In this document: one piece after another, positions 1 through 64,000 of the stretch | Position numbering within the stretch: position 1 is the stretch's first letter | Layout of the letters: each line of letters opens with the position of its first letter | Virus record (IMG/VR): IMGVR_UViG_3300042514_001858 | Location: 62,001-126,000 of that record | Origin: a virus | Length of the DNA stretch: 64,000 nucleotides | Reading direction: 5' to 3' (one strand) | Translations under genes and position numbers: made by a program | Notes under the pieces: generated by a model | What the model saw: only the letters and a program-made list of their open reading frames with translations | The model's database searches: none | What the model was told of the DNA's origin: nothing

Positions 1-1
1 T

Positions 2-232
2 CTTTTAAACATTCTGAAAGACGTATTGACACTCTTTACCAAAGCGTCAAATTCATTTAATTTTAGAAAAGATGAAGTATTATTAAATAATATTGAATTG
101 ATCAATTACGACTTTGATAATTTACGAGTTAATGGTAATGAAAGCATCAACACAACGACTATGCAGAGAATTTTCACATTAATAGTCGAAATTCAGCAAA
201 AATTAATTTCCAATTTAACAACTTCCGAATAA
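2..232 (+). CDS. C-terminal end of an unidentified protein (5' truncated by window edge)
   Basis: The frame is open from the window edge to the TAA at 230-232, giving about 76 residues. The first possible start inside the window is a TTG at 26, so this is more likely the tail of a longer gene than a complete one. The peptide is Asn/Ile-rich and ends in a possible short helix. No family is recognised. It sits directly upstream of a collar-type fibre gene, so a tail or fibre role is possible from position only. Confidence 0.45.
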   Translation, partial: LLNILKDVLTLFTKASNSFNFRKDEVLLNNIELINYDFDNLRVNGNESINTTTMQRIFTLIVEIQQKLISNLTTSE

Positions 233-240
233 ATAATATT
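227..240 (+). promoter_or_regulatory. Late-promoter-like motif
   Basis: AATAAATAATATT lies directly against the ATG of the collar-fibre gene at 241. It matches the (C/T)TAAATAAT motif found before many other genes here, and it overlaps the stop of the preceding gene. Confidence 0.5.
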
Positions 241-915
241 ATGCTACCTGATCTTACTGACCAATTCATCGCAGATTCTTATGCAGGAATATTACATACC
301 TCAAATGTACCTGTTAGTGAAACCAACTTACCACAAATTTATGATGGTTTGGGTAATAAAACATCCATGAAAATTGGTTCTGAAGGTGGTGGTGCTTCTT
401 TCACTGGAACATTATCAGCAGATGGTTTCGCGATAACAGGATACGCATCTTTGATCGATTACATTTATCCTGTAAATTCAATTTATCTCTCAATTGATAA
501 TATCAATCCACAATTAAGATTTTTAAATACCACATGGCAAAATGTGGCAGAAGGTAAATTTTTGGCTGGTGTTGGTTTGGGTAATGATGGAGTAAATAAT
601 AAAAACATTACAAGCGGTAATAATAGTGGTAAATATGAAACCACATTAACCGTAGATCAGTTACCAAGTCATACCCACACTGGTGTTACAGGTACTGTAG
701 GAAGTGGTGGTGAAGCTATAACAGATGGTGAACCAACTCTACTAGATTCGCTACAATCGTTTAATCATCAAAATAGTGGACATACATCATCTACCGATTC
801 AAATAAAATATTGAAATTAGATGGTCAAGTATTTTTAAATAATACTGGTAGTGGTAGTCCCATCGATAATACACCACCATCATTCGGTGTCTATGTCTGG
901 AAAAGAATTTCATAA
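241..915 (+). CDS. Tail collar-domain fibre protein
   Basis: The protein has 224 residues and the layout of phage tail-collar (gp12-like short tail fibre) proteins. A collar-like segment at about residues 75-110 (YPVNSIYLSIDNINPQLRF, then AEGKFLAGVG) is followed by the hallmark DQLPSHTHT at about 140, where the two His can bind metal in the fibre needle. It ends in the usual PPSFGVYVWKRIS. It probably acts at the baseplate or fibre in host contact. It is followed two bases later by a second fibre gene, so the two are co-transcribed, and it has a late-promoter motif at its start. It is shorter than T4 gp12, so the N-terminal attachment part may differ. Confidence 0.75.
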   Translation: MLPDLTDQFIADSYAGILHTSNVPVSETNLPQIYDGLGNKTSMKIGSEGGGASFTGTLSADGFAITGYASLIDYIYPVNSIYLSIDNINPQLRFLNTTWQNVAEGKFLAGVGLGNDGVNNKNITSGNNSGKYETTLTVDQLPSHTHTGVTGTVGSGGEAITDGEPTLLDSLQSFNHQNSGHTSSTDSNKILKLDGQVFLNNTGSGSPIDNTPPSFGVYVWKRIS

Positions 916-917
916 TT

Positions 918-2009
918 ATGCCTGACTTTTACATATCAAAAATAAAAATTCGCAGAGGTACAAACGACCAAAGAAAATCGGTTCGTTTGGATCAAGGGGA
1001 ACCTGCTTTCACTACTGATACCAATCGTTTATACATCGGAAACGGTGTATTGAGCGGTGGAGTATCAGTAACGGCAAAAAATCATATACCTCTGACTAAT
1101 TTTTATAGTTTATCTAATACATATTCGGAAGTAGGTGATATAGCGTCAATTGATAATATTTGGTATCAATTGACGGCAAACCCTTATACTGATATCACAA
1201 AATGGGGTAAAATTGCTACTAAAGTATCACAAGAATTTGAGTATGACTCCTTTTCAACAATCAATTTGAAATTGAGTGGTCTATCGGCATCTAAAATAAA
1301 TCCAAATACAGTTGATGGTGGATTATTTATTAACAATAATAAATTACAAGTCAATTATAATCCAACATTTTTCGGACTTTCAGCTAATAAATTATCGATA
1401 AATGCTACATCGATCACTACTAGAGAGTTATTGTCAACATCATTTGGGAATGGTTTGAGCGGTGGGAATGGTAATACAATTGCTCTGAGAATTAATCCGA
1501 CGAATTTTTCTTTTGTCGGCGGTGTTTTGACTGCCAATTATACGTCATTATATAATTCAATTAGTTCCTCTTCTGGTAAATCACAATTTTTTCCACCAGT
1601 AAGCACATACAATTCTCTAACAACTCTAAGTGCTAATGGTAATGATGTATCAACTTTCGATGGTGTTCTATACCAAATGAACGGCTCATCTGCTACCGAA
1701 TTAAGTGCGTGGACGAACATTAGCGATACAAAAGCAGTTCAGAGATCTGTTTTCACGACACTGACAGGTAATTCCACATTAAATGCGACAAATAGCTTAT
1801 CATCTATTTTCAATGGGACACCTGCACACACCATCACAGGTGCTATATCAGGTCTTCGATTAACTAAATTTGAGGCAATATCATCAAATGGTATCAGCAC
1901 GGTAACAATAACACTAACATCTGCTGGTTTTTTAGCTTATGAAGGTGATTCCACCTCAAAAACAGGACAACCAATTGGTAGATTCGCAATTCCAATTTTC
2001 GCATATTAA
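918..2009 (+). CDS. Tail fibre protein with Mtd/fibre-type N-terminal repeat
   Basis: The protein has 363 residues. Residues about 10-45 carry an RRGT...GEPAFTTDT.RLYIGNG motif, typical of the N-terminal beta-hairpin module of phage fibres and related to the Mtd N-terminal domain. The rest is Ser/Asn/Thr-rich with many short beta-type stretches, as in fibre shafts. The gene starts 2 bp after the collar protein and ends 2 bp before a shorter paralogue at 2012, so the three form one fibre operon. The module shares 29 identical bases (996-1024) with the paralogue. The exact place in the virion cannot be told from sequence. Confidence 0.65.
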   Translation: MPDFYISKIKIRRGTNDQRKSVRLDQGEPAFTTDTNRLYIGNGVLSGGVSVTAKNHIPLTNFYSLSNTYSEVGDIASIDNIWYQLTANPYTDITKWGKIATKVSQEFEYDSFSTINLKLSGLSASKINPNTVDGGLFINNNKLQVNYNPTFFGLSANKLSINATSITTRELLSTSFGNGLSGGNGNTIALRINPTNFSFVGGVLTANYTSLYNSISSSSGKSQFFPPVSTYNSLTTLSANGNDVSTFDGVLYQMNGSSATELSAWTNISDTKAVQRSVFTTLTGNSTLNATNSLSSIFNGTPAHTITGAISGLRLTKFEAISSNGISTVTITLTSAGFLAYEGDSTSKTGQPIGRFAIPIFAY

Positions 2010-2011
2010 TC

Positions 2012-2479
2012 ATGAGTATAGAAATCTTCAATAACACACTATTAAAAATTTTATTCCGTCAAGGAACTGATAATGAACGCCAAAATATAATTTTTAATTC
2101 GGGGGAACCTGCTTTCACTACTGATACCAAACGATTATTTATTGGTGATGGGGTGACGACTGGTGGTATCCTTGCTGGCAATCTATTTAAAGGGACAGTG
2201 ACAAATATCACCAGTGTCGCTCCAGCAGAAATTGGTGATACTGCTTATAATAGTGACACTAAAATACTATATCGACTGAAGAGTGGCACTGGAGCTAATA
2301 TTGGCGATTGGGAGGCTATTGGAGGTAAAGGAATTGATAGTAACACTCAAATATCTGTTTTTGGTAGCACTATAACAAATTTAGTAAGCACTAATAGAAC
2401 AACTTTTTCAACTTTATCAACTACTCGGGATGCGAATACGTTCTACATAGTAACTAATGATAATTATATTTTAATGTAA
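2012..2479 (+). CDS. Small fibre protein, paralogue of the upstream gene
   Basis: The protein has 155 residues and the same N-terminal fibre module (FRQGT...GEPAFTTDTKRLFIGDG, about residues 12-45). The following part (GDTAYNSDTKILYRL) is also typical of phage fibre modules. It lacks the long shaft of its neighbour. The next plus-strand ORF (2540) lies in the same frame, separated by stops at 2477 and 2489. One could therefore imagine an earlier fusion of this protein with the mucin-like region, but nothing shows it today. Confidence 0.6.
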   Translation: MSIEIFNNTLLKILFRQGTDNERQNIIFNSGEPAFTTDTKRLFIGDGVTTGGILAGNLFKGTVTNITSVAPAEIGDTAYNSDTKILYRLKSGTGANIGDWEAIGGKGIDSNTQISVFGSTITNLVSTNRTTFSTLSTTRDANTFYIVTNDNYILM

Positions 2480-2539
2480 TTTAAAAAGTAAATTTTATAA
2501 ATTTATCCCCTATTATGGGATATTATATCTACAATTCCT

Positions 2540-2938
2540 ATGCCTACTACATCTCCACCTACTACCTCTACTTCTACCTCTACATCTACTACCTCTGCGC
2601 CTCCACCTACATCTCCACCTTCTACCTCTACTTCTACCTCTACATCTACTACCTCTGCGCCTCCACCTACATCTCCACCTACTACATCTACCTCTACATC
2701 TACCTCTACATCTACCTCTACTTCTACCTCTACTTCTACTACCTCTGCGCCTCCACCTACATCTCCACCTACTACATCTACCTCTACCTCCACATCTACC
2801 TCCACATCTACCTCCACATCTACCTCTACATCTACCTCTACTTCTACCTCCACATCTACCTCTACATCTACTTCTACTACATCTCCACCCACACCTCCAC
2901 CTACTACACCTCCACCTACCACATCTCCACCCACCACT
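2540..2938 (+). repeat. Pyrimidine-rich coding microsatellite with three 30-bp units
   Basis: The stretch consists of 6-bp units of the type ACCTCT/ACATCT/ACTTCT. A 30-bp unit starting ACCTCTGCGCCTCCACC occurs at 2591-2620, 2651-2680 and 2741-2770. All unit lengths are multiples of three, so copy-number change would lengthen or shorten the protein without breaking the frame. Confidence 0.85.
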
Positions 2939-3187
2939 GAAAAATGTTGCGTACCTCCACCAGAAGTCACAGTAAATTTACCACCTATTTTACCACTTTT
3001 CACTACAATTTCAATATTACCATTATCAACTTTAATTACGCCACCAACCACTTTAAACCCTTTAAATATCAATATAACAGCCACAACCACGACAACCACG
3101 ACAACCACGACAACCACGACAACCACTATTCCAACAATTTTAATTCCAAAATGTTTGGATAATAGTTGCAATAAATTGGGATTCTGA
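2540..3187 (+). CDS. Mucin-like Ser/Thr/Pro-rich low-complexity protein
   Basis: The protein has 215 residues, and about the first 130 are almost only Thr, Ser and Pro: (TS)n runs broken by three copies of SAPPPTSPP. A short normal segment follows (EKCCVPPPEVTVNLPP, with later Ile/Leu-rich stretches), then a run of about 15 Thr, then a Cys-containing tail. This frame is preferred over the Tyr-rich and Val-rich frames of the same repeat because it alone continues through non-repetitive sequence to a stop close before the next gene. Such stretches resemble O-glycosylated stalks. A glycosyltransferase gene follows 11 bp later, which fits glycosylation of this protein, though that is inference. 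No Shine-Dalgarno or late motif is seen before the ATG. Confidence 0.6.
   Translation: MPTTSPPTTSTSTSTSTTSAPPPTSPPSTSTSTSTSTTSAPPPTSPPTTSTSTSTSTSTSTSTSTSTTSAPPPTSPPTTSTSTSTSTSTSTSTSTSTSTSTSTSTSTSTSTSTTSPPTPPPTTPPPTTSPPTTEKCCVPPPEVTVNLPPILPLFTTISILPLSTLITPPTTLNPLNINITATTTTTTTTTTTTTTTIPTILIPKCLDNSCNKLGF
3082..3126 (+). repeat. 9-bp tandem repeat coding for poly-Thr
   Basis: ACAACCACG is repeated about four to five times in tandem inside the mucin-like gene and codes for Thr-Thr-Thr. Being in multiples of three, it can vary without frameshift. Confidence 0.8.
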
Positions 3188-3198
3188 TAATTATCTTG

Positions 3199-4038
3199 AT
3201 GAGAAAATTGACCATTGGAATGGCAACATATGATGATTATGATGGATTATATTTTTCAATACAAGCTATTAGAATGTATCACGCAGAAGTGTTGGATGAT
3301 ATCGAATTTGTCATTATTGACAATAATCCCGATTCAAGCCATGGTAAAGCAGTTAGGGATTTGACCAATTGGATCAAAGAACCCTTTCAATATCTCCCAT
3401 TTACTAAATTTAAATCCACTACTGTTAAAAATAAAGTTTTTGAATTGGCAGACACCCCTTACGTTTTATGTATGGATTCTCATGTATTTTTAGAACAAGG
3501 TTCTTTAAAAAAATTAATAAGTTTCTACGATAATAAACTCGACGATGGTAATCTACTACAAGGACCGATCATTTATGATGATCTGAAAAATTATTCCACA
3601 CATTTCGACTTTACATGGGGAGGACACATGTGGGGAACTTGGCAAACAGATGAAAGAGGATCAGATAAAAACAATGATCCATTTGAAATCCCCTCTCAAG
3701 GTATGGGTCTTTTCTCGTGTAGGAAGGATTCTTGGTTGGGATTCAACAAAGAATTTCGTGGATTCGGAGGAGAAGAGGGGTATATCCATAAAAAATACAA
3801 AAAACATGGTAGAAAAACACTATGCTTACCGTTTTTAAGATGGTTACACCGTTTTAACAGACCAAATGGTATTACCTATCCAAATAAATATGATGAAAGA
3901 TTTCGTAATTACATGATAGGATTTCACGAATTAAATCTTCCGACAAACGAATTGAAAGAACATTTCAAAGACGTATTATCGGAAGATAAACAATCGGAAA
4001 TTGAGAAAGAAGTTATAGGATTACTTCAAAATTCCTAG
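3199..4038 (+). CDS. GT-A fold glycosyltransferase (family 2-like)
   Basis: The protein has 279 residues from the ATG at 3199; a TTG one codon earlier is less likely. The N-terminal nucleotide-binding half reads LTIGMATYDDYDGL...FVIIDNN. A CMDSHVFLE segment at about 95 sits where family-2 enzymes carry the metal-binding DxD, here as D-S-H. The C-terminal half (GFGGEEGYIHKKY) resembles the acceptor side of GalNAc-transferase-like enzymes. It should transfer a sugar from a nucleotide-sugar. It follows the mucin-like gene by 11 bp, making that protein an attractive substrate. Its end overlaps the opposing gene at 4021 by 18 bp. Confidence 0.7.
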   Translation: MRKLTIGMATYDDYDGLYFSIQAIRMYHAEVLDDIEFVIIDNNPDSSHGKAVRDLTNWIKEPFQYLPFTKFKSTTVKNKVFELADTPYVLCMDSHVFLEQGSLKKLISFYDNKLDDGNLLQGPIIYDDLKNYSTHFDFTWGGHMWGTWQTDERGSDKNNDPFEIPSQGMGLFSCRKDSWLGFNKEFRGFGGEEGYIHKKYKKHGRKTLCLPFLRWLHRFNRPNGITYPNKYDERFRNYMIGFHELNLPTNELKEHFKDVLSEDKQSEIEKEVIGLLQNS

Positions 4039-4251
4039 ATCATACTCATATTGAACATCAGAAAGCATTGCATGATATCGCTCATTAATGTATTTTTCAA
4101 ATGCCAATGGCTTAATCATGTTGATGGGATCAATGTTTAATTCTTCAGATTTGTTTTCAATAAAGATAAATGCTTCTGCTAAACATGCCCATCTTGCAAA
4201 TTCAGTCAATGTCATTTCCACTTTCCCTTTTTTAGTTTCTATTTTTATCAT
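4021..4251 (-). CDS. Hypothetical protein, 76 aa
   Basis: A small predicted helical protein (MTLTEFARWACLAEAF...) of unknown family. Its start overlaps the end of the upstream membrane/zinc-ribbon gene by 20 bp, which suggests translational coupling in a minus-strand early operon running from about 6.1 kb down to 4.0 kb. Confidence 0.5.
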   Translation of the reverse strand: MIKIETKKGKVEMTLTEFARWACLAEAFIFIENKSEELNIDPINMIKPLAFEKYINERYHAMLSDVQYEYDLGILK

Positions 4252-4747
4252 TTGTATTTTCTTTAATTAGTTTATCAATGTTAAGTTCTTCGATTGGTTC
4301 AGTAATCAGTATAGTATCCAATTTAAGTGTGACAGAATATTTGTTTTTGCAGTGGTCACATTCAACCACAAATTCTTCCATTGGTTTAAAAATACCATCG
4401 AACATGTTGTTACCACAATTACAGGGGAATTTAACAGATGCTTCGTCCAATAGTTCCTCATAATTTTTAATAACTTCTTCTTGCTCAGTGATTACTGTAT
4501 CAGATTCTTGAAGCATATTCTCCAGATTCGTAACACGCTCATCAACTTTTTTCTTTCCTAAAAGTTCTTCTAATTCTTCCACTCTTTTATCATTGCTCTT
4601 TCTGTTTTGTAGCAAGTAATAACCCCACCCGTAACCTAATCCAGCTAATACAAATGATTTAGAGAATTTCTCCAAATTATCTGATATCCCATAAGCAATG
4701 GCACTTGAAGCCACTACTCCCAATAATATTTGTTTTCCGTATTTCAT
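4232..4747 (-). CDS. Membrane-anchored coiled-coil protein with zinc ribbon
   Basis: The protein has 171 residues. One or two hydrophobic segments near the N-terminus (about 7-20 and 31-46) are followed by a charged heptad-type region (about 52-105) and a C-terminal four-cysteine knot (C109, C111, C130, C133) that reads as a zinc ribbon. The arrangement suggests an inner-membrane protein with a cytoplasmic zinc-binding head. No family is recognised. The start overlaps the preceding nucleotidyltransferase gene by 4 bp (ATGA), so they are co-translated. Confidence 0.55.
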   Translation of the reverse strand: MKYGKQILLGVVASSAIAYGISDNLEKFSKSFVLAGLGYGWGYYLLQNRKSNDKRVEELEELLGKKKVDERVTNLENMLQESDTVITEQEEVIKNYEELLDEASVKFPCNCGNNMFDGIFKPMEEFVVECDHCKNKYSVTLKLDTILITEPIEELNIDKLIKENTNDKNRN

Positions 4748-5502
4748 ATTTGTTTTGCTTTTAAAATGATATCTGCTGCAATGTCTGGATCAAATTTGAA
4801 AGAGATCTTAGATGACTCCATGATTCCTTCCAACCTGCCAAATTCTTCGTTTACCATTTGTTCAAATCGCTCGCATGTGTAGTATTGTGGGCTAGTTTTT
4901 AAATCCATCAATTTCTCCCAATACTTCTCATCAAATTCCTTGACATTTACCATGTATTTACCAGTGGTGAAGAACTCAATACCGACTTTACACAATCGAA
5001 GAATCTGAACAAAGTTTTTTGGACTGAACCCATAGGTTTCTACCGCTTTTTTCCTTTTACCGCCTAACTGACCGCTTCTTTGCCCAGTAGCCAATCGAAT
5101 TTCGCTGAATACATAACCCTTTAGTGAATTTTTAAGGGTATTAGTGTCGATTAGATCGTAAGCATGGGACACGATCTCATCAAAGATTGGATGTTTGTAT
5201 GTAAATGCTGTGTCGGGAGCGAATAATATCTCCAATACCTGAGTATTACTCTTTCTCAATAATTTTAAGTATCGAGTGATCTCATAATAAGTAGAGTCGA
5301 TGTCATCAGTCTGGACAATCGATTCGATATTATCCAAATTGGCTAAATATCGCTTATTTTTAGCAACAAATAGACCACGATAATCAACATCGGACTCTGG
5401 TGTGTTCAATCCATACAAAGTAGAACCACCGATCAATTGACAGATCAGCTTTCCTTCGCAATTTTTATATGCTTCGTGATTTTCAATACTATTATCTTTC
5501 AT
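4744..5502 (-). CDS. RlaP/YcgL-type nucleotidyltransferase
   Basis: The protein has 252 residues. It carries the DNA polymerase beta-type nucleotidyltransferase signature GGSTLYGL followed by SDVDYRG (G25-S27, D38, D40), characteristic of the RlaP family (Pfam PF10127), which has been linked to RNA repair gene clusters. Later motifs such as GYVFSEIRLATG and FSPKNFVQILRLC fit the helical C-terminal part of that family. The role is probably nucleotide transfer to an RNA or protein end. A GAGG-like Shine-Dalgarno (GAGGATTGAG) precedes the ATG, one of few in this window. The function in this phage is unproven. Confidence 0.7.
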   Translation of the reverse strand: MKDNSIENHEAYKNCEGKLICQLIGGSTLYGLNTPESDVDYRGLFVAKNKRYLANLDNIESIVQTDDIDSTYYEITRYLKLLRKSNTQVLEILFAPDTAFTYKHPIFDEIVSHAYDLIDTNTLKNSLKGYVFSEIRLATGQRSGQLGGKRKKAVETYGFSPKNFVQILRLCKVGIEFFTTGKYMVNVKEFDEKYWEKLMDLKTSPQYYTCERFEQMVNEEFGRLEGIMESSKISFKFDPDIAADIILKAKQI

Positions 5503-5527
5503 TTTCTCAATCCTCTATAATTTGATT

Positions 5528-5932
5528 TCATGTCCACATGTATCCTCTATATTTTACAATAGTGTTCATCAATTCTGTATCTTTATTCAAAAACGAATCT
5601 TCCAGTGTAATAAATTCATCAATATTAGTCCCATCCCATTCATCAACCTGTTTTTTCAAAGCAGGACGCTCATTTTTCAGATAAAGATACACATCGTTAA
5701 GTTCTTTTTGTCTGAGTTTGATGGCATCCACAGTATCCTGTCTAACATGTCCCTTTTGCAACTCTTCAGAAAAGTCATAGCAAGTGTCATTAAGCCCGTC
5801 TTCTTTTTCCACATAGTGAATCAAGGAATCAAAAAGAACAATTTCGATGATTGAGTCTTTATCTATCCATTCACCTTTTAGATTGTCAGTTAGCCACTTC
5901 TGTTGGTTTTTATTTTTATTTTTCTTGCTCAT
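5528..5932 (-). CDS. Hypothetical acidic phage protein
   Basis: The protein has 134 residues starting at MSKKNKNKNQ. This start is chosen because it falls immediately after the stop of the upstream gene at 5934; a longer frame would overlap it. The segment WLTDNLKGEWIDKDSIIE...HYVEKEDG resembles conserved hypothetical proteins of T4-like phages. Function unknown. Confidence 0.55.
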   Translation of the reverse strand: MSKKNKNKNQQKWLTDNLKGEWIDKDSIIEIVLFDSLIHYVEKEDGLNDTCYDFSEELQKGHVRQDTVDAIKLRQKELNDVYLYLKNERPALKKQVDEWDGTNIDEFITLEDSFLNKDTELMNTIVKYRGYMWT

Positions 5933-5933
5933 A

Positions 5934-6125
5934 TTAATTAAAATTCTCCCTACAATTAAACAACATATCAATTTTTTCTAAATTTTCTCGCATTTGTTCT
6001 TCCGACAAAGAAATATGTCTTGCGATGTAAATTCGATTACCAATATCTCGCAAAATCTCTAATTGATCGAGAGGTTTGTATTCTGTAATAAATTTTAAAT
6101 TTTGTTTATCGGGTATTTCAAACAT
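5934..6125 (-). CDS. Hypothetical protein, 63 aa
   Basis: A small protein with no recognisable domain. It is the first gene after a good sigma70-like promoter (6132-6160), so it should lead a minus-strand early transcript covering the genes down to 4021. Confidence 0.5.
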   Translation of the reverse strand: MFEIPDKQNLKFITEYKPLDQLEILRDIGNRIYIARHISLSEEQMRENLEKIDMLFNCRENFN

Positions 6126-6131
6126 GCCCCG

Positions 6132-6160
6132 ATTATACTCTAGTTTTTAATTATTACCAA
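6132..6160 (-). promoter_or_regulatory. Early sigma70-like promoter
   Basis: Read on the minus strand: TTGGTA, a 17-bp spacer, then a perfect TATAAT. The spacer contains TTAAAAACTAG just before the -10 box, a string shared with the early promoter at 15037-15064 and partly with that at 23177-23204. Confidence 0.65.
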
Positions 6161-6500
6161 TAGTATAATTCGACAATATCTTATCACCATTTTTCATCAA
6201 ATACATCATGATCTTCTCCAGATTACCTTTCAGCTTAATTAGATCACCATTTTTTTGATATTTTTCCATTTTAATGATATTTTCCAATTTGGAAGACGCT
6301 TGAAATGCACTGTCTTGGATATTAGCTAAATATTGAGGCAGTCCTTCAAATTCATATGGGAGAGTGTCTGGTGATTGCGCCATTTTCTCATCCGTTTTAT
6401 ATTTTCTCATCTGTTCAGAAGGATTTAGAGGATTTTTGAAATCAAGATCAATAGCACCAGAGGCAATTGCAGTAGAATAAGGAGAATTTGAAGCAGCCAT
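6147..6500 (-). CDS. Hypothetical protein, 117 aa
   Basis: The protein is largely helical, with a Ser/Ala-rich start (MAASNSPYSTAIASGAID) and no known domain. It has a late-type motif (ATTAAATAATC, 6506-6516 minus) five bases before its ATG and is transcribed divergently from the gene at 6537. A late, possibly virion-associated protein is likely by context only. Confidence 0.5.
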   Translation of the reverse strand: MAASNSPYSTAIASGAIDLDFKNPLNPSEQMRKYKTDEKMAQSPDTLPYEFEGLPQYLANIQDSAFQASSKLENIIKMEKYQKNGDLIKLKGNLEKIMMYLMKNGDKILSNYTIGNN

Positions 6501-6505
6501 ACATA

Positions 6506-6536
6506 GATTATTTAATCATTTAAGCTAAATAATAAT
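6506..6536. promoter_or_regulatory. Divergent pair of late-promoter motifs
   Basis: ATTAAATAATC on the minus strand (6506-6516) serves the gene ending at 6147. CTAAATAATAAT on the plus strand (6525-6536) abuts the ATG at 6537. Confidence 0.6.
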
Positions 6537-6947
6537 ATGCGAAACAAATTTCAAGCCAAATTCCTTAAATTACTACAAGAAGCACCTGAACTCGATTTCG
6601 ATCCTGCTGCTGAAGAAGCTGCTGCCGCTGGACAATTAGATGATGGAATTAATCTTGATGAGTATGGTGTGGATACAGAAGCAGATCCAAATGTTATGAA
6701 TAGTATGGATGATGGTGGAGATTCTCAAAATCAGCAAATGATTTCCACTGTTGATACGTGGAAAGCAAATCTAGAAAAAATCGATAGTTATCTGAGAGAT
6801 ACTGTTTTGGCATCCATTTCACAATCACGTAATAACACCATTATTGGAGATTTGACGAGTGAGTTAGGATCAATCGAAAGAATTCTAAATAATATTAGTG
6901 AATTCGCTAATGCGATTGACATGTCTGTTGCTAAAAAACGCGAATAA
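6537..6947 (+). CDS. Acidic late protein with capsid-targeting-like N-terminus
   Basis: The protein has 136 residues. The N-terminus MRNKFQAKFLKLLQE is amphipathic and ends in L-Q-E, which fits the (L/I)-x-E cleavage rule of T4 prohead protease gp21. It is followed by an Ala/Glu/Asp-rich region (about 16-60) and a helical C-terminal part. A late-promoter motif abuts the start. By analogy with T4 internal proteins it may be packaged in the head. The family is unknown. Confidence 0.55.
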   Translation: MRNKFQAKFLKLLQEAPELDFDPAAEEAAAAGQLDDGINLDEYGVDTEADPNVMNSMDDGGDSQNQQMISTVDTWKANLEKIDSYLRDTVLASISQSRNNTIIGDLTSELGSIERILNNISEFANAIDMSVAKKRE

Positions 6948-6955
6948 ATAATTGA

Positions 6956-7975
6956 TCATTTGATCATTTTCATCTTCACTGTTGCTGCTAACCCTTTATA
7001 GGTGTTCTTCAGAATCAAATCTGTTGGGTATTCATCCATTTCATAAGCCATACATACGGCATTTATGTCTTTGAATCGTTTCCCATCGTATTCAGACCAT
7101 ATAAAGACTTTCTCCCCCATCTCAATGAGCTTTAAAGTCTTTTCTCGTGCAGTCTTGTCAATCCATTGACTATCAAGCACCCAAATTCTCTCAAAGAATT
7201 TTAAACCATCCATTTGTTCTTGTTGACTAAAAGTAAACAATTGTTCACCTTTAGTAATACCTCCAATACCTAATCCGTTTTTTACGAAACAAGCATCTAA
7301 CGGTCCTTCAATGATAAACACCTTATCTAAGTCAGACGATACTCGCTCGATACCGAAGACACTTTTATCTCCACCGTCTTTTGACAAGTAACTTGGAGAT
7401 TCATCATCCAAAATCCTTCTGGATTGGTAATAGATTATCTTACCTGACTCGTCTTTGAATGGTATCACTAGACGATTATTATGCACACGGTCTTTCAACG
7501 ACAAATAGAATGCATCAGGACGGTTTACAGCCTTATTCAATCGTCTCTCCTTGATATAATCCAAGGCTTTTTTGACAATCTTATTATTCTTGTAGTAATC
7601 TGTCTGATTTTTATCAGATAAATTAATACTATCCACTGGTAAAGACGATGTAGTCTTTGGTTTTTCTTCTTTTTCTTCTAAATCCATCACATTTATCATG
7701 CCGAAATTACCCTTTTCAATCTCATCGACTATCTGATTGAATGACATTCCCGAAACTTCCTTGATCCATTTATAGGGTTTAGATGACCATCCACAATTAT
7801 GGCAAAAAATGTTATCATTTTCTGGAATGTAGAAGCATCTCTTCTTATGACCCCAGCTTTTTCCCTCCCTACAAATAGGGCAACAACAATTATACGTGTT
7901 CCCATGAGTATTATGACTTACTTTATACCCGAATTCGTAAAATTTGGATACTACGTAATCACTTGGAACTTCCAC
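6956..7975 (-). CDS. 61: DNA primase gp61
   Basis: The protein has 339 residues from a GTG at 7975, close to the 342 of T4 gp61. An N-terminal zinc finger (C32-P-I-C35, C58-H-N-C61) binds template DNA. A TOPRIM-type segment follows at about 208-218 (VFIIEGPLDAC, with catalytic Glu and Asp). It makes RNA primers for the lagging strand with helicase gp41. The GTG is chosen because it overlaps the end of the upstream gene by 17 bp. The frame stays open much further upstream but would then run through that whole gene. Confidence 0.88.
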   Translation of the reverse strand: MEVPSDYVVSKFYEFGYKVSHNTHGNTYNCCCPICREGKSWGHKKRCFYIPENDNIFCHNCGWSSKPYKWIKEVSGMSFNQIVDEIEKGNFGMINVMDLEEKEEKPKTTSSLPVDSINLSDKNQTDYYKNNKIVKKALDYIKERRLNKAVNRPDAFYLSLKDRVHNNRLVIPFKDESGKIIYYQSRRILDDESPSYLSKDGGDKSVFGIERVSSDLDKVFIIEGPLDACFVKNGLGIGGITKGEQLFTFSQQEQMDGLKFFERIWVLDSQWIDKTAREKTLKLIEMGEKVFIWSEYDGKRFKDINAVCMAYEMDEYPTDLILKNTYKGLAATVKMKMIK

Positions 7976-8246
7976 CAATCTTCTTTGATTGATGTTGGTA
8001 TTCCGCTTTGATAACTTGGAAGATATTTCTTGGAAGAGTTTCAATGTATTCGATGATACCTTGTTCTTGTGCAAAGTCAAATTTTTCTTTTGGGACTCTT
8101 CGAATTTCCATCGATGGTGTGGAAAGAAAAACGTATTCATCGTTATCTTTTTTAATAAAATTAAAGAATTGACCAACGAAGTCCCCTGCTTGAACAGCAT
8201 AAACATCGCCTTTTTTTATTTTTGGTTTTAAAAAATTAAATATCAT
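7959..8246 (-). CDS. Hypothetical protein, 95 aa, upstream of primase
   Basis: A small protein with a beta-rich middle (KKGDVYAVQAGDFVGQFFNF...YVFLSTPSMEIRRVP), possibly an SH3-like fold, and a basic tail. It overlaps the primase start by 17 bp and the preceding gene's end by 11 bp, so it lies in the same translational chain. Function unknown. Confidence 0.55.
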   Translation of the reverse strand: MIFNFLKPKIKKGDVYAVQAGDFVGQFFNFIKKDNDEYVFLSTPSMEIRRVPKEKFDFAQEQGIIEYIETLPRNIFQVIKAEYQHQSKKIGGSSK

Positions 8247-8547
8247 CTGTTATGCTCATTCTATTAGTCATAAACTCTCCAAATTTTTGGATAAAGAGAT
8301 TCTGCATGGCGTTATCTTCTAATTTATTAGAATGAAATGAGATTTCCACAACATTTCCATCTAAATCATAACCAATGAGTTTACCGCATGTTAAAAATTC
8401 TTGCATTGTAGCCTTTAAAGCACTTTTAATTACGCTTTTACTACCTTTTCTATCTCTTTTGAGTTTTTGTTTTAAAGATTCTCTAAGAATTTCCAATACT
8501 CTTTCATCAACAAATACCTCATCAGGGGGTTCATCTCCCTTTTTCAT
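8236..8547 (-). CDS. Hypothetical protein, 103 aa
   Basis: The N-terminal half is a basic helical region (about 15-50) and the C-terminal half is mixed alpha/beta. There is no known domain. The ATG directly follows the motif CTAAATAATATT, so the gene and the downstream primase may be expressed late as well as early. Confidence 0.5.
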   Translation of the reverse strand: MKKGDEPPDEVFVDERVLEILRESLKQKLKRDRKGSKSVIKSALKATMQEFLTCGKLIGYDLDGNVVEISFHSNKLEDNAMQNLFIQKFGEFMTNRMSITDDI

Positions 8548-8559
8548 AATATTATTTAG
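8548..8559 (-). promoter_or_regulatory. Late-promoter motif
   Basis: CTAAATAATATT on the minus strand, touching the ATG of the gene ending at 8236. Confidence 0.6.
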
Positions 8560-8882
8560 TCTTTTTTATAGACTGAATTTTCTTCGATCTGTCCAATGCC
8601 CTTTTCAATCAAAATGGTGATAATAATCTCCATACTTTGTGTTTTGAGGTTGAAATTTTTAATAAAACGGTTTCCACCGTCATTAATCTCGAATAAAATA
8701 TCACCTTTGAACTCTTTATTTTGATAACAAGTAATCATTACAGATGTATTACTTGGATCTACCATCACAGACCATTTACGAGGATCGTGTTGACCATATT
8801 GATCAAATAATTTAACCACGACGAAACCAGAATCTCTCAATCTTTTAACAAAATAACCCTGTGTGGTAATATTATTCTTCAT
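8556..8882 (-). CDS. Conserved hypothetical phage protein, 108 aa
   Basis: The central part (KWSVMVDPSNTSVMITCYQ) and the end (QSMEIIITILIEKGI) look like a compact alpha/beta domain of the kind seen in hypothetical proteins of other T4-like phages. The motif GTAAATATTTCT (8883-8894 minus) abuts the start. Function unknown. Confidence 0.55.
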   Translation of the reverse strand: MKNNITTQGYFVKRLRDSGFVVVKLFDQYGQHDPRKWSVMVDPSNTSVMITCYQNKEFKGDILFEINDGGNRFIKNFNLKTQSMEIIITILIEKGIGQIEENSVYKKD

Positions 8883-8896
8883 AGAAATATTTACTG

Positions 8897-9421
8897 TTAT
8901 TTTGATTTTTGCAAGAGAAATTCTTCTACTGATGAGTAGAAATTGTCATTCTCAAAATTCGTCCCGTAATAAGATGTAATATTAAGATAACGATCAGGTT
9001 TAATACCAATATAAATCATTTTTTGTTCATTCAATCTAGAAGGAAGATTATCGATCAAAACATTATCAGAATGTAATATTTTAGTATTAGTCCCATAATT
9101 TCTACCATCGTATGCTGTCTTAAATGTTGCTTGGTGAATATCCTCTCTGGGGATTATATTTTCAGGAGGAAAGTCAAAACAAGCTGATGTTGATACTTTT
9201 GTCGCGTAATCTCTAGACGCAATTGTCAATATATACACGTTTTCCAATCCAACATAGCTACGTGCCAATTTAATGACATCGAGTGCTGATGGTCGAACTT
9301 TGATGTCGTAAACACCGCTGTATTCTAATGCGATAGTAAAATCACAATCGATTGGATTTCGTGATGATGGTGATCCCGATATTAATGTCTCGTCAAGATC
9401 TATGAAAATTTTATTTAGCAT
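8897..9421 (-). CDS. HAD-superfamily phosphatase
   Basis: The protein has 174 residues. The first HAD motif is FIDLDET (D8, D10), a nucleophile/acid pair; a Thr-containing strand (VYILTIASRD, about 76) fits motif II, and HSDNVLIDNLP (about 115-125) fits the acidic motif IV. It should hydrolyse a phosphomonoester. It overlaps the upstream cyclic-phosphate receiver-domain gene by 7 bp, so the two are coupled. A role as 3'-phosphatase in RNA end repair, as in T4 Pnkp, is an attractive inference but unproven. Confidence 0.6.
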   Translation of the reverse strand: MLNKIFIDLDETLISGSPSSRNPIDCDFTIALEYSGVYDIKVRPSALDVIKLARSYVGLENVYILTIASRDYATKVSTSACFDFPPENIIPREDIHQATFKTAYDGRNYGTNTKILHSDNVLIDNLPSRLNEQKMIYIGIKPDRYLNITSYYGTNFENDNFYSSVEEFLLQKSK

Positions 9422-9804
9422 GATAATATTTGTTTAATGATTTGTCTTCCTACTTGATTTGCGGTGTGGACATAGATTTTAATATTTTCCCCACCTTTTA
9501 ATAATGATTTAAGGTAATTGGCACAGTGGATACCACATTTGGTATCAAAATTTTCCCATTCGTAAATTTCAGACCGTGTTGTTTCTTTCATGTAATGAAC
9601 CATGTGGTCTTCACATAAGTCACAATCGAAAGAAACTGCTCGTGGCAACCCCTTTTCGTTGAGGATTTTTACAAAGTCTTCATAATTTCTAACAATTTCC
9701 CAACAACCATTGGGAATATCAGAGTATCCACACAACGTTTTTCCTTCCCTATAAAGAAATGCTTCTTTCGGGGTTCTAATATCGTCTAAGAATAAGTTAT
9801 ACAT
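9415..9804 (-). CDS. Cyclic-phosphate processing receiver-like (cREC) protein
   Basis: The protein has 129 residues. The start YNLFLDDIRTP (D7, D8), the middle WEIVRNYEDFV, the strand AVSFDCDL and the end VHTANQVGRQII follow the pattern of the 'cyclic-phosphate processing receiver domain' family (PF20274), a receiver-fold family predicted to act on 2',3'-cyclic phosphates of RNA. It overlaps both neighbours (8 bp with the gene at 9797 and 7 bp with the HAD phosphatase). The assignment rests on motif recall; an ordinary receiver domain is less likely because there is no output domain. Confidence 0.6.
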   Translation of the reverse strand: MYNLFLDDIRTPKEAFLYREGKTLCGYSDIPNGCWEIVRNYEDFVKILNEKGLPRAVSFDCDLCEDHMVHYMKETTRSEIYEWENFDTKCGIHCANYLKSLLKGGENIKIYVHTANQVGRQIIKQILSC

Positions 9805-10054
9805 TAGGAATTTTACAAAGTATTGTTGAAATGTTTAATCTTTTTTGGAAATCAGACCATTTGATTGGTGTATCCATATCGACACCATCATTCTGTCTCC
9901 AACCATCAGGGTCCATCATCTGAACATCTGGCATCGTCTTGAGCCATTCGTTTGCAGATTTCTTAGCGAAGACTTTTTCCCATCCTTCAGAATATGCAGA
10001 ATTCTGAGGAGATGTTTTAATGACTTTTCCTGTAATTTCGTTAATCGCCATAAA
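9797..10054 (-). CDS. Conserved hypothetical phage protein, 85 aa
   Basis: Starts at MAINEITGKV, chosen because this ATG overlaps the stop of the upstream gene (14 bp). The motif MMDPDGWRQNDG...IKWSDFQKRLNIST resembles conserved hypothetical proteins of phages and bacteria. Function unknown. Confidence 0.55.
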   Translation of the reverse strand, partial: FMAINEITGKVIKTSPQNSAYSEGWEKVFAKKSANEWLKTMPDVQMMDPDGWRQNDGVDMDTPIKWSDFQKRLNISTILCKIPNV

Positions 10055-10247
10055 TAATTTCTTTTGTTCTTGTGATAAATTCCGATCTGTCACCAATTTC
10101 ACAATTGAAACAGTAGTCCCATAAATAATCTTCAATATCAGGGTTCACCAAGTTCTTGATATTGTTGTAAATTTCTTTTTGTTGATATTCAAGAGCTTGA
10201 ATATTTGCTCTCGCATCCTCTATTTGTAATTTTGTTTCTTCGTCCAT
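10041..10247 (-). CDS. Hypothetical protein, 68 aa
   Basis: A predicted coiled-coil start (about 1-30) is followed by an acidic, Tyr/Trp-rich part (IEDYLWDYCFNCEIGD). It begins 2 bp after the sliding-clamp stop and overlaps the next gene by 14 bp. Function unknown. Confidence 0.5.
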   Translation of the reverse strand: MDEETKLQIEDARANIQALEYQQKEIYNNIKNLVNPDIEDYLWDYCFNCEIGDRSEFITRTKEIIYGD

Positions 10248-10249
10248 AA

Positions 10250-10957
10250 TTAATTCTTCAGTGAGCTAAAAATATATTCCATTTCAAAATCACCACTCTT
10301 CGTGACGATACAACCAACTCCCAACTTGGAATTGATTTTGAATACATTACCAGTCTTCGATACTTTAGACAATAATTTCAAATTGTCAATCTTTAGAATG
10401 AAAGGATTGAGTTCAAATTCAACTTCATCCCCTACAATACTCAGAGTATCACTGTTTGGAACGGTTTCGTCTCCAACTTTCCACACCAAATTACCATCTT
10501 CTGTGAAAATATATAATTTCTTGGTGTTTGTGATGGAAGATTTTTGAAGAATATTGGAAAGGAAATCAAAGTCCAACTCAAATTCGATGTTATATTCAAA
10601 ATTACGAATCTTTTCCAGAGATAACTTGGGTCTAGTGATGACTCCTTCTTCATGGAGATGATATTTGAATTTGATTTGCTTATCTTTATACTCCAAATGG
10701 TTTCCGTTCAACTTTAGCTTTACAGTATCAGATGATACCATGTCTAATGCTTTGGAAAGTTTCTTCAAAGAAGGTAGATTTAAATTCTTTTCTTCAAAAT
10801 CACCTCTTAGATATGCATGAGCATACATGGAGTTATCCTCACTAGAGGAAATCCCATGTATGCCATCATCTGTCATTTCTAGAACACATGTGTCACTTAT
10901 TTGCGACAAGCTTAACAATAGGTTCTGAAACGGTTTTCTGTTTAGATTGATTTGCAT
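10250..10957 (-). CDS. 45: DNA polymerase sliding clamp gp45
   Basis: The protein has 235 residues (T4 gp45 has 228). The start MQINLNRKPFQNLLLSLSQI, the strand CVLEMTDDGIHGISSSEDNS and the C-terminal FEMEYIFSSLK follow the clamp fold: two domains with the expected helix-strand pattern. It tethers polymerase gp43 to DNA and, in T4, also activates late transcription with gp55 and gp33. The first 65 bp overlap the upstream Gln/Pro-rich gene in another frame. Confidence 0.75.
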   Translation of the reverse strand: MQINLNRKPFQNLLLSLSQISDTCVLEMTDDGIHGISSSEDNSMYAHAYLRGDFEEKNLNLPSLKKLSKALDMVSSDTVKLKLNGNHLEYKDKQIKFKYHLHEEGVITRPKLSLEKIRNFEYNIEFELDFDFLSNILQKSSITNTKKLYIFTEDGNLVWKVGDETVPNSDTLSIVGDEVEFELNPFILKIDNLKLLSKVSKTGNVFKINSKLGVGCIVTKSGDFEMEYIFSSLKN

Positions 10958-11339
10958 ACGTCTTTTCTATCAGATTATTTTGCTTTGTCAACTTATTGGA
11001 AATTTCTTTCAACAAAATAATAATTTCTTCCACTTTAGTCGGCTCCAAATTCAATTCCAATTGCCCATCATCCACTTTTTGTGGCATTGGTGCATACTGG
11101 GGAACTTGAGGTAATTGTTGGGGTGGTAAATTAACAATTGGGGGTTGATGGACTTGTTGATGCTGAACAGGGCGAGGAGCTTGTTGTCTTTGCGTTTGGA
11201 TATACTCGTTCATACCATTTTTCAGAGTCTGTGCTGATGTGATAAGTGTTGATGGTCTATCAACCATCATTTGGTCAATCTGATTGGATTGACCAATCAA
11301 AAATGCCATTGCTTCAATTTCTTCGGGAATGTTATTCAT
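10893..11339 (-). CDS. Gln/Pro-rich hypothetical protein between gp32 and clamp
   Basis: The protein has 148 residues: a helical N-terminus, a disordered Gln/Pro-rich middle (about 50-90) and a predicted coiled coil (about 100-130). Its last 65 bp overlap the clamp gene. It lies between gene 32 and gene 45, so a partner of the replisome is conceivable, but no family is recognised. It starts after the terminator-like hairpin that follows gene 32. Confidence 0.5.
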   Translation of the reverse strand: MNNIPEEIEAMAFLIGQSNQIDQMMVDRPSTLITSAQTLKNGMNEYIQTQRQQAPRPVQHQQVHQPPIVNLPPQQLPQVPQYAPMPQKVDDGQLELNLEPTKVEEIIILLKEISNKLTKQNNLIEKTYANQSKQKTVSEPIVKLVANK

Positions 11340-11354
11340 AATTTATTAAAGGGA

Positions 11355-11384
11355 AACCCTCCCCACCGATTGATGGAGAGGGTT
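11355..11384 (-). terminator. Hairpin after gene 32
   Basis: On the minus strand AACCCTC pairs with GAGGGTT (7 bp), with three further pairs inside after a one-base mismatch and a short loop, followed by TTCCCTTT. It lies between the gene 32 stop and the next gene and probably terminates or attenuates the abundant gene 32 mRNA. Confidence 0.55.
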
Positions 11385-11391
11385 AGTAGGG

Positions 11392-12309
11392 TTAGTCATC
11401 TAATCCAGCAAGAAGATCGTCAATTTCATCATCGTCATCTTCAACTACTTTCTTTTTTGGGGTCGATGTCGCTTTCGACTTTACATGAACCATGGGAATG
11501 TCATCTTCATCTTCATCTTCATCGATTACTACTTCTTTTTTGGCTTGTTTTAGAGGCTTGCGCTCTTCTTTCTCTGCACCAACGAAGAAGTGTTCGTTCA
11601 GAACTTCTTGAAGCTCATCGTAAGTCTTCACGGGATAAACTGCTTCAAGATCATGAAGAGACTCACAAATCTTATCAATCTCTTCCTCATCCAAAACAGT
11701 CTTGGACTTGGTAGTGATGAACGAAGATTCGAATGTGGTGTATTCACCTTTCTTCTCAGCAACGATCTTGAAATCATGTCCTTTAGTCGGGTCGAAAATG
11801 TCCCAACCAAGTTCATCGGAACGCTCCCCTTCGGTGGCATCATCAATGATTTTCTTAATTTGTGGACCCATACGAAGAATCCTCGTAGTGCCATTGTTTT
11901 CTGGTTTAGCAGGATCATTGATCACGTAAACATTCACAAGCCACTGCTCTTTCTGAGCAATTTCTGCTTTGTATTCTTTGTTCTCAGCTTTAGGATTAGC
12001 TTCTTTCCAGCTTTTCCAAAGTTTCCAACGAAGTTCAGAGATTGGATCACGATCACCAAAAGTTTGAAGACCAATGTAGCTCATATAAGAACCTGTTGCT
12101 TTGCTATTCCAACCATTCACCCAATGATGGAAGAGACTCTTTTCAGGATTCTCCACATTAGGGATCAGACGCAGAGTGTATGTATTGCCAGCAGGAAAAC
12201 TCATAATATTTGAGAATTGTCCACCAGATGATTCATTACCCTTGTTTAAAGCTGCTTTGATCGAATCGAACATTGCAGCACCGAATTTGCTTTTTGTTTT
12301 TGTTGCCAT
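11392..12309 (-). CDS. 32: Single-stranded DNA-binding protein gp32
   Basis: The protein has 305 residues, near T4 gp32 (301). The basic N-terminus (MATKTKSKF) is the cooperativity region. The core contains the OB-fold pattern YTLRLIPN...FHHWVNG, and the Asp/Glu-rich C-terminal tail (DEDEDEDD and DDDDEIDDLL) recruits partners. The zinc site is missing: where T4-like relatives have a Cys-x2-Cys pair after the FHHW strand, this protein reads FGDRDPISEL, and its only Cys lies much later, in EEIDKICES. It protects ssDNA in replication and recombination. The motif before the ATG (CTAAACAACAAT) is a weak version of the late motif. Confidence 0.88.
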   Translation of the reverse strand: MATKTKSKFGAAMFDSIKAALNKGNESSGGQFSNIMSFPAGNTYTLRLIPNVENPEKSLFHHWVNGWNSKATGSYMSYIGLQTFGDRDPISELRWKLWKSWKEANPKAENKEYKAEIAQKEQWLVNVYVINDPAKPENNGTTRILRMGPQIKKIIDDATEGERSDELGWDIFDPTKGHDFKIVAEKKGEYTTFESSFITTKSKTVLDEEEIDKICESLHDLEAVYPVKTYDELQEVLNEHFFVGAEKEERKPLKQAKKEVVIDEDEDEDDIPMVHVKSKATSTPKKKVVEDDDDEIDDLLAGLDD

Positions 12310-12321
12310 ATTGTTGTTTAG

Positions 12322-12960
12322 TTATTGTAGTTGATTTGTTATTTTGTCAATTGCTTTTTTTGAGAAATCCCGCATCTTCCTGCTCAGATAGAATTTGTTT
12401 TTCGTTTTTTGAAACGTAATCCAAAAGTCTGAGAAAATAAAATCCAGAATCCGATTCTCTACCTCGATTTTTGTAACACCTAAAGCATGAAGCGCATACA
12501 TATTTATATGATGGTTCTTCAGATGGTCAATCATGTTCGGTAGAGCGTCTTCAATATATAATGGATATTCTTTCAAAGTCAAGTTTTTTTCTTTGCAGAA
12601 ATTTTTGACAAATTTAAGACTATCCACCAATCGATTGAGAGAACTTTCCGAATCAGGATCATCCATCTCAATTTTCTTCATGTATTGAGAGTATGCCTTC
12701 TTTGCTTTGGAAGTCAAGTAAAAATCCAAATCAAAATAGTCATCATCCTCAAAAATTACGTAAGGGGCAGCGAAATAATCATCAATTTTAATATTTTGAT
12801 AACTATTGAAAAATCTTTCCAGAGAAGCGAGACGATCTAGCTTGGTTTGATCCATGTCGGAGAAATCCTTACGAATCCGAAATGGTTTGTCACGCATCTT
12901 GCGGGAGATGGCGAGATGAGAATTGTAAATTCTCTTTTGAAAGTCTGTCATATCAATCAT
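12322..12960 (-). CDS. Conserved hypothetical protein upstream of gene 32
   Basis: The protein has 212 residues, rich in Asp, Lys and aromatic residues (YFAAPYVIFEDDDYFDLDFY), probably all-helical in the C-terminal half. In T4 the gene directly upstream of 32 is the helicase loader gene 59. Size (T4 gp59 is 217 aa) and position agree, but I see no clear sequence signature, so gp59 is only a positional guess. Confidence 0.5.
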   Translation of the reverse strand: MIDMTDFQKRIYNSHLAISRKMRDKPFRIRKDFSDMDQTKLDRLASLERFFNSYQNIKIDDYFAAPYVIFEDDDYFDLDFYLTSKAKKAYSQYMKKIEMDDPDSESSLNRLVDSLKFVKNFCKEKNLTLKEYPLYIEDALPNMIDHLKNHHINMYALHALGVTKIEVENRILDFIFSDFWITFQKTKNKFYLSRKMRDFSKKAIDKITNQLQ

Positions 12961-13179
12961 TTAATATCTATCATTATAACTCATGAACGCATCCATGCAA
13001 GCGTCTTCTGTCATATCACGAATATCCCATTCAACAGATTCCAACCATCTTTTATTAAAATTGATACCATCAACATGTTCAGATAGCCATAAAATATAAG
13101 ATGGTTCAATATCAGCAATCTCATCAAAAGATTTACCTTTATATTTCCCAAAATTAATTATATCCTCTGGTTTTTTCAT
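12961..13179 (-). CDS. ExoX C-terminal-like / DUF3820-type small protein
   Basis: The protein has 72 residues. INFGKYKGKSFDEIADIEPSY followed by ILWLSEH is the signature of the small domain found at the C-terminus of exonuclease X-like proteins and in DUF3820 proteins. No exonuclease domain is attached. It overlaps the upstream gene by 4 bp. It probably binds DNA or a replication protein. Confidence 0.6.
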   Translation of the reverse strand: MKKPEDIINFGKYKGKSFDEIADIEPSYILWLSEHVDGINFNKRWLESVEWDIRDMTEDACMDAFMSYNDRY

Positions 13180-13460
13180 TTCTTTCTCTTTTTCTGCTCT
13201 GAATTAATGTATTTCGTGATGAACTTACTACGTGAAATAGTAGGATCATAATCTAGAAACACTTTAACAAGTTCTTGGTCAGAGTCAAGAGATAAAATGG
13301 TTTTCAAAATTGTTTTTAGCCTTTCCTCTTGGAGAGTAGTCACGAAAACATTCTGAATGGATAATTTTTTTCCTTTAAGATGATTTATAAAGGAACAATA
13401 GCATAGAAAGAGGTGATTTGTTTCCTCTTCCACAATTTCTGATGATGGATCAAAGCTCAT
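13176..13460 (-). CDS. Hypothetical protein, 94 aa
   Basis: Predicted helical, with a basic C-terminus (NSEQKKRKK). It overlaps its upstream neighbour (DHH gene) and its downstream neighbour by 4 bp each (ATGA type). No family recognised. Confidence 0.5.
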   Translation of the reverse strand: MSFDPSSEIVEEETNHLFLCYCSFINHLKGKKLSIQNVFVTTLQEERLKTILKTILSLDSDQELVKVFLDYDPTISRSKFITKYINSEQKKRKK

Positions 13461-14356
13461 AATTCTGTAAGTGTTTCGCTGAATTTCAAAAATTCTTTGG
13501 TGATTTTACCTCCTGATGCCCATTCGCCGCCACCACCGTCACCACCGTCACACAGATTAGCAGCCATTTTAGCAATGTCAACCTCCGATCCTTTACATTT
13601 TCTAAAAGAAACGAATTTTGTATCAGGGTTCATTACAATTACAGCGTCTCCTTTATAATTTTCCATAATGGAATGGCTCAATTCATTCACGGAGAACTTA
13701 GAAATCGTGGAAATGACCTTAAATCCTTCCCATTCTCCTGTGAATAGTTGAATTTGCTCCAATTCTTTTTCTAATTCCTTGAAAAAACCTTCAGCAAGCT
13801 TAACTTCTGTGGTAGTGAACCCGTCAAACCCGTTCCAGAAGCGATTTACAAAATTAATAAAGCGATTTCCACCAGATTTACGATAAAGAGCATTGAGATA
13901 CTTGGTTTCTTCGTGTTTTAGATCATATGAATTGTAATCATCGACGTATAGGAAGAATTTTTTCAAATCTTTCGTAAATTCCACCTTTTCTTTGAATTTT
14001 TTATACAACATCTTGGTGCAAGATGAACATTCTTCCTGAATCATGGTTGAATCCCATGTTTTGAAGTCTTCGGGACGGTCTGAAACGAACACCACACGAT
14101 GATCGTCAATCTTTTTGATAAGATTTTGATCTAGAACCATGCCGACTACGAAGATTTTATCATAATCTTCTGCATTTTCTTTAGCCCATGGTAGATATTG
14201 TTCTTCAAACTTACCAAAAAAACAATGACGATACTCAAAATTCTTAAATAAATTACCTAAAAGAACTGTAGAACCAATACCATCCAAATCTGAGTTGACC
14301 CAAGCAAAGATACGTTGCATGTCATAATTACTCGGATTTAAAGAATTGTCAATCAT
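13457..14356 (-). CDS. DHH/DHHA1 family phosphoesterase
   Basis: The protein has 299 residues from the ATG at 14356. The N-terminal DHH domain starts FAWVNSDLDGIGS (D23, D25), then has VVGMVLDQ and the histidine motif IDDHRVVFVSD. The C-terminal DHHA1 part ends in a glycine-rich loop (DGGDGGGGEWASGGKI) that normally binds the substrate phosphate. Such enzymes (NrnA/RecJ superfamily) degrade short oligonucleotides or cyclic dinucleotides; either would fit nucleotide salvage or anti-signalling. A longer frame would start inside the attC-like site. The first ~85 codons are duplicated at 15123-15345. Confidence 0.72.
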   Translation of the reverse strand: MIDNSLNPSNYDMQRIFAWVNSDLDGIGSTVLLGNLFKNFEYRHCFFGKFEEQYLPWAKENAEDYDKIFVVGMVLDQNLIKKIDDHRVVFVSDRPEDFKTWDSTMIQEECSSCTKMLYKKFKEKVEFTKDLKKFFLYVDDYNSYDLKHEETKYLNALYRKSGGNRFINFVNRFWNGFDGFTTTEVKLAEGFFKELEKELEQIQLFTGEWEGFKVISTISKFSVNELSHSIMENYKGDAVIVMNPDTKFVSFRKCKGSEVDIAKMAANLCDGGDGGGGEWASGGKITKEFLKFSETLTEL

Positions 14357-14360
14357 AATA

Positions 14361-14449
14361 ACACAACATGTCGCTCCATCCAACGGCTCAAAGTCGTCTG
14401 TTTCGTATTCAGAGTCTTACGTTCGCCGTGGATGAGCTAGACGTTCGGC
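14361..14449 (+). other. attC-like recombination site A (left end of cassette)
   Basis: Boxes in order: R'' ACACAAC (14361-14367), 5-nt spacer, L'' GCTCCATCCAACGGC (14373-14387), a central stretch, L' GCCGTGGATGAGC (14425-14437), 5-nt spacer, R' GTTCGGC (14443-14449). L'' and L' are inverted repeats except for two extra bases in L'' (C14377 or its neighbour, and one A of the AA pair), which on the bottom strand are an unpaired G and T, exactly as in canonical attC hairpins. R'' does not pair with this site's R' but with the R' of site B, as expected after insertion of a cassette at G|TT. Confidence 0.75.
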
Positions 14450-14502
14450 AAAATAATCCCCCACCCCCCTCCTCCCGACGACAAAGAGAAACAACAAACA
14501 TT

Positions 14503-14781
14503 ATGACAGATAATACAAAGAAAGGATATTTTGATGAAAATCTCACTTTTGATGGGATACAGAAGACAATCGATGATTTAGTAACAAATTACCCAAATCA
14601 TATCGGCGTTATTACCGCAATTGGTAAGTTGGGTAGCTTAATGTCAATTTTACACGATGACAACAAAGAACAAAACCGACTAACAAAAATCCAGAATAGG
14701 CGAGTGGAGATTTTATCTTGGGTTGTCGGTGTTTGCACCTTGATTACGACATTTGCAACCATCATGAGTATCTGTAAGTGA
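14503..14781 (+). CDS. Cassette-borne small membrane protein
   Basis: The protein has 92 residues: a soluble helical N-terminal part (DGIQKTIDDLVTNYPNHIG), a charged linker (NKEQNRLTKIQNRR) and a single C-terminal transmembrane segment at about 69-91 (ILSWVVGVCTLITTFATIM). No family is recognised. The tail-anchored layout is frequent among small cassette proteins and membrane-acting defence or toxin proteins, but no function can be assigned. Its 3' end overlaps an antisense ORF (14713-14898) by 69 bp. Confidence 0.55.
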   Translation: MTDNTKKGYFDENLTFDGIQKTIDDLVTNYPNHIGVITAIGKLGSLMSILHDDNKEQNRLTKIQNRRVEILSWVVGVCTLITTFATIMSICK

Positions 14782-14898
14782 ATTACGGGCAAACCAATCC
14801 ATAATCTCTTTAACTTTTCTATCCTGTTCACGATTGAATGATTCTTGATATTCTTTTTCAGTGTCTCGTTTGTCAGCATTTGTAATAAATCTCCACAT
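14713..14898 (-). CDS. Possible second cassette gene, antisense
   Basis: A 61-residue frame from MWRFITNADK to the stop at 14713, charged and helical (RDTEKEYQESFNREQDRKV). It is open upstream through attC site B to an ATG at 15027, just downstream of a sigma70-like promoter at 15037-15064. A 104-aa hybrid (MKNKNKNN...) could therefore be made that includes translated attC. Convergent overlap with the plus-strand cassette gene makes it uncertain that both are real. Confidence 0.35.
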   Translation of the reverse strand: MWRFITNADKRDTEKEYQESFNREQDRKVKEIMDWFARNSLTDTHDGCKCRNQGANTDNPR

Positions 14899-14917
14899 CC
14901 TAGAAAAAAATGAAGAA

Positions 14918-15003
14918 GCCGAACAAGACGCTCCATCCAACGGCGAAAACGTCTTTGATTGTTTCGGACTCTGTTTGCGCCGTGGATGAGCTAGACGTTG
15001 TGT
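14918..15003 (+). other. attC-like recombination site B (right end of cassette)
   Basis: R'' GCCGAAC (14918-14924), spacer AAGAC, L'' GCTCCATCCAACGGC (14930-14944), centre, L' GCCGTGGATGAGC (14979-14991), spacer TAGAC, R' GTTGTGT (14997-15003). The L boxes are identical to those of site A with the same two bulged bases. The inner part pairs further (GGCGAAAAC with GTTTGCGCC, one mismatch), giving a longer hairpin than at site A. Confidence 0.75.
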
Positions 15004-15036
15004 ATTATTTTTATTTTTATTTTTCATAAGGTCTGT

Positions 15037-15064
15037 ATTGTATACTAGTTTTTAAGAAAGTCAA
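15037..15064 (-). promoter_or_regulatory. Early sigma70-like promoter reading toward the cassette
   Basis: Minus strand: TTGACT, 16 bp, TACAAT. The spacer contains TTAAAAACTAG as in the promoter at 6132-6160. It reads into attC site B and the antisense frame from 15027. It could also read through to the DHH gene. Confidence 0.55.
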
Positions 15065-15381
15065 CCATTTGATAATTTTTGCAATAAGTCCAATTCATCA
15101 TTGTCCATAATTTCTTCCTCATCAATCTTTTTGATAAGATTTTGATCTAGAACCATGCCGACGATAAAGATTTTATCATAATCCTCTGCGTTTTCTTTAG
15201 CCCATGGTAGATATTGCTCTTCAAACTTACCAAAAAAACAATGACGATACTCAAAATTTTTAAATATGTTCCCCAAAAGAATTGTTGATCCAATTCCATC
15301 CAAATCGCTATTGACCCATGCAAAAATTCGCTGCATGTTATAATTACCAATTTCTATAAAATTGTCAATAGGTGATTCCAT
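15061..15381 (-). pseudogene. Chimera: N-terminus of DHH protein fused to C-terminal tail of helicase gp41
   Basis: Residues about 10-85 repeat the DHH protein (MQRIFAWVNSDLDGIGS... to LIKKID) at roughly 85% DNA identity (15123-15345 against 14107-14332). At the IDE junction the frame switches to a close copy of the last ~19 residues of gp41 (EEEIMDNDELDLLQKLSNG against EEEIMDNNELSLLEKLSD). The catalytic histidine motif and DHHA1 domain are lost, so it should be inactive. The arrangement is the junction of an old tandem duplication of the gp41-tail to DHH-head interval. Confidence 0.8.
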
Positions 15382-15411
15382 ATAAGAATCTTAGAATAGG
15401 ATTAAGAGAAA

Positions 15412-16203
15412 TCAAATAACTCTTGGTTCATTTTTAGATTTAATTACATAGCTACTCATAACCTTGTTATATAAATCAGGTTGAACTTTTTTCAACCTAT
15501 CAAAACCTATCATAGATTTATTATACATCAAATATGTTCTTATTTTTGAAAATGATTCTTTGCGTTCAACACATTCAGCATCGTAAATATATTTAATATT
15601 TCTCTCCAATCTTGTGAATCCTTTATCACCATCCTCATAACCAAAATTTAAATACCACATAATGTTATCAGGATTTTTTGGAGTTGCAGTGGTAAAAAAC
15701 CCAATTTTAAATTTGGTGTTTTCTTTTGGTTCTTGGACTCTGTTTTGTAGGCTATTAAATCCGCGTTGCCCCACTTGTGTCGAACTAGGATTATGTCCAA
15801 CCGAATATACGGAATATGCATATGCTGGATTGGATGAAAAATAGACTGAATTTCCTATAGCTTTGGAATCTTCACCCTTGGAAAAGGGGTCGGGATTTTT
15901 ATGTCCCCTATACACCAAAGAACCATCTTTAGGTAAAGAGTCGAACCCCTCTTTCAAATAAAATCCGTAATATTTCATCACCTGCTCCAGATATTCGTTT
16001 TCATCGTTACGAATATCTTGGGTAATACTTCCACTTCCCATAGTTTGTTTATACTGAACTGCATCATCACGATTTTTTTTATAAGATGCAACATCTTTAA
16101 TGGAAAAGCTATCATCTTTTCGATCAAACATAGTTCCAAAAGGTCTATTACCTTCCCTTTTTTTTGTGACAAATTCTTCAAAAAATATTTTAAACGATAC
16201 CAT
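15412..16203 (-). CDS. Putative ADP-ribosyltransferase-like protein with head-targeting-like N-terminus
   Basis: The protein has 263 residues. The N-terminus MVSFKIFFEEF resembles T4 capsid-targeting peptides (MKTYQEFIAE type). Residues about 92-135 read DGSLVYRGHKN, a gap, then GNSVYFSSNPAYAYSVYS, resembling the first catalytic strand (R99) and the Ser-rich strand plus following helix of ADP-ribosyltransferases; a later YDAECVER could supply the catalytic Glu. T4 Alt is a packaged ADP-ribosyltransferase injected with DNA, so this could be its analogue. A late-type motif (ATTAAATAATGGA) precedes the ATG inside the end of gene 41. The fold assignment is tentative. Confidence 0.4.
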   Translation of the reverse strand: MVSFKIFFEEFVTKKREGNRPFGTMFDRKDDSFSIKDVASYKKNRDDAVQYKQTMGSGSITQDIRNDENEYLEQVMKYYGFYLKEGFDSLPKDGSLVYRGHKNPDPFSKGEDSKAIGNSVYFSSNPAYAYSVYSVGHNPSSTQVGQRGFNSLQNRVQEPKENTKFKIGFFTTATPKNPDNIMWYLNFGYEDGDKGFTRLERNIKYIYDAECVERKESFSKIRTYLMYNKSMIGFDRLKKVQPDLYNKVMSSYVIKSKNEPRVI

Positions 16204-16216
16204 TCCATTATTTAAT
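16204..16216 (-). promoter_or_regulatory. Late-promoter motif inside the end of gene 41
   Basis: ATTAAATAATGGA on the minus strand directly before the ATG at 16203. Its TAA is also the stop codon of gp41. Confidence 0.6.
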
Positions 16217-17525
16217 CACTCAACTTTTCAAGAAGGCTAAGTTCATTATTATCCATAATTTCTTCCTCATCATCTGCCTGATATATAGAAAGTGTGGAAT
16301 AATTAATTCTCATGGCTTGTGTCATTCCTCTCGGTCCGAACCTATTTTTCATCATTCCCAGACGAATTACTGCCATTTCTTGGTCTTCTTCGTTCTGGAA
16401 GATAGATACAATCACATCAGCAGTCATAACAATAGCCAAAGACTCAGCAACACCTGACATATCAGGGTTATTTTGTCCAACAGCAGATCTATTCAACTGA
16501 CAAGCTGAAATAATAGGGCATTTATAGACATAAGACAATGCTCTGACCTGTTCGCAGATGTTTTTACCCTTTTCATAGCTGTTACTACCAGCAGCAGTCA
16601 TCAAAGTAAGGTAATCAAGCACAATAGCATCAATTCTGATACCAGAATCTTTCATTTTCTTGATAAAAGCTCCCAATTGCTTAGGTGTAATCGTAGATGG
16701 GGGGAATTCTTTGATATAAATGCGCCCATCAGTGTTCTTATGCTCTTGTTCAAGGGCATGTCGAAGCGTTGGGACACAATTACGGAACTCCTTCATGGGA
16801 ATCTTCGTCACATTCGAAGCAATTCTCTTAGCATAGAGCGTTTCCGACATCTCCAGAGTCACAACAAGCACATGTTTACCTTGGGATGCCATGTTTGCCG
16901 CCACATTACCAAGGAAAATGCTCTTTCCAATGTTAGATTGACCCGCAAACACATACAATGCCTTACCAGCTTCTTGAAATCCACCGTCCAATGCCTCATC
17001 TAACCATGCCCATTTGGAAGAAATAGTGGTTTCATCACTCAAAATGTCATCAATGACCTTTTCAACATCACCATAAAGCTCAATTCCTTTATCAACATTG
17101 AGATTGATACCAGCAATCTTCTCAAATTTCTCCACGATCTTGGCGGTATCGGCTTCTCCTTCCGATATTTCTTCTGCTGACTCCAAAATGGAGTGATACA
17201 TGCCCCGTTCCTTGAGGAATCTTTCTGTATTCTCATACAATTCATCCTGATTGTGATTGGAATCGATCTCTTTGAATGATTCAATTAACTTTTTGAAGTT
17301 GGTTTTGAGTTCATCTGTCGTGAGATATGTCTTCACCTCTGTGAATGTGGGAAGAGATTGTCGTTTCTCGTAGAAATCTGCAACAATCTCAAAATATTTC
17401 GCAATATTTTTATCCGTGAAATACTTGGGTTGGACGTAATCAGCAATGGATGCCAGATAAGCACCATTCGTGATCGCGTTCTTCACAAGAACCTTTTCAA
17501 AATAATCAAAATCTATTTCAGACAT
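16212..17525 (-). CDS. 41: Replicative DNA helicase gp41 (DnaB family)
   Basis: The protein has 437 residues (T4 gp41 has 475). A helical N-terminal domain is followed by the RecA-type motor: Walker A GQSNIGKS at 195-202, the following strand VLVVTLEMSE, Walker B IDAIVLDYLTLM, and the QLNRSA sensor loop. It unwinds the fork 5'-3' as a hexamer and works with primase gp61. The last 19 residues, after the conserved core, are duplicated in the pseudogene at 15061. The start overlaps the upstream small gene by 8 bp. Confidence 0.9.
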   Translation of the reverse strand: MSEIDFDYFEKVLVKNAITNGAYLASIADYVQPKYFTDKNIAKYFEIVADFYEKRQSLPTFTEVKTYLTTDELKTNFKKLIESFKEIDSNHNQDELYENTERFLKERGMYHSILESAEEISEGEADTAKIVEKFEKIAGINLNVDKGIELYGDVEKVIDDILSDETTISSKWAWLDEALDGGFQEAGKALYVFAGQSNIGKSIFLGNVAANMASQGKHVLVVTLEMSETLYAKRIASNVTKIPMKEFRNCVPTLRHALEQEHKNTDGRIYIKEFPPSTITPKQLGAFIKKMKDSGIRIDAIVLDYLTLMTAAGSNSYEKGKNICEQVRALSYVYKCPIISACQLNRSAVGQNNPDMSGVAESLAIVMTADVIVSIFQNEEDQEMAVIRLGMMKNRFGPRGMTQAMRINYSTLSIYQADDEEEIMDNNELSLLEKLSD

Positions 17526-17694
17526 CTATAATTTTACTTTTTTGTACTAATTCTTTAGTATCACCTTCTTGCATTTGACGAATTTTACCACTGTAATCGA
17601 TTTTATCAGGTTGCCCAGTGTAATCGGGAGCATCAATCATCGTCATTCGCCACTCTTCACCTTTAATAGTAACTATTTCTTCTTTATTGTCCAT
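17518..17694 (-). CDS. Hypothetical protein, 58 aa
   Basis: Starts at MDNKEEIVTIKGEEW, chosen because this ATG lies close to the stop of the upstream glycosyltransferase (11-bp overlap) while the longer frame runs deep into it. Acidic, unknown family. It is coupled to gene 41 by an 8-bp overlap. Confidence 0.5.
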   Translation of the reverse strand: MDNKEEIVTIKGEEWRMTMIDAPDYTGQPDKIDYSGKIRQMQEGDTKELVQKSKIIDV

Positions 17695-18340
17695 ATGTCT
17701 CCAAATAATATTTCTCACCAGCTTTCCAATCCTCAGTGAATTCTCGCAACCCTGGAGATTCATGAGTAATCATAACATCACCTACTCCAATTTTCAAGCC
17801 TTTTTCTAAAGCTTTTTGTTGCATACAGAGATCATAGAAGTGGAAACCTGATGGACAATCCTCATCAAACCGCACAGTTTCAATCGCTTTCCGATTGAAT
17901 GCCATGAAAACACCATCAATCATCACCACTCTTTGTGGATAAGCACCAAAACTGGTCATATATTTTTTATCACCGTGCTTGTGCGCTACTGCACCGTGTA
18001 GGTGTCCTTGCCCCATTAGATGCCATAGTGCAGGAGACTTGATTTCTGCTTGAGAACACCCTGCTACGCCCACAATATCGAATTCCTGAAATAGTTTCTC
18101 CAGCTTTGGTCGAGGATCATGTTCCAGATGAACGTCATCGTGGATGAACATCACATAATCAAATTTCTCCTTGATGGCTATGTCTAGGAATTCATTATAA
18201 ACCTTGGCAAGTCCTTGGCGATTGTTGAACTTTGGGCGAATAAAATGATCCAAATCCAAATCCAAAGCTGTTTTAGCTAGGGGAAAGTGCCAATTATTGC
18301 CTTTGGTCGCGGTGAAGATACAAATATTAGAATTTGACAT
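17684..18340 (-). CDS. Glycosyltransferase-like protein (StrF/GT2 type)
   Basis: The protein has 218 residues. The N-terminal strand is ICIFTATKGNN. The metal/nucleotide motif is VMFIHDDVHLE (about 81-91), and GFHFYDLCMQQ near the C-terminus is typical of the Glyco_tranf_2_5 (StrF) group. It probably transfers a sugar in virion or host-surface glycosylation. It lies first in a minus-strand transcript that continues to gene 41, behind a promoter with a perfect TTGACA. Confidence 0.65.
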   Translation of the reverse strand: MSNSNICIFTATKGNNWHFPLAKTALDLDLDHFIRPKFNNRQGLAKVYNEFLDIAIKEKFDYVMFIHDDVHLEHDPRPKLEKLFQEFDIVGVAGCSQAEIKSPALWHLMGQGHLHGAVAHKHGDKKYMTSFGAYPQRVVMIDGVFMAFNRKAIETVRFDEDCPSGFHFYDLCMQQKALEKGLKIGVGDVMITHESPGLREFTEDWKAGEKYYLETYGQ

Positions 18341-18346
18341 GGAATT

Positions 18347-18374
18347 ATCTTAACATGAATACTACAAGTGTCAA
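18347..18374 (-). promoter_or_regulatory. Early sigma70-like promoter
   Basis: Minus strand: TTGACA, 16 bp, TAAGAT, placed 6 bases before the ATG of the StrF-type glycosyltransferase. Confidence 0.5.
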
Positions 18375-18378
18375 TTTA

Positions 18379-18390
18379 TTAAATATTAAG
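18379..18390 (+). promoter_or_regulatory. Late-promoter motif
   Basis: TTAAATATTAAG touching the ATG at 18391. It decides this start over an ATG 57 bases upstream. Confidence 0.5.
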
Positions 18391-19098
18391 ATGAACGAAT
18401 TTGATAAATTATTTGAAAAAGTTTTGACTGAGGGAAAATTCCGAAAGTCTTCAAAAGTTATCCATAAACTGGATGTTCCCATGTTTTCAATTTTTTTAGA
18501 TTCTAATTTAAAAGATGTCAAAAATGCAGAATTATGGAATGAAGTTACAAGAGCATTTCAAGAAGCAAAAACACAAATTAATAAAACAGGATTTCAATCA
18601 ATGCATGTAAATGCAGTGTTTGCGAAACCATCTAAAAAAGATGAAGCGGGAGAGGCATTTGGCGATCCTCGGAAGAAAAAATATGAAAAAGACTTAAAAT
18701 ACATCACTCTCGATGTTAAATTTTTAATTGGTTTACAATTAAAAAATAAAGAAATTTACCAACAATTGATCAAAACAATTATTCATGAGTGGGGTCATGT
18801 TTGGATGTTTAATAAAGGTGAATCTTTTTTCACAGCGGTTAAAAGATTTTATCGTCAATTAACAAACAATGATCCCAGATTAAAAAATGATAAAAAACTG
18901 AGAGATGTTTTAGCAAAACTCACCGACTTTCCTCGTTCTTACGGTTTAAAAGATTACCATGAAATGTGGGCAGTGTTGGTTGAACGTTTTTTAGATTTGA
19001 ATCCAGTATACAGGAAGAAAATTTTTGAGTTGATGGATACCAATGAACCAAGATGGGAGCCTAATAGTAAACAAAAAAAAGAAACTAATACTAAATAA
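18391..19098 (+). CDS. Putative head-packaged zincin metallopeptidase
   Basis: The protein has 235 residues from the ATG after the late motif. IIHEWGHVWMF (H132, E133, H136) is a perfect HExxH zinc-peptidase motif, and 55 residues later YHEMWAVLVERFLDL offers E191 as third ligand in a gluzincin-like arrangement. The N-terminus MNEFDKLFEKVLTE, with Gly next, has the (L/I)-x-E end expected of a T4-type capsid-targeting peptide cut by the prohead protease. It may be packaged and injected to cleave a host protein, or act in particle maturation. The family is not recognised beyond the motif. Confidence 0.6.
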   Translation: MNEFDKLFEKVLTEGKFRKSSKVIHKLDVPMFSIFLDSNLKDVKNAELWNEVTRAFQEAKTQINKTGFQSMHVNAVFAKPSKKDEAGEAFGDPRKKKYEKDLKYITLDVKFLIGLQLKNKEIYQQLIKTIIHEWGHVWMFNKGESFFTAVKRFYRQLTNNDPRLKNDKKLRDVLAKLTDFPRSYGLKDYHEMWAVLVERFLDLNPVYRKKIFELMDTNEPRWEPNSKQKKETNTK

Positions 19099-19102
19099 TA
19101 TT
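19091..19102 (+). promoter_or_regulatory. Late-promoter motif
   Basis: CTAAATAATATT touching the ATG at 19103; it overlaps the last codons of the upstream peptidase gene. Confidence 0.6.
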
Positions 19103-20746
19103 ATGAGAAATTATAGTTTTGGATATTTGGTGGAAAAAGTGCAAACACTGAATGAAATGTCACTCAAAGGAAAAAGTAAGACTTGGACACAGCTTCCAGA
19201 ATTTTATGATATTATTCAACAAACTCACGAAGTTATGAAACCAGAAGTGAAAAAGCTTGACCCAGATGCTGATGTTTCACATAAAAGAATTCCATATATG
19301 GGTCGTATGCTTATGAAATTTTTAAAAATGCCAGGTGTTTATAGTGAATTATTTAAAAAAGCCACATTTGAAGAAATCCCAAAAGAAGAACGAACAGATA
19401 AAAAATCAGTTCGACCAACACAGGAATATTTGGAATTTAATCCAAAAGGTGTTAATTCTGATCCACCAAGACAGAATTATTTTCTTTTTAAATTAGTAGA
19501 AGATAATTATGAAGCGGCAACATCGGATAAATTTAGAAAATTCGTCACTGATCTAAAGAATATCGATGAATACTTAGCTGGTAATAAGAAAAAGGGTCAA
19601 ACTAGCGCAATGGATACAGCAGCTACTTCAAATTACGCATCGGGGATGAGAAAAAAACAGGAATCATTGCTCGGTATGAGTCAAGAGGAATACGCTCAAT
19701 TACAAAACGATGCGAATGCGTTGCTCAAAAAACTCAGAAAGTCGAAAAAATTACCCAAAGGATTGTTCCAGTCTATCTACCGCGCACCTAGTGTAAATGA
19801 ACTCGTAATCTCGAATGAAAAAGGAGACGAGACTTTAAACACAGGTATGATACCACTTCTAGCTACACAGCTTGCATTAGAAATCTTGTTGGATGAAAGG
19901 AAAAAAATTGCAGTGCTTGTCAAGTATAGGGAAGAGTTGAGTGAAGATCAAGATGGCTTGTATAATTTCGATATATCAATCATTCAGAAAACATTGGATG
20001 TTGTCAGTAAAAGAATTGAAGAAGGGAAACCAACATCTTTAGATACTCTCAAAAATAAAATTTTCCCCTTATTTGACGATATTAAAGAAACGTTTATCGA
20101 AGAATTCGACCTTGCATATGAGCAATTATTACAAGGTTCACAAGCTGGTAATATAGCAAGTGTTATGAAAAAACAAGAGTATTCTAACATATTTGATATG
20201 CTAGACGATGATCTTTTGAAATCTTTGGAGAAAGAAGGTCTAATCGATTCGAAGGATCGCGAAACTCTGAAAAAATGGGCTAATGCTGCTGGTACAAAAA
20301 AACAAGGTGTCAAAACTAAAGGAGAAAAAATATTAATAAAAAATATCGAAAAAGGTAAGCAACAAGACGAATACGATAAAAAGAAACAAGAGTGGGATGA
20401 GAAAGCTGCTAAAAGGAAAGCGCAGAAAGAAGGTAATCGTGAAGTGTATAAAGATAAACTCGAAGAACTTAAAGATATGAAAATAGAGGAAATTGAAAAT
20501 GAGATTTATGATGCATATACTTCAGATAATCCAGATTTTGATCTTATTGAATATATGGAAAAATACTTAGAAAGAAGAAAAACCAGACAAAACAAAAAAA
20601 TATCTGTGTATGAAAATTGTGTAATGGATTATTTCACTGAACAAGTTCAAAAAGATAATCTTTTAAATCAAAAAGGCGAGTATAAAGAAAGAGGCTTTAA
20701 AAAACCAAAAAATTATGCTCATTGGTTATGGCTCAATGATCAATAA
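19103..20746 (+). CDS. Large Lys/Glu-rich late protein, candidate internal head protein
   Basis: The protein has 547 residues. The start at 19103 is set by the abutting late motif; a longer frame would run 20 codons upstream into the peptidase gene. The N-terminus MRNYSFGYLVEKVQTLNE ends in L-N-E and fits a prohead-protease-cleaved targeting peptide. The rest is highly charged and mostly helical, with a strong coiled-coil-type Lys/Glu stretch at about 410-470. No catalytic motif is seen. Abundant charged internal proteins are typical of T4-type heads. It ends before a hairpin terminator that serves the opposing uvsX gene. Confidence 0.55.
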   Translation: MRNYSFGYLVEKVQTLNEMSLKGKSKTWTQLPEFYDIIQQTHEVMKPEVKKLDPDADVSHKRIPYMGRMLMKFLKMPGVYSELFKKATFEEIPKEERTDKKSVRPTQEYLEFNPKGVNSDPPRQNYFLFKLVEDNYEAATSDKFRKFVTDLKNIDEYLAGNKKKGQTSAMDTAATSNYASGMRKKQESLLGMSQEEYAQLQNDANALLKKLRKSKKLPKGLFQSIYRAPSVNELVISNEKGDETLNTGMIPLLATQLALEILLDERKKIAVLVKYREELSEDQDGLYNFDISIIQKTLDVVSKRIEEGKPTSLDTLKNKIFPLFDDIKETFIEEFDLAYEQLLQGSQAGNIASVMKKQEYSNIFDMLDDDLLKSLEKEGLIDSKDRETLKKWANAAGTKKQGVKTKGEKILIKNIEKGKQQDEYDKKKQEWDEKAAKRKAQKEGNREVYKDKLEELKDMKIEEIENEIYDAYTSDNPDFDLIEYMEKYLERRKTRQNKKISVYENCVMDYFTEQVQKDNLLNQKGEYKERGFKKPKNYAHWLWLNDQ

Positions 20747-20772
20747 ATATAATCAATCATTAATTTACATAT

Positions 20773-20814
20773 AAAAAAAATTGCTTGAAAGTTTTTTTAG
20801 AACTTCCAAGCAAT
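20773..20814 (-). terminator. Rho-independent terminator downstream of uvsX
   Basis: On the minus strand ATTGCTTGGAAGTT pairs with AACTTTCAAGCAAT (one mismatch), then comes a run of eight T (the A-run at 20773-20780 on the plus strand). It lies between convergent genes; the T-run fits termination of the minus strand transcript. Confidence 0.75.
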
Positions 20815-20840
20815 CACCATGAAACAGATGAATACCTTTA

Positions 20841-21965
20841 TCAATCCGAATTGATATTCTCGTCTTCTTCTAATTCAATCAAATTATCATCATCAGGAGA
20901 TGAGCCATAAGCCCAATGCTCTTTAATTCGCTTCTCAAGTTCGGGAAGAAATTTATTTTCCCATAAGGTAATATCTTTAGACCATTTGGAATAGTATCCA
21001 AGTTTCTCTCCTGTCCAATCGGTATAAGAAGAACCTGAGTTATCGACTACTCCCATACCTTTCATGATATCAAGCAAACCATAATACTTGTCCAACCCTT
21101 TACTAAAGGACAGATAGAATTCACCTTCAAGGTATTGCTTGATAAAGCGATTCTTAACTGTCAAAGCACGGATAACAACACCTGAATAATTCTTCTGTGA
21201 TGCAGCCAATTTATCAGTTACTTGTTTGTTATCAGCATCTTTTACCAATTTTCTAGCAAGTTGCACTGTAACAGAGGGGAGATACACTGCTGCTTTACCA
21301 CCTGGCATATTCTTCTCCAAAGATGGATACATTGCACTAGGATCGTCATAGACATGGTTAGTAATCAGAATAGGAGTCTTAGTGAGAGTTGACATGTTTG
21401 TGCATGTCTTCAACAAACTCTTAACAGATTTTGCAAATGTTCCCATATCAGCAGACATGGAATCCTTGTCCATACGAGACAATTCAATTTCTGAGTTCAA
21501 ATTCGCAAGAGAATCAATAGCAATAATAAATTTACCAAATTGTTTTCTCTCTCGAACATTCTTCAGGAATTTGTAGATTGCATTTCTGGTTTGCTCCACA
21601 GATTCACACCCAACATATTTGACTTTGGTAATATCCAAACCAAATTTAGCAGCAGATTCGGGATCAATTGCACCCTCAGTATCGAAGATGACAGGAATCA
21701 TACCTTTCTTCTGTGCATTTGCCAGAATTTGCATTACAAGTCCCGTTTTAAATGCACCTGATGGTCCTGCCAATTGCGTGATGCGTCCACTTGGAATACC
21801 ACCATACAATGAGCCAGAAATCAGAGCATTGAGAACCATACTCCCCGTATCAATCCAGTCATTTACACTGGAAAGAGTGGAATCACTCAGATATGCTGAG
21901 TATGGAACTACATCGTCCAAAGCGTTCAAAGACGCTAAAATATCTTTATCTAATTTTTCAATCAT
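20841..21965 (-). CDS. uvsX: UvsX recombinase (RecA family)
   Basis: The protein has 374 residues (T4 UvsX has 391). Walker A is GPSGAFKT at 67-74, followed by VIFDTEGAIDPE with the catalytic Glu, and Walker B KFIIAIDSLANL. Loop L1/L2 regions and an acidic C-terminus (DDDNLIELEEDEN) complete the fold. It catalyses strand exchange in recombination-dependent replication, helped by UvsY and gp32. The two downstream minus genes of other T4-like phages are missing; instead it ends at a terminator. Confidence 0.9.
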   Translation of the reverse strand: MIEKLDKDILASLNALDDVVPYSAYLSDSTLSSVNDWIDTGSMVLNALISGSLYGGIPSGRITQLAGPSGAFKTGLVMQILANAQKKGMIPVIFDTEGAIDPESAAKFGLDITKVKYVGCESVEQTRNAIYKFLKNVRERKQFGKFIIAIDSLANLNSEIELSRMDKDSMSADMGTFAKSVKSLLKTCTNMSTLTKTPILITNHVYDDPSAMYPSLEKNMPGGKAAVYLPSVTVQLARKLVKDADNKQVTDKLAASQKNYSGVVIRALTVKNRFIKQYLEGEFYLSFSKGLDKYYGLLDIMKGMGVVDNSGSSYTDWTGEKLGYYSKWSKDITLWENKFLPELEKRIKEHWAYGSSPDDDNLIELEEDENINSD

Positions 21966-21966
21966 A

Positions 21967-22179
21967 TTAACAATATATATCAGGTTTTGAATTTGAGGGT
22001 TTCATTATCGAATCAAAGAATTCTGAATAATTCGATGTTTTGCTACTTTTAGGTGTTACTTTGTTGAAAACCAAATTCAAATGATCACGAATGATCTGAA
22101 CTTGTTTCTCACTCAAATTATTGGTATCAGAGATTTCAAAAAACCCATTTAACCAAAATGTAAATTGTTCTGGTGACAT
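21967..22179 (-). CDS. Conserved hypothetical phage protein, 70 aa
   Basis: Starts at MSPEQFTFWLNGFFEI, chosen because this ATG is one base after the stop of the upstream gene. The pattern FTFWLNGFFEI...LSEKQVQIIRDHLNLVF is seen in small proteins of many tailed phages, often near recombination genes. Function unknown. Confidence 0.6.
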   Translation of the reverse strand: MSPEQFTFWLNGFFEISDTNNLSEKQVQIIRDHLNLVFNKVTPKSSKTSNYSEFFDSIMKPSNSKPDIYC

Positions 22180-22180
22180 A

Positions 22181-22534
22181 TTATAGATCGTCAATCGAAA
22201 TAACTTTAGGTGAGGATGTTGGTGTATTTTGTTCAACAGGAGGAGTATTAATCTTCTCATATTGAAGCAAAATTCTATCATCCAAAACCACATCACTTGT
22301 CACGACATTAGCTTTGTTGTATGTCCAATTATTCTGACCACGGAAGTCCTTGTTAATAAATTCAAAGAAGAATACTGGGAAGCTCTGAACTTGAATCTGT
22401 CCTGTTTGTTCTGGTTGAACGAATAGAATGACTGGATTGTTAAGTGTCAGTGTGGTTTCCGTTTCATCTACAAGTTTACCGATGATATTACGTCCGATTT
22501 GGTCAATGATTGCTACGTGTTTGTTTGTTTTCAT
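22181..22534 (-). CDS. Conserved hypothetical protein, Sm-like in appearance
   Basis: The protein has 117 residues. The beta-rich body (VAIIDQIGRNIIGKLVDET, then PVFFFEFINKDFRG) looks like a small barrel, with a disordered Pro/Thr tail. Proteins of this type often lie beside uvsX in T4-like phages. A nucleic-acid or protein-binding role is possible but not shown. Confidence 0.55.
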   Translation of the reverse strand: MKTNKHVAIIDQIGRNIIGKLVDETETTLTLNNPVILFVQPEQTGQIQVQSFPVFFFEFINKDFRGQNNWTYNKANVVTSDVVLDDRILLQYEKINTPPVEQNTPTSSPKVISIDDL

Positions 22535-22555
22535 ATACTGTGTTATTTTAATAGA

Positions 22556-22807
22556 TTATTTTGCTTTTTCAAGTTCTAATTTGTTGTTTTGTAATTTTTT
22601 CTGGAATCCTAATGCTACTCCATGTTTCCCTTCTGCCATCTTAAAGAAATAATCAGATCGCTCTTTGATTACTTTACGAACGATTTCCAACTTTGGGTTT
22701 GGAAATTCTACATTATATTCATTATCATTCAATAAATTGATGAAATTTTCAATAATTCGATTCTCTGAATCATTCAACCCCTTCACATATGCTTCTTGTA
22801 TTGTCAT
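22556..22807 (-). CDS. Hypothetical protein, 83 aa
   Basis: Mostly helical and charged, no known domain. It lies in the minus-strand series between the early promoter at 23177 and uvsX. The ~90 bp before it hold a small GATAGG/CCTATC hairpin (22874-22890) and no gene. Confidence 0.5.
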   Translation of the reverse strand: MTIQEAYVKGLNDSENRIIENFINLLNDNEYNVEFPNPKLEIVRKVIKERSDYFFKMAEGKHGVALGFQKKLQNNKLELEKAK

Positions 22808-22898
22808 AATTAATAAATTTGTGCAGGGTTTATATACATTCTCGCTGGACTTTCTCCTGCTTATTCCAGATCAGATAGGAGCGACCTATCAGCCATCT

Positions 22899-23138
22899 TT
22901 ATGCATTCTCTACAAATGCGTATAATTCTTTAGCTCGTTTAATGATTTCTTCTGAAGTTGGAAGCAAATCACTGATAACTTTGTCATCAATTTTATCTTC
23001 TACCCAACTATCGTCTTGGTTGCCGACCATTCTCTTTTTGGCGTTATGCAGCTTCTCGTGGAAAACTGTCATTAAATCACCATGTGCTATGCTCAATATA
23101 TCGAGCCTTATCTCGTATGCGTTTTTGCTTGTGTTCAT
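22899..23138 (-). CDS. Conserved hypothetical protein, 79 aa
   Basis: Starts at MNTSKNAYEIRLDILSIA, preferred over a longer frame because NxSKNAYEIR is the usual start of this small family in T4-like phages. Predicted helical. It lies first behind the early promoter at 23177-23204. Confidence 0.55.
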   Translation of the reverse strand: MNTSKNAYEIRLDILSIAHGDLMTVFHEKLHNAKKRMVGNQDDSWVEDKIDDKVISDLLPTSEEIIKRAKELYAFVENA

Positions 23139-23176
23139 ATGTTTGTGTAAAATCAGGGTGTTGTGCCTGATAAGAA

Positions 23177-23204
23177 TATATACCCTAGTTACAGGGGAAT
23201 GCAA
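23177..23204 (-). promoter_or_regulatory. Early sigma70-like promoter
   Basis: Minus strand: TTGCAT, 16 bp, TATATA. The spacer ends in AACTAGGG, echoing AACTAG in the promoters at 6132 and 15037. Confidence 0.5.
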
Positions 23205-23207
23205 GTA

Positions 23208-23573
23208 TTATTTCGAATAATCTTTTGGATGTTTTGCTTGAATGTAGACTTCACCATATGCTTCAAGAGTTCCTGTGATCATTTGAAATTCTTTTTGTGA
23301 AAGAGAATCCAAATTTTTAAGTTTAGCATAAGCTTCTTTATATTTTGCTTTGAAATGGGATTCTTTATCATCTTTCTTAGCTTTTCGCAAAGCATCAGCA
23401 TATGGTTTCACCTTACCAGCAAAGTGGTAAGCAGTTAAGATAGCAAAAGAACCTTTTTTCATTGCGGATTCTTCTATTTTTTTCGCTCCTTCTGCTCTTT
23501 TTGTTACAAAGGTTGGAAAAAGAGTATCAACAAGTTCGTTTAAAAGTTTTTCAAATAAAATCGTAAATTGCAT
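23208..23573 (-). CDS. Late conserved protein with targeting-like N-terminus
   Basis: The protein has 121 residues. MQFTILFEKLLNE ends in L-N-E, like the other candidates for prohead-protease cleavage. The middle, MKKGSFAILTAYHFAGKVKPY, is a motif conserved in small proteins of T4-like phages. A late motif (CTAAATAATAAT) abuts the ATG. It may be a packaged or head-associated protein. The exact role is unknown. Confidence 0.55.
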   Translation of the reverse strand: MQFTILFEKLLNELVDTLFPTFVTKRAEGAKKIEESAMKKGSFAILTAYHFAGKVKPYADALRKAKKDDKESHFKAKYKEAYAKLKNLDSLSQKEFQMITGTLEAYGEVYIQAKHPKDYSK

Positions 23574-23585
23574 ATTATTATTTAG
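23574..23585 (-). promoter_or_regulatory. Late-promoter motif
   Basis: CTAAATAATAAT on the minus strand touching the ATG at 23573. Confidence 0.6.
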
Positions 23586-23591
23586 TAGATA

Positions 23592-26099
23592 TTACAATCC
23601 AAACAAATCTTCCAATTCCACTGTAAGATTTTCTGATGGTTTTCTTAGTTTCCATCCGACTGCTTCATAGAATCTCTCGATTGCGGCATGGAATATCTTG
23701 CTAAACATTTTCTCGTAATCAACCACGAAAATATTATTAAATTCTTCGAGCCAATCTCCTTTGAAACCGATCATGTCCAAATTATATTTATTGGGTTTCT
23801 TGACATATACCATACGAACTTTATCTCCTGTTTTAAATTTATCATATTTGGAAGACCATTCGTTCTGTCCGACAATTAGATCATGGAAATAAGCGGCTTT
23901 TAGATGACTCGGCATCCCTTTCACGGTATTCATTCCATTACATCTAGCTGAATATTCTGAATAATTGTTCATACCAGAGATCTTTGCAATATCTGCGATA
24001 GGCAATTTCTTAAATTCTTCGTATGCTTCATTGAACAGATCATTAGTTTCCTTCAAGGATTGAGTCATGATCATGTGTTCAATGACTTTCTTAACATATG
24101 GTTTGACCTTTTTAGGCATGGTAGTCTTCACTACATCAACTCCCCGATATTTAAACTTATCCACCTTTGTTCCCTCATCATCCAGAACATGCAGGACATA
24201 ATATTTCTTACCGATGAAAATTCCGCTATCACAAATGGTTTCTCGTTTGAATACGAATCGCGGATCAGTGCTTCTCAGAGCTTTTCTTGCCCATTCTGTC
24301 ATGCTATTGTTGATATAATCCTCAATATCTTCGCACAATGTATAAAATTCATCAGAACCAGCATCATATCCAAACATTTTCAGAGAAACCATGAAGGAAT
24401 CCGTATCCCCGTAAATGCAACTCGCTTGCAATAAAGATTCCGATACATCTGGTAAGTTCTCTCTCACATAATCCTGAAACAAATCATTACTCTTTTTAAT
24501 AACTGCTTGTCCTGTCAATGTCACCGATGTTCCGATATCCTCATCTCCAAGGGGAGCGTATTTATTGAGCATATATCCATACAGGGAATTGAGGTGAATT
24601 TTGTAAGCGTATTGAATACTATCAAATTTCTGCTCTCCCGCTTTATCTCCATTTTTTCGGCATTCCATCATCTTACTCTTCATCTCCTTCCTCTTGGTAT
24701 AAAGATTGTCTAGGAATTCAGGCACCAAACCTCTTTTCTTTTGAGAGAATAGAAATCCAGCCTTGGTTAATGCAGCTTGTTCCTCATCAATGAATTTCTT
24801 GAAGTTCTCAGGAGTCATCTCAAACAACCTACCTGATACATGATGGATTTTCACTTTGTCGCCATCCTTTTCAACTCTACCTATTTTTGTCTCAGGGGAG
24901 AGATTTAGAGAAATCATGACTGATGGATACAGCGAGTTGGCATCGAATGACACGATATTTTCAGCAAACCCCACTTTTGGTTCTGACACATAACCTCCAG
25001 GTGCTTTATAATCAGTGACAGGGCGAATGAAAGTTGGAATATACTCATCGCGCATACGCGCACGAATAGCAATAGCACCGTTCATCGGTGGAACGGTTTT
25101 GATGGCATTTTCTAAATCACATAATCCTGTGTATGCAAGGAATCGAAGAAGATTGATATATCCCTTTTTCTCGTCCAATTTAACACAAATTTCCACATCG
25201 CGAATGTTGTAGTCAGTATATTTATACCAATCTTTTTTAGCCAATTCCCATAGATTACCTTCGTGTTGAATTTTGTTGATACCTAATTCAATTTCTCCAA
25301 TATTATCCAACTTGTATGATTCTTGCTTCTCTAAGCTGAATTTCATATACATCACATAATAATCCAAAATAGAAATTCCTTCGATCACATACTCTTTGGT
25401 AGGCATTCCAAATTTACCATTCGGATTCGTCTTTTCATAAATCCTTTCAATTGGCGACAATTTCTTTGCCCATTCTTCTCCCAATTCAAATGTGATTCTG
25501 TTGATCAGGTAGGGGATATCGAATCCTGCTATGTTCCATCCACTAATCACATCAAATTCCTCTTTTCTAAAGAATTTGATGAATGATTTGAGCAAATCTT
25601 CTTCTGATTTACAAAAATAATATCTTACGTCATCTCTTGTCGTGTGATAATTCTTCAAACCGAAAACATGATACATTTTAGAAAATGAATCGAATACAGT
25701 GATCAAATTTACCACTGCTTCCGCTGACTCTGGTTCTGGAAACTTATCAGGATGAGGACATTCGATGTCTAGATAAGCAACCTTTAACGGATATTGAGAG
25801 AAATTGTCATCCTCACAAACCGACCAATAATTATCAATCAAGAATTGTTGGTATGGGGGGAGATTTTCATAGATTCGCTTGATATTACTATCTTTTACGA
25901 AATTATTTCTGTCATACGAAGAAGCGAATTCTTTCTTTTTAAGAGGAGTTCCATAGATAGATTTCTCTTTACCCGCTTTATCTTCCAGTAGAATATATGG
26001 TTTGAAGTCGTGTTCTTCTTTCACACGCTCCCCATTTTCATTCCATGTCCACAAGAAAACCTTGCGTTCACGGTTGTTGTAAATACAATTCCTATACAT
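23592..26099 (-). CDS. 43: DNA polymerase gp43 (family B)
   Basis: The protein has 835 residues from the ATG at 26099. Proofreading exonuclease motifs are DIECPHPD (about 111), NIAGFDIPYLINR (189-201) and YTDYNIRDVE (294-303). Polymerase motif A is DANSLYPS (386-393), motif B LNSLYGYMLN and motif C YGDTDS. The C-terminal end is a short hydrophobic peptide (VELEDLFGL), the usual clamp-binding tail. It replicates the phage genome with clamp gp45. The start is set by the promoter upstream; an in-frame ATG six codons earlier is possible. Confidence 0.93.
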   Translation of the reverse strand: MYRNCIYNNRERKVFLWTWNENGERVKEEHDFKPYILLEDKAGKEKSIYGTPLKKKEFASSYDRNNFVKDSNIKRIYENLPPYQQFLIDNYWSVCEDDNFSQYPLKVAYLDIECPHPDKFPEPESAEAVVNLITVFDSFSKMYHVFGLKNYHTTRDDVRYYFCKSEEDLLKSFIKFFRKEEFDVISGWNIAGFDIPYLINRITFELGEEWAKKLSPIERIYEKTNPNGKFGMPTKEYVIEGISILDYYVMYMKFSLEKQESYKLDNIGEIELGINKIQHEGNLWELAKKDWYKYTDYNIRDVEICVKLDEKKGYINLLRFLAYTGLCDLENAIKTVPPMNGAIAIRARMRDEYIPTFIRPVTDYKAPGGYVSEPKVGFAENIVSFDANSLYPSVMISLNLSPETKIGRVEKDGDKVKIHHVSGRLFEMTPENFKKFIDEEQAALTKAGFLFSQKKRGLVPEFLDNLYTKRKEMKSKMMECRKNGDKAGEQKFDSIQYAYKIHLNSLYGYMLNKYAPLGDEDIGTSVTLTGQAVIKKSNDLFQDYVRENLPDVSESLLQASCIYGDTDSFMVSLKMFGYDAGSDEFYTLCEDIEDYINNSMTEWARKALRSTDPRFVFKRETICDSGIFIGKKYYVLHVLDDEGTKVDKFKYRGVDVVKTTMPKKVKPYVKKVIEHMIMTQSLKETNDLFNEAYEEFKKLPIADIAKISGMNNYSEYSARCNGMNTVKGMPSHLKAAYFHDLIVGQNEWSSKYDKFKTGDKVRMVYVKKPNKYNLDMIGFKGDWLEEFNNIFVVDYEKMFSKIFHAAIERFYEAVGWKLRKPSENLTVELEDLFGL

Positions 26100-26105
26100 A
26101 AAAAA

Positions 26106-26133
26106 ATGATAAACCATGAAATGCGAAAGTCAA
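26106..26133 (-). promoter_or_regulatory. Early sigma70-like promoter of the polymerase gene
   Basis: Minus strand: TTGACT, 16 bp, TATCAT, ending 6 bases before the ATG at 26099. The -10 box is so close to the ATG that an early leader would be nearly absent. Confidence 0.5.
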
Positions 26134-26156
26134 TACGATATTAACCCCATCAAATG

Positions 26157-26169
26157 ATTAAATAAAAAT
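26157..26169 (+). promoter_or_regulatory. Late-promoter motif
   Basis: ATTAAATAAAAAT touching the ATG at 26170. Confidence 0.5.
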
Positions 26170-27570
26170 ATGGCAATTAACACTAATGTATGGACAAATG
26201 CTGCAAATACCGAAAGCGGGAAATTTGTTGAAATCGTAAATGATATCAGATTTCCAGCAACATCGGCAATGACAGATCCATCTTTTGGTTCCCCTCAAGT
26301 AATCGAATATCCAAAATATGCAGTTTTGGTAAAAAATATCGATGATACGACAAGCAACTTTAGCGGTAATTTCAACATGGCTAGTGATGCTTTCGGTAGA
26401 ACGAGAACATCAAGTCCCTTGACTCTTTTTGATTCGTCTCATAGATATTCAGATAATAATCTATGGTCAACATTGTCAGGAGGAACTACAACAACCTCTG
26501 CTTCTGCTGAATTCATTCAAACACAAGGTCTTGTAGAGTTAAAAGTTGATGCTCTGAGTGGTTCTAAAATATACAGAGAAACAACAAAGGTGTTTGCCTA
26601 TCAACCTGGTAAAAGTTTACTAATTTTGAATACATTTATTTTTAACCAAGCTAAAACAAATCTGAGACAACGTGTTGGGTATTTTGGCACTGATAATGGC
26701 ATTTACTTAGAATTGGATGATGCTACTCTTTATATGGTTGAGCGCAGCATTACATCAGGCTCACTTTCATCTACTCGTATTCCCCAATCACAATGGAATG
26801 TAGATCGCTTGGATGGGTCGGGTTCATCTGGTATTACACTTGATATTACAAAGGCTCAAATTTTATGGGCAGATATAGAATGGCTTGGATTGGGTACCGT
26901 GAGAACAGGATTTGTCATCAATGGTCAATTTGTAGCTTGCCATTACTTCCACCATGCTAACATAATTGATACAACATATATTACAACGGGATCACTGCCG
27001 CTTAGATATGAAATTGAAAATAAAGCTGCAACTTCAGGTCCAAGTAAATTGAAGCAAGTTTGTAGTACAGTTATTTCCGAAGGTGGTTATGAATTAAGAG
27101 GGTTACAGCAAGCAGCAGGTACAGCTATAACTGCGCCGAAAGCTCTTGCGACAGCAGGAACCTTTTATCCTGTTGTTTCGATACGATTAAAATCAACAAG
27201 ACTAGATAGTATCGTAATTTTAACTGCGTTGTCGGTAATGGGGGTCGCTACAGGTATCTACAAGTGGCAAGTAATTGCTTCTGGAACAACTTCTGGTGGT
27301 ACATGGACTGATGCTGGAGTTAATTCTTCTGTAGAATACAAGCTAGATGGAACTGGTGTATCGGGAGGTAGAATATTAGCTTCAGGCTATTTCACTTCCA
27401 ACGCGCAAGGAGCAACAACGATAGACATTTTCGGAGCAGCTTTATTCAAATTCCAACTTGAGAGAAATAGCTTTACAAGCACACCTTATGAATTAACTCT
27501 AGCTATTACAGCGAGTACGAACACAGAAGTTGTTCATGGCTCAATGGACTGGGAAGAGATAAGTCGATAA
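26170..27570 (+). CDS. Conserved virion structural protein (jelly-roll-like)
   Basis: The protein has 466 residues. Stretches such as FGRTRTSSPLTLFDSSHRY, QPGKSLLILNTFIF, LRQRVGYFGTDNGIYLE, WADIEWLGLGTVRTGFVING and HYFHHAN are hallmarks of a structural protein common in marine T4-like and other tailed phages, thought to be part of a fibre or head/tail decoration. It stands alone on the plus strand behind a late motif, divergent from the polymerase gene. Its exact place in the particle is not known to me. Confidence 0.75.
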   Translation: MAINTNVWTNAANTESGKFVEIVNDIRFPATSAMTDPSFGSPQVIEYPKYAVLVKNIDDTTSNFSGNFNMASDAFGRTRTSSPLTLFDSSHRYSDNNLWSTLSGGTTTTSASAEFIQTQGLVELKVDALSGSKIYRETTKVFAYQPGKSLLILNTFIFNQAKTNLRQRVGYFGTDNGIYLELDDATLYMVERSITSGSLSSTRIPQSQWNVDRLDGSGSSGITLDITKAQILWADIEWLGLGTVRTGFVINGQFVACHYFHHANIIDTTYITTGSLPLRYEIENKAATSGPSKLKQVCSTVISEGGYELRGLQQAAGTAITAPKALATAGTFYPVVSIRLKSTRLDSIVILTALSVMGVATGIYKWQVIASGTTSGGTWTDAGVNSSVEYKLDGTGVSGGRILASGYFTSNAQGATTIDIFGAALFKFQLERNSFTSTPYELTLAITASTNTEVVHGSMDWEEISR

Positions 27571-27593
27571 ATTATAATTCACCACATCATTTA

Positions 27594-27605
27594 TTAAATA
27601 ATGAT
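27594..27605 (+). promoter_or_regulatory. Late-promoter motif
   Basis: TTAAATAATGAT touching the ATG at 27606. Confidence 0.55.
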
Positions 27606-27887
27606 ATGAATGATTATTTTAAAGACTTGGGTATGATTTACGAAAATCTTGATTTCGAATCGTCATACGACAAATATGATCCCCAAATCGAAAAAATCAA
27701 GGCAGAAGCAAATGAACTTTGCTCATATATTGAAAATTATCTGAAGGGTACTATCAATTATTATCAAAATAATAAAGAAAAATTTTTCAACAACCCTTCA
27801 GATATGAACAGCTTCCAAGCTTTGAAAGGAATGTTTGAGCGTCTTCGTCCAACTCTTGCTCAATATTCACAATTCACAAAGAATTAA
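27606..27887 (+). CDS. Small late protein with targeting-like N-terminus
   Basis: The protein has 93 residues. MNDYFKDLGMIYE ends in I-Y-E, fitting the prohead-protease rule; the rest is helical. It overlaps the end of the opposing glycosyltransferase by 4 bp. It may be an internal head protein by analogy; family unknown. Confidence 0.5.
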   Translation: MNDYFKDLGMIYENLDFESSYDKYDPQIEKIKAEANELCSYIENYLKGTINYYQNNKEKFFNNPSDMNSFQALKGMFERLRPTLAQYSQFTKN

Positions 27888-29071
27888 TCATTCCAATATT
27901 TCATAAATCTACGAGACTGATCACCCCAAGGTGTGTTCATCGATTCAAGAAACGCACCAATGTTTTCAGGTCTTTCCAGAAATCTTGTTTCACCAAGTTT
28001 TCTTAATTCTTTGGATAAATTGTGATACCTATCACGATTTTTGTAATTCAGCAATTGTTCTACTTTTACAGCTAAATCCTCCGAATTATTAAATTTTAGA
28101 AAATCAGGAACATCGGAATAAGTCACCAAATCCTGACACATACAAGGGATACCCAACACAGCACCCTCAATATATTTGATATCTGACTTTGATTTATTGA
28201 AATTATTATCCATCAAAGGTGCGAGAGTTAATTGCACATTTAGTTCGGAAATAAATTTCGGATAATTTGTCAATGTCTGCCAATGATGAAATTCAATTTC
28301 TCCATTTTGAATGTATGGATGCAATTGTGGAGGAAATGCACCAATGAAAATGAATTGATATTTATACCTATTATCGATAATAAATTTCAAAACATGGGAA
28401 AAATCGTCTTGCCCTCCTTTTTTCACATCAAAGTGCGCTCCTGAGCCAGAATATAAAATTCTTGGTTTTTTACGATTTTTATCGTAATTTTTAGCAATTT
28501 TATAAGAATCATAATAATGTCCAATCCACCATTCAGGTGGGAAATTTGGAATCACAGAGATTTTATCTTGACCTGTTTTTTCAATAAACAAATCACGCAT
28601 GAACTTACACGTGACTGTGACTTCATCTGCCATTCGCATCATGTCAACGCAATTTTGACGGATTTCGTCATTATCGAACGATGGTTTTCCTGAATTATAA
28701 TCAGGAATTTCTTCGCGAAATACAACATCATCTACTTCATAGATAATCTTGAATCCCATTTCTGCTTGAATGCTCTTGAGAAATTCAAAATATTGTTTTT
28801 GAGGGGTAGATGCTTGTCTTTGTAATTTGACGGTTTTAATATCTCTAAACCAATTTTTATCTAAAATCATCTTAGTAAGTGATGTGGACTCACCAAGATT
28901 ATTCATATTGATATGATGTTCATGCCAACCTATTCGCCATTGACCACATCCCTGACGATCTGCTACAAAATTTAAATAGACATTACCTTTTTTGGGTTCT
29001 TCTTTATTTTTATTTTGGACTTGAAAGGGGTTTGTTGGAAAAGGAGATGCAAACGGTTGACTATTAAACAT
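27884..29071 (-). CDS. GT-B fold glycosyltransferase
   Basis: The protein has 395 residues from the ATG at 29071; an in-frame TTG at 29104 overlapping the gp46 stop is the alternative. The N-terminal half includes IIYEVDDVVFREEIP. The C-terminal Rossmann half has RILYSGSGAHFD, FIFIGAFPPQ and KSDIKYIEGAVLGIPCM, the nucleotide-sugar-binding pattern of GT4/GT1-like enzymes. It probably glycosylates a virion or host-surface component. Its place directly after 46/47 is unusual for T4-like phages. Confidence 0.7.
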   Translation of the reverse strand: MFNSQPFASPFPTNPFQVQNKNKEEPKKGNVYLNFVADRQGCGQWRIGWHEHHINMNNLGESTSLTKMILDKNWFRDIKTVKLQRQASTPQKQYFEFLKSIQAEMGFKIIYEVDDVVFREEIPDYNSGKPSFDNDEIRQNCVDMMRMADEVTVTCKFMRDLFIEKTGQDKISVIPNFPPEWWIGHYYDSYKIAKNYDKNRKKPRILYSGSGAHFDVKKGGQDDFSHVLKFIIDNRYKYQFIFIGAFPPQLHPYIQNGEIEFHHWQTLTNYPKFISELNVQLTLAPLMDNNFNKSKSDIKYIEGAVLGIPCMCQDLVTYSDVPDFLKFNNSEDLAVKVEQLLNYKNRDRYHNLSKELRKLGETRFLERPENIGAFLESMNTPWGDQSRRFMKYWND

Positions 29072-29100
29072 GTCAATAATTAACCATTTGCTATTATTTG

Positions 29101-30891
29101 TCAATTAGTTATTCTTCTAGTCATTCCCATTTCTTTTTCAAGGAAGACTATTTCACCAGTAACATGTTTGGATGTTTCTGTTCTATGGGAAATCACATAA
29201 ACAGAAAGATCATATTTGTCAGTTCTATGCTTGATCTGTTCGATCAGCTTATCAATTCCCATGGAATCTAGGGTGGAATCAAGGTATTCATCAAAAAATT
29301 CCACATTAGATGACACGCCTGAAATCTTTCTCTTCAAATCCTTGAATGCCCACGCACACGCGAGGTCAACCGTTCTACGTTCGCCACCACTCAAGTTCCA
29401 GTAAGAAATCTCCTTGCCTTTATCATTGGAAAGCTGCTCATCAAAGTATTCATCGAATTTGCAACGAATGGACATACCAAGATCGTTGATATATTGCTGA
29501 ATGCTTGCGTTCATCATGGAAAGAAGTCTCTTCACCACAAAGCTACGAACACCTTCTTCTCCTAGCACGAATTTACAGATTTCATAATCATCTGATTTCT
29601 GTTTGAACATTCGGGAATTGTCGTTTTCAGCGTTTTGTCTCACCAAAGTATTTTGAATACTTTCTTCGAAATTTGGTTTAGGTAATTCTTCCAGCTTCAA
29701 ATTGTCCAGAGACTCTTTGTATTGCTTGAGACTGTTTTCCAGACCTTCTAATTTTTGTTTGGTGACTTTCGCTTCGTTGATCTGATCTTGGAATTCCGCT
29801 ACCTTTTGTTGAACCTTTTCCTTTTTGGAATGAAATTGGGATTTCTCTTCCTTCAATTTGTCAATCTCCTCAACAATACCATCCAATTCGGATTGATATT
29901 GTTCCTTCATCTTCTCCAGATGCTCCACATGGGTATGGGGAATATCTTGGAGGCATTTATCACACTGAATACCATCTTCAACAGAGGAAAATTTATCAAT
30001 TTCTTTCACCTTCAGCTTTCTCAAAGTCTCCTTGGATGAAATCGCATCATTCACATGACCGATCTTTCCATCCAGCTTTCTCCATGCTTCATGATACTTT
30101 TCTTGCTCTTGTTGTATCGTAGAAACATCCATAACGGATGTTTTATCAATCTCTTTTTCAATATCAAAGATTTTCCCTTGAATTTCAATACGTCTCGCCT
30201 CAAGACGACCCTCCATTTCTTCGACTTTCTTTTGGTAATCTTCTTGTTGTCTATTCAGAGTTTCCAAAGTGTTGTCAATTTCTTCCAATTTAGCAGAGGA
30301 AATATTCATATCTGATTTGTTCTCACGAATCAGATTCTTCAATTCGTTGCTCATTTTACCAAAGACTTCCAGAGAGAAAATATCATTGATGAATTTGCGC
30401 TTCTCTTCAGGCTTCTTTGCCATGAATGGGATGTTATCCGAAAGAGATAGAATATCACAACTACGACAAATCACAGGATTGGAACCGATCAAATCACAGA
30501 TGAATTTATCTGTATTGGCAATGGAGTCCTTGGTGATGTCTTCTTCGCCTCTCAGGAGCGTCACAGAGCTTGGTTTGAGTTGTCGCTTGATTGTGTATGT
30601 CTGCGTGTCATTGTCAGTCTCTACGTCGAACGTAAGCTCAATAGCACCCTTTCCTTTGGTGATATTGTTGATGATGAATTCTTTCTTGATGTCACGGATG
30701 GTTTTACCAAACAATGCATAATAGAAAAGTTCTGCAATACAACTTTTCCCGATTCCGTTCACACGATCAGGATTATCCAAATTCTTTCCAGTAATCAGGT
30801 TAAAACCAGATTGGAAATCAATCACAATCTGGTCATTTCCGATACTAAGGAAGTTCTGCCCCTTTAAATTTTTATATAAGATTTTTTTCAT
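29101..30891 (-). CDS. 46: Recombination endonuclease subunit gp46 (SbcC/Rad50-like)
   Basis: The protein has 596 residues (T4 gp46 has 560). An N-terminal ATPase half contains a P-loop (RVNGIGKS). A long coiled coil (about 190-440) is interrupted by the zinc-hook CDKC at about 310. The C-terminal ATPase half has the signature WNLSGGERRTVDLACAWAF and Walker B VEFFDEYLDSTLD. With gp47 it resects DNA ends for UvsX-driven recombination. Its start overlaps the gp47 stop by 4 bp. Confidence 0.88.
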   Translation of the reverse strand: MKKILYKNLKGQNFLSIGNDQIVIDFQSGFNLITGKNLDNPDRVNGIGKSCIAELFYYALFGKTIRDIKKEFIINNITKGKGAIELTFDVETDNDTQTYTIKRQLKPSSVTLLRGEEDITKDSIANTDKFICDLIGSNPVICRSCDILSLSDNIPFMAKKPEEKRKFINDIFSLEVFGKMSNELKNLIRENKSDMNISSAKLEEIDNTLETLNRQQEDYQKKVEEMEGRLEARRIEIQGKIFDIEKEIDKTSVMDVSTIQQEQEKYHEAWRKLDGKIGHVNDAISSKETLRKLKVKEIDKFSSVEDGIQCDKCLQDIPHTHVEHLEKMKEQYQSELDGIVEEIDKLKEEKSQFHSKKEKVQQKVAEFQDQINEAKVTKQKLEGLENSLKQYKESLDNLKLEELPKPNFEESIQNTLVRQNAENDNSRMFKQKSDDYEICKFVLGEEGVRSFVVKRLLSMMNASIQQYINDLGMSIRCKFDEYFDEQLSNDKGKEISYWNLSGGERRTVDLACAWAFKDLKRKISGVSSNVEFFDEYLDSTLDSMGIDKLIEQIKHRTDKYDLSVYVISHRTETSKHVTGEIVFLEKEMGMTRRITN

Positions 30892-31922
30892 TTACACTTT
30901 TCGTATAACTCATCGTTAATTTTCTTCACTCTCATCAATTGCTCATCACCCAGCTTGAGTTGTTCATAGAACTCATCAAACATTCCCACAATATCAACAG
31001 AATCCACTTGTTCAACATCACCAATTGTCTTGGTTGCCACATTGTATTCCGTGGTGAGACGGAAAGGAGCGAAGTTAGACAGGTAGACTTTGAACTTCTC
31101 AACCTTATCATCTTCAATGTCTTTGTCAACTATGAGCTTGATGATGTTTCCTTCGATATCCTCCGCTTTGTAATTCTTGATCTTAGTCAGAGGAATTTTA
31201 ATAAATTCAGGAGATGCCGTGTTCTTTACAAATTCGACAGAATCATCTTCTAGATTCAGAATGTGATAACCCTTGTCGTCCCCACAATCGTTAAAATCGT
31301 GATGGAAAGTGTTACCAATGTATCGAATCGTTCCTTCGTTGTATTTCTTAATACTCTTGGTATGGAAGTGACCAGACCAAACATTGGTGGTTCGGGATGC
31401 TAAGAAATCCATGACTTGGAATCCGTGATCACAAACCTTATAATTGTTCATTTGAAATGTCTGAATTTCAAAGTGTCCGAAAATATGGTCAAATTTACCG
31501 TCTGGCAATTCGTGATTCCAAGGAACAAATAATATTTTTTTACCAAATGCCTCAAATTCCAAGTTCTGATCGATAATAGTAATATTGTCATGACCTTTGA
31601 GGAAACCCAAGCTATGCACATCACTACGATTTTTATAGAAAGCATCATGATTTCCAATTACCATGAACATGTTGAAGCCCTTGAACTTTGCAATCAATTC
31701 TGATGCCACATGGATGGTTTGCACAGAGATTTCTGAACGATTATGGAAAAAGTCACCAAGGAAAAAGATATCAGTGATCTTCTTTTTCTTTAGATCGGTG
31801 ACAATCCAATCTGCCCACTTGAGAGCGATTTCATGCCACTCCGTTGAATTTCCATATAGACCCAAATGAAGGTCGGAAAAAATAGCTACTGTAGGTTTCT
31901 TAATCATTGTCGTCATATTCAT
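30888..31922 (-). CDS. 47: Recombination endonuclease subunit gp47 (SbcD/Mre11-like)
   Basis: The protein has 344 residues (T4 gp47 has 339). Metallophosphoesterase motifs in order are FSDLHLG, FLGDFFHNR, VIGNHD and WSGHFHTKS. It is the nuclease partner of gp46. The start lies inside the end of gene 55 (23-bp overlap), with three possible ATG codons (31922, 31916, 31907) and a GGAAGGAG sequence just before the first, one of the few good Shine-Dalgarno matches here. Confidence 0.88.
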   Translation of the reverse strand: MNMTTMIKKPTVAIFSDLHLGLYGNSTEWHEIALKWADWIVTDLKKKKITDIFFLGDFFHNRSEISVQTIHVASELIAKFKGFNMFMVIGNHDAFYKNRSDVHSLGFLKGHDNITIIDQNLEFEAFGKKILFVPWNHELPDGKFDHIFGHFEIQTFQMNNYKVCDHGFQVMDFLASRTTNVWSGHFHTKSIKKYNEGTIRYIGNTFHHDFNDCGDDKGYHILNLEDDSVEFVKNTASPEFIKIPLTKIKNYKAEDIEGNIIKLIVDKDIEDDKVEKFKVYLSNFAPFRLTTEYNVATKTIGDVEQVDSVDIVGMFDEFYEQLKLGDEQLMRVKKINDELYEKCK

Positions 31923-32340
31923 CTCCTTCCATAACTGGTTTTACATATACATGTCCCATCGCATCAGGACCAGACATTGAATCCATATATACCATTTCTT
32001 TATATTCATTCAGACCTTCGTGCTGTCCCTTTTCTTTATTAATACGATTGGTAAATGCGTTCCATGCAATACGATTGAAATAAGAAAATGGGTTAAATTC
32101 TGATTCAATGTTATATAATTTTTTCTCCAAAGCATGATACATTTTTACAATTGCATCTCCCACCATTTCCTCTTTCCAACTTCGAGAATATCGAATAAAG
32201 CGGTGATTATATGATAATCCCTCTGCTATTTTAACAATGTTAGATGCCAAATCATTAGTCATATTGTCAGACTGATAATAATCGGTTAATAGCTGTCGGA
32301 ACTCTTTGGAGTTCACATAATACTCACTTTTATTACTCAT
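31900..32340 (-). CDS. 55: Late-transcription sigma factor gp55
   Basis: The protein has 146 residues (T4 gp55 has 185). The order YVNSKEF...IVKIAEGLSYNHRFIRYSRSWKEEMVGDAI...NPFSYFNRIAWNAFTNRINKEK follows T4 gp55, with the region-2-like part that recognises the late promoter. It directs host RNA polymerase to late promoters, which explains the (C/T)TAAATAAT motifs in the window. The C-terminal clamp-binding tail is acidic (EGDEYDDND). It overlaps uvsW by 8 bp and gene 47 by 23 bp. Confidence 0.82.
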   Translation of the reverse strand: MSNKSEYYVNSKEFRQLLTDYYQSDNMTNDLASNIVKIAEGLSYNHRFIRYSRSWKEEMVGDAIVKMYHALEKKLYNIESEFNPFSYFNRIAWNAFTNRINKEKGQHEGLNEYKEMVYMDSMSGPDAMGHVYVKPVMEGDEYDDND

Positions 32341-33751
32341 TTATTTCAATTGTTCTTTCTGTCCATTGGATATCTTCTTTATCGTAAATTTCTTGTCTGT
32401 ATTCAGCATGAGAAGATGAATATTTGGTATTATCCACGATGTCAAATATTCTCAATTTATCTTTACTATCATGCAAACGGAGTCCTCTACCAATTGATTG
32501 GACAACACGGATAAAGCTCTTACCCAATCCAACAAACATAATATTTGGAAGATTTTTAATGTTGATACCAGTGGAAAAGATAGATGACATTGCAATACAT
32601 ATGATATTATCATTCTTTTCCATCATGTCAATTATTTTTTGTCTTTCTTGAACATCAACTTCACCTTTGACAAAATATATATGTCTATCCAATCTATTAG
32701 ACAACACAGATAATAAAGAATCGCCATGTTCCAAATGATTGACCATGATAAGAACGTTGCCATTAAGTTTACTAGCCAATTTACAAATAAAATCATTCCG
32801 TTTTTCATTTTTATATAAGTATTCTAATTCTTGTTTATAATTTAATTTATGTGTTTTTGGATGCTTTAATTTTAAAATATTTATATTAACATTTGATAAA
32901 TATTTCTCATCTCTCAATTCTTTGGATTTCTTCTCATAAATCACTGGTCCAAAGACACCAAGCGTTTTCCATTGATTCAATGGCTTATCAGATAATGTCC
33001 CTGTAAAACCAAACTTGTTTGGTGTTTTAATTTTATTAATAATTTTCGACAAATTGGCATCACTATTGACACCGTGACACTCATCGACTATCAATAAATT
33101 CACATCAAGTATCCAAGGATTATCAGTAAATTTGGAACCTAAATTCTGAGTATTACATATGACAACTTGAGTATCTTGCAAAGGATTTTCACCAGTCCAA
33201 CCTGAATATGAAAATGTAACTTGGTAGTCCTCAAAATCTTTTTGTAACTGATTTACAAGAGAAAGACCTGGAACTACGATAAGACATTTGAATGTATCAT
33301 TTGATACGTTTTCCATATAATTTTCTATCAGTAATGCTTGAGCTAAAGATTTACCTGCTCCTGTTGCTAATAGAAAAACACCATAACCTTTCTCTAGTCC
33401 AGCTATGATAGAATCTTTTTGATAATAACGAGCATCATATTTAAGTTCATCTTTGAACTCGAATTTCCCAATGCCACATTTCAATCTATTACGAAATTCA
33501 TCGGTGAATGTGATATCGGTAATTTGGTTATCTCTTAGATGTTTCAGAATCTCCCCATAAAATCCAAAGTCAAACAAACCAGTGGGTGTGATTGCATACT
33601 TACGATCTTTTACAAAACGATGACCTTTCCTCTTAGCAAAAGAAGCACCATCATTCTTAACAGAAAAATGATTACGGATCATACTGAGTGTTTCGGAATC
33701 CGTAATCAATTGCGCCTGTCGCTTAGTTGGTTTATAATCAAATGTTATCAT
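32333..33751 (-). CDS. uvsW: UvsW-like SF2 helicase
   Basis: The protein has 472 residues (T4 UvsW has 503). An N-terminal DNA-binding region precedes the motor with Walker A LATGAGKS (128-135), the DECH box (LIVDECHGV, about 226), motif III FGFTGTLSD and the C-terminal motif VVQSIGRGLRLHD. It unwinds branched DNA and R-loops and shuts off origin-type replication in favour of recombination-dependent replication. It starts directly before the stop of the UvsY-like gene. Confidence 0.88.
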   Translation of the reverse strand: MITFDYKPTKRQAQLITDSETLSMIRNHFSVKNDGASFAKRKGHRFVKDRKYAITPTGLFDFGFYGEILKHLRDNQITDITFTDEFRNRLKCGIGKFEFKDELKYDARYYQKDSIIAGLEKGYGVFLLATGAGKSLAQALLIENYMENVSNDTFKCLIVVPGLSLVNQLQKDFEDYQVTFSYSGWTGENPLQDTQVVICNTQNLGSKFTDNPWILDVNLLIVDECHGVNSDANLSKIINKIKTPNKFGFTGTLSDKPLNQWKTLGVFGPVIYEKKSKELRDEKYLSNVNINILKLKHPKTHKLNYKQELEYLYKNEKRNDFICKLASKLNGNVLIMVNHLEHGDSLLSVLSNRLDRHIYFVKGEVDVQERQKIIDMMEKNDNIICIAMSSIFSTGINIKNLPNIMFVGLGKSFIRVVQSIGRGLRLHDSKDKLRIFDIVDNTKYSSSHAEYRQEIYDKEDIQWTERTIEINE

Positions 33752-34150
33752 TTACATTTCCTGTAGCTTCCGCAGTTCCAAAATGTTTTTAATGTCGTTA
33801 CCAATGAATGTAATCTGACTTACCAATTTTTCCAAATATTCAATCAAATATTCCTGTTCTTTAATTTTTTGATTGATTGCTTCCAATGATGGAGTCTTAT
33901 CCAAATCATCCAATACCTGCTTATTAAGAGCCACAGGAGACTCTTCCATAATTCTTTTCTGGAGAATGTGTTTGGTAGATGCTTTTAATTTGTAGAGCTT
34001 ATCTTTCTCGATCTTCGCATCAATGAGCCGACATACCCAAAAGTGCTTTTCAGAAGGAACTCTGCGTGTGACATCTTCGAGATTGAAGTCTGTGATCTTA
34101 GCAAATTCTTCATATTGTGTTTGATATTTTTTAATCAGTTCGTAACTCAT
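33752..34150 (-). CDS. uvsY: UvsY-like recombination mediator
   Basis: The protein has 132 residues (T4 UvsY has 137), all helical and basic in the first half, ending in a helix (FIGNDIKNILELRKLQEM) that corresponds to the last helix of T4-type UvsY proteins. Position directly beside uvsW and size support the call; direct similarity is weak. It would load UvsX onto gp32-covered DNA. Confidence 0.55.
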   Translation of the reverse strand: MSYELIKKYQTQYEEFAKITDFNLEDVTRRVPSEKHFWVCRLIDAKIEKDKLYKLKASTKHILQKRIMEESPVALNKQVLDDLDKTPSLEAINQKIKEQEYLIEYLEKLVSQITFIGNDIKNILELRKLQEM

Positions 34151-34222
34151 AATTTTTCAATGATATTTCCATAGTGTTTATCAGGAGCATGAAAGCTATT
34201 TATTCACTACTCTCATCATTTA

Positions 34223-34235
34223 GTTAAATAATAAC
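34223..34235 (+). promoter_or_regulatory. Late-promoter motif
   Basis: GTTAAATAATAAC touching the ATG at 34236. Confidence 0.55.
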
Positions 34236-34472
34236 ATGAACCAACCTTTTGTCAACGATAAAAATGAAATCGCCAACATTTATCAACAAATGTTGAATGA
34301 GGACATGACTGCTGGGGGCGTGTATGGGGGGGATGTTGCTGGTCATGCTGGTATTGAAAACACCGATTGGTTTGCTCCAGGAGATGCTAGGAATCCTTAT
34401 GGGATGGGTGTCACCACCAGAAGAGGTAAATTGAAAAATAAAAAACGCAGGAAGAAAATTAAAAAGAATTAA
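34236..34472 (+). CDS. Small basic late protein with targeting-like N-terminus
   Basis: The protein has 78 residues: a helical start reaching QQMLNE (L-N-E, residue 22), a Gly-rich middle (GGVYGGDVAGHAG...WFAPGDARNPYG) and a very basic end (KLKNKKRRKKIKKN), suited to binding DNA. This layout is known from small hypothetical proteins of marine T4-like phages. A packaged DNA-binding internal protein is a reasonable inference. It overlaps the opposing methyltransferase by 14 bp. Confidence 0.55.
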   Translation: MNQPFVNDKNEIANIYQQMLNEDMTAGGVYGGDVAGHAGIENTDWFAPGDARNPYGMGVTTRRGKLKNKKRRKKIKKN

Positions 34473-35385
34473 TTCTCTTTCTCGCTACTTCACAATATTC
34501 GGAATTTAAATCAAATCCAATATAATTCATACCTAATTGTTTGGCAACTGCTCCTGTTGTTCCTGAACCCATGAAGAAGTCCAATACGATACCATTTTCA
34601 GGGCATCCACTCTTTAACATACGTTCTACCAATTCTTCAGGAAATGTGGCTGTGTGAACGGACTTGTTGGATTTGGTATTAATCTTCCACACTGCTCTCA
34701 TGGAACGTCCTCCTCGCTTACGCATTGCGTCCAGAATCCTTCTCTTCGTATCACTTGGGTTCTGTGCCTTCTGAGACTCATAATCCTTTGTAGCCTCTCC
34801 TGTATACACTTCATCAGGATTGGAAGAATTGGCAAATGGTTCAATTTGTTGTTTGAAATAATACGATTTGCTTTTCACGAACATGAATACTGATTCAAAA
34901 TCAACCACAAAACGATCTGTGACGCTCTGGGGGAGGGCATTTCCTTTATGCCATACGATATTATTTCTCAAAATCCATCCTCTATTCTGCATCTCGATGG
35001 CAAAACGGAAAGGAATTAATGCCAATTGTTTTGGTTTTCTCCATCCTCCCAATTTCTCTTTGGGTTTTTCATTAAATTTGAATGATTCTTTTTGAAGCTC
35101 ATCCTTATTTTTCCAAACACCTTTACCACTTCCAAGATAGGTATCCCCTAAGTTCACAAAAACAACACCATCATCTCGTAGAACACGATAAACTTCATCG
35201 TAGTAATCACACAATCCATTGACAAACTCTTCAGGTGTCTCAGCCAATCCAAATTCATTTTCATCATCTGTGTATTGACGAAGGTTGTAATAGGGAGGTG
35301 ATGTCAGGCTGCAATGGATCGATTTGTCAGGCAATTCCTTCAATCCAGCCATTGCGTCAATGTTTTTGATGTAATTCACGTTCAT
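34459..35385 (-). CDS. DNA methyltransferase (N4-cytosine/N6-adenine, beta class)
   Basis: The protein has 308 residues. The catalytic motif TSPPYYNLRQY (about 28-38) comes before the SAM-binding FFMGSGTTGAVAKQLG near the C-terminus, the order of class beta enzymes; SPPY favours N4-cytosine. No restriction enzyme is nearby, so it is an orphan enzyme, probably protecting phage DNA from host restriction. A possible promoter (TTGACA, 16 bp, TACTGT) lies before it in the non-coding stretch. Confidence 0.8.
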   Translation of the reverse strand: MNVNYIKNIDAMAGLKELPDKSIHCSLTSPPYYNLRQYTDDENEFGLAETPEEFVNGLCDYYDEVYRVLRDDGVVFVNLGDTYLGSGKGVWKNKDELQKESFKFNEKPKEKLGGWRKPKQLALIPFRFAIEMQNRGWILRNNIVWHKGNALPQSVTDRFVVDFESVFMFVKSKSYYFKQQIEPFANSSNPDEVYTGEATKDYESQKAQNPSDTKRRILDAMRKRGGRSMRAVWKINTKSNKSVHTATFPEELVERMLKSGCPENGIVLDFFMGSGTTGAVAKQLGMNYIGFDLNSEYCEVARKRINSF

Positions 35386-35723
35386 GTTTGGACAGTAGCA
35401 CAGATTTTTGGGATGTCAAACGGATGTTTTTTAATTTTCTGGCGATTAAATTTAACTAAATTTCTTTATTATATTGTACATCTATTCCCACCCCCCTCCC
35501 ATTAATTATACTCGCTATATTCATTTGTCAATAGTCAATTTATTATTATAATTAATTATCTTATTATTAGATATAGATTAGATATTAACTATGATTAAAG
35601 ATAACTAAAGAAAGAAACAAAAGAAAAAAAATTAATTAAAATCAATCTTCTTATCATTATCTATTGATTAAGATTAATGTACAATAAATATAATAAATCA
35701 GAATCAATTATAATTAAATATAA
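35386..35723. other. Long non-coding, very AT-rich control region
   Basis: This is the longest gene-free stretch in the window, between divergent genes. It holds a poly-C island (CCCACCCCCCTCCC, 35488-35501). A sigma70-like pair on the plus strand follows (TTGTCA 35525-35530, 16 bp, TATAAT 35547-35552). Then come about 170 bp of nearly pure A/T with a purine-rich run (AACTAAAGAAAGAAACAAAAG). On the minus strand TTGACA-16-TACTGT precedes the methyltransferase. It could be an early control region or a replication origin; no repeat array proves either. Confidence 0.45.
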
Positions 35724-36200
35724 ATGCAAAAATCAGAAAGTCAACCCCAAAGCACATGGAAAAATTTCCCAACCGATACGGAAGGTGTCGTAGGATTTGT
35801 TTATCTCATTCGCAATGATCATCCAGAAGTCGTCAATACCGACAAACCTCAATATTACATTGGGCAGAAGAAGCTACTCAAGAAAGTAAAGCGCAAACCA
35901 TTGAAAGGTAAGACGCGCAATAGAATTTCTTATGTGGACAACGATGTTGAAAAGTATTGGGGATCGTCCAAAGAATTGCTTGCTGACATTGAGAAATACG
36001 GTATTGAGCATTTTTCCAGAGAAGTGATAGAAGTCTGTCAATCAAAATTCCATATGTCATTCGCGGAAATGGATTGGCAGGTTAAATGTAAAGTATTATT
36101 TGATAAGAGATTCATGAACGGCATTATCAATGTCCGCTTAGGAGTCGTTCCCAAAAATTATGTTGACATCGAACGTGATCCTGTTACTCTCGAATTGTGA
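35724..36200 (+). CDS. SegE-like GIY-YIG endonuclease
   Basis: The protein has 158 residues. GFVYLIRN and PQYYIGQKKL carry the GIY-YIG pair, followed by YWGSSKELLADIEKYGIEHF, the arrangement of T4 SegE-type enzymes (PF19835). Such genes are freestanding homing endonucleases in T4-like genomes. The next gene starts at an overlapping GTGA. It lies just after the long non-coding region. Confidence 0.7.
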   Translation: MQKSESQPQSTWKNFPTDTEGVVGFVYLIRNDHPEVVNTDKPQYYIGQKKLLKKVKRKPLKGKTRNRISYVDNDVEKYWGSSKELLADIEKYGIEHFSREVIEVCQSKFHMSFAEMDWQVKCKVLFDKRFMNGIINVRLGVVPKNYVDIERDPVTLEL

Positions 36201-36694
36201 GTAGGATTTCATTTCAAAACAAACAGATCATCGATATTGATGAAGTGTTTAAGGAAACCAATGAACATTTCTATTATTTGTTGGAAAATCTTGGATTGAC
36301 AGCAACTTTCGATTTCTCTAAAAGAAATAACAAAAAGCTATACACCCATCAATTTATCAAGACATTCACAGAATTTCTAAAATATCTCAACGGTGATTTT
36401 GTATTTTTCTCCAACACATTAACAAAGGATAAGTTCCGTAATCAGCTTTTGGCTAAAATCCACCGAATTTTCAAAATTAATATCGTGGGAAAAAATTACA
36501 CATTTGAGCAATTGGAAAGCTATCTTGAATGTAGACACGCTGAAGTAATTTCCGAATTTGAATCGGTTTTTCAAAATAGAAAAACACCTTCATTTCGAAA
36601 AATTTCTAAATATCTGGAAAAAGAAGGTCTGACTTTTCTCAATGAGCAATATTTTCAAGAAGTTCTTAATAAGATGACTATTTTGATTAAATAA
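36197..36694 (+). CDS. Hypothetical protein, 165 aa
   Basis: It begins with GTG, overlapping the upstream stop by 4 bp. The protein is helical and basic, rich in Phe and Lys (FRNQLLAKIHRIFKINIVGK), and may bind nucleic acid. It is coupled to the SegE-like gene, so it may be part of the same mobile unit. No family recognised. Confidence 0.45.
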   Translation: MSRISFQNKQIIDIDEVFKETNEHFYYLLENLGLTATFDFSKRNNKKLYTHQFIKTFTEFLKYLNGDFVFFSNTLTKDKFRNQLLAKIHRIFKINIVGKNYTFEQLESYLECRHAEVISEFESVFQNRKTPSFRKISKYLEKEGLTFLNEQYFQEVLNKMTILIK

Positions 36695-36698
36695 TGCT
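36686..36698 (+). promoter_or_regulatory. Late-promoter motif
   Basis: ATTAAATAATGCT touching the ATG at 36699; its TAA is the stop of the upstream gene. Confidence 0.6.
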
Positions 36699-37163
36699 AT
36701 GAGTAAATTTTTGAAACTTATTGAAGAACATGATCCAGCTACTAAGCGTAGAATGGTTGATTCTTCCAAAGCTAAAAAAAGCAAATTTTTAGAAATTCTG
36801 GAACAATATGATCCAGCTAATGAACAAAAAAGAGAAGATGCTTTCAAAGCTAAAATGCTTTTACATGAAAAGAAAAGACGATTCAAAAAGAAAAAATACG
36901 CTGAAGAGGATGAATCTATCAATGCTACAACAGGTACGTATGAAGTCGATAAAGAAGTCGAAGGATTGGCAGGTAAAGCTTCTGGTGGTTTGAAAGGTCT
37001 TGCAGGTAAATTGTTTGGCACTTCTGCACAAAAAGCAAAATCAGCAGTGAAAGAAAGACAAAATCTTGCCAATCAAGCAGTTGATGCTTATAGAAAAGGT
37101 TCCGTAAGAATTAAAAAAGGATTACAATCAGTAAAACAAACCGCAACTGGAAGAACTTATTAA
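36699..37163 (+). CDS. Basic late protein with duplicated targeting-like peptide
   Basis: The protein has 154 residues. The N-terminal peptide SKFLKLIEEHDPATK is repeated at about residues 27-41 as SKFLEILEQYDPANE, a tandem duplication with I-E-E and I-L-E ends. A very basic stretch (KKRRFKKKKYAEED) and a Gly/Ala/Lys-rich part (GLAGKASGGLKGLAGK) follow. It is a candidate head-packaged, DNA-binding internal protein, first in a run of such genes up to 39.3 kb. Confidence 0.55.
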   Translation: MSKFLKLIEEHDPATKRRMVDSSKAKKSKFLEILEQYDPANEQKREDAFKAKMLLHEKKRRFKKKKYAEEDESINATTGTYEVDKEVEGLAGKASGGLKGLAGKLFGTSAQKAKSAVKERQNLANQAVDAYRKGSVRIKKGLQSVKQTATGRTY

Positions 37164-37164
37164 T

Positions 37165-37575
37165 ATGAAATCAAAAACATTACAATTAATTGAAAAATAT
37201 GTTCGTCTTCTTGAACAAGACGAACAAGATCCCAATGCTGGTATGGAGCAAGCACCTCCTCAAGAAGGGCAACCAGCACCTGAAGCACCAGCGGAAGAAG
37301 CTAATCCTGTTCCTCTCACTTCCATAGCAGAAATTAATTACATTAAACATGTTGTGATGGCATTGCTATACGCAACAACAACTAATGTATCGGAAGCAGA
37401 TAAATCAAATCTGAAGGAACTTGAAGTTGCTTTACAGGATGATGATGAAGCTCAAGAATTGTTACAACAGACTGGAAAGACTGGTAAAGAATTTTATGAA
37501 GAAGAAATCCTACCAATTATTATGGGAATCCAGAATGAAAAAGAAGAAGCACAGAATTTAAACTCAATTAGCTAA
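37165..37575 (+). CDS. Acidic late protein with targeting-like N-terminus
   Basis: The protein has 136 residues. The start (LQLIEKYVRLLEQDEQDPN) resembles the neighbouring proteins; a Pro/Glu/Ala-rich linker follows (about 22-50), then a helical C-terminal domain. It follows the upstream gene by one base. It may be an internal head or scaffold-associated protein; unproven. Confidence 0.5.
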   Translation: MKSKTLQLIEKYVRLLEQDEQDPNAGMEQAPPQEGQPAPEAPAEEANPVPLTSIAEINYIKHVVMALLYATTTNVSEADKSNLKELEVALQDDDEAQELLQQTGKTGKEFYEEEILPIIMGIQNEKEEAQNLNSIS

Positions 37576-37583
37576 ATAATATT
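37572..37583 (+). promoter_or_regulatory. Late-promoter motif
   Basis: CTAAATAATATT touching the ATG at 37584, overlapping the upstream stop codon. Confidence 0.6.
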
Positions 37584-38045
37584 ATGAAATTCAAAGGTGA
37601 AGAAAATAAAGTGATTTGGGAATCTTTCCGTGGTAAAGTTATGAACGAAAGATTTGATGACGAGATGGATGATGACTTCGGTGATGCCATGGAGTATGAT
37701 GGTTTCGGTGACGACGATGAATTCGGTGGTGATGATGACTTTGGAGATGATGACTTCGGTGACGAAGGTGATTTTGATCAACCTGAAGCACAAGGAATGG
37801 TCATGGAATTTGACCCAATTAGTCCTGTTGAGAAGCACGAAGTTAATGAAGTTCTTCTTTCAGAGTTGAAAAAACTCGCTGAATATGCTGATCGTTTGTA
37901 TGAAATGAGAAACGATTGTGAATTTGAAGATTGGATGGTTTCAGCGATTACTATTTCTTCGACTTATGTTTCCGATGTTTGGCATCGCCTTGATGCTAAA
38001 GCTGATTTTGCAAACACTGGATTTGAACAATCCGATGATTATTAA
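37584..38045 (+). CDS. Asp/Gly-rich acidic late protein
   Basis: The protein has 153 residues. MKFKGEENKVIWE ends in I-W-E. Residues about 25-65 are Asp/Gly/Phe repeats (FGGDDDFGDDDFGDEGDF). The C-terminal half is a helical domain (EVNEVLLSELKKLAEYADRLYEM). The acidic domain may neutralise basic partners or mimic DNA. Family unknown. Antisense frames here are repeat shadows. Confidence 0.55.
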   Translation: MKFKGEENKVIWESFRGKVMNERFDDEMDDDFGDAMEYDGFGDDDEFGGDDDFGDDDFGDEGDFDQPEAQGMVMEFDPISPVEKHEVNEVLLSELKKLAEYADRLYEMRNDCEFEDWMVSAITISSTYVSDVWHRLDAKADFANTGFEQSDDY

Positions 38046-38061
38046 TAATTTTGATAAATGA

Positions 38062-38520
38062 ATGACAAATTTCAAACAATTCTTTGTGGAGAAAAATATA
38101 TTCGGTCTAATCGAAGATATTTTCGTTGATGGTATCGGAACTATTTCCTCTAAATTGGATACTGGTAACGGTGCTTACAATGTTTTACATGGAGAAGATA
38201 TTGAATTTGGAGAGGATAAAAAAACAGGCGAGAAGATAGTAAGATTTACAACCATCAATTCCATGAGATTAGAAAAACCTACAGAAGACACAATTATAAT
38301 TAATATCGGAGAAGGAAATACTATTGAAAGACCTGTGTGTCTTTTTGATTGTGTTATAGGAGGTAAAAAATTTAAAAGTATCCCCTTTTCTATTAGTAAT
38401 CGATCTACTAATGACCACAAGGTTTTAATCGGAAAAGATTTTATCAAAAATGAATTGGATGCCCTGATCGATGTAGCATTAAACAATGTAGCAGACAAAA
38501 AATTATCAGTCGATGTATAA
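38062..38520 (+). CDS. Retropepsin-like aspartic protease (PF05618-type) with targeting-like N-terminus
   Basis: The protein has 152 residues. SSKLDTGNGAYNVLHG (catalytic D33-T-G) with the following DIEFG, the middle ERPVCLFDCVIGGKKF and the end HKVLIGKDFIKN follow the retropepsin-like family once called 'ATP-dependent zinc protease'. Such enzymes are active as dimers. The N-terminus MTNFKQFFVEKN, later IFGLIE, resembles the neighbours' capsid-targeting peptides. It may process virion proteins, or be injected. The ATG overlaps another ATG 4 bases upstream in a different frame. Confidence 0.6.
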   Translation: MTNFKQFFVEKNIFGLIEDIFVDGIGTISSKLDTGNGAYNVLHGEDIEFGEDKKTGEKIVRFTTINSMRLEKPTEDTIIINIGEGNTIERPVCLFDCVIGGKKFKSIPFSISNRSTNDHKVLIGKDFIKNELDALIDVALNNVADKKLSVDV

Positions 38521-39067
38521 GTTATCACAAAGAGAATTATTGGAAGAGGGACTTTGGGACAAGTTTAAGGATTCCAAAGTTGGTAGAGGGCTTCGAAAAG
38601 TTGGTCAATTCGGGGCAGAAATTGCTAAAGTAGTTGCTCCAAATACTAGTTCTCAAGTTGGTTCTATTGTTCAAAAATACAGAGACGCAAAACAAAATAT
38701 TTCACAAGCTGGTAGAAAAATGGAAGATAGGGTTATCGAATTTTTAGATGGTTACAGTCTTATGCCTGATGATTCAGAAGTTAAAATGCTCAAAAGTTTT
38801 CCAAATGGTGATTCGCAGTGGAGAGTCAAAGTTGGAAAAAAAGACGTTGATCCAAATACAGGTGAAAGTAAAGTTGTTCAAAGATATAATTTTCCTATTG
38901 CTATAATCCTCCATGATAAAAAAAGCAATTCGTTTAAATTCCTAACAGAACCAGCACAAAGAAGAACGGGTGCTGTTAATAATACTACGCCTCCACCATC
39001 TACTACGCCTCCACCATCTACTACGCCTCCACCATCTACTACGCCTCCACCAACTACTCGACCATAA
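38513..39067 (+). CDS. Late protein with targeting-like N-terminus and Pro/Thr repeat tail
   Basis: The protein has 184 residues. MYKLSQRELLEE, with Gly next, ends in L-E-E. The body is basic and helical to about 75, then beta-rich (SQWRVKVGKKD...RYNFPIAIILHDKKS). The C-terminus is (TTPPPS)n, four copies, ending TTRP, echoing the mucin-like protein at 2540. It overlaps the protease gene by 8 bp, so the two may be made in fixed ratio. Function unknown. Confidence 0.55.
   Translation: MYKLSQRELLEEGLWDKFKDSKVGRGLRKVGQFGAEIAKVVAPNTSSQVGSIVQKYRDAKQNISQAGRKMEDRVIEFLDGYSLMPDDSEVKMLKSFPNGDSQWRVKVGKKDVDPNTGESKVVQRYNFPIAIILHDKKSNSFKFLTEPAQRRTGAVNNTTPPPSTTPPPSTTPPPSTTPPPTTRP
38985..39058 (+). repeat. 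18-bp coding tandem repeat
   Basis: ACTACGCCTCCACCATCT-type units repeated about four times at the 3' end of the upstream gene, coding Thr-Thr-Pro-Pro-Pro-Ser. Length change would keep the frame. Confidence 0.8.
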
Positions 39068-39091
39068 GGTATTGACATCCACAAATTATTC

Positions 39092-39103
39092 ATAAATATC
39101 ACT
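39092..39103 (+). promoter_or_regulatory. Late-promoter motif
   Basis: ATAAATATCACT touching the ATG at 39104; a TTGACA at 39073 could also make an early promoter. Confidence 0.45.
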
Positions 39104-39283
39104 ATGAACGTAGAAATCGTAGTAAAAGAGGATGAGAATTTTAAAATTGTAGACGGTGTAGAAGAAGCACCGAAAGCTGTTGAGCAACCAATCAAAGTAG
39201 AAACACCACAAAAACCACAACCAACCTTGGAAAATCCAAAAGGTCATTCATGGTTTGATGGCACTTCTTGGGGGACAAAGTGA
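39104..39283 (+). CDS. Small acidic/Pro-rich protein, 59 aa
   Basis: The frame opens at an ATG after a late-type motif and reads MNVEIVVKEDENFKIVDGV, a Pro/Glu/Lys-rich linker and an ending GHSWFDGTSWG. The end resembles the short SHOCT/DUF2510-like 'W.DG..WG' tails seen in membrane-associated proteins, but the match is short. It lies between the last candidate packaged protein and the opposing phoH gene. Confidence 0.5.
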   Translation: MNVEIVVKEDENFKIVDGVEEAPKAVEQPIKVETPQKPQPTLENPKGHSWFDGTSWGTK

Positions 39284-39312
39284 TTGGTATTTATTGCTAA
39301 AATAAATGCGCA

Positions 39313-40053
39313 CTACACCTTGAGTACTTGCGTGATATGCTTCAATATCTGCGATCTCACAATATCACTTATGTCAAATTTGACACATTGAATATCGTTT
39401 TTTACTGAGAAATCAGTATCAAATGCATCATACACGAAAGTGAACCCCGAATCATTGATATCTGCTTGAGCAGCATCCCCCAATACAAAGTATCGAGAAT
39501 GTCTACCAAATCGTGTTAGGATAGTTGTTATCTCTCCCTTCGTCATATTTTGAGCTTCATCGATTATCACAGCACAGCGATGGAAGGTAAGACCTCTTAC
39601 AAAATTTACTGGTATTGCTTTAATATATTCGTTTTCCATCAAGTGAGTAATATCTGTTTTAGATAAAATTTCATTTAATTTATCCAACATTGGCATAATA
39701 TAAGGTAAGAATTTTTCATTCTCATCACCTTTAAGGAATCCAATTGAACGTGAAGAACTTTCCACCACAGAACGAATGTAGATGATCTTATCAACATGCC
39801 CATTCTTCAAAAGCTCAAGGGCTGAAAATACAGCCAAATGCGTTTTTGCGCTTCCTGCTGGTCCGTTGACAAATACCATATTATTCTTCGGATGTTGCGA
39901 CATATAATAAAATTTCTGTTGGTTATCAGTCATTGGATAATTATTTTTCAAATATAAATTTGATAAATCAAACCCCTTTTTGATGTGTTCGGTATATTCC
40001 TCCGTCACATCCCGCTCTTTCCTCTTACGAGGAGGTGTCTTTTTTACTGACAT
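39313..40053 (-). CDS. phoH: PhoH-like ATPase
   Basis: The protein has 246 residues. Walker A is NGPAGSAKTHLA (about 63-74), Walker B AVIIDEAQNMTKGE, and sensor FVLGDAAQAD; this order is that of PhoH-family P-loop proteins, common in marine phages. It is probably an RNA helicase or nuclease-associated ATPase; its phage role is unsettled. The start has the motif GTTAAATAATAAT a few bases upstream (40058-40070, minus). Confidence 0.85.
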   Translation of the reverse strand: MSVKKTPPRKRKERDVTEEYTEHIKKGFDLSNLYLKNNYPMTDNQQKFYYMSQHPKNNMVFVNGPAGSAKTHLAVFSALELLKNGHVDKIIYIRSVVESSSRSIGFLKGDENEKFLPYIMPMLDKLNEILSKTDITHLMENEYIKAIPVNFVRGLTFHRCAVIIDEAQNMTKGEITTILTRFGRHSRYFVLGDAAQADINDSGFTFVYDAFDTDFSVKNDIQCVKFDISDIVRSQILKHITQVLKV

Positions 40054-40057
40054 ATGT

Positions 40058-40070
40058 ATTATTATTTAAC
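40058..40070 (-). promoter_or_regulatory. Late-promoter motif
   Basis: GTTAAATAATAAT on the minus strand, 4 bases before the phoH ATG. Confidence 0.5.
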
Positions 40071-40115
40071 AGAAAATCACTTGATTTTTGAGAATATGGT
40101 GGTAAATTAATTAAT

Positions 40116-40853
40116 ATGAAAATTGCATTCGCAGGGGCGCACAATACTGGAAAATCGACACTTATTAAGTCATTTTTACAAAAATGGCAAATGTATAAAA
40201 CACCGTCGAAAACATACAGAGATATTATCAAAGAAAAAGATTTGAAACATTCTTCCAATACCACAGCCGAAACACAATTGCTTATTTTGGATTGGATGAC
40301 AGAGACTTTAGAAGTTAATAAGGATGAGAAATATGTCGTCTATGATCGTTGTACTTTGGATAATTTGGCATATACTCTTCATGCTGCTGAGAAAGATTTG
40401 ATATCGGAGGATGTTCTCGGAATTACTGTAGATATTGTTCGACGTTCTCTGAAAAATCTAGATATTATTTTTTGGATTAAATACGATCCCACTATCAAAG
40501 TTGTAGCAGACGGATTACGGGATACTAATTTGAATTATATTCAAGAGATTGATGATATCTTTGCTGGTCTTTATGAACAATATTCAGATCAGCTTGAGAA
40601 CACACCATTCTTCATTGCTGATGATATGCCAGCAATTATTCCCATTGAAAATATCCCGAATCTTGATGATCGAATTGCTTGGATAGGAGAATTTATTGAT
40701 CAAAAAGGCGAATTAATTGAAACACAGGACAGTATCCTCGATCCTAAAAATCTGGAGATGATGGAACAAATGCTAAAAGATCAGAGTCAATGGACGGAAA
40801 AAGATAATGAATTCAAGAATATCACAAATCAAATTAAGAATTTTAAAATATGA
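40116..40853 (+). CDS. P-loop ATPase/kinase (AAA_28/NadR-like)
   Basis: The protein has 245 residues. The P-loop is GAHNTGKST (7-15). YVVYDRCTLDNLAY (about 84) fits the substrate-binding D-R of nucleoside/NMN kinases, and IIFWIKYDP follows. The C-terminal 50 residues are charged and helical. It may phosphorylate a nucleoside or a sugar precursor. It is first in the plus-strand glycan operon and overlaps the next gene by 4 bp (ATGA). Confidence 0.65.
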   Translation: MKIAFAGAHNTGKSTLIKSFLQKWQMYKTPSKTYRDIIKEKDLKHSSNTTAETQLLILDWMTETLEVNKDEKYVVYDRCTLDNLAYTLHAAEKDLISEDVLGITVDIVRRSLKNLDIIFWIKYDPTIKVVADGLRDTNLNYIQEIDDIFAGLYEQYSDQLENTPFFIADDMPAIIPIENIPNLDDRIAWIGEFIDQKGELIETQDSILDPKNLEMMEQMLKDQSQWTEKDNEFKNITNQIKNFKI

Positions 40854-41698
40854 GTGAAAAAATCGGAGTTGGTATTATCACATGTGGAAGAAAATCCATG
40901 TTTGAGAAGCTTTTCAATTCTCTTTTGGATTGTGGTGAACAAATTGATTATTTATATGTGGTTGAGGATACTAAAACCAATCGCAGTTATGATGATAATT
41001 ACGCTGTCGATATTGCAAGATCTTGGAAGGGTGAACACATCACAGTGTTCACCCCAACTGCAAATTTAGGTGTCGCCAAAGCTAAGAATAGCGCATTGGC
41101 GCATCTTCTTGATGCAGGATGTGATCATATCTTTCTGATTGAAGATGATATGTTTATTAAAAATCCAAACATCTTCCAAGCATATATCGACGCTTCTAAG
41201 AAAAGTGGTATTCAACATTTGATGTTTGGTTATCATGGACCAGCTAATAAAAATGGAATCTCTCGTGGTAAACCATATCCTCGATTGGTTGTTGATTATG
41301 GGGATTTCTCTCTCGCATTTAATCAGCATTGCGTTGGGGCATTTTGTTATTATTCCAGTAAGTGTCTAGAAGATGTCGGTCTAATCGATGAAAAATTTCG
41401 TAATGCTTTTGATCATGTTTCCCATAGTTATGAACTCGCTTTAAAGGGTTATTCCACTCCTTATTGGTGGTGGGCTGATCTGGCAAATTCTTTGGATTAT
41501 ATTGAAGAACAAGCGTGTTCAGAGGAAAATTCGTCCATCAAGACACCTGAATCCATGCAGAAATGGAGTGATAATATTCGAAGTTCCATGGAGTATTTCA
41601 AAGAGAAATTTGGCGTATTCCCGTTTGGGAATGATGGTGTCCTAGATACGAGAGAACAGGAAGTATTGACATTTTTGAAAAATACTATAAATCATTGA
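40850..41698 (+). CDS. Glycosyltransferase family 2
   Basis: The protein has 282 residues. GVGIITCGRKSMFEKLFNSL is the nucleotide-binding start, NLGVAKAKNSAL the helix of GT2 enzymes and FLIEDDMFIK (about 97) the acidic motif. The C-terminal half contains AFDHVSHSYELALKGY. It transfers a sugar in the glycan pathway encoded by this operon. It follows the ATPase by ATGA overlap and is followed one base later by the next transferase. Confidence 0.75.
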   Translation: MSEKIGVGIITCGRKSMFEKLFNSLLDCGEQIDYLYVVEDTKTNRSYDDNYAVDIARSWKGEHITVFTPTANLGVAKAKNSALAHLLDAGCDHIFLIEDDMFIKNPNIFQAYIDASKKSGIQHLMFGYHGPANKNGISRGKPYPRLVVDYGDFSLAFNQHCVGAFCYYSSKCLEDVGLIDEKFRNAFDHVSHSYELALKGYSTPYWWWADLANSLDYIEEQACSEENSSIKTPESMQKWSDNIRSSMEYFKEKFGVFPFGNDGVLDTREQEVLTFLKNTINH

Positions 41699-41699
41699 A

Positions 41700-42509
41700 A
41701 TGAAATCCGACTTGAATAATATTGGCTTGATGATTCATTTCCGTAGGGACGTGGATGATCGATTTCGCAATCTAGAAATGGTTGTAAAATTCTATCGTGA
41801 AAATTCTGAAAATCTCCAAATCGCCATTCTGAATGATGATAAGGAATTGGATGGGGACTTCAAAAGACTCTGTAAGCAATACGATTGTAAAGGTCTTTTT
41901 ATGGTAAATCATGATGTTTATTGGAGAACCAAGGCATTCAATGAAATGTCTAAGATTCTGGAAGTTGATTATCTGATTGCGGGAGATACTGATGTGATCG
42001 TTGATCCAAAATATATTCTGGAAGCGAAGCAATTGTTCGATGATAATGTGGGGATCGTGTATCCTTACGATGGAATGTTCATTCATTTGAAGCAACCAAT
42101 GTTTGAAAAATTCATCGCAGATCAATCCTTAGTTGATCTATTGGATAAATCTAAAGCACTTAAACCAATCCCATACGATCAGGATGAGAATTTTCTCGTT
42201 GCACATCCCCAAAGCAAGGGAGGAATGGTTATGTTTAGTAAAAAAGCTTTTACCGAATGTAATGGGTATAATCCAAATTTTAGAGGATGGGGTTATGAAG
42301 ATGATGAGATCTTAGCTAGATTTCAAAAAATGGGATGGGGGATTTTGAGAGTTGGTAATAAAGAGGCAATAGCGTGGCATCTACCTCATGAAAATACAGT
42401 GAGAGAAAAACACCAATACTATGATAATAATCGGAAACACTCCGATTTCGTTTGTGGTAATACTAAGTGGGAAGATTTGGAAAAATATATTTGGAGTTGG
42501 ACACTGTGA
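41700..42509 (+). CDS. Glycosyltransferase with GalNAc/Gal-transferase-type C-terminus
   Basis: The protein has 269 residues. The N-terminal region is MIHFRRDVDDRFRNLEMVV; DYLIAGDTDVIVDP (about 93) holds the D-x-D metal motif; GYNPNFRGWGYEDDEILARF (about 195) is the hallmark of the galactosyltransferase C-terminal domain (Glyco_transf_7C). It is one base after the previous transferase and shares a GTGA overlap with the next. Confidence 0.75.
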   Translation: MKSDLNNIGLMIHFRRDVDDRFRNLEMVVKFYRENSENLQIAILNDDKELDGDFKRLCKQYDCKGLFMVNHDVYWRTKAFNEMSKILEVDYLIAGDTDVIVDPKYILEAKQLFDDNVGIVYPYDGMFIHLKQPMFEKFIADQSLVDLLDKSKALKPIPYDQDENFLVAHPQSKGGMVMFSKKAFTECNGYNPNFRGWGYEDDEILARFQKMGWGILRVGNKEAIAWHLPHENTVREKHQYYDNNRKHSDFVCGNTKWEDLEKYIWSWTL

Positions 42510-43204
42510 AACCTAGATTTTCCATATGTGTTCCCGTTTGGGAGCAGCACGGATTTGGTCTTCAGTATTTGAAAGATCTGATCCATTCAATCCAAATCCA
42601 AACATTTCAGGATTGGGAGATTGTGATTTCTGATCATAGTAAAAATTTTGATATTTTTGATTTTTGTTTAGCGGAATCGGAGAAAGATTATATATTACGA
42701 TATTTCAAATACGAGGAAAATTATGGTAATGGTGTTGCCAATCTCAACAATGCTCTGAAAAGAGCGGAAGGAGAAATCATCAAGATCATGTTTCAAGATG
42801 ACTTCATGTTTGATCGTAGATGTTTGGAGAAATTCGATAAAGCATTCCAATGTGAAAATAATAAATGGGCTGTTTGTGGGTGTAATCATACGAGAGATGG
42901 TGTGAATTTTGATAGATTCATGGTTCCGTCTTGGAATGATAGATTGTTGGAAGGTGTGAATACAATTAGTTCTCCGTCCGTGCTATCTTTTAGAAATGAA
43001 AATATTGAATTGTTTGATGAGAACTTGACAATGCTCATGGATGTGGCATACTATTATCGAATGAATAAGCACCACGGATTACCCACGGTGATTGAAGACT
43101 GCTTGGTTACTAATCGGTGTCATGAGAATCAGATCAGTAGCAGGTATTCAGGAAATTTAGAAGACGAGATAAAATATTGTAAAGAAAAATATGATAGTAA
43201 CTGA
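42506..43204 (+). CDS. Glycosyltransferase family 2
   Basis: The protein has 232 residues from the GTG at 42506, which overlaps the upstream stop (GTGA). A longer frame exists but would overlap 43 bp. RFSICVPVWEQHG and DWEIVISDHS form the nucleotide-binding part; IIKIMFQDDFMFD (about 91) is the acidic motif. It overlaps the next gene by 14 bp. Confidence 0.72.
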   Translation: MKPRFSICVPVWEQHGFGLQYLKDLIHSIQIQTFQDWEIVISDHSKNFDIFDFCLAESEKDYILRYFKYEENYGNGVANLNNALKRAEGEIIKIMFQDDFMFDRRCLEKFDKAFQCENNKWAVCGCNHTRDGVNFDRFMVPSWNDRLLEGVNTISSPSVLSFRNENIELFDENLTMLMDVAYYYRMNKHHGLPTVIEDCLVTNRCHENQISSRYSGNLEDEIKYCKEKYDSN

Positions 43205-44087
43205 AATATACAATGGACAGGGATTAGGTAATCAACTTGCTTGTTACGTGACAACAAGAGTCGTTGCCAAAGATAAGGGATTTGATTTTGGGATTATGAA
43301 TCCCCATAAATTTAAATGTTTGGATTTTATGGATTTAGATTTTGGATTACCCGTGATAGGTGGATATTCAGAAAAAGAAGGCGATATACCCATTACTTTA
43401 CCAGATGGTATTCAACATTCTTTCAAAGAAAGATGGTTGTATCTCTCAAATGGTTCCAATGTAACTATCGATGATCCTAATTTAGAATTGATTCAAGATA
43501 ACACACAAATTATCGGAATTTTTCAATCGGAAGATCGTATCATCCACCGCAAAGATGAAATTAGGCAGTGGTTGAAAATTAAACCAGAAAAGGATTGTTA
43601 TGATTATTCTGATCCAAATATCTGCATCATTAATTATCGTGGCGGGGAATATGCAAGTGTTGCCGATTTTCATTTGAATGGAAAGTATTGGGATGATGCG
43701 ATTACCAGAATGAGACAAATTAACCCAAATTTTAGATTCGTTGTTATCACTGATGATGTAGAAAGAGCAAGCAGACAATTCCCTGATTTTGAAGTGAAAC
43801 ATTATGATATTGGAACAGATTTCACTATTATCAAGAATGCTCATTATTTGATTTTATCAAATTCCAGCTTCCCGTATTTTGCCACTTTACTAAGTGATAC
43901 TGTAAAGTATATATTAGCTCCTAAATATTGGGGTCGCTATAATATATCAGATGGTTATTGGGCATGTGGCTACAACATTTTCAGGGATCATGTCTATATT
44001 GATAGGGAAGGAACATTGTTTGGATATGATGAATGTGTGGCAGAATTTGAAGAGTATAAGAAACGCGACCCCAATTTTTGGAAATGA
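43191..44087 (+). CDS. GT11-like fucosyltransferase
   Basis: The protein has 298 residues. YNGQGLGNQLACYV at the start, INYRGGEYASV in place of the HxRRGDY loop, and LILSNSSFPYFATLL near the C-terminus are the three motifs of alpha-1,2-fucosyltransferases (GT11). The substrate would be GDP-fucose or a similar sugar. It overlaps the next gene by 4 bp. Confidence 0.65.
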   Translation: MIVTEIYNGQGLGNQLACYVTTRVVAKDKGFDFGIMNPHKFKCLDFMDLDFGLPVIGGYSEKEGDIPITLPDGIQHSFKERWLYLSNGSNVTIDDPNLELIQDNTQIIGIFQSEDRIIHRKDEIRQWLKIKPEKDCYDYSDPNICIINYRGGEYASVADFHLNGKYWDDAITRMRQINPNFRFVVITDDVERASRQFPDFEVKHYDIGTDFTIIKNAHYLILSNSSFPYFATLLSDTVKYILAPKYWGRYNISDGYWACGYNIFRDHVYIDREGTLFGYDECVAEFEEYKKRDPNFWK

Positions 44088-44875
44088 TCTACGACATTTT
44101 TAGCTTTAATAACGAACTTGACATGTTGGAATTGAGATTGAATATTCTCGATCCCTACGTGGATAAATTTGTATTGGTAGAAGCGGATAAGACTTTCAGT
44201 GGTGTTGATAAGCCTTTGTATTACGAAGAGAATAAGGAACGCTTTGAGAAATTCCATGACAAGATTATTCATTACAAGGTTCTAGATTCTCCAACATCGT
44301 TTGATGATCCAAATTGCGATCAGGAAATCTTACAGATGGCACTCAACAGTGATATGGTAACACGAGAACATATATGCTGGGTCGTTGAATTTTATCAGAA
44401 AGAATCTATTAAAAAAGCTTTAATTAATTTGGAAGATGACGATATTTGCATAATTTCTGATGTTGATGAAATATGGAATTATGATATATCATTATCTCCA
44501 AATGGGGAAGAAATTTTGAAACCATTAATTAATAATTGCTATATAGAATATCTTAACGTTAAAACAAATGAAAATTGGACATATTTTACTGGTCCTATAA
44601 TCACTAGATATGAAAATATTAAAAATATTAATCCAATGTGTCATTTAAGAGTATTGAAAAAATTTCAACATCTCTATAAGTTTATAGAGAATGGTGGATG
44701 GCATTTTAATGCTTTGGGTGGAATACAGAAAAAGATTGAAGATTTTAAGCATCCAGTATATCATAGTGGATACATGGAAATGAGAAAAAATGGATATAGA
44801 ATAGACGAAGTAGGATTGCCTATATTCATTTTAGAAAATATGGATAAATTAAAAAATAAGAAATTAATATTATAA
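44084..44875 (+). CDS. GT17-type glycosyltransferase
   Basis: The protein has 263 residues from the ATG at 44084 (ATGA overlap). IYDIFSFNNELDMLELRLN, then FVLVEADKTFSG, and ICIISDVDEIWN are the signature of family 17 (bisecting GlcNAc-transferase-like) proteins, common in large phages. From about 44400 on, the DNA turns more AT-rich than the upstream genes. Confidence 0.75.
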   Translation: MIYDIFSFNNELDMLELRLNILDPYVDKFVLVEADKTFSGVDKPLYYEENKERFEKFHDKIIHYKVLDSPTSFDDPNCDQEILQMALNSDMVTREHICWVVEFYQKESIKKALINLEDDDICIISDVDEIWNYDISLSPNGEEILKPLINNCYIEYLNVKTNENWTYFTGPIITRYENIKNINPMCHLRVLKKFQHLYKFIENGGWHFNALGGIQKKIEDFKHPVYHSGYMEMRKNGYRIDEVGLPIFILENMDKLKNKKLIL

Positions 44876-44876
44876 T

Positions 44877-45503
44877 ATGAATATAGAAAATAATGGAGAA
44901 AGAATGGATATTGATTATTTCAATATGGAGTATGAAAATTTTGACATTTATCAGAAAAGTCATTATAAAAGATATGAATTTGCTAAAACTTTAATGAACG
45001 AAGGTGATATTGTCGGAGATATGGCATGTGGTTCTGGGTATGGTAGTATGATGCTTTTAGAAAAAAGTAAAGAAGTTTATTCTGTCGATATTGATCCAAT
45101 CACTATCAATGAAGTTGCTAATAGATACGAAAATGAAAATATCCATTTTGTTGTTGGAGATTTAATAGACCTAAAAGTTGAAAATAAATTTGATAAGATT
45201 GTCTCATTTGAAACACTGGAGCATTTTACTCCAGATGATTTGAAAAAAGTCATAACAAATTTTCACAAAGCCTTGAAAAAAGATGGTAAATTAATTTTTT
45301 CCACTCCTTATAATCAAGAACAATCAGAAGCATCGATGAGATTTCATAAGACATTCTACATAACAGAGAATACCATTAATCAATTTTTCAAAAATTTATT
45401 CGAGATTGATATAATCAAATATCAAGATTATCAAACACATACTGTAAAAGACGATGATGGGAATAAGAATTTTATTATAGGAGTTGTTAAAAAAATAAGT
45501 TAA
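44877..45503 (+). CDS. SAM-dependent methyltransferase
   Basis: The protein has 208 residues. Motif I is VGDMACGSGYGSMML (about 46-60), the acidic residue is in VYSVDID, and motif IV is KIVSFETLEHF. It is a class I small-molecule or sugar methyltransferase fold and probably O-methylates a sugar in the glycan or a sugar-nucleotide. Confidence 0.75.
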   Translation: MNIENNGERMDIDYFNMEYENFDIYQKSHYKRYEFAKTLMNEGDIVGDMACGSGYGSMMLLEKSKEVYSVDIDPITINEVANRYENENIHFVVGDLIDLKVENKFDKIVSFETLEHFTPDDLKKVITNFHKALKKDGKLIFSTPYNQEQSEASMRFHKTFYITENTINQFFKNLFEIDIIKYQDYQTHTVKDDDGNKNFIIGVVKKIS

Positions 45504-45507
45504 AAAT

Positions 45508-46242
45508 ATGAAAAAAATAAATAAAAATTTTGTAGTTGTCAGTGATTACAATTGGCTACCTGAAAATCTTGAAGATTCTTGGGTTGATAAATGGTGTGAA
45601 AATTATCTAATTTATGATCGTTATCATCGATTTCCCGAATCTGAAAAAGTAAAGCATCAGAAAAATGTGGGGCAGAATGTTTATGATATATTCCATTTTA
45701 TTTTAGAAAATTATGACAATCTTCCCGATTCCACATTGTTTTGTCGTGCGTGTCTAATGAATCAAAAGGATACTGGAACTCCACGATACGATGAAAATGG
45801 CAGGATCATCTCTAATGGAAATTGCACGGAAGAATTTTTTCTTGATATTGCTAACAACACTAGATTTACAGAGATTCAAGATTTCACCAGTGAGCCTTGG
45901 AGGATAAATTATATCGAAAATGCTATTGGACCTGAAAATAGTTATCTTGAGCGCAATACTTCATGGTATTTTGGAAAACATCAGGGAAAATATTATTCAA
46001 ATATTAATGATTTTTTCAATGACATGTATGAAAATCCTGAGATTCCACCTTGGTTTAGATTTGCACCAGGTGTTAATTACATCATCCCAAAGGAGTATAT
46101 TTTGAAATATTCGAGAAAATTTTATCAACGAATTCTTGATATTCTCGGATGGGATGTTATTGTTGGAGAAGCTCATATGATTGAGCGAGCATTGTGGACA
46201 ATATTCCATAATGATTGGAAAGTTAAAGAAGAATATAGATAA
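45508..46242 (+). CDS. DUF3431-like glycan-locus protein
   Basis: The protein has 244 residues. YDNLPDSTLFCRA, PPWFRFAPGVNYIIPKEYIL and the C-terminal GEAHMIERALWTIF match the pattern of DUF3431 proteins, a family placed among glycosyltransferase-like enzymes and often found in sugar loci. Its exact reaction is unknown. Confidence 0.55.
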   Translation: MKKINKNFVVVSDYNWLPENLEDSWVDKWCENYLIYDRYHRFPESEKVKHQKNVGQNVYDIFHFILENYDNLPDSTLFCRACLMNQKDTGTPRYDENGRIISNGNCTEEFFLDIANNTRFTEIQDFTSEPWRINYIENAIGPENSYLERNTSWYFGKHQGKYYSNINDFFNDMYENPEIPPWFRFAPGVNYIIPKEYILKYSRKFYQRILDILGWDVIVGEAHMIERALWTIFHNDWKVKEEYR

Positions 46243-46791
46243 TGCAACCATTTAAGAAACATCCCACCCCCCGCCGAAACATTCAACCATACCGAATTTT
46301 TTGATCTGTTGTTCAAATGGATTCGTCCAGAACACTATCTTGAACTTGGTGTGAGGCATGGAGGCAATTTTGTCACGCTTGCCAAACACTGCAAAAAAGC
46401 AGTCGGAGTGGATATGATTCCTGCTGAATTTGGTTTGGAGGGTAATATGGAATATCATCAAAAAACAACTGATGATTATTTTGAATCATTAACTACTGAA
46501 CAATTTGATGCCGTGTTTATTGACGCTGATCATTCTCATCAACAATCTTTGAAAGATTTTAACAATGTAAAAGATAGAGTGATCGAAGATGGATTTATTT
46601 TCTTCCATGATACCTATCCTTGGGATTGGTCTATGACTGACAGAGGACAATGCGAGGATGTTTATAAAACTGCGAAACATATTAAACAAAATTTAATAGA
46701 TGATTTTGAAATCATAACTTTACCTTTCAATCCTGGAGTAACAATTTGTAAAAAGATTTCCAGAACGAAACAAATGATCTATGACTGGTGA
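46242..46791 (+). CDS. SAM-dependent methyltransferase, apparent frameshift at a C6 tract
   Basis: The body (from about 46270) reads IPPPAETFNHTEFFDLLFKW, then HYLELGVRHGGNF (motif I), KAVGVDM and AVFIDADHSHQ, a Methyltransf_24-type enzyme. It is clearly coding upstream of the first in-frame start (TTG at 46309), but the only ATG (46242) is in another frame: MQPFKKHPTP, then six C, then the frame must shift +1. Five C would join the frames. Either a sequencing error, a phase-variable tract or +1 frameshifting explains it. Confidence 0.6.
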
Positions 46792-47710
46792 AAAAATTTT
46801 CATAACGGGCGGTGCTGGATTTCTTGGTAGAAATCTAATTCGTCGCTTACATCAAGATAATGAAATCACCGTGTATTCACGCGATGAGTCCAAACATTAT
46901 TATCTAAAAAAAGAATACCCAAAAGTAAATTTTGTGGTTGGGGATATTCGCAATCGTGATCTATTGATTAGAAAATCAAGGTATCATACGATTGGTATTT
47001 TTGCAGCATCTCTGAAACAGATTGAAGCCTGTAATGACAATTATGAAGAAGCTTCAAAAATCATTATCGATGGTGCAATCAATTCCAGAATTGCAGCAGA
47101 GGAAAATAATTTCAAAGCTGCTTGCTTCATCTCATCTGATAAAAGCAGAGCAGCAACTACAATTTATGGTGCAATGAAATATGTAGCTGGTGAGTGTTTC
47201 ATTGCAGGTAAATCAAATTGTAACCTAACTACTGCCGTATATGGAAACGTAATGAATTCCACAGGATCGATTATTCCTTTGATATGGGAATATATCAAAA
47301 ACGGTAAAACACTTTCTCTCTATGGAGAAGAAATGACAAGATTTTTATTGGATGTTGAAGATGCTGTAGATTTGATTTTGAAATCTTTAAAGTATAAAGG
47401 ATGTAATGTTATCCCAGATTTAAAATCGTTTTTTGTAGTCGATCTTTTCAATATTTATAAAGAAAAATTTGGATTAAAATATGAAATTTCTGAACCTAGA
47501 ACTGGTGAAAAAATTCATGAAATCATGGCTTCTTCTGAAGAAATTAGACGAATGAGTTATGAATATGCTGATGATATTTATTTGATGTATCCACATAAAG
47601 ATTTAAATATGGTAGAATTTTCAAAAAATGAATATTCTTCGAGAGATAGTTCACTTGAATATATAGAACTTGAAAAATATTTAAAATCTAAAAATTATTT
47701 TAAACCATGA
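46781..47710 (+). CDS. NDP-sugar dehydratase/epimerase (CapD/PseB-like SDR)
   Basis: The protein has 309 residues. The Rossmann start is FITGGAGFLGRNLI. Catalytic residues are in CFISSDKSRAATTIYGAMK (Ser/Asp-Lys and Y-x3-K). The C-terminal part contains EPRTGEKIHE, typical of the UDP-GlcNAc 4,6-dehydratase/5-epimerase branch. It makes a deoxy-sugar precursor for the operon's transferases. It overlaps the upstream gene by 11 bp. Confidence 0.75.
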   Translation: MTGEKIFITGGAGFLGRNLIRRLHQDNEITVYSRDESKHYYLKKEYPKVNFVVGDIRNRDLLIRKSRYHTIGIFAASLKQIEACNDNYEEASKIIIDGAINSRIAAEENNFKAACFISSDKSRAATTIYGAMKYVAGECFIAGKSNCNLTTAVYGNVMNSTGSIIPLIWEYIKNGKTLSLYGEEMTRFLLDVEDAVDLILKSLKYKGCNVIPDLKSFFVVDLFNIYKEKFGLKYEISEPRTGEKIHEIMASSEEIRRMSYEYADDIYLMYPHKDLNMVEFSKNEYSSRDSSLEYIELEKYLKSKNYFKP

Positions 47711-48504
47711 AAATTATAGTATTTGGAAGCACTGGAATGTTGGGAACTTATTGTGTCAAGTTTTTCAAACAAAAAGGTTATACGGTATTACCAGTAGATA
47801 GAGAAATGTTAGATTTGACATCATCTCATGAAAATATATTAAATTTTTTGATATCGAATGTTTCTAGTGTGGATGTTATAATTAATGCTGCTGGTGTTAT
47901 TAAACAACGAAACACTGATATAGGTGATATGTATAAAGTTAATACTATATTTCCTCACATTTTATCTAAATTTAAAATGGAAAATGGGTGTAATGTTATC
48001 CATATAACGACTGATTGCGTGTTTAGTGGTAAAGATGGGTATTATAATGAATCATCTTTACCTGATTGTGAAGATGATTACGGTAAATCTAAATTATTAG
48101 GCGAAGCACCTAATTTATCAATCATTAGGACTTCTATTATTGGTGAAGAAATTAATAATAAATTATCATTACTTGAGTGGTGTAAGTCTAAACGCGAACA
48201 AACTGTCTATGGATATGTCGATCATTATTGGAACGGTGTAACATGTTTAGAATTGTGTAAAAGAATAAATCAATTATTGGAATATAAATCGTTTTGGGAG
48301 GGTGTTAGTATTTTACATTCACCAGAGATCGTATCGAAGTATAATTTAATCAATATGATTTCCGATGTATTTGATTTACAAATATCAATAACTCCAAAAA
48401 TCGGTGGTAAATGTTATAGAAATTTACAAAATGTGCGATGCATACCGACAGCATCATTGAAACAACAATTAGAAGAATTGAAAGAATTTAATATATATGA
48501 ATAG
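47707..48504 (+). CDS. RmlD-like NDP-sugar reductase
   Basis: The protein has 265 residues. The NAD(P) loop is VFGSTGMLGTYC, then VIINAAGVIK, ITTDCVFSG and DDYGKSKLLGE with Y-x3-K-type catalytic residues, as in dTDP-4-dehydrorhamnose reductases and the related WcaG/Fcl-type enzymes. Together with the preceding dehydratase it forms a two-step route to an activated deoxy-sugar. The overlap is 4 bp (ATGA). Confidence 0.75.
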   Translation: MKIIVFGSTGMLGTYCVKFFKQKGYTVLPVDREMLDLTSSHENILNFLISNVSSVDVIINAAGVIKQRNTDIGDMYKVNTIFPHILSKFKMENGCNVIHITTDCVFSGKDGYYNESSLPDCEDDYGKSKLLGEAPNLSIIRTSIIGEEINNKLSLLEWCKSKREQTVYGYVDHYWNGVTCLELCKRINQLLEYKSFWEGVSILHSPEIVSKYNLINMISDVFDLQISITPKIGGKCYRNLQNVRCIPTASLKQQLEELKEFNIYE

Positions 48505-49261
48505 TTGCTATGTAAATGTTATTGGTGGCGTGGGCAATCAGTTATTTCAAATAGCTGCTGGTTATGCTTATGCCAAGAAACATGGTAAGAAATTGATCAT
48601 CAACCCTTATAATTGGTTTGCTGGTCAGGGGTCTAATCCTCTAGTGTATAAAGATAACATTTTTAAAAATTTTGAATATGGTAATTATAGTGGAAATGTC
48701 GTTCCTATTCAAGAAAAAAGATTTAATTATGATGAATTACCCTTCATAGAAGGCTCTGTATCATTGAATGGATATTTCCAATCTTTGAAATACTTCGAAG
48801 AATACAAAGATGAATTTATTTCTTTATTGAACTTGCCAGAAGTCGATGTTCTTCCTAAATGGGGAAACAATCTGAATATTGCATTTCATATAAGACGAGG
48901 TGATTACTTGAACCATGCAACAATACATTATGTGTGTAGAACCGAATACTTTAATAAATTATTTGATATTTTCACACCTGAAATAGTAAAGAATACTAAA
49001 ATTCTTGTATTTACAGATTCACCCGAAATTGTTTTAGAAGAATTTAAAGGCAAAGAATTTATTATAATGAAATCAGATTCTGATATTAAAGAACTTGCAT
49101 ACATGTCAAAGTGTGATATCGTAGTGGGGAGCAACTCTACCTTTTCTTGGTGTGCAGCTTTGATTGGTGATAAGACATCTTATTTCCCTTCCAAGTGGTT
49201 CGCAGATGGTGGAGAAGCGACTGATATTTACTACGATAAAATGATTAAATGTAATGTTTGA
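48497..49261 (+). CDS. Alpha-1,2-fucosyltransferase (GT11)
   Basis: The protein has 254 residues. GGVGNQLFQIAAGYAYA, AFHIRRGDYLNH and VVGSNSTFSWCAALIG are the three conserved GT11 motifs. The donor is probably GDP-fucose or the deoxy-sugar made by the preceding two enzymes. It overlaps both neighbours by 8 bp. Confidence 0.82.
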   Translation: MNSCYVNVIGGVGNQLFQIAAGYAYAKKHGKKLIINPYNWFAGQGSNPLVYKDNIFKNFEYGNYSGNVVPIQEKRFNYDELPFIEGSVSLNGYFQSLKYFEEYKDEFISLLNLPEVDVLPKWGNNLNIAFHIRRGDYLNHATIHYVCRTEYFNKLFDIFTPEIVKNTKILVFTDSPEIVLEEFKGKEFIIMKSDSDIKELAYMSKCDIVVGSNSTFSWCAALIGDKTSYFPSKWFADGGEATDIYYDKMIKCNV

Positions 49262-50033
49262 AATTAATAAAATATATAATGAAAATTGTCTGGATACTAT
49301 GAATAGTATGCCAGAAGAATCCATTGATTTAACTGTTACCAGCCCTCCATATGATGATTTGCGAACTTATAATGGTTATTCTTTCGACTTTGAAAATGTA
49401 GCCAAGGGGCTTTTCAAAGTCACTAAGAAAGGTGGAGTTGTTGTTTGGGTAGTTGGTGATCAGACAAAAGATGGTGATAAATCTGGAACGAGTTTCCGAC
49501 AAGCTCTTTACTTCAAAGAAATTGGCTTCAAATTACATGATGTCATCATTTATGAGAAGAGTGGTGTCTCACCAGTGAAAAATAGATATTACCCTGCATT
49601 TGAATATATGTTTGTTTTATCCAAAGATAAAATCAAAACATTCAATCCTATTTGCGATAGACCAAATAAATGGAGAGAGCGTTGGGGTAAGACTCGCCAA
49701 CGTAGAAAAGCAGATGGAACTATGGGTGAGAAATATGAAAGTAAGATTGCTCCTGAATTTGGTATTCGACGTAACATTTGGAAGTATACACAAGGAGGTG
49801 GTTATGGGTCTGATGATAAAATCGCATATAAACATCCAGCAATCTTTCCCGAAAAATTAGCAGAAGATCATATTTTAAGTTGGTCAAATGAAGGCGATTT
49901 GGTATACGATCCATTCATGGGAAGTGGGACTACTGCTAAAATGGCAAAGCTAAATAATAGAAATTACATTGGTAGTGAGATCAGTGGGGAATATATAAAC
50001 ATCATCAATAATCGCTTATGTTTAACACAATAA
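49254..50033 (+). CDS. DNA methyltransferase (beta class)
   Basis: The protein has 259 residues. TSPPYDDLRTY (about 29-39) precedes DPFMGSGTTAKMA (about 222). It is the same class as the enzyme at 34459 but clearly different in the middle. It sits inside the glycan operon, overlapping the fucosyltransferase by 8 bp and the next gene by 16 bp. It is an orphan; it probably modifies phage DNA against restriction. Confidence 0.8.
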   Translation: MFEINKIYNENCLDTMNSMPEESIDLTVTSPPYDDLRTYNGYSFDFENVAKGLFKVTKKGGVVVWVVGDQTKDGDKSGTSFRQALYFKEIGFKLHDVIIYEKSGVSPVKNRYYPAFEYMFVLSKDKIKTFNPICDRPNKWRERWGKTRQRRKADGTMGEKYESKIAPEFGIRRNIWKYTQGGGYGSDDKIAYKHPAIFPEKLAEDHILSWSNEGDLVYDPFMGSGTTAKMAKLNNRNYIGSEISGEYINIINNRLCLTQ

Positions 50034-50278
50034 ATCACATTCTTTTTGATAAGAAAGGGGAGATGACAAATGAATTGTTGGAAGAGTTCTCTCCTTATAT
50101 GGTGACTCGTTACTTGAGTTTCTATGATAAAGATCTGTTGAATTATGCTAATGAGACAGTGAACAGATACTCACAGATATTCGATACGGATGAAGAAGCA
50201 TTTCGATTCTTTGAAAATGTGATTCCCAAATTGAAACGAAAAAATATCAAATATATATCCAAAAAAAGAGAAAAATGA
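50018..50278 (+). CDS. Small protein resembling clamp-loader subunit gp62
   Basis: The protein has 86 residues. EFSPYMVTRYLSFYDKDLLN, the following YANETVNRY and the end FFENVIPKLKRKNIKYISKK resemble the core of T4-type gp62 (KDYSKFMVENALSQ... pattern), the small clamp-loader subunit, but it is half the length. It lies oddly within the glycan operon, overlapping both neighbours. Another role is possible; no gp44 partner is in the window. Confidence 0.4.
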   Translation: MFNTINHILFDKKGEMTNELLEEFSPYMVTRYLSFYDKDLLNYANETVNRYSQIFDTDEEAFRFFENVIPKLKRKNIKYISKKREK

Positions 50279-50889
50279 ATGCTTTAAATAATTTTTTCAA
50301 AAAAATCTATTGTATAAATTTGGATAGACGACCTGATCGTTGGGAACATGCTTCCAAACAATTTGAAAAATTTGGAATAAATGTTGAGAGATTTTCTGCA
50401 ATAGATCATGAACATTTGGATAACATACCTCCAAATATTAAGCGAGGAGCATACGGATGCACATTAAGTCATTGTGGAATAATTGAAAAGTGTAAAAACG
50501 ATAATGTTGAAAATGTTTTGATTTTTGAAGACGATGTTGTATTGGACGATGATATTTTAAACGTTTTTGAAAATAATATAAATCATATTCCGAGATGGGA
50601 TATGATTTATTTTGGAGGGTATCACATACATCGCCCAACGCACATAGAAAAAAATATCTACAAATTGCATTATAGCTATGCGTTGCATAGCTACGCATGT
50701 AATCACACCATGTATGATATTTTACTAAAACTCGAAAACCATATTTGTTTTGATGTTAGTGTAGCAGAAATCCATAATACGCATGATTGTTTTTTACTTA
50801 CCAAAGATGACGGTTCATCTTTGACAAAACAATATTTAAATTTTAGTGATATTGAAAATGGATATAAAGATTATACGAATATACTATGA
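50275..50889 (+). CDS. Glycosyltransferase family 25
   Basis: The protein has 204 residues. IYCINLDRRPDRW at the start, GAYGCTLSHCGIIEKC (about 58) and NVLIFEDDVVLDDD (about 78) are the GT25 (LPS galactosyltransferase) motifs. Overlap by 4 bp (ATGA) with the upstream gene and 4 bp with the next. Confidence 0.8.
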   Translation: MNALNNFFKKIYCINLDRRPDRWEHASKQFEKFGINVERFSAIDHEHLDNIPPNIKRGAYGCTLSHCGIIEKCKNDNVENVLIFEDDVVLDDDILNVFENNINHIPRWDMIYFGGYHIHRPTHIEKNIYKLHYSYALHSYACNHTMYDILLKLENHICFDVSVAEIHNTHDCFLLTKDDGSSLTKQYLNFSDIENGYKDYTNIL

Positions 50890-51653
50890 AAGCACTTGTT
50901 GTATGTCCAACTTATGGAAGACTCCCTTATCTGGGGAGATTGTTAGCATCATTTTTACATCAAGACTATGATGACAAGCATTTGGTTATCATCAATGATG
51001 ATAAAAAAATCACATTGGAATGTGATTATGATAATGTCACTGTTATGAATTTGACCAAAAAGATATCGGTAGGGGAAAAAAGAAACTTGGGGGCAGCATA
51101 CGGACATTTTGATGTGATACATCCATGGGATGATGATGATATTTTCTTACCCAACCGTTTATCAAATCATATGAAACAATACGCCGATCCTTCTGTGGAA
51201 GCATACAGAAATTTTCCCTCATATACTATATATGCGGATAAATTTGCTTCGTGTAGTGGGGGGACGAACAATAAATCATATCGAAAAAAAATGTTTTTTG
51301 ATGTTGGAGGATATGGCAGCACTAATAATTTTCAAGAAGATGCGGAATTACATCACAAATTAAGAAATTTTAAAAAAGATGAAAATGAAAATGAACGCGA
51401 TTTTGTTTATGGATTTTCAACATCTAATTTTCATTTATCGTGTCAACCCACGGAATTACAAATACAAAAAATTTCATATGACCAATTAATAGAATTAAAT
51501 TTATTAAACAAAAAATTTATCATAACGCCTGACTTCGATGAATATAATAAATATCTACTGTTAGATGAAATTTTTAAAAAAAAGGGTGAAAGTATTGAGA
51601 TTGATGTCTTACCAAATGGTAAAATTAAAATACTAAATGTGGACAATGAATGA
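50886..51653 (+). CDS. Glycosyltransferase family 2
   Basis: The protein has 255 residues. ALVVCPTYGRLPYLGRLLAS starts the fold; ISVGEKRNLGAAYGHFDVI and HPWDDDDIFLPNRL (D-D-D-D) form the donor site; FQEDAELHHKL fits the general base region. It is the last intact plus-strand gene of the operon; the following plus gene is broken. Confidence 0.75.
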   Translation: MKALVVCPTYGRLPYLGRLLASFLHQDYDDKHLVIINDDKKITLECDYDNVTVMNLTKKISVGEKRNLGAAYGHFDVIHPWDDDDIFLPNRLSNHMKQYADPSVEAYRNFPSYTIYADKFASCSGGTNNKSYRKKMFFDVGGYGSTNNFQEDAELHHKLRNFKKDENENERDFVYGFSTSNFHLSCQPTELQIQKISYDQLIELNLLNKKFIITPDFDEYNKYLLLDEIFKKKGESIEIDVLPNGKIKILNVDNE

Positions 51654-51726
51654 TTACGTATTCATGCATATTCCCAACGCAGGTAGAGGATCAATCCTCC
51701 ATATAAAAAGATTCCAAAAATTGTGA
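51646..51726 (+). pseudogene. Remnant of a second sulfotransferase-like gene
   Basis: ATG at 51646 opens a 26-codon frame reading NDYVFMHIPNAGRGSILHI, which looks like the first strand and phosphate loop of family-2 sulfotransferases (FxHIPKxAGTS). It ends at 51726 inside an opposing gene. It overlaps the upstream stop by 8 bp, as operon genes here do, so it is probably a truncated next gene cut by arrival of the inverted segment at 51691. Confidence 0.35.
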
Positions 51727-52209
51727 TATTCTTTTATTATATTCAATTGCTAAGTTCTTTCCCTGCTCTATTGAAATCCCGTTTCTTTTGTGTAGGGACG
51801 TGGCAATATCTTTAAGATTTCTATAACATACAACAAATTGAGGATTTGGTAGATGTTTATACCAAGCATCTATGGTCAATGATGTTCTAGGATCTTTAAA
51901 CCCCCAACTTTCCATATTTTTACTCTGTGCTGTTGCAACCTCATCAGCGACGATCCGTTTAATATGATCTTCATAATTTTTACCAATTTCAATTATTTTT
52001 TCTCTTGGTGGGGGATCAAACCAACTACCACCAGAATTGTGTAATATCTCATCATTTATTTTAATTATCTCAATGTTTTCATAATGACCCTTTGGATTGT
52101 CTACTAATCCGATCAACAATTTTTTTCCCATATGAACTTCAGAATTTAAAGTTCTGGCAACTAATGAGGTTGCTGATCTATGCATTCCCAATACGACTAT
52201 TGTTTTCAT
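51691..52209 (-). CDS. Sulfotransferase-like protein
   Basis: The protein has 172 residues. VVLGMHRSATSLVARTL is the PAPS 5'-phosphate-binding loop at the N-terminus; WGFKDPRTSLTIDAW and VVCYRNLKDIATSL fit the second (3'-phosphate) site. It would transfer sulfate from PAPS to a glycan, adding to the decoration made by this locus. It is on the minus strand with a GT2 gene, overlapping it by 4 bp. Confidence 0.65.
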   Translation of the reverse strand: MKTIVVLGMHRSATSLVARTLNSEVHMGKKLLIGLVDNPKGHYENIEIIKINDEILHNSGGSWFDPPPREKIIEIGKNYEDHIKRIVADEVATAQSKNMESWGFKDPRTSLTIDAWYKHLPNPQFVVCYRNLKDIATSLHKRNGISIEQGKNLAIEYNKRISQFLESFYMED

Positions 52210-52949
52210 ATTTTCAAATAATTTTCTAAAAGTTGTTTATAGTCGGTGTTCCATTTTGGCTTTAGTTCAATATCACCAATTGGAATTTTTCCCTCTTTTT
52301 TTAAATTATCAATGTGTTTCGAATGTCTAATAATTACATTTTCTCTATCTGGTGTATCCTTACTTTGACCCGACATATGATAACTTCTACCGCCCCATAA
52401 ATACATCCACGAAATTTCTTCATCTGGTGGGGAAGCATTTACCACTCTACAATTATATTCTCCTTTCAATTTAATAACAAATGACATATCATATCCCGCA
52501 TTTTCAAGAGGATGTTTACTCGATCTCTCCCATATCTCTTTAGTATAAATGATGCCAGAATTTCCCAGAGAAGTCAGAGCATGTATTTTATTATGATTAA
52601 CCAACGCACCTCTATTCCAATGAAGTAAATCGTAACTTGGAAAATATTTGTTTATATTACCTAAGTGATTCGATAATGCAATATCATCATCATCCCAAAC
52701 TGCTATTGTATTGTAGCTACAATTTTCTACCGCAAAATTTTCCTTAGCTCCAATTGTTTCAAATGTTTTATCGAAATTAATTATTTTAACTTTCGGGTGA
52801 TCGAAATATAATTTTTGTTCAGGATAGTCATTCACGATAACCATCTCACTATCACCATCATATTCTTGATTTAAAAAACTGTATAATGATTCTTCTAATA
52901 AATCAACTCGTCCGTATGTGATACATTTACATGAAATAGGAATTGCCAT
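52206..52949 (-). CDS. Glycosyltransferase family 2
   Basis: The protein has 247 residues. ISCKCITYGRVDLLEESLYS, then EMVIVNDYPEQ, and IAVWDDDDIALSNHL (acidic motif) define the fold; GYDMSFVIKLKG lies in the acceptor half. With the sulfotransferase it forms a two-gene minus-strand unit that interrupts the plus-strand operon. Confidence 0.72.
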   Translation of the reverse strand: MAIPISCKCITYGRVDLLEESLYSFLNQEYDGDSEMVIVNDYPEQKLYFDHPKVKIINFDKTFETIGAKENFAVENCSYNTIAVWDDDDIALSNHLGNINKYFPSYDLLHWNRGALVNHNKIHALTSLGNSGIIYTKEIWERSSKHPLENAGYDMSFVIKLKGEYNCRVVNASPPDEEISWMYLWGGRSYHMSGQSKDTPDRENVIIRHSKHIDNLKKEGKIPIGDIELKPKWNTDYKQLLENYLKI

Positions 52950-52999
52950 ATTTGTTTATTTAATAATAAAAAAATATTCATTGACAAATAAATAATACC

Positions 53000-53012
53000 A
53001 ATAAATATATTT
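53000..53012 (+). promoter_or_regulatory. Late-type motif
   Basis: AATAAATATATTT touching the ATG at 53013; a TTGACA at 52981-52986 could also form an early promoter with AATATA 17 bp later. Confidence 0.45.
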
Positions 53013-53438
53013 ATGTCCGTATCTATTGATGTTTTAGCCCCTCAAAAATCCCACATTGATCTCAGTGATAAAGCACTACCAAGTGATTTTGGTTTGGATG
53101 ATTATAGTCTATCCAAACTTTTTGATGATGTGATGCTTCTTGAATATTGTGATTTGGTCACAGGAGAAGAATCAGGTGATTATATTTTACGTGGAGGTAT
53201 TGCGATTCCTGTTGCTCAAGTTCATAATGCTTGGAGAAAAGGTAAAGTCATCCTTAAAGGACCAAACGTGCGATACACTGAAGTTGGTGATATCGTAGTG
53301 TTCCCCAATAATATGGGTATTCCAATCTCCAACTTGGAAGTAACAGGTCATGGTAAAGTGAAGAACGCTTTGTTCTTGAACGAGCAGCGCATGTTTGGCG
53401 TTTGTGATATAAATGCTAAAAAAATTAAAGAGAAATGA
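53013..53438 (+). CDS. 31: GroES-like co-chaperonin gp31
   Basis: The protein has 141 residues. The GroES-type barrel strands are visible: a start strand FDDVMLLEYCD, a mobile-loop region around GEESGDYILRGGIAIP, the strand KGKVILKGPNVRYTEVGDIVVFP and the closing MFGVCDI. In T4, gp31 replaces GroES for folding of the major capsid protein. It overlaps the next gene by 26 bp. Confidence 0.7.
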   Translation: MSVSIDVLAPQKSHIDLSDKALPSDFGLDDYSLSKLFDDVMLLEYCDLVTGEESGDYILRGGIAIPVAQVHNAWRKGKVILKGPNVRYTEVGDIVVFPNNMGIPISNLEVTGHGKVKNALFLNEQRMFGVCDINAKKIKEK

Positions 53439-53826
53439 GTTACAAACGTTATTGAAAAATAACATTTGTGATTTATTAATTGTTCGTAGACGACCTGAAC
53501 GCTCACCAGGACGACCTTATATTCGCCAGATGTTGTGTACGAACAGTATGGAGATTCTCAATTCCTATAATGGTAAAACAACTTTGAACTTTTCAGGTTC
53601 CTTTGAACCTAAAAAAGTCGATGAGCGTAAACATAATTTAGTAGTTACATGGGATATCTTCATGCAGGACTTTAGAAATGTCTCGATGGATATGTGCTAT
53701 CTCGTTCAAAAAATCCCAGCAGACGATAACTTTTGGAAGTTTTTCAATGAAAATATATTCCCCATGAGTCCAAACGAGAAATTGCGATACATGGACAATG
53801 AACTTAATCTCGACCCTTACCCATGA
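53413..53826 (+). CDS. Conserved hypothetical protein, 137 aa
   Basis: The segment CDLLIVRRRPERSPGRPYIR...MLCTNS, followed by NLVVTWDIFMQDFRNVSMD, looks like a beta-rich domain found in T4-like phages near gene 31. The ATG at 53413 overlaps gp31 by 26 bp. It is followed by another small gene with 4-bp overlap. Function unknown. Confidence 0.55.
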   Translation: MLKKLKRNELQTLLKNNICDLLIVRRRPERSPGRPYIRQMLCTNSMEILNSYNGKTTLNFSGSFEPKKVDERKHNLVVTWDIFMQDFRNVSMDMCYLVQKIPADDNFWKFFNENIFPMSPNEKLRYMDNELNLDPYP

Positions 53827-54152
53827 ATAGAATCGAAGAACATTTAAAAAAATTAATTTTCCGTGATGTGAAATTTGTATTGAATTCCCGAACAATCAAA
53901 GGGGGTAAAATACAAATGTTTAACACAAAACAAAATTTTGTAAGATTTAAAATTGAAGAAGATGGAGACATCAAAGAATGGGAAATCTCTTATCCTTATG
54001 ATATTAAAAAAATTGAAAATGGATTTATTTTTGATTATTCTCTGAGTGCATTCTGTCCTAGAACTGAAGAGGTTTATTGGAAGATGAAAGCAATTAACAA
54101 AACAGATATTTCTAAATTTTTCGATAATTATCTTTACGTCTTGACATCTTAA
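53823..54152 (+). CDS. Hypothetical protein, 109 aa
   Basis: Alpha/beta, with alternating hydrophobic strands (FVRFKIEEDGDIKEWEISYP). It overlaps its upstream neighbour by 4 bp. No family recognised. The 61 bp after it hold only a 13-codon mini-ORF that overlaps the helicase start. Confidence 0.5.
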   Translation: MNRIEEHLKKLIFRDVKFVLNSRTIKGGKIQMFNTKQNFVRFKIEEDGDIKEWEISYPYDIKKIENGFIFDYSLSAFCPRTEEVYWKMKAINKTDISKFFDNYLYVLTS

Positions 54153-54213
54153 AATTGCGTGGTAGGATTTCCATAATAAATGTCCTTAGATGTTGAAATT
54201 GAAATCTTAAAAA

Positions 54214-55839
54214 ATGCGTAACTTAATATTAAACTTCCCAGAGGGATTCAATCCTCGTGATAAACAAGCAAAAGCTCTTAATGCCATTGAAAAAGCATTT
54301 GAGAATGGTAAAAAATTCGTAATTGTTCATGCAGACACAGGGGTAGGTAAGACACACTTAGCTAAAACCCTTGGGAATGTATCTAAAGATGTTCCTGTTG
54401 AATTTGAAAGAATAGTAAAGAATTATAGTATTTTTGCTGAAAATGGTGCAGAATTGATGAAAGATATTGATCCATTTGGGTGTTATTCTTTGACAATTAC
54501 TAAATCACTCCAAGATCAATACCAGAATACTTTCGATGATACAGGAGTTTTGAAAGGTAAGAGTAATTACCAGTGTGATGTGGATGATACCCTGTCAGTT
54601 GATATTGCGCCATGTATTTATGTGGCAAACCAAAAGAATGAGTGTTGGAAAGCTAATCGTTGTCCTTATTACAACTCTCGTAATAATATGCTAACGTCAA
54701 GGTTTTCCGCTTTGAATTACAGTATGTTTTTCTCTCTTCCCAACCACCTCAAGAAAAGACAGATTATTGTATGTGATGAGGGTTCAGAATTAGAAGAGCA
54801 GTTAGTTGGTCAATTTACATGTGTAGTGGATATCCCATTTCTTATGAAGACTCAAACACTCGTCACACCATTTCCCAATGATGATAACAACAAAACCAAA
54901 GTGTTGGCGTGGATTAGTAAGGTTACAGAGAGCGTAACAAATTCCTTAGATGAATACAAAAGTTGGTTTAGTGAGAATAGTAATAAAAAGGATATTATCA
55001 CTTTCAATAAAAAGAAACAGGAATATACCAAACTTACCAATCTTCAAAATTCCTTACAATTATTGATTGATACTTTCTACGATAGCGATTACATCGTAGA
55101 ACGATTGGAAAATGCTATCCGATTTATTCCTTTAAAAGTTGATGTTCTTTCAAAATATTTGTTTGATTATGCTGAAAAAGTAGTAATTCTTTCTGCGACA
55201 ATTATTGATCCCGATGCTTATTGCAAATCTCTTGGTATTAAAGATCATGAATATATCCACATTGGAACAGACTTTAATCCAGAGAAGTCACCGATTCATA
55301 TCATGGCAAAACAGAAATTAAATTTTCAAAATTTAAAATCTATGCTTCCAACTTTGATGAAACAGATCAAAGGTATCATGGAACATCATAAAGATGAAAA
55401 GGGTATCATTCATACTCACACTCAATATTTGGCAGATTATATTCGAGAAAATATAAAATCAGATCGTTTGCTTTGTAGGGAAGCAGGAGTGAATAATGAA
55501 CAGCTTTTGGAAACTCATGAATCGTCCAGTGAACCGACCATTTTGGTATCTCCTTCAATGACATATGGTGTGGACTTAAAAGGTGATTTGTCTCGCTTCC
55601 AAATCATTCTCAAAGCACCATGGCTACCGACAAAGGATGTTCGAGTAGAGAAGCTGATGAAAATTGATAAGGATTGGTATGGTAATGCTATGCTCAAGAC
55701 TCTGCTTCAGGCTTGTGGTCGTAGTGTTCGCGCCCATGATGACTGGTGTGAAACATATATACTTGACGGAAGCATTTTTGATGCTATTAATAGGAACAAG
55801 AAGAAGCTTCCCAAGTTCTTCCTAGACAGATTTAACTGA
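54214..55839 (+). CDS. XPD/DinG-type helicase with Fe-S cysteines
   Basis: The protein has 541 residues. Walker A is ADTGVGKT (40-47). Four cysteines C121, C134, C144, C150 lie between motifs I and II, as in the iron-sulfur domain of DinG/XPD helicases. Motif II is IIVCDEGSELEEQ (DEGS instead of DEAH), and motif VI is LLQACGRSVRAHDDW. It should unwind DNA 5'-3'. It is followed 1 bp later by an AAA ATPase. Confidence 0.75.
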   Translation: MRNLILNFPEGFNPRDKQAKALNAIEKAFENGKKFVIVHADTGVGKTHLAKTLGNVSKDVPVEFERIVKNYSIFAENGAELMKDIDPFGCYSLTITKSLQDQYQNTFDDTGVLKGKSNYQCDVDDTLSVDIAPCIYVANQKNECWKANRCPYYNSRNNMLTSRFSALNYSMFFSLPNHLKKRQIIVCDEGSELEEQLVGQFTCVVDIPFLMKTQTLVTPFPNDDNNKTKVLAWISKVTESVTNSLDEYKSWFSENSNKKDIITFNKKKQEYTKLTNLQNSLQLLIDTFYDSDYIVERLENAIRFIPLKVDVLSKYLFDYAEKVVILSATIIDPDAYCKSLGIKDHEYIHIGTDFNPEKSPIHIMAKQKLNFQNLKSMLPTLMKQIKGIMEHHKDEKGIIHTHTQYLADYIRENIKSDRLLCREAGVNNEQLLETHESSSEPTILVSPSMTYGVDLKGDLSRFQIILKAPWLPTKDVRVEKLMKIDKDWYGNAMLKTLLQACGRSVRAHDDWCETYILDGSIFDAINRNKKKLPKFFLDRFN

Positions 55840-55840
55840 T

Positions 55841-56986
55841 ATGAGCAAATTAAAAGAAACAATCAAAAAAGCACTGGAGAAAACCTATTGGGTAAATTCA
55901 GTTGGTGAATTTAAGAACCCTTCCGACTACCCTCAAGAATTTGAACAGAAATTTGGTAATATTTCTCTGAATACGATTGTACTTGATGATTATCTAATAG
56001 ATGCTCGAAGACTCGATGATATTCATGATCTTTTCAAAAGATGGAAATTTGATGTAACTCATCAATATAAAATCAATGATTTCAAATCTGGATATTATTT
56101 TAATGAATTTTTATATTTGATGGTTCGTTGTAATTTCGGTTTACCTGAAAACAAAATTAATAAAGAAGATGATGATGATGATATAGAATTTATTTCTATG
56201 GAAAGTGGAGTCGTTTCCATATCGTTTTGCCCTCTTCTTAAAAATAAAAATGCCATTGAAAAATTGCTAGAGGAGTTAATCGACATGAATGTTCTTTTTA
56301 TTCCTGATTCGGAGAAGAACTTTTACATGATCGCTCAGAATGCTCAAGGTTTGTATAAACAAAAAACCACTTTCAATAATATTGAAATTAAAGACGGGAG
56401 GTATGATCTATATTATGGTAAAAAATGTCCTATTGATAAATTTAAACAATTTATGAGAGATGACAACACTGAAAGTCTTTTGCTTTTACATGGCGATCCT
56501 GGTGCTGGAAAATCTAATATGTTAAAGAATTTAATTTTAGAGACGGATGAAGATGTTATTTATGTTCCACCTTCTATGGTATCAGTGATTTCATCTCCTG
56601 ATTTTATTTCATTCATGATCAAAAACAAAAAAAACTTTTTGATTATCGAAGATGCCGAGGAAATTTTATCAGTTGATAGAAATTCTGGAACAAATAACCT
56701 ACTATCAATATGTGACGGATTTCTTAAAGATGCATTACAGATGAAAATTATATGCACTTTTAACTGCGATCTAAACAAGATCGATCCAGCTTTGTTGAGA
56801 AAAGGTCGATTATTTTTCGAATACAAATTTGGTGCGTTATCAAAAGAAGAGGTTCAAGATTTATCAAATTTTTGTAATTTAGGGTTGAAAGTTGATAAAG
56901 AAATGACGTTAGCAGAGATTTTCAACAGCGAAAAAGATGTGAGCATTGAAAATTCATTTGAAGAGAGACGGATCGGATTCTTTTAA
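55841..56986 (+). CDS. AAA+ ATPase
   Basis: The protein has 381 residues. An N-terminal half of unknown fold (about 1-200) precedes Walker A HGDPGAGKSN (217-226), Walker B FLIIEDAEEIL (267-277), sensor IICTFNCDLNKID and the arginine-finger region LLRKGRLFFEYKF. The C-terminal domain order is like Bcs1/AAA proteins. It is possibly a remodelling partner for the helicase upstream. It overlaps the opposing endonuclease by 33 bp. Confidence 0.72.
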   Translation: MSKLKETIKKALEKTYWVNSVGEFKNPSDYPQEFEQKFGNISLNTIVLDDYLIDARRLDDIHDLFKRWKFDVTHQYKINDFKSGYYFNEFLYLMVRCNFGLPENKINKEDDDDDIEFISMESGVVSISFCPLLKNKNAIEKLLEELIDMNVLFIPDSEKNFYMIAQNAQGLYKQKTTFNNIEIKDGRYDLYYGKKCPIDKFKQFMRDDNTESLLLLHGDPGAGKSNMLKNLILETDEDVIYVPPSMVSVISSPDFISFMIKNKKNFLIIEDAEEILSVDRNSGTNNLLSICDGFLKDALQMKIICTFNCDLNKIDPALLRKGRLFFEYKFGALSKEEVQDLSNFCNLGLKVDKEMTLAEIFNSEKDVSIENSFEERRIGFF

Positions 56987-57706
56987 TAATTTATTTCTTT
57001 TTCGAGATTCCAACATTTTAATTCTTTGTTCCTCTGGCATTTTCTTTCCTTTATTAACATTCGGGATTCCTTTCCTCAACCCTGCCAATCTTTGACGTTC
57101 TTCTTCAGAAACTTTTTTGCCATAATTATTATGTTTTTCGCCACTTCTAGCTATCGACATATTTATTCTCGCTTCATCACTCATTTTAGTTCCTTTTTTT
57201 AATTCCGACATTCGTTTTTTACATTCTTCAGTATGTTTGAATCCTGTGAAAGATTTCACCCTATTTGATATTGCTTCGGGCGACATCTTCTTACCCATTC
57301 CACCCAAAGATATTTTTTTACGATGTTCTTCTGATAATTTCTTCCCTGTTCTAACTTTTGATAATTTTTGTTTGGTTTCATCCGAATGATTAAAACCTAT
57401 CATGCTCTGTCCTCTTTTTAATACATTATAACCATTTGGTTCCAGTGAATTAAATTTTATAATAAGTTGTTCTTCTAAATCGTGTAATCCTTTTTTATCA
57501 AAATCTGTGAGATAATAAATATCGATATCAAAATTTTCAATACCATATTTGTTTATAGCATTATGAATAATTTGTTTTCCTTTACTTCTATAACCACAAA
57601 CTCTCTGATACATATTAATACTTTCCCCAATATAATACTTCCCATTCACTTCATTGCGAATGATATAAACACCAGCCTTCTTTTCAAATTTATCAGTTAA
57701 TTTCAT
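56954..57706 (-). CDS. GIY-YIG homing endonuclease with NUMOD3 repeats
   Basis: The protein has 250 residues. The GIY-YIG domain covers about 10-95 (AGVYIIRNEVNGKYYIGES, then LEEQLIIKFNSLEPNGYNV). Four to five NUMOD3-type DNA-binding repeats follow (GFNHSDETKQKLS, GKKLSEEHRKKIS, GKKMSPEA, GFKHTEECKKRMS, GKKVSEEERQRL). It is a freestanding mobile endonuclease. Its start overlaps the stop of the small RHH gene by 14 bp. Confidence 0.88.
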   Translation of the reverse strand: MKLTDKFEKKAGVYIIRNEVNGKYYIGESINMYQRVCGYRSKGKQIIHNAINKYGIENFDIDIYYLTDFDKKGLHDLEEQLIIKFNSLEPNGYNVLKRGQSMIGFNHSDETKQKLSKVRTGKKLSEEHRKKISLGGMGKKMSPEAISNRVKSFTGFKHTEECKKRMSELKKGTKMSDEARINMSIARSGEKHNNYGKKVSEEERQRLAGLRKGIPNVNKGKKMPEEQRIKMLESRKRNKLLKESDPSLFK

Positions 57707-57836
57707 TCAACGTCTCCTCTAGTATTCTTTTGATATATTCGGTCATAGTCAGACCAGATTTCTTTGCAATCTTACGAATTTGCTCCTTCATTTCCAAAGT
57801 CACATAGAGTTCTATTTTTTTCTTTATTGTTTCCAT
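57693..57836 (-). CDS. Ribbon-helix-helix DNA-binding protein, 47 aa
   Basis: METIKKKIELYVTLEMKEQI, then RKIAKKSGLTMTEYIKRILE, is the ribbon-helix-helix (Arc/MetJ) pattern: one strand with alternating residues, then two helices. It overlaps the downstream GIY-YIG gene by 14 bp, so it is probably its repressor or a partner that limits endonuclease expression. A nearby odd palindrome TTACTTAGTAA lies just upstream of its start. Confidence 0.7.
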   Translation of the reverse strand: METIKKKIELYVTLEMKEQIRKIAKKSGLTMTEYIKRILEETLNEIN

Positions 57837-57918
57837 ATATCATTACTTAGTAAATTTTAATGATTTTTTCATGATTTTTACATAAAAAGTTTAATTAGGA
57901 ATTTTTAATTAAGTAATA

Positions 57919-57937
57919 CTGTAATGCGTGATTACAG
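57919..57937. promoter_or_regulatory. Perfect inverted repeat over the start codon of gene 15
   Basis: CTGTAAT, GCGTG, ATTACAG: a 7-bp perfect inverted repeat with a 5-bp centre that contains the end of the ATG at 57924. It could be an operator (for example for the RHH protein 83 bp away) or an mRNA hairpin that hides the start codon. Confidence 0.5.
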
Positions 57938-59003
57938 TTATTTTTTTGAAAATTCCAATCTCCTCAATATGTTTGTGGCAGCATTTGACGATGCATTTGT
58001 GTATCGTTATGATGCAAAAACCAGACAATCGAAGGAGAAAATTGAAGTTCGGTATGTAAACGGACCTAAACACCGTGTCCTACATGATCTCACTGATCGA
58101 GCCAAGACACTGACATTGCCAGTAGTAACGATTGAGCAAACAAGTTTAGCTCGTGATCCTTCCAGAATTTCAAATAAAGATCAATTTCTGTATAGAAAAC
58201 AGTTGGATTCTACCAATAGACTTGCGAAAATTCCAACACCAATTCCAGTAAATCTCACTCTGGATGTGAATATCATCTGTTATTTCAAAGAAGATTTGGA
58301 TCAGATCATCCAGAATTTCGTCGTAAATTGTAATCCATATATCATTGTTTCTTGGCAATTTCCTGAAAAGTTCAACATGCCATTCATTGATGAGATTCGT
58401 TCAGAAATTCAATGGTCAGGTGATATTTCCTACGAAAATCCCAAAGATTTGTCACCTGATACAAAATGGAGAATTTCTGCATCTACATCATTCACGATCA
58501 AAGGTTGGTTGTTCAAAGATTATAACCAAACTCAAGCACCGATCTATGTGGTTAATGCAGATTTCCATGCTCTAGCTGTCAGTAATAGATTTTGTGATTA
58601 CAATCTCTTCGATGCTATCAGTGCAGAAGGTGTTCAAACAGAAAGCGTATCGATTAGTGCGTATCCAGAATTCACCAATTATTTCATCAATGGTATCCAT
58701 CAAGGAGATTCTTTGATTGTAACTGAGTTGAATGAAAGAAATTTCCAATTCTATGGGAAGCGATTCGGTTACAATAACACTTGGTATCTGTCTGGTGCAT
58801 ATAATATTCCTCAATTGGTTTACACTGAGATTGATACTGCCAAGTTCCCCACGATTTCCGCTTATCTATTACCAGAGAATGTGATCACAGTAGTGAATGA
58901 TAATATTGTCACAATATCCCTAAGTTCAAATTATTTTAGTAATTTGTCGGGAAACCATGTTTTTGTGACGGCAAATGACGCAGGGTGGGTAGCATCCTAT
59001 TAA
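57924..59003 (+). CDS. 15: Tail sheath stabiliser/terminator gp15
   Basis: The protein has 359 residues. YSYFFENSNLLNMFVAAFDDAFVYR, followed by KIEVRYVNG, TLPVVTIEQ, VNLTLDVNIICYFKEDLDQI and SASTSFTIKGWLFKD, follows T4 gp15 order (start FGYFYNSSFRRYATLMGDLF..., then strands of the tail-terminator fold). It caps the tail and connects it to the neck. It is longer than T4 gp15 (272 aa) because of an extra C-terminal beta domain (about 260-359). Confidence 0.78.
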   Translation: MRDYSYFFENSNLLNMFVAAFDDAFVYRYDAKTRQSKEKIEVRYVNGPKHRVLHDLTDRAKTLTLPVVTIEQTSLARDPSRISNKDQFLYRKQLDSTNRLAKIPTPIPVNLTLDVNIICYFKEDLDQIIQNFVVNCNPYIIVSWQFPEKFNMPFIDEIRSEIQWSGDISYENPKDLSPDTKWRISASTSFTIKGWLFKDYNQTQAPIYVVNADFHALAVSNRFCDYNLFDAISAEGVQTESVSISAYPEFTNYFINGIHQGDSLIVTELNERNFQFYGKRFGYNNTWYLSGAYNIPQLVYTEIDTAKFPTISAYLLPENVITVVNDNIVTISLSSNYFSNLSGNHVFVTANDAGWVASY

Positions 59004-59017
59004 AAAAAACAATTTGA

Positions 59018-59029
59018 CTAAATAATATC
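59018..59029 (+). promoter_or_regulatory. Late-promoter motif
   Basis: CTAAATAATATC touching the ATG at 59030. Confidence 0.6.
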
Positions 59030-59437
59030 ATGACTACGAAAGATCAGATCGCAATTGCTAAATTGTATATGGAGGGAAATACTTGGGCTGGGTCTATCGC
59101 AGATGCCCATAATAAAAATATAACAAATTGGGGGTCTTTTTCAAGAGCCATACTGAAAAAATTTCCAGATTTTGAAGAAAAAAATGATAGATTCGGTAAC
59201 ACCGAACGAGAAATATTAGAATATTCAACTGGTAATTTATCATTGGAAATAAAATTTGAGAATGGGAAAGTAAGCGTTGAATTATATTTTGAGAATGAGC
59301 AAATGGCTAATAAATATAATCAATATAAATCATTTGATGATGATTTTGATTCAGCATATGAGTTTGTTTTACAAATGGCGAAAAAGATAAAAATATCCAG
59401 CCATGATTTTGATCAAGATATTTATGGGGACGATTGA
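59030..59437 (+). CDS. Hypothetical late protein, 135 aa
   Basis: A helical start (MTTKDQIAIAKLYMEG) is followed by an acidic beta-rich second half (LSLEIKFENGKVSVELYFENE). It lies between gp15 and the portal, behind its own late motif. It may be a small head or tail-associated protein. No family recognised. Confidence 0.5.
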   Translation: MTTKDQIAIAKLYMEGNTWAGSIADAHNKNITNWGSFSRAILKKFPDFEEKNDRFGNTEREILEYSTGNLSLEIKFENGKVSVELYFENEQMANKYNQYKSFDDDFDSAYEFVLQMAKKIKISSHDFDQDIYGDD

Positions 59438-59467
59438 TCTATTTAATTGAATAATTGAAGATTCCCC

Positions 59468-59480
59468 CTAAATAATAAGT
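59468..59480 (+). promoter_or_regulatory. Late-promoter motif
   Basis: CTAAATAATAAGT touching the ATG of the portal gene at 59481. Confidence 0.6.
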
Positions 59481-61307
59481 ATGGCGGGTTCCGATAGTTC
59501 TTCTACACAATCTTCAAATAAATCCTACGTTAGTAATGACGGTAAGGGTTCCACTTTCGATAGGAATATGCAATCTTATTTGAAGAATCGTGGGAATTTT
59601 ATTCAGCAAACTCCTGATGAAGCAAAGAATACAAAATATAAATATTTCCAAAAAATCGGGTTACGCAGACCTGAAGCAATTGCTAAGAACTCTGTAGCTC
59701 TTAATAACGACTGGAATAACACAGCGTTTTCCGCTATTTACCAAGACAAATCCTTTACGGATTTGATGTATTCCCAAGCATCGGAAGAAAAACCAGGTCG
59801 TCTTAGAGACTACCGTATGATGGCTGCTTACTCTGAAGTGGCAGATGCTTTGGATGAAATTTGTGATGAAACCATTAACGTTGATGAAGATGGGGAAATC
59901 GTAACTCTTGATTTCCGTAACGCTGATTTGGAATCAGAGAAAAAAGAGGAAATACAAAAAGAATTTTCTAAATTCTGTTCCATGTTGGATTTGGATGATA
60001 ATGGATGGCATTATTTCCGACAATTTCTTGTTGAAGGTGAACTCTTTTTTGAACTTATTCTGAAAGATGATTACATCAAACAAGGTGTTGTTGCCATTAA
60101 AAATCTTCCTGCTGATCAATTCGATCCTGTTTATGACAACATCCAGACGATGTTAGTCAAAGCATTTATTTATAAGAAGCCTATTTTTTCTAGCATCGAT
60201 AATAAAAAAGTTGAACGGTATGAATATATTCCATTTGAAAAGAACCAAGTTCTTTATGTAAATAGTGGACAATATAATGAAACAAAAGATTTTATCATTC
60301 CTTTCATTGAGAATTGCCGTAGAGCTTATAGACAGCTTTCGATGATCGAAGATTCTGTGGTTATCCATAGAATGGTTCATGCACCTCTCCGTTTCCTTTT
60401 CAATGTGGATGTAGGTAGATTACCAGTTCCTCAAGCTGAAGCATATCTGAGAAAATTACAATCTCAATATTGGTCTACCAAGACTTTCGATTTGGATCAA
60501 AGTGATGTCGTTAAAAAATATGCACCACAGTCTACTTTGGATTCTTTCTGGTTTGCTAAAAGACAAGGACAAGAAGCAACAACTGTTGAAACATTTGGTG
60601 GTCAACAATCAGATGGTAATATGGAGCCTCTAGATTGGTTCATCAAGAAACTTTATCGTTCTCTGAAGACTCCTACTTCTCGTTTGAATAATGAAACGGG
60701 ATATAATGATGGGACAGAAATGCTTCGTGAAGAGCTTAAATTTGCGAAGATGATCATTCGTCAACAACAAAGATTTGCTCAAGGCATCAAAAGAGCATTT
60801 GTCACTCATCTCAAATTCAAAGAAATGTTCGAAGAATATGATCTTTTCGAAGATAATATTCAAGTGGAATTTAATGTTCCGACGAATTTCTATGACATGA
60901 GAGAAAGTCAAAAGCTTGAATTAAAAATTAACACCTTTACCAGTATTACAAACAGTGAATTTGTCTCCAAAACCTTTGCTATGAAAAAATATTTGGATTG
61001 GAAAGATTCAGACATTCTTGCTAATCGTCACTTCCTGAGAAACGAAGCAGAGTTCCTATACGAAATTGAACAAATTAAAGCCAACGGACCTAACTGGAAA
61101 GAACTTGCAGCACAACAAGCTGAAGGTGCTGCGGGAGGAGAAGGTGGTGACATGAGCGACTTGGGTGGCGGTGGTGGTGGCGGTGGTGGCGTTCCAGACT
61201 TTGGAGGAGGAGGAGCCGCTATTAGTGGTGGAGAAGCTGATTTGGGCGGTGGCGAAGCACCTCCAGCAGAAGAAGCACCTCCAGCAGAAGAAGCACCACC
61301 AGTTTAA
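59481..61307 (+). CDS. 20: Portal protein gp20
   Basis: The protein has 608 residues (T4 gp20 has 524). LRDYRMMAAYSEVADALDEI, followed by CDETINVDEDG, is the start of the portal core. Further hallmarks are ENCRRAYRQLSMIEDSVVIHRM...RLPVPQAEAYLRKLQ and TSRLNNETGYNDG. The dodecameric portal forms the DNA channel. The C-terminus is a Gly-rich run plus three PPAEEA repeats absent from T4. The stop overlaps that of the opposing PAS gene (TTAA, 61304-61307). Confidence 0.92.
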   Translation: MAGSDSSSTQSSNKSYVSNDGKGSTFDRNMQSYLKNRGNFIQQTPDEAKNTKYKYFQKIGLRRPEAIAKNSVALNNDWNNTAFSAIYQDKSFTDLMYSQASEEKPGRLRDYRMMAAYSEVADALDEICDETINVDEDGEIVTLDFRNADLESEKKEEIQKEFSKFCSMLDLDDNGWHYFRQFLVEGELFFELILKDDYIKQGVVAIKNLPADQFDPVYDNIQTMLVKAFIYKKPIFSSIDNKKVERYEYIPFEKNQVLYVNSGQYNETKDFIIPFIENCRRAYRQLSMIEDSVVIHRMVHAPLRFLFNVDVGRLPVPQAEAYLRKLQSQYWSTKTFDLDQSDVVKKYAPQSTLDSFWFAKRQGQEATTVETFGGQQSDGNMEPLDWFIKKLYRSLKTPTSRLNNETGYNDGTEMLREELKFAKMIIRQQQRFAQGIKRAFVTHLKFKEMFEEYDLFEDNIQVEFNVPTNFYDMRESQKLELKINTFTSITNSEFVSKTFAMKKYLDWKDSDILANRHFLRNEAEFLYEIEQIKANGPNWKELAAQQAEGAAGGEGGDMSDLGGGGGGGGGVPDFGGGGAAISGGEADLGGGEAPPAEEAPPAEEAPPV

Positions 61308-61978
61308 TTCAAAGGTATATTATAATTCCTAGCACATTCTTTCGATTTCTGATCGAACGGATAAATTGTTCCGTGCCAAAGGTAATCTTTGCCACCTTCA
61401 ATTGGACCTAAAGGACGAACTTTTATCAACCATTCTCCCATATATTCCCCACGGGAATTTTTAAATTTTAATTTACCTGAAAATTGGGAAGATGCATCAG
61501 TAGATTCTTCCCATCTACGCATGTAATCATCCAACTGGATTTCGTCTTCTATGAAATTTTTCCAATTCAAACGAAGTAATTCTTCCGATGAAGTCGCGCA
61601 CAAATGACAATATGTTTCATTAACTTGAATATTTATTGCTTTGGAAGTAGTGCGAAAAGATGGTTTAGGATTCAACCAAAACATTGCTTCTATTTCTGCT
61701 TTGATGATTTTCAGAGAATCCTTCATGGAACCACCACCATTAGGGGAGATTTCATACTCAACATTCTTTAATCGAGTGTCTAAATTACCAATTCCCGATT
61801 TAATTTCTTGTAAAATTTCTGGTATTTCATGTTTAGATTTACTATAAATTTTATGTTGTTCATATTTTTTAATAATAAATTTTTTAATTTTTTTGAAAAA
61901 AACCAAGAAGGTGCTTACCAATCCAATAACAATTGAAATAGTTTGCGCGTTTTGCATTAAGAAAATCCATAAATCCAT
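61304..61978 (-). CDS. Membrane-anchored PAS-domain protein
   Basis: The protein has 224 residues. One transmembrane helix (about 12-28, AQTISIVIGLVSTFLVFF) is followed by a basic stretch, a helical linker (about 50-95) and a PAS domain (about 100-205: SKAINIQVNETYCHLCATSSEELLRLNW...LIKVRPLGPIEGGKDYLWHGTIYPF). No kinase or other output domain follows. It would sense a ligand or redox state at the host membrane, or serve as a protein-binding module. A late-type motif precedes the ATG. It is placed antisense between portal and neck genes. Confidence 0.65.
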   Translation of the reverse strand: MDLWIFLMQNAQTISIVIGLVSTFLVFFKKIKKFIIKKYEQHKIYSKSKHEIPEILQEIKSGIGNLDTRLKNVEYEISPNGGGSMKDSLKIIKAEIEAMFWLNPKPSFRTTSKAINIQVNETYCHLCATSSEELLRLNWKNFIEDEIQLDDYMRRWEESTDASSQFSGKLKFKNSRGEYMGEWLIKVRPLGPIEGGKDYLWHGTIYPFDQKSKECARNYNIPLN

Positions 61979-61991
61979 GATATTATTTATT
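61979..61991 (-). promoter_or_regulatory. Late-promoter motif
   Basis: AATAAATAATATC on the minus strand touching the ATG at 61978. Confidence 0.55.
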
Positions 61992-62283
61992 CACAAAAGC
62001 TGACGCAATTAAATGCTGAGTTATAATAAAATTTAGTTCCGTTATTAGATAGTGGAGACCACCCAGTATCAGTTGATTTATTACACACGTAAAAATAGTA
62101 TTGACTACCATTATTAGCTGATGGCTGAACGAAAATAGTGCTTTGACCCCAAAGTATGAAATCGTTGGAAGATAGGTAATAATATTTGGAACCATTATTG
62201 TTATTAGGATTCCAACCTGAAACAGTTGGAACACCACAAGAAAGTTGGTAATAAACAGAACCATTATTGGATTCAAATGACAT
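61987..62283 (-). CDS. Small repeat protein with NNGS/YY motif
   Basis: The protein has 98 residues with four degenerate repeats of about 24 residues, each with NNG(S/T)xxYY followed by a Ser/Gly/Trp segment (SNNGSVYYQLS, NNNGSKYYYLS, ANNGSQYYFYV, SNNGTKFYYNS). Probably a small beta protein exposed on the virion. It has its own late motif, and the alternative frame at 61983-62276 is a shadow. Function unknown. Confidence 0.5.
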   Translation of the reverse strand: MSFESNNGSVYYQLSCGVPTVSGWNPNNNNGSKYYYLSSNDFILWGQSTIFVQPSANNGSQYYFYVCNKSTDTGWSPLSNNGTKFYYNSAFNCVSFCE

Positions 62284-62311
62284 ATTATTATTTAGCTTAT
62301 TAAATAATAAT
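62284..62311. promoter_or_regulatory. Back-to-back late-promoter pair
   Basis: CTAAATAATAAT on the minus strand (62284-62295) and TTAAATAATAAT on the plus strand (62300-62311), each touching an ATG, with only four bases between them. Confidence 0.65.
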
Positions 62312-63454
62312 ATGAGTCTCTGTCAATTAGAACCAATTTCAGCTTTCATGTCCACTAATCTTAATTCAAAGATTGAGTGTTATCAACGTTTGGGAGAAAG
62401 AATCTTGAGACTATTGGGACATCCAATGATCAATGTTGAATTGCATTATGACCAACTTTATGAAGCAATTTCAATGGCAACGGATTTTTATACAAAATAC
62501 GCTGGATATTCAAAAGAATATGTAATTTTTGATAGTAACTTATATGAAAGTGGCAAAGGAATCAGATTGGATACTCTTTTCACTGTGGCAAATTCTGGAT
62601 ATACACCATCGGAAAAATTAAATGATAAGAAAATCGGACCTAATCCTGATTATGAAGTGAAAATTCCTGATGTGTTGTATGTTTCCTTATCCACCATACC
62701 AAATTCTTATTTTGCTTCTTCTTCCTCTTTGAGTGCTGTAGTTCCATCCGATGGTATTACATCCATGCAAATTATTGATAAAACCACTTATAATTTATTC
62801 ACCACGTTCAGACCTTCTTTGAGTTCTTTGTTTCAACAATCTTATCAAAAACCTTTCACTGTTCAATGTGAACCACAAGAAGATGTTCGCACATACAACA
62901 ATATGTTTGATTATGATATCATGGATTATCGAAAAGTTGTTGATGTCGTATCGTTTGAAGAAGGTTCTACGACTGGTGTGAATACATTGTTCTCCGTGGA
63001 ACAAACTATGGCACAACAATCATATCACGCATATTCTCTTGGGAATTATGGTTTTGATATTCTTTCTTGGCATACTGTCAAAGATTGGATTGATACCAGA
63101 GAAAAAATGTTTGCCACCAGAAGAGATATTTATTTCGATCCCAGAACACAATATTTACGCTTGATACCACAGCCGAAAAACACCACATTCTATGGTTTAT
63201 TGGAATGTTATGTGGAAAAACCGCTTCGAGATTTGGTAAAAGAAAAATGGGTATTGGAATACTCCACTGCTTTGTGTAAAGTCATGTGGGGAAGGATTCT
63301 CACTAAAATTAGTGGCGTGGGTTTTCCTGGTGGTGGTTCTATCAATGGTGATTCCATTTTGTCAGAAGGTGTTGCAGAGAAAAAAGAATTGGAACAATTC
63401 TTAATTGAAGGTGGGTACGGAGATTTCGACCCAGTATCTTTCTCTGTTTTTTAA
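62312..63454 (+). CDS. Neck/head completion structural protein
   Basis: The protein has 380 residues from the ATG directly after the late motif; a frame open 15 codons upstream would run through the promoter. Signature stretches include LRLLGHPMINVELHYDQLYE, GVNTLFSVEQTMAQQ and LGNYGFDILSWHTVKDWID, then FDPRTQYLRLIPQP, all conserved in a structural protein of T4-superfamily phages usually annotated as neck protein. T4 gene equivalence (13 or 14) is not sure. Confidence 0.68.
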   Translation: MSLCQLEPISAFMSTNLNSKIECYQRLGERILRLLGHPMINVELHYDQLYEAISMATDFYTKYAGYSKEYVIFDSNLYESGKGIRLDTLFTVANSGYTPSEKLNDKKIGPNPDYEVKIPDVLYVSLSTIPNSYFASSSSLSAVVPSDGITSMQIIDKTTYNLFTTFRPSLSSLFQQSYQKPFTVQCEPQEDVRTYNNMFDYDIMDYRKVVDVVSFEEGSTTGVNTLFSVEQTMAQQSYHAYSLGNYGFDILSWHTVKDWIDTREKMFATRRDIYFDPRTQYLRLIPQPKNTTFYGLLECYVEKPLRDLVKEKWVLEYSTALCKVMWGRILTKISGVGFPGGGSINGDSILSEGVAEKKELEQFLIEGGYGDFDPVSFSVF

Positions 63455-63483
63455 TAATTATAATTGACATAATAACCATTTGA

Positions 63484-63496
63484 CTAAATATAAAAG
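63484..63496 (+). promoter_or_regulatory. Late-type motif
   Basis: CTAAATATAAAAG touching the ATG at 63497; a TTGACA lies at 63464. Confidence 0.5.
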
Positions 63497-64000
63497 ATGA
63501 GATTGTTTAGCGAAGAGGTAAAAGTTACCTCGTCTAACTCTCCTCTGAACATCCTTCAAGTTAAAGATTTTCAAGAAGTCTTTTTCGGTGTTTTCGAGGT
63601 GCAGATAAACGAAAAAAAATATGTGGCAGAAAAGATTTCCGAAGAAAACGGAAATCCAATCGTATCTATTCTTGTGGAGGAAGGAAACGAGAAAGCACAA
63701 TATCCTTTCTTACTTCTGAAAGGGAAACAAGAAATTTATTTCAATTCGCAAAGCGAACCAGTTGAAATCTTTGAATCAAATATTGAGAATGAAGAAGATG
63801 AAGATTTAGAAGTTGAAGAGCTTATCAAAGAAACTTTCGATAATTCTGAAATTGTTGAAGATAAAAAACAAGAAATTCTTGAAGAAATAAAAAGAGTAAA
63901 GAGAAATGCTGTAAAGAAATCTCTTGAAATTTTAGAACATAATAAAGCAAAAAATATTCAAGATATTAAGAATGAGAGTAGGAAAAAGGAAAAAGCTCTC
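63497..64000 (+). CDS. Partial late gene, runs off the window
   Basis: ATG at 63497 opens 168 codons without stop to the window end. It starts MRLFSEEVKVTSSNSPLNIL, then has a beta-rich part (FGVFEVQINEKKYVAEKIS) and from about 100 a long Glu/Lys coiled-coil-type helix. In T4-like phages a gene between portal and capsid genes may be head protein, protease or scaffold. The coiled coil would suit a core/scaffold-related protein, but the family is not recognised. Confidence 0.6.
   Translation, partial: MRLFSEEVKVTSSNSPLNILQVKDFQEVFFGVFEVQINEKKYVAEKISEENGNPIVSILVEEGNEKAQYPFLLLKGKQEIYFNSQSEPVEIFESNIENEEDEDLEVEELIKETFDNSEIVEDKKQEILEEIKRVKRNAVKKSLEILEHNKAKNIQDIKNESRKKEKAL

Follow-up and report, generated by a model that had tools for sequence, protein, structure and literature searches.

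The gene at 18391-19098 of the window (the whole stretch of 64,000 nucleotides analysed here) probably encodes, with a probability of about 0.6, a gluzincin protease that is packed in the phage head, trimmed by the S77 prohead protease, injected and directed against a host protein. The fold, the catalytic motif and the N-terminal tag of this protein (P0001) are supported by computation; zinc binding, activity, packaging, injection and the target are what we infer. The window comes from a 154,167-base record (G000) of an uncultured, T4-like virus, in which a DnaB-type helicase, UvsX, the major head protein and the prohead protease are all strong PHROG matches; the prohead protease belongs to the S77 family (Pfam S77, E = 8e-30). 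The gene and the conserved elements of its predicted catalytic domain are:

18391-19098, plus strand: zincin gene, 235 amino acids, supported by the open reading frame and by homologues in 20+ viral contigs
18604-18606, plus strand: conserved His72 (SMHxN) that precedes the core strand 73-78; present in 20/21 family members, strand predicted
18784-18798, plus strand: HEWGH zinc-binding/catalytic motif (H132, E133, H136) within helix 120-160; present in 21/21 members, secondary structure predicted
18940-18963, plus strand: YX6E motif with the predicted catalytic Tyr184 and the putative third zinc ligand E191; present in 21/21 members

The first-pass annotation had called attention to HEWGH, to a later glutamate in YHEMWA and to an N-terminus closing in LTE and Gly, and the reading frame, coordinates and residues it gave are exact; E191 (codon 18961-18963) lies in Y189-H-E191-M-W-A. 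By itself, an HExxH motif is weak evidence because it arises by chance in 0.66% of shuffled versions of this sequence (n = 200,000). A second, paralogous copy from G000 (464 amino acids, from G000:152529 onwards) and an alignment, used as queries against viral contigs, recovered 14 and 30 loci, respectively, that partly overlap, and 21 members, the paralogue included, were aligned. The family is divergent, with a median pairwise identity of 30% (range 22-95%), so the invariance of H132, E133, W134, H136, Y184, G185 and E191 in all members puts the motif far beyond chance. The other invariant positions are M31, F32, A59, I63, G67, N74, G87, F146, F200 and I211. Loss of HExxH in relatives, which had been set as the refuting test, is not seen: HEW[AG]H and the downstream Y-x6-E-x-[WF]-[AS] are present in 21/21 members, with 55 to 336 residues separating the Glu from the second His. 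The comparison with an 86%-identical relative (dS 0.40, dN 0.074, dN/dS ~0.19) indicates purifying selection on the gene.

The MtfA and anthrax lethal factor proteases have a common core in which the HEXXH helix is followed by a helix-turn-helix with a YX6E motif (PMC6356308). The Y184-x6-E191 segment is an exact match to this motif in 21/21 members, and the invariance of Y184, G185 and E191 had been noted in the alignment before the paper describing it was consulted. All members thus combine HExxH with a downstream Glu as the putative third ligand, as in gluzincins (clan MA), and have the order of elements of the MtfA/lethal factor core (M90/M34); the E-x-[WF]-A helix also resembles that of M90. 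The family differs from MtfA and the lethal factor catalytic domain in its variable His-Glu spacing, its phage head tag and the absence of toxin delivery domains.

The AlphaFold2 model of the window protein (pLDDT 78.4, pTM 0.75) contains strands 73-78, 87-90 and 104-108, then the HExxH helix 120-160, and places E191 in helix 189-201. This succession of a helix, three strands, the HExxH helix and the Glu helix agrees with the order that Iyer et al. (PMC5512222) give for zincins. A Foldseek search of the model against a viral library gave as the top match (E 4e-4) a phage protein of no assigned function, and also ranked high a 'putative peptidase' of phage PaBG and an M34-annotated phage protein. 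The matches in the PDB are weak (best E 0.15), with gluzincins prominent amid noise, and because this search was uninformative, a second model was built, of a compact relative, L017 (AlphaFold, pLDDT 73.4). Lethal factor (M34) entries occupy 21 of the first 22 ranks of the PDB matches of this relative, the exception being LTA4 hydrolase (rank 4), and ArdC and abylysin lie lower; the best match (E 0.006, probability 0.93) is weak at TM ~0.3, and identity in the fold matches is ~14%. Given such low TM-scores, the zincin fold is backed by the consistency of the matches, not by any single strong one.

No Pfam family reaches its cut-off for the zincin, and the sub-threshold matches of the 21 members are to SprT (12/21), YgjP (11/21) and M90 (7/21). 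The best M90 match, in L055, scores 25.8 bits (cut-off 26.2) over the Glu helix; the gathering score is reached in none of the 21 members, and the window protein shows no M90 match. The Pfam model of the polyvalent-protein MPTase has no match in a scan of the 21 members at E 0.1; the window protein is a single-domain one. Neither the family profile nor L017 had a relevant match when the PDB was searched by sequence, and the PHROG matches of the family are weak and without function.

SprT and YgjP, which yield most of the Pfam matches through the surroundings of HExxH (HEWAHLWMFNNSKxF), carry a third His zinc ligand shortly after this motif. The aligned position in the family is Asn or Lys, the best scores (19.8/25.6 and 23.0/26 bits, respectively) are below the cut-offs, and an assignment to SprT or YgjP was rejected on both grounds; the invariant candidate for the third ligand is instead the distant Glu. 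The first-pass annotation had proposed a gluzincin with E191 as the third ligand. This residue sits in the invariant YX6E motif, which, with the order of elements in the model and the lethal factor matches of L017, lends the proposal independent support, and we regard the family as predicted gluzincin-type metallopeptidases.

It is highly improbable that the protein is a catalytically dead zincin fold that serves as a binding protein or decoy, since the family shows no variation at E133, at either His, at E191 or at Y184. The idea gains some substance from the replacement of HExxH by an invariant HRIGH in a protein encoded beside the paralogue, which suggests that packaged proteins with such a fold may include inactive ones. 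This 284-residue protein (L005:610-1464, G000:C1 ~151662-152516; directly upstream of the paralogue) contains H-R-I-G-H and EFYHEAFA, with H130, R131, H134, E206 and E210 invariant in 11 relatives, and from its sequence resembles a zincin in which Arg stands where the catalytic Glu would be. Its relatives mostly start like MNKDEISLQQIYQEMAL, and the one in L071 starts with MKSFKEFYLSE instead, as if two kinds of tag-like N-termini could be swapped for each other. The I-Y-x-x-M form of N-terminus is found again in several other G000 proteins.

The second part of the argument concerns the N-terminus of the window protein, MNEFDKLFEKVLTE|G, which closes in VLTE|G:

18391-18432, plus strand: putative capsid-targeting propeptide, residues 1-14 (MNEFDKLFEKVLTE); F4 and E14 in 19/21 members, likeness to T4 IPIII/IPI
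18430-18435, plus strand: predicted prohead-protease cut E14/G15 (LTE/G) by the gp21 rule; [LIV]xE in 20/21 members, S77 gene present

In T4, the prohead protease gp21 cuts after L/I-x-E; the first 10 residues of IPIII are enough for targeting, positions 4 and 7 being important for targeting and positions 8 and 10 for processing (PMC9026906). With cut points set by the gp21 rule, IPIII starts with MKTYQEFIAE/A and IPI with MKTFKEFTSTTTPVSTITE/A, ...TITE/A. The zincin family has N-termini of the same form, such as MISFHEYFLIRE/A, MLSFKEYILTE/G, MITFKHYIIRE/G and MIKFKEYVLLRE/A; only L055 lacks a clear site under the [LIV]xE pattern applied. For the window protein, as for its 86%-identical relative, a first-match rule chose LFE; the site that aligns with those of the family is LTE14. 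The S77 protease is encoded in the records of 6/9 relatives, the remaining three being possibly fragments. Across G000, [LI]xE[AGS] within residues 6-25 occurs in 10/110 reading frames, against 3.1 +/- 1.6 expected from matched internal segments; the plain [LI]xE, a common motif, is not enriched near the N-termini (25 against 20.8 expected). The propeptide likeness, the specificity of gp21 and the presence of an S77 homologue in the same phage, the combination typical of T4 internal head proteins, support the earlier suggestion of a targeting-like N-terminus, and residues 1-14 are best described as a predicted propeptide.

The start at 18391 gives the best match to the N-termini of the family and appears to be the most fitting choice. 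Two alternative in-frame starts, 18334 (TTG) and 18355 (ATG), would both give a longer N-terminus, and the 12 codons 5' of 18391 are largely kept as well in the 86%-identical relative, which makes 18391 a provisional start.

The gene is on the plus strand, flanked by replication genes on the minus strand; it lies beside the helicase and UvsX genes and away from the head module. The T4-type late promoter TATAAATA is not found at the gene and occurs at chance-level frequency across the window. The gene that follows could be co-transcribed with it, and their order is preserved in the relative L003:

19103-20746, plus strand: gene for a 547-residue protein, 4 bases 3' of the zincin gene; tag-like N-terminus MRNYSFGYLVEKVQTLNE|M

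This location, next to the helicase and UvsX instead of late genes, is what would be expected if the zincin were a non-packaged protease made during infection, with an N-terminus that merely looks like a tag; [LI]xE is short and common, and the SprT-like and ArdC-like proteases of jumbo phages are presumed to be intracellular factors (PMC7824862). Such a role seems quite unlikely because the tag-like features are the conserved part of the N-terminus: F4 and [LIV]xE are kept among 30%-identical members in which the other N-terminal residues vary. In addition, neighbours of the zincin in relatives bear near-identical tags, namely MKTFLQFLIE/SA in L018 and several copies of MKDFKTYFE in L017. A single reading frame in L020 fuses the zincin to an ART-PolyVal domain (32.5 bits against a cut-off of 31.2) and a tag-like N-terminus, with LTE/N between the domains, so that the tag-like start is retained at the ART end of the fusion. 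Proteins with an ART-PolyVal domain have been predicted to enter the host by injection (Iyer et al. 2017, PMC5512222).

Neighbours of the zincin in relatives begin with MKDFKTYFES, MKSFKQYFEE, MKTFLQFLIESA or similar sequences, and tag-like N-termini occur in 24% of the zincin neighbours compared with 13% of the window reading frames, a modest difference (p = 0.035). In G000, the genes clustered around the paralogue at 145-154 kb have N-termini that look like tags. In the window, one gene upstream of the zincin is of this type:

15412-16203, minus strand: ADP-ribosyltransferase-like gene with the tag-like N-terminus MVSFKIFFEEFV; YRGHK...VYFSSNPAYAY, a likeness by eye only

This gene has no Pfam or PHROG match; a protein similar to its product is encoded near the zincin in L014. 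A SAM lyase gene near the paralogue (L058:2225-2923, G000:C1 147225-147923; PF23780 above cut-off) has a tag-like N-terminus ending in LLQE/S and possibly encodes a packaged anti-restriction enzyme. Five adjoining genes lie beside the zincin in L017 (L017:1793-5153); FKTYFE[SA] occurs close to the N-terminus in four of them and the fifth begins with MKPFIEYFYEA, as if a set of tagged paralogues had expanded there.

The tag would equally place the zincin in the prohead core if it worked there as a second maturation protease, acting on the scaffold, on neighbouring proteins or on fused domains. There are parallels for this role, which the first-pass annotation had named as its alternative: Iyer et al. 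proposed autoprocessing by the MPTase of DdrB-type proteins (PMC5512222), and a maturation role has been proposed for the group 1 jumbo-phage zincin (PMC7824862). The distribution of the gene makes it unlikely. It is patchy, with two diverged copies in G000 and one in the near relative G001, and lies among replication genes outside the head module of a phage that already encodes S77. Furthermore, no homologue was found among 50,697 phage records (megablast of 20 kb; tblastn with four family members), whereas a factor central to maturation would be expected to be conserved along with the capsid genes. No homologue came up in the 84,980 species genomes of bacteria and archaea that were scanned, and the family is therefore known here only from uncultured viral contigs.

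Under the preferred reading, that of an injected protease, residues 1-14 would target the protein to the capsid and anchor it in the core of the prohead, and the gp21-type S77 protease would cut behind LTE14; the head would then contain the mature enzyme, to be ejected along with the phage DNA. Once inside the host, Zn2+ would be bound by H132, H136 and E191, with E133 as the general base and Y184 assisting, and the enzyme would cleave one or a few host proteins, defence or regulatory ones, ahead of phage gene expression. The variable-length insert close to the active site could set the specificity. At somewhat less than even odds, the family as a whole may be an undescribed class of T4-like internal head proteins, MtfA/lethal factor-type proteases delivered at time zero, with each variant cutting a different host protein and co-packaged with ADP-ribosyltransferases and a SAM lyase.

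The first-pass annotation's candidate packaged metalloprotease is supported, but its remark that an injected one would be unusual goes somewhat too far. Iyer et al. (2017, PMC5512222) had already predicted zincin domains in injected polyvalent proteins of phages, also as effectors acting on host proteins; an HExxH domain is present in the N4 virion RNA polymerase, and the SprT-like and ArdC-like proteases of jumbo phages have likewise been proposed to cut host proteins (PMC7824862). The present family resembles the polyvalent-protein MPTase in the presence of a zincin in a supposedly injected phage protein, the variable insert between HExxH and the Glu helix, the upstream conserved His and, in L020, the fusion to ART-PolyVal, and differs in that most members are small standalone proteins with a T4-type tag. 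With T4 IPI, IPII, IPIII and Alt it shares a short, aromatic-containing N-terminus followed by [LI]xE/A or G, a gp21-type protease in the same phage and an accessory, fast-diverging character; the payload is a predicted metalloprotease as opposed to an ADP-ribosyltransferase or a nuclease inhibitor. In a limited literature search, a T4-type tagged standalone gluzincin or a packaged phage metalloprotease had no direct precedent beyond the papers on polyvalent proteins.

The T4-type injected enzymes known so far act on host proteins by modification or inhibition. If the reading is correct, a protease carried in the head would instead destroy such proteins ahead of all phage gene expression, and this would add a new immediate-early step, of host takeover or of counter-defence, to the infection by large environmental phages. 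The head tag could also serve to find whole sets of packaged effectors.

Two other regions of the window deserve mention. At 13457-15381 on the minus strand, the reading frames 13457-14383 and 15061-15381 share a near-identical N-terminal sequence (NYDMQRIFAWVNSDLDGIGSTVLLGNLFKNFEYRH...), which suggests a recent partial duplication. Finally, 40850-52949 is a long stretch of reading frames that, judged by sequence, resemble glycosyltransferases, methyltransferases and sugar epimerases.
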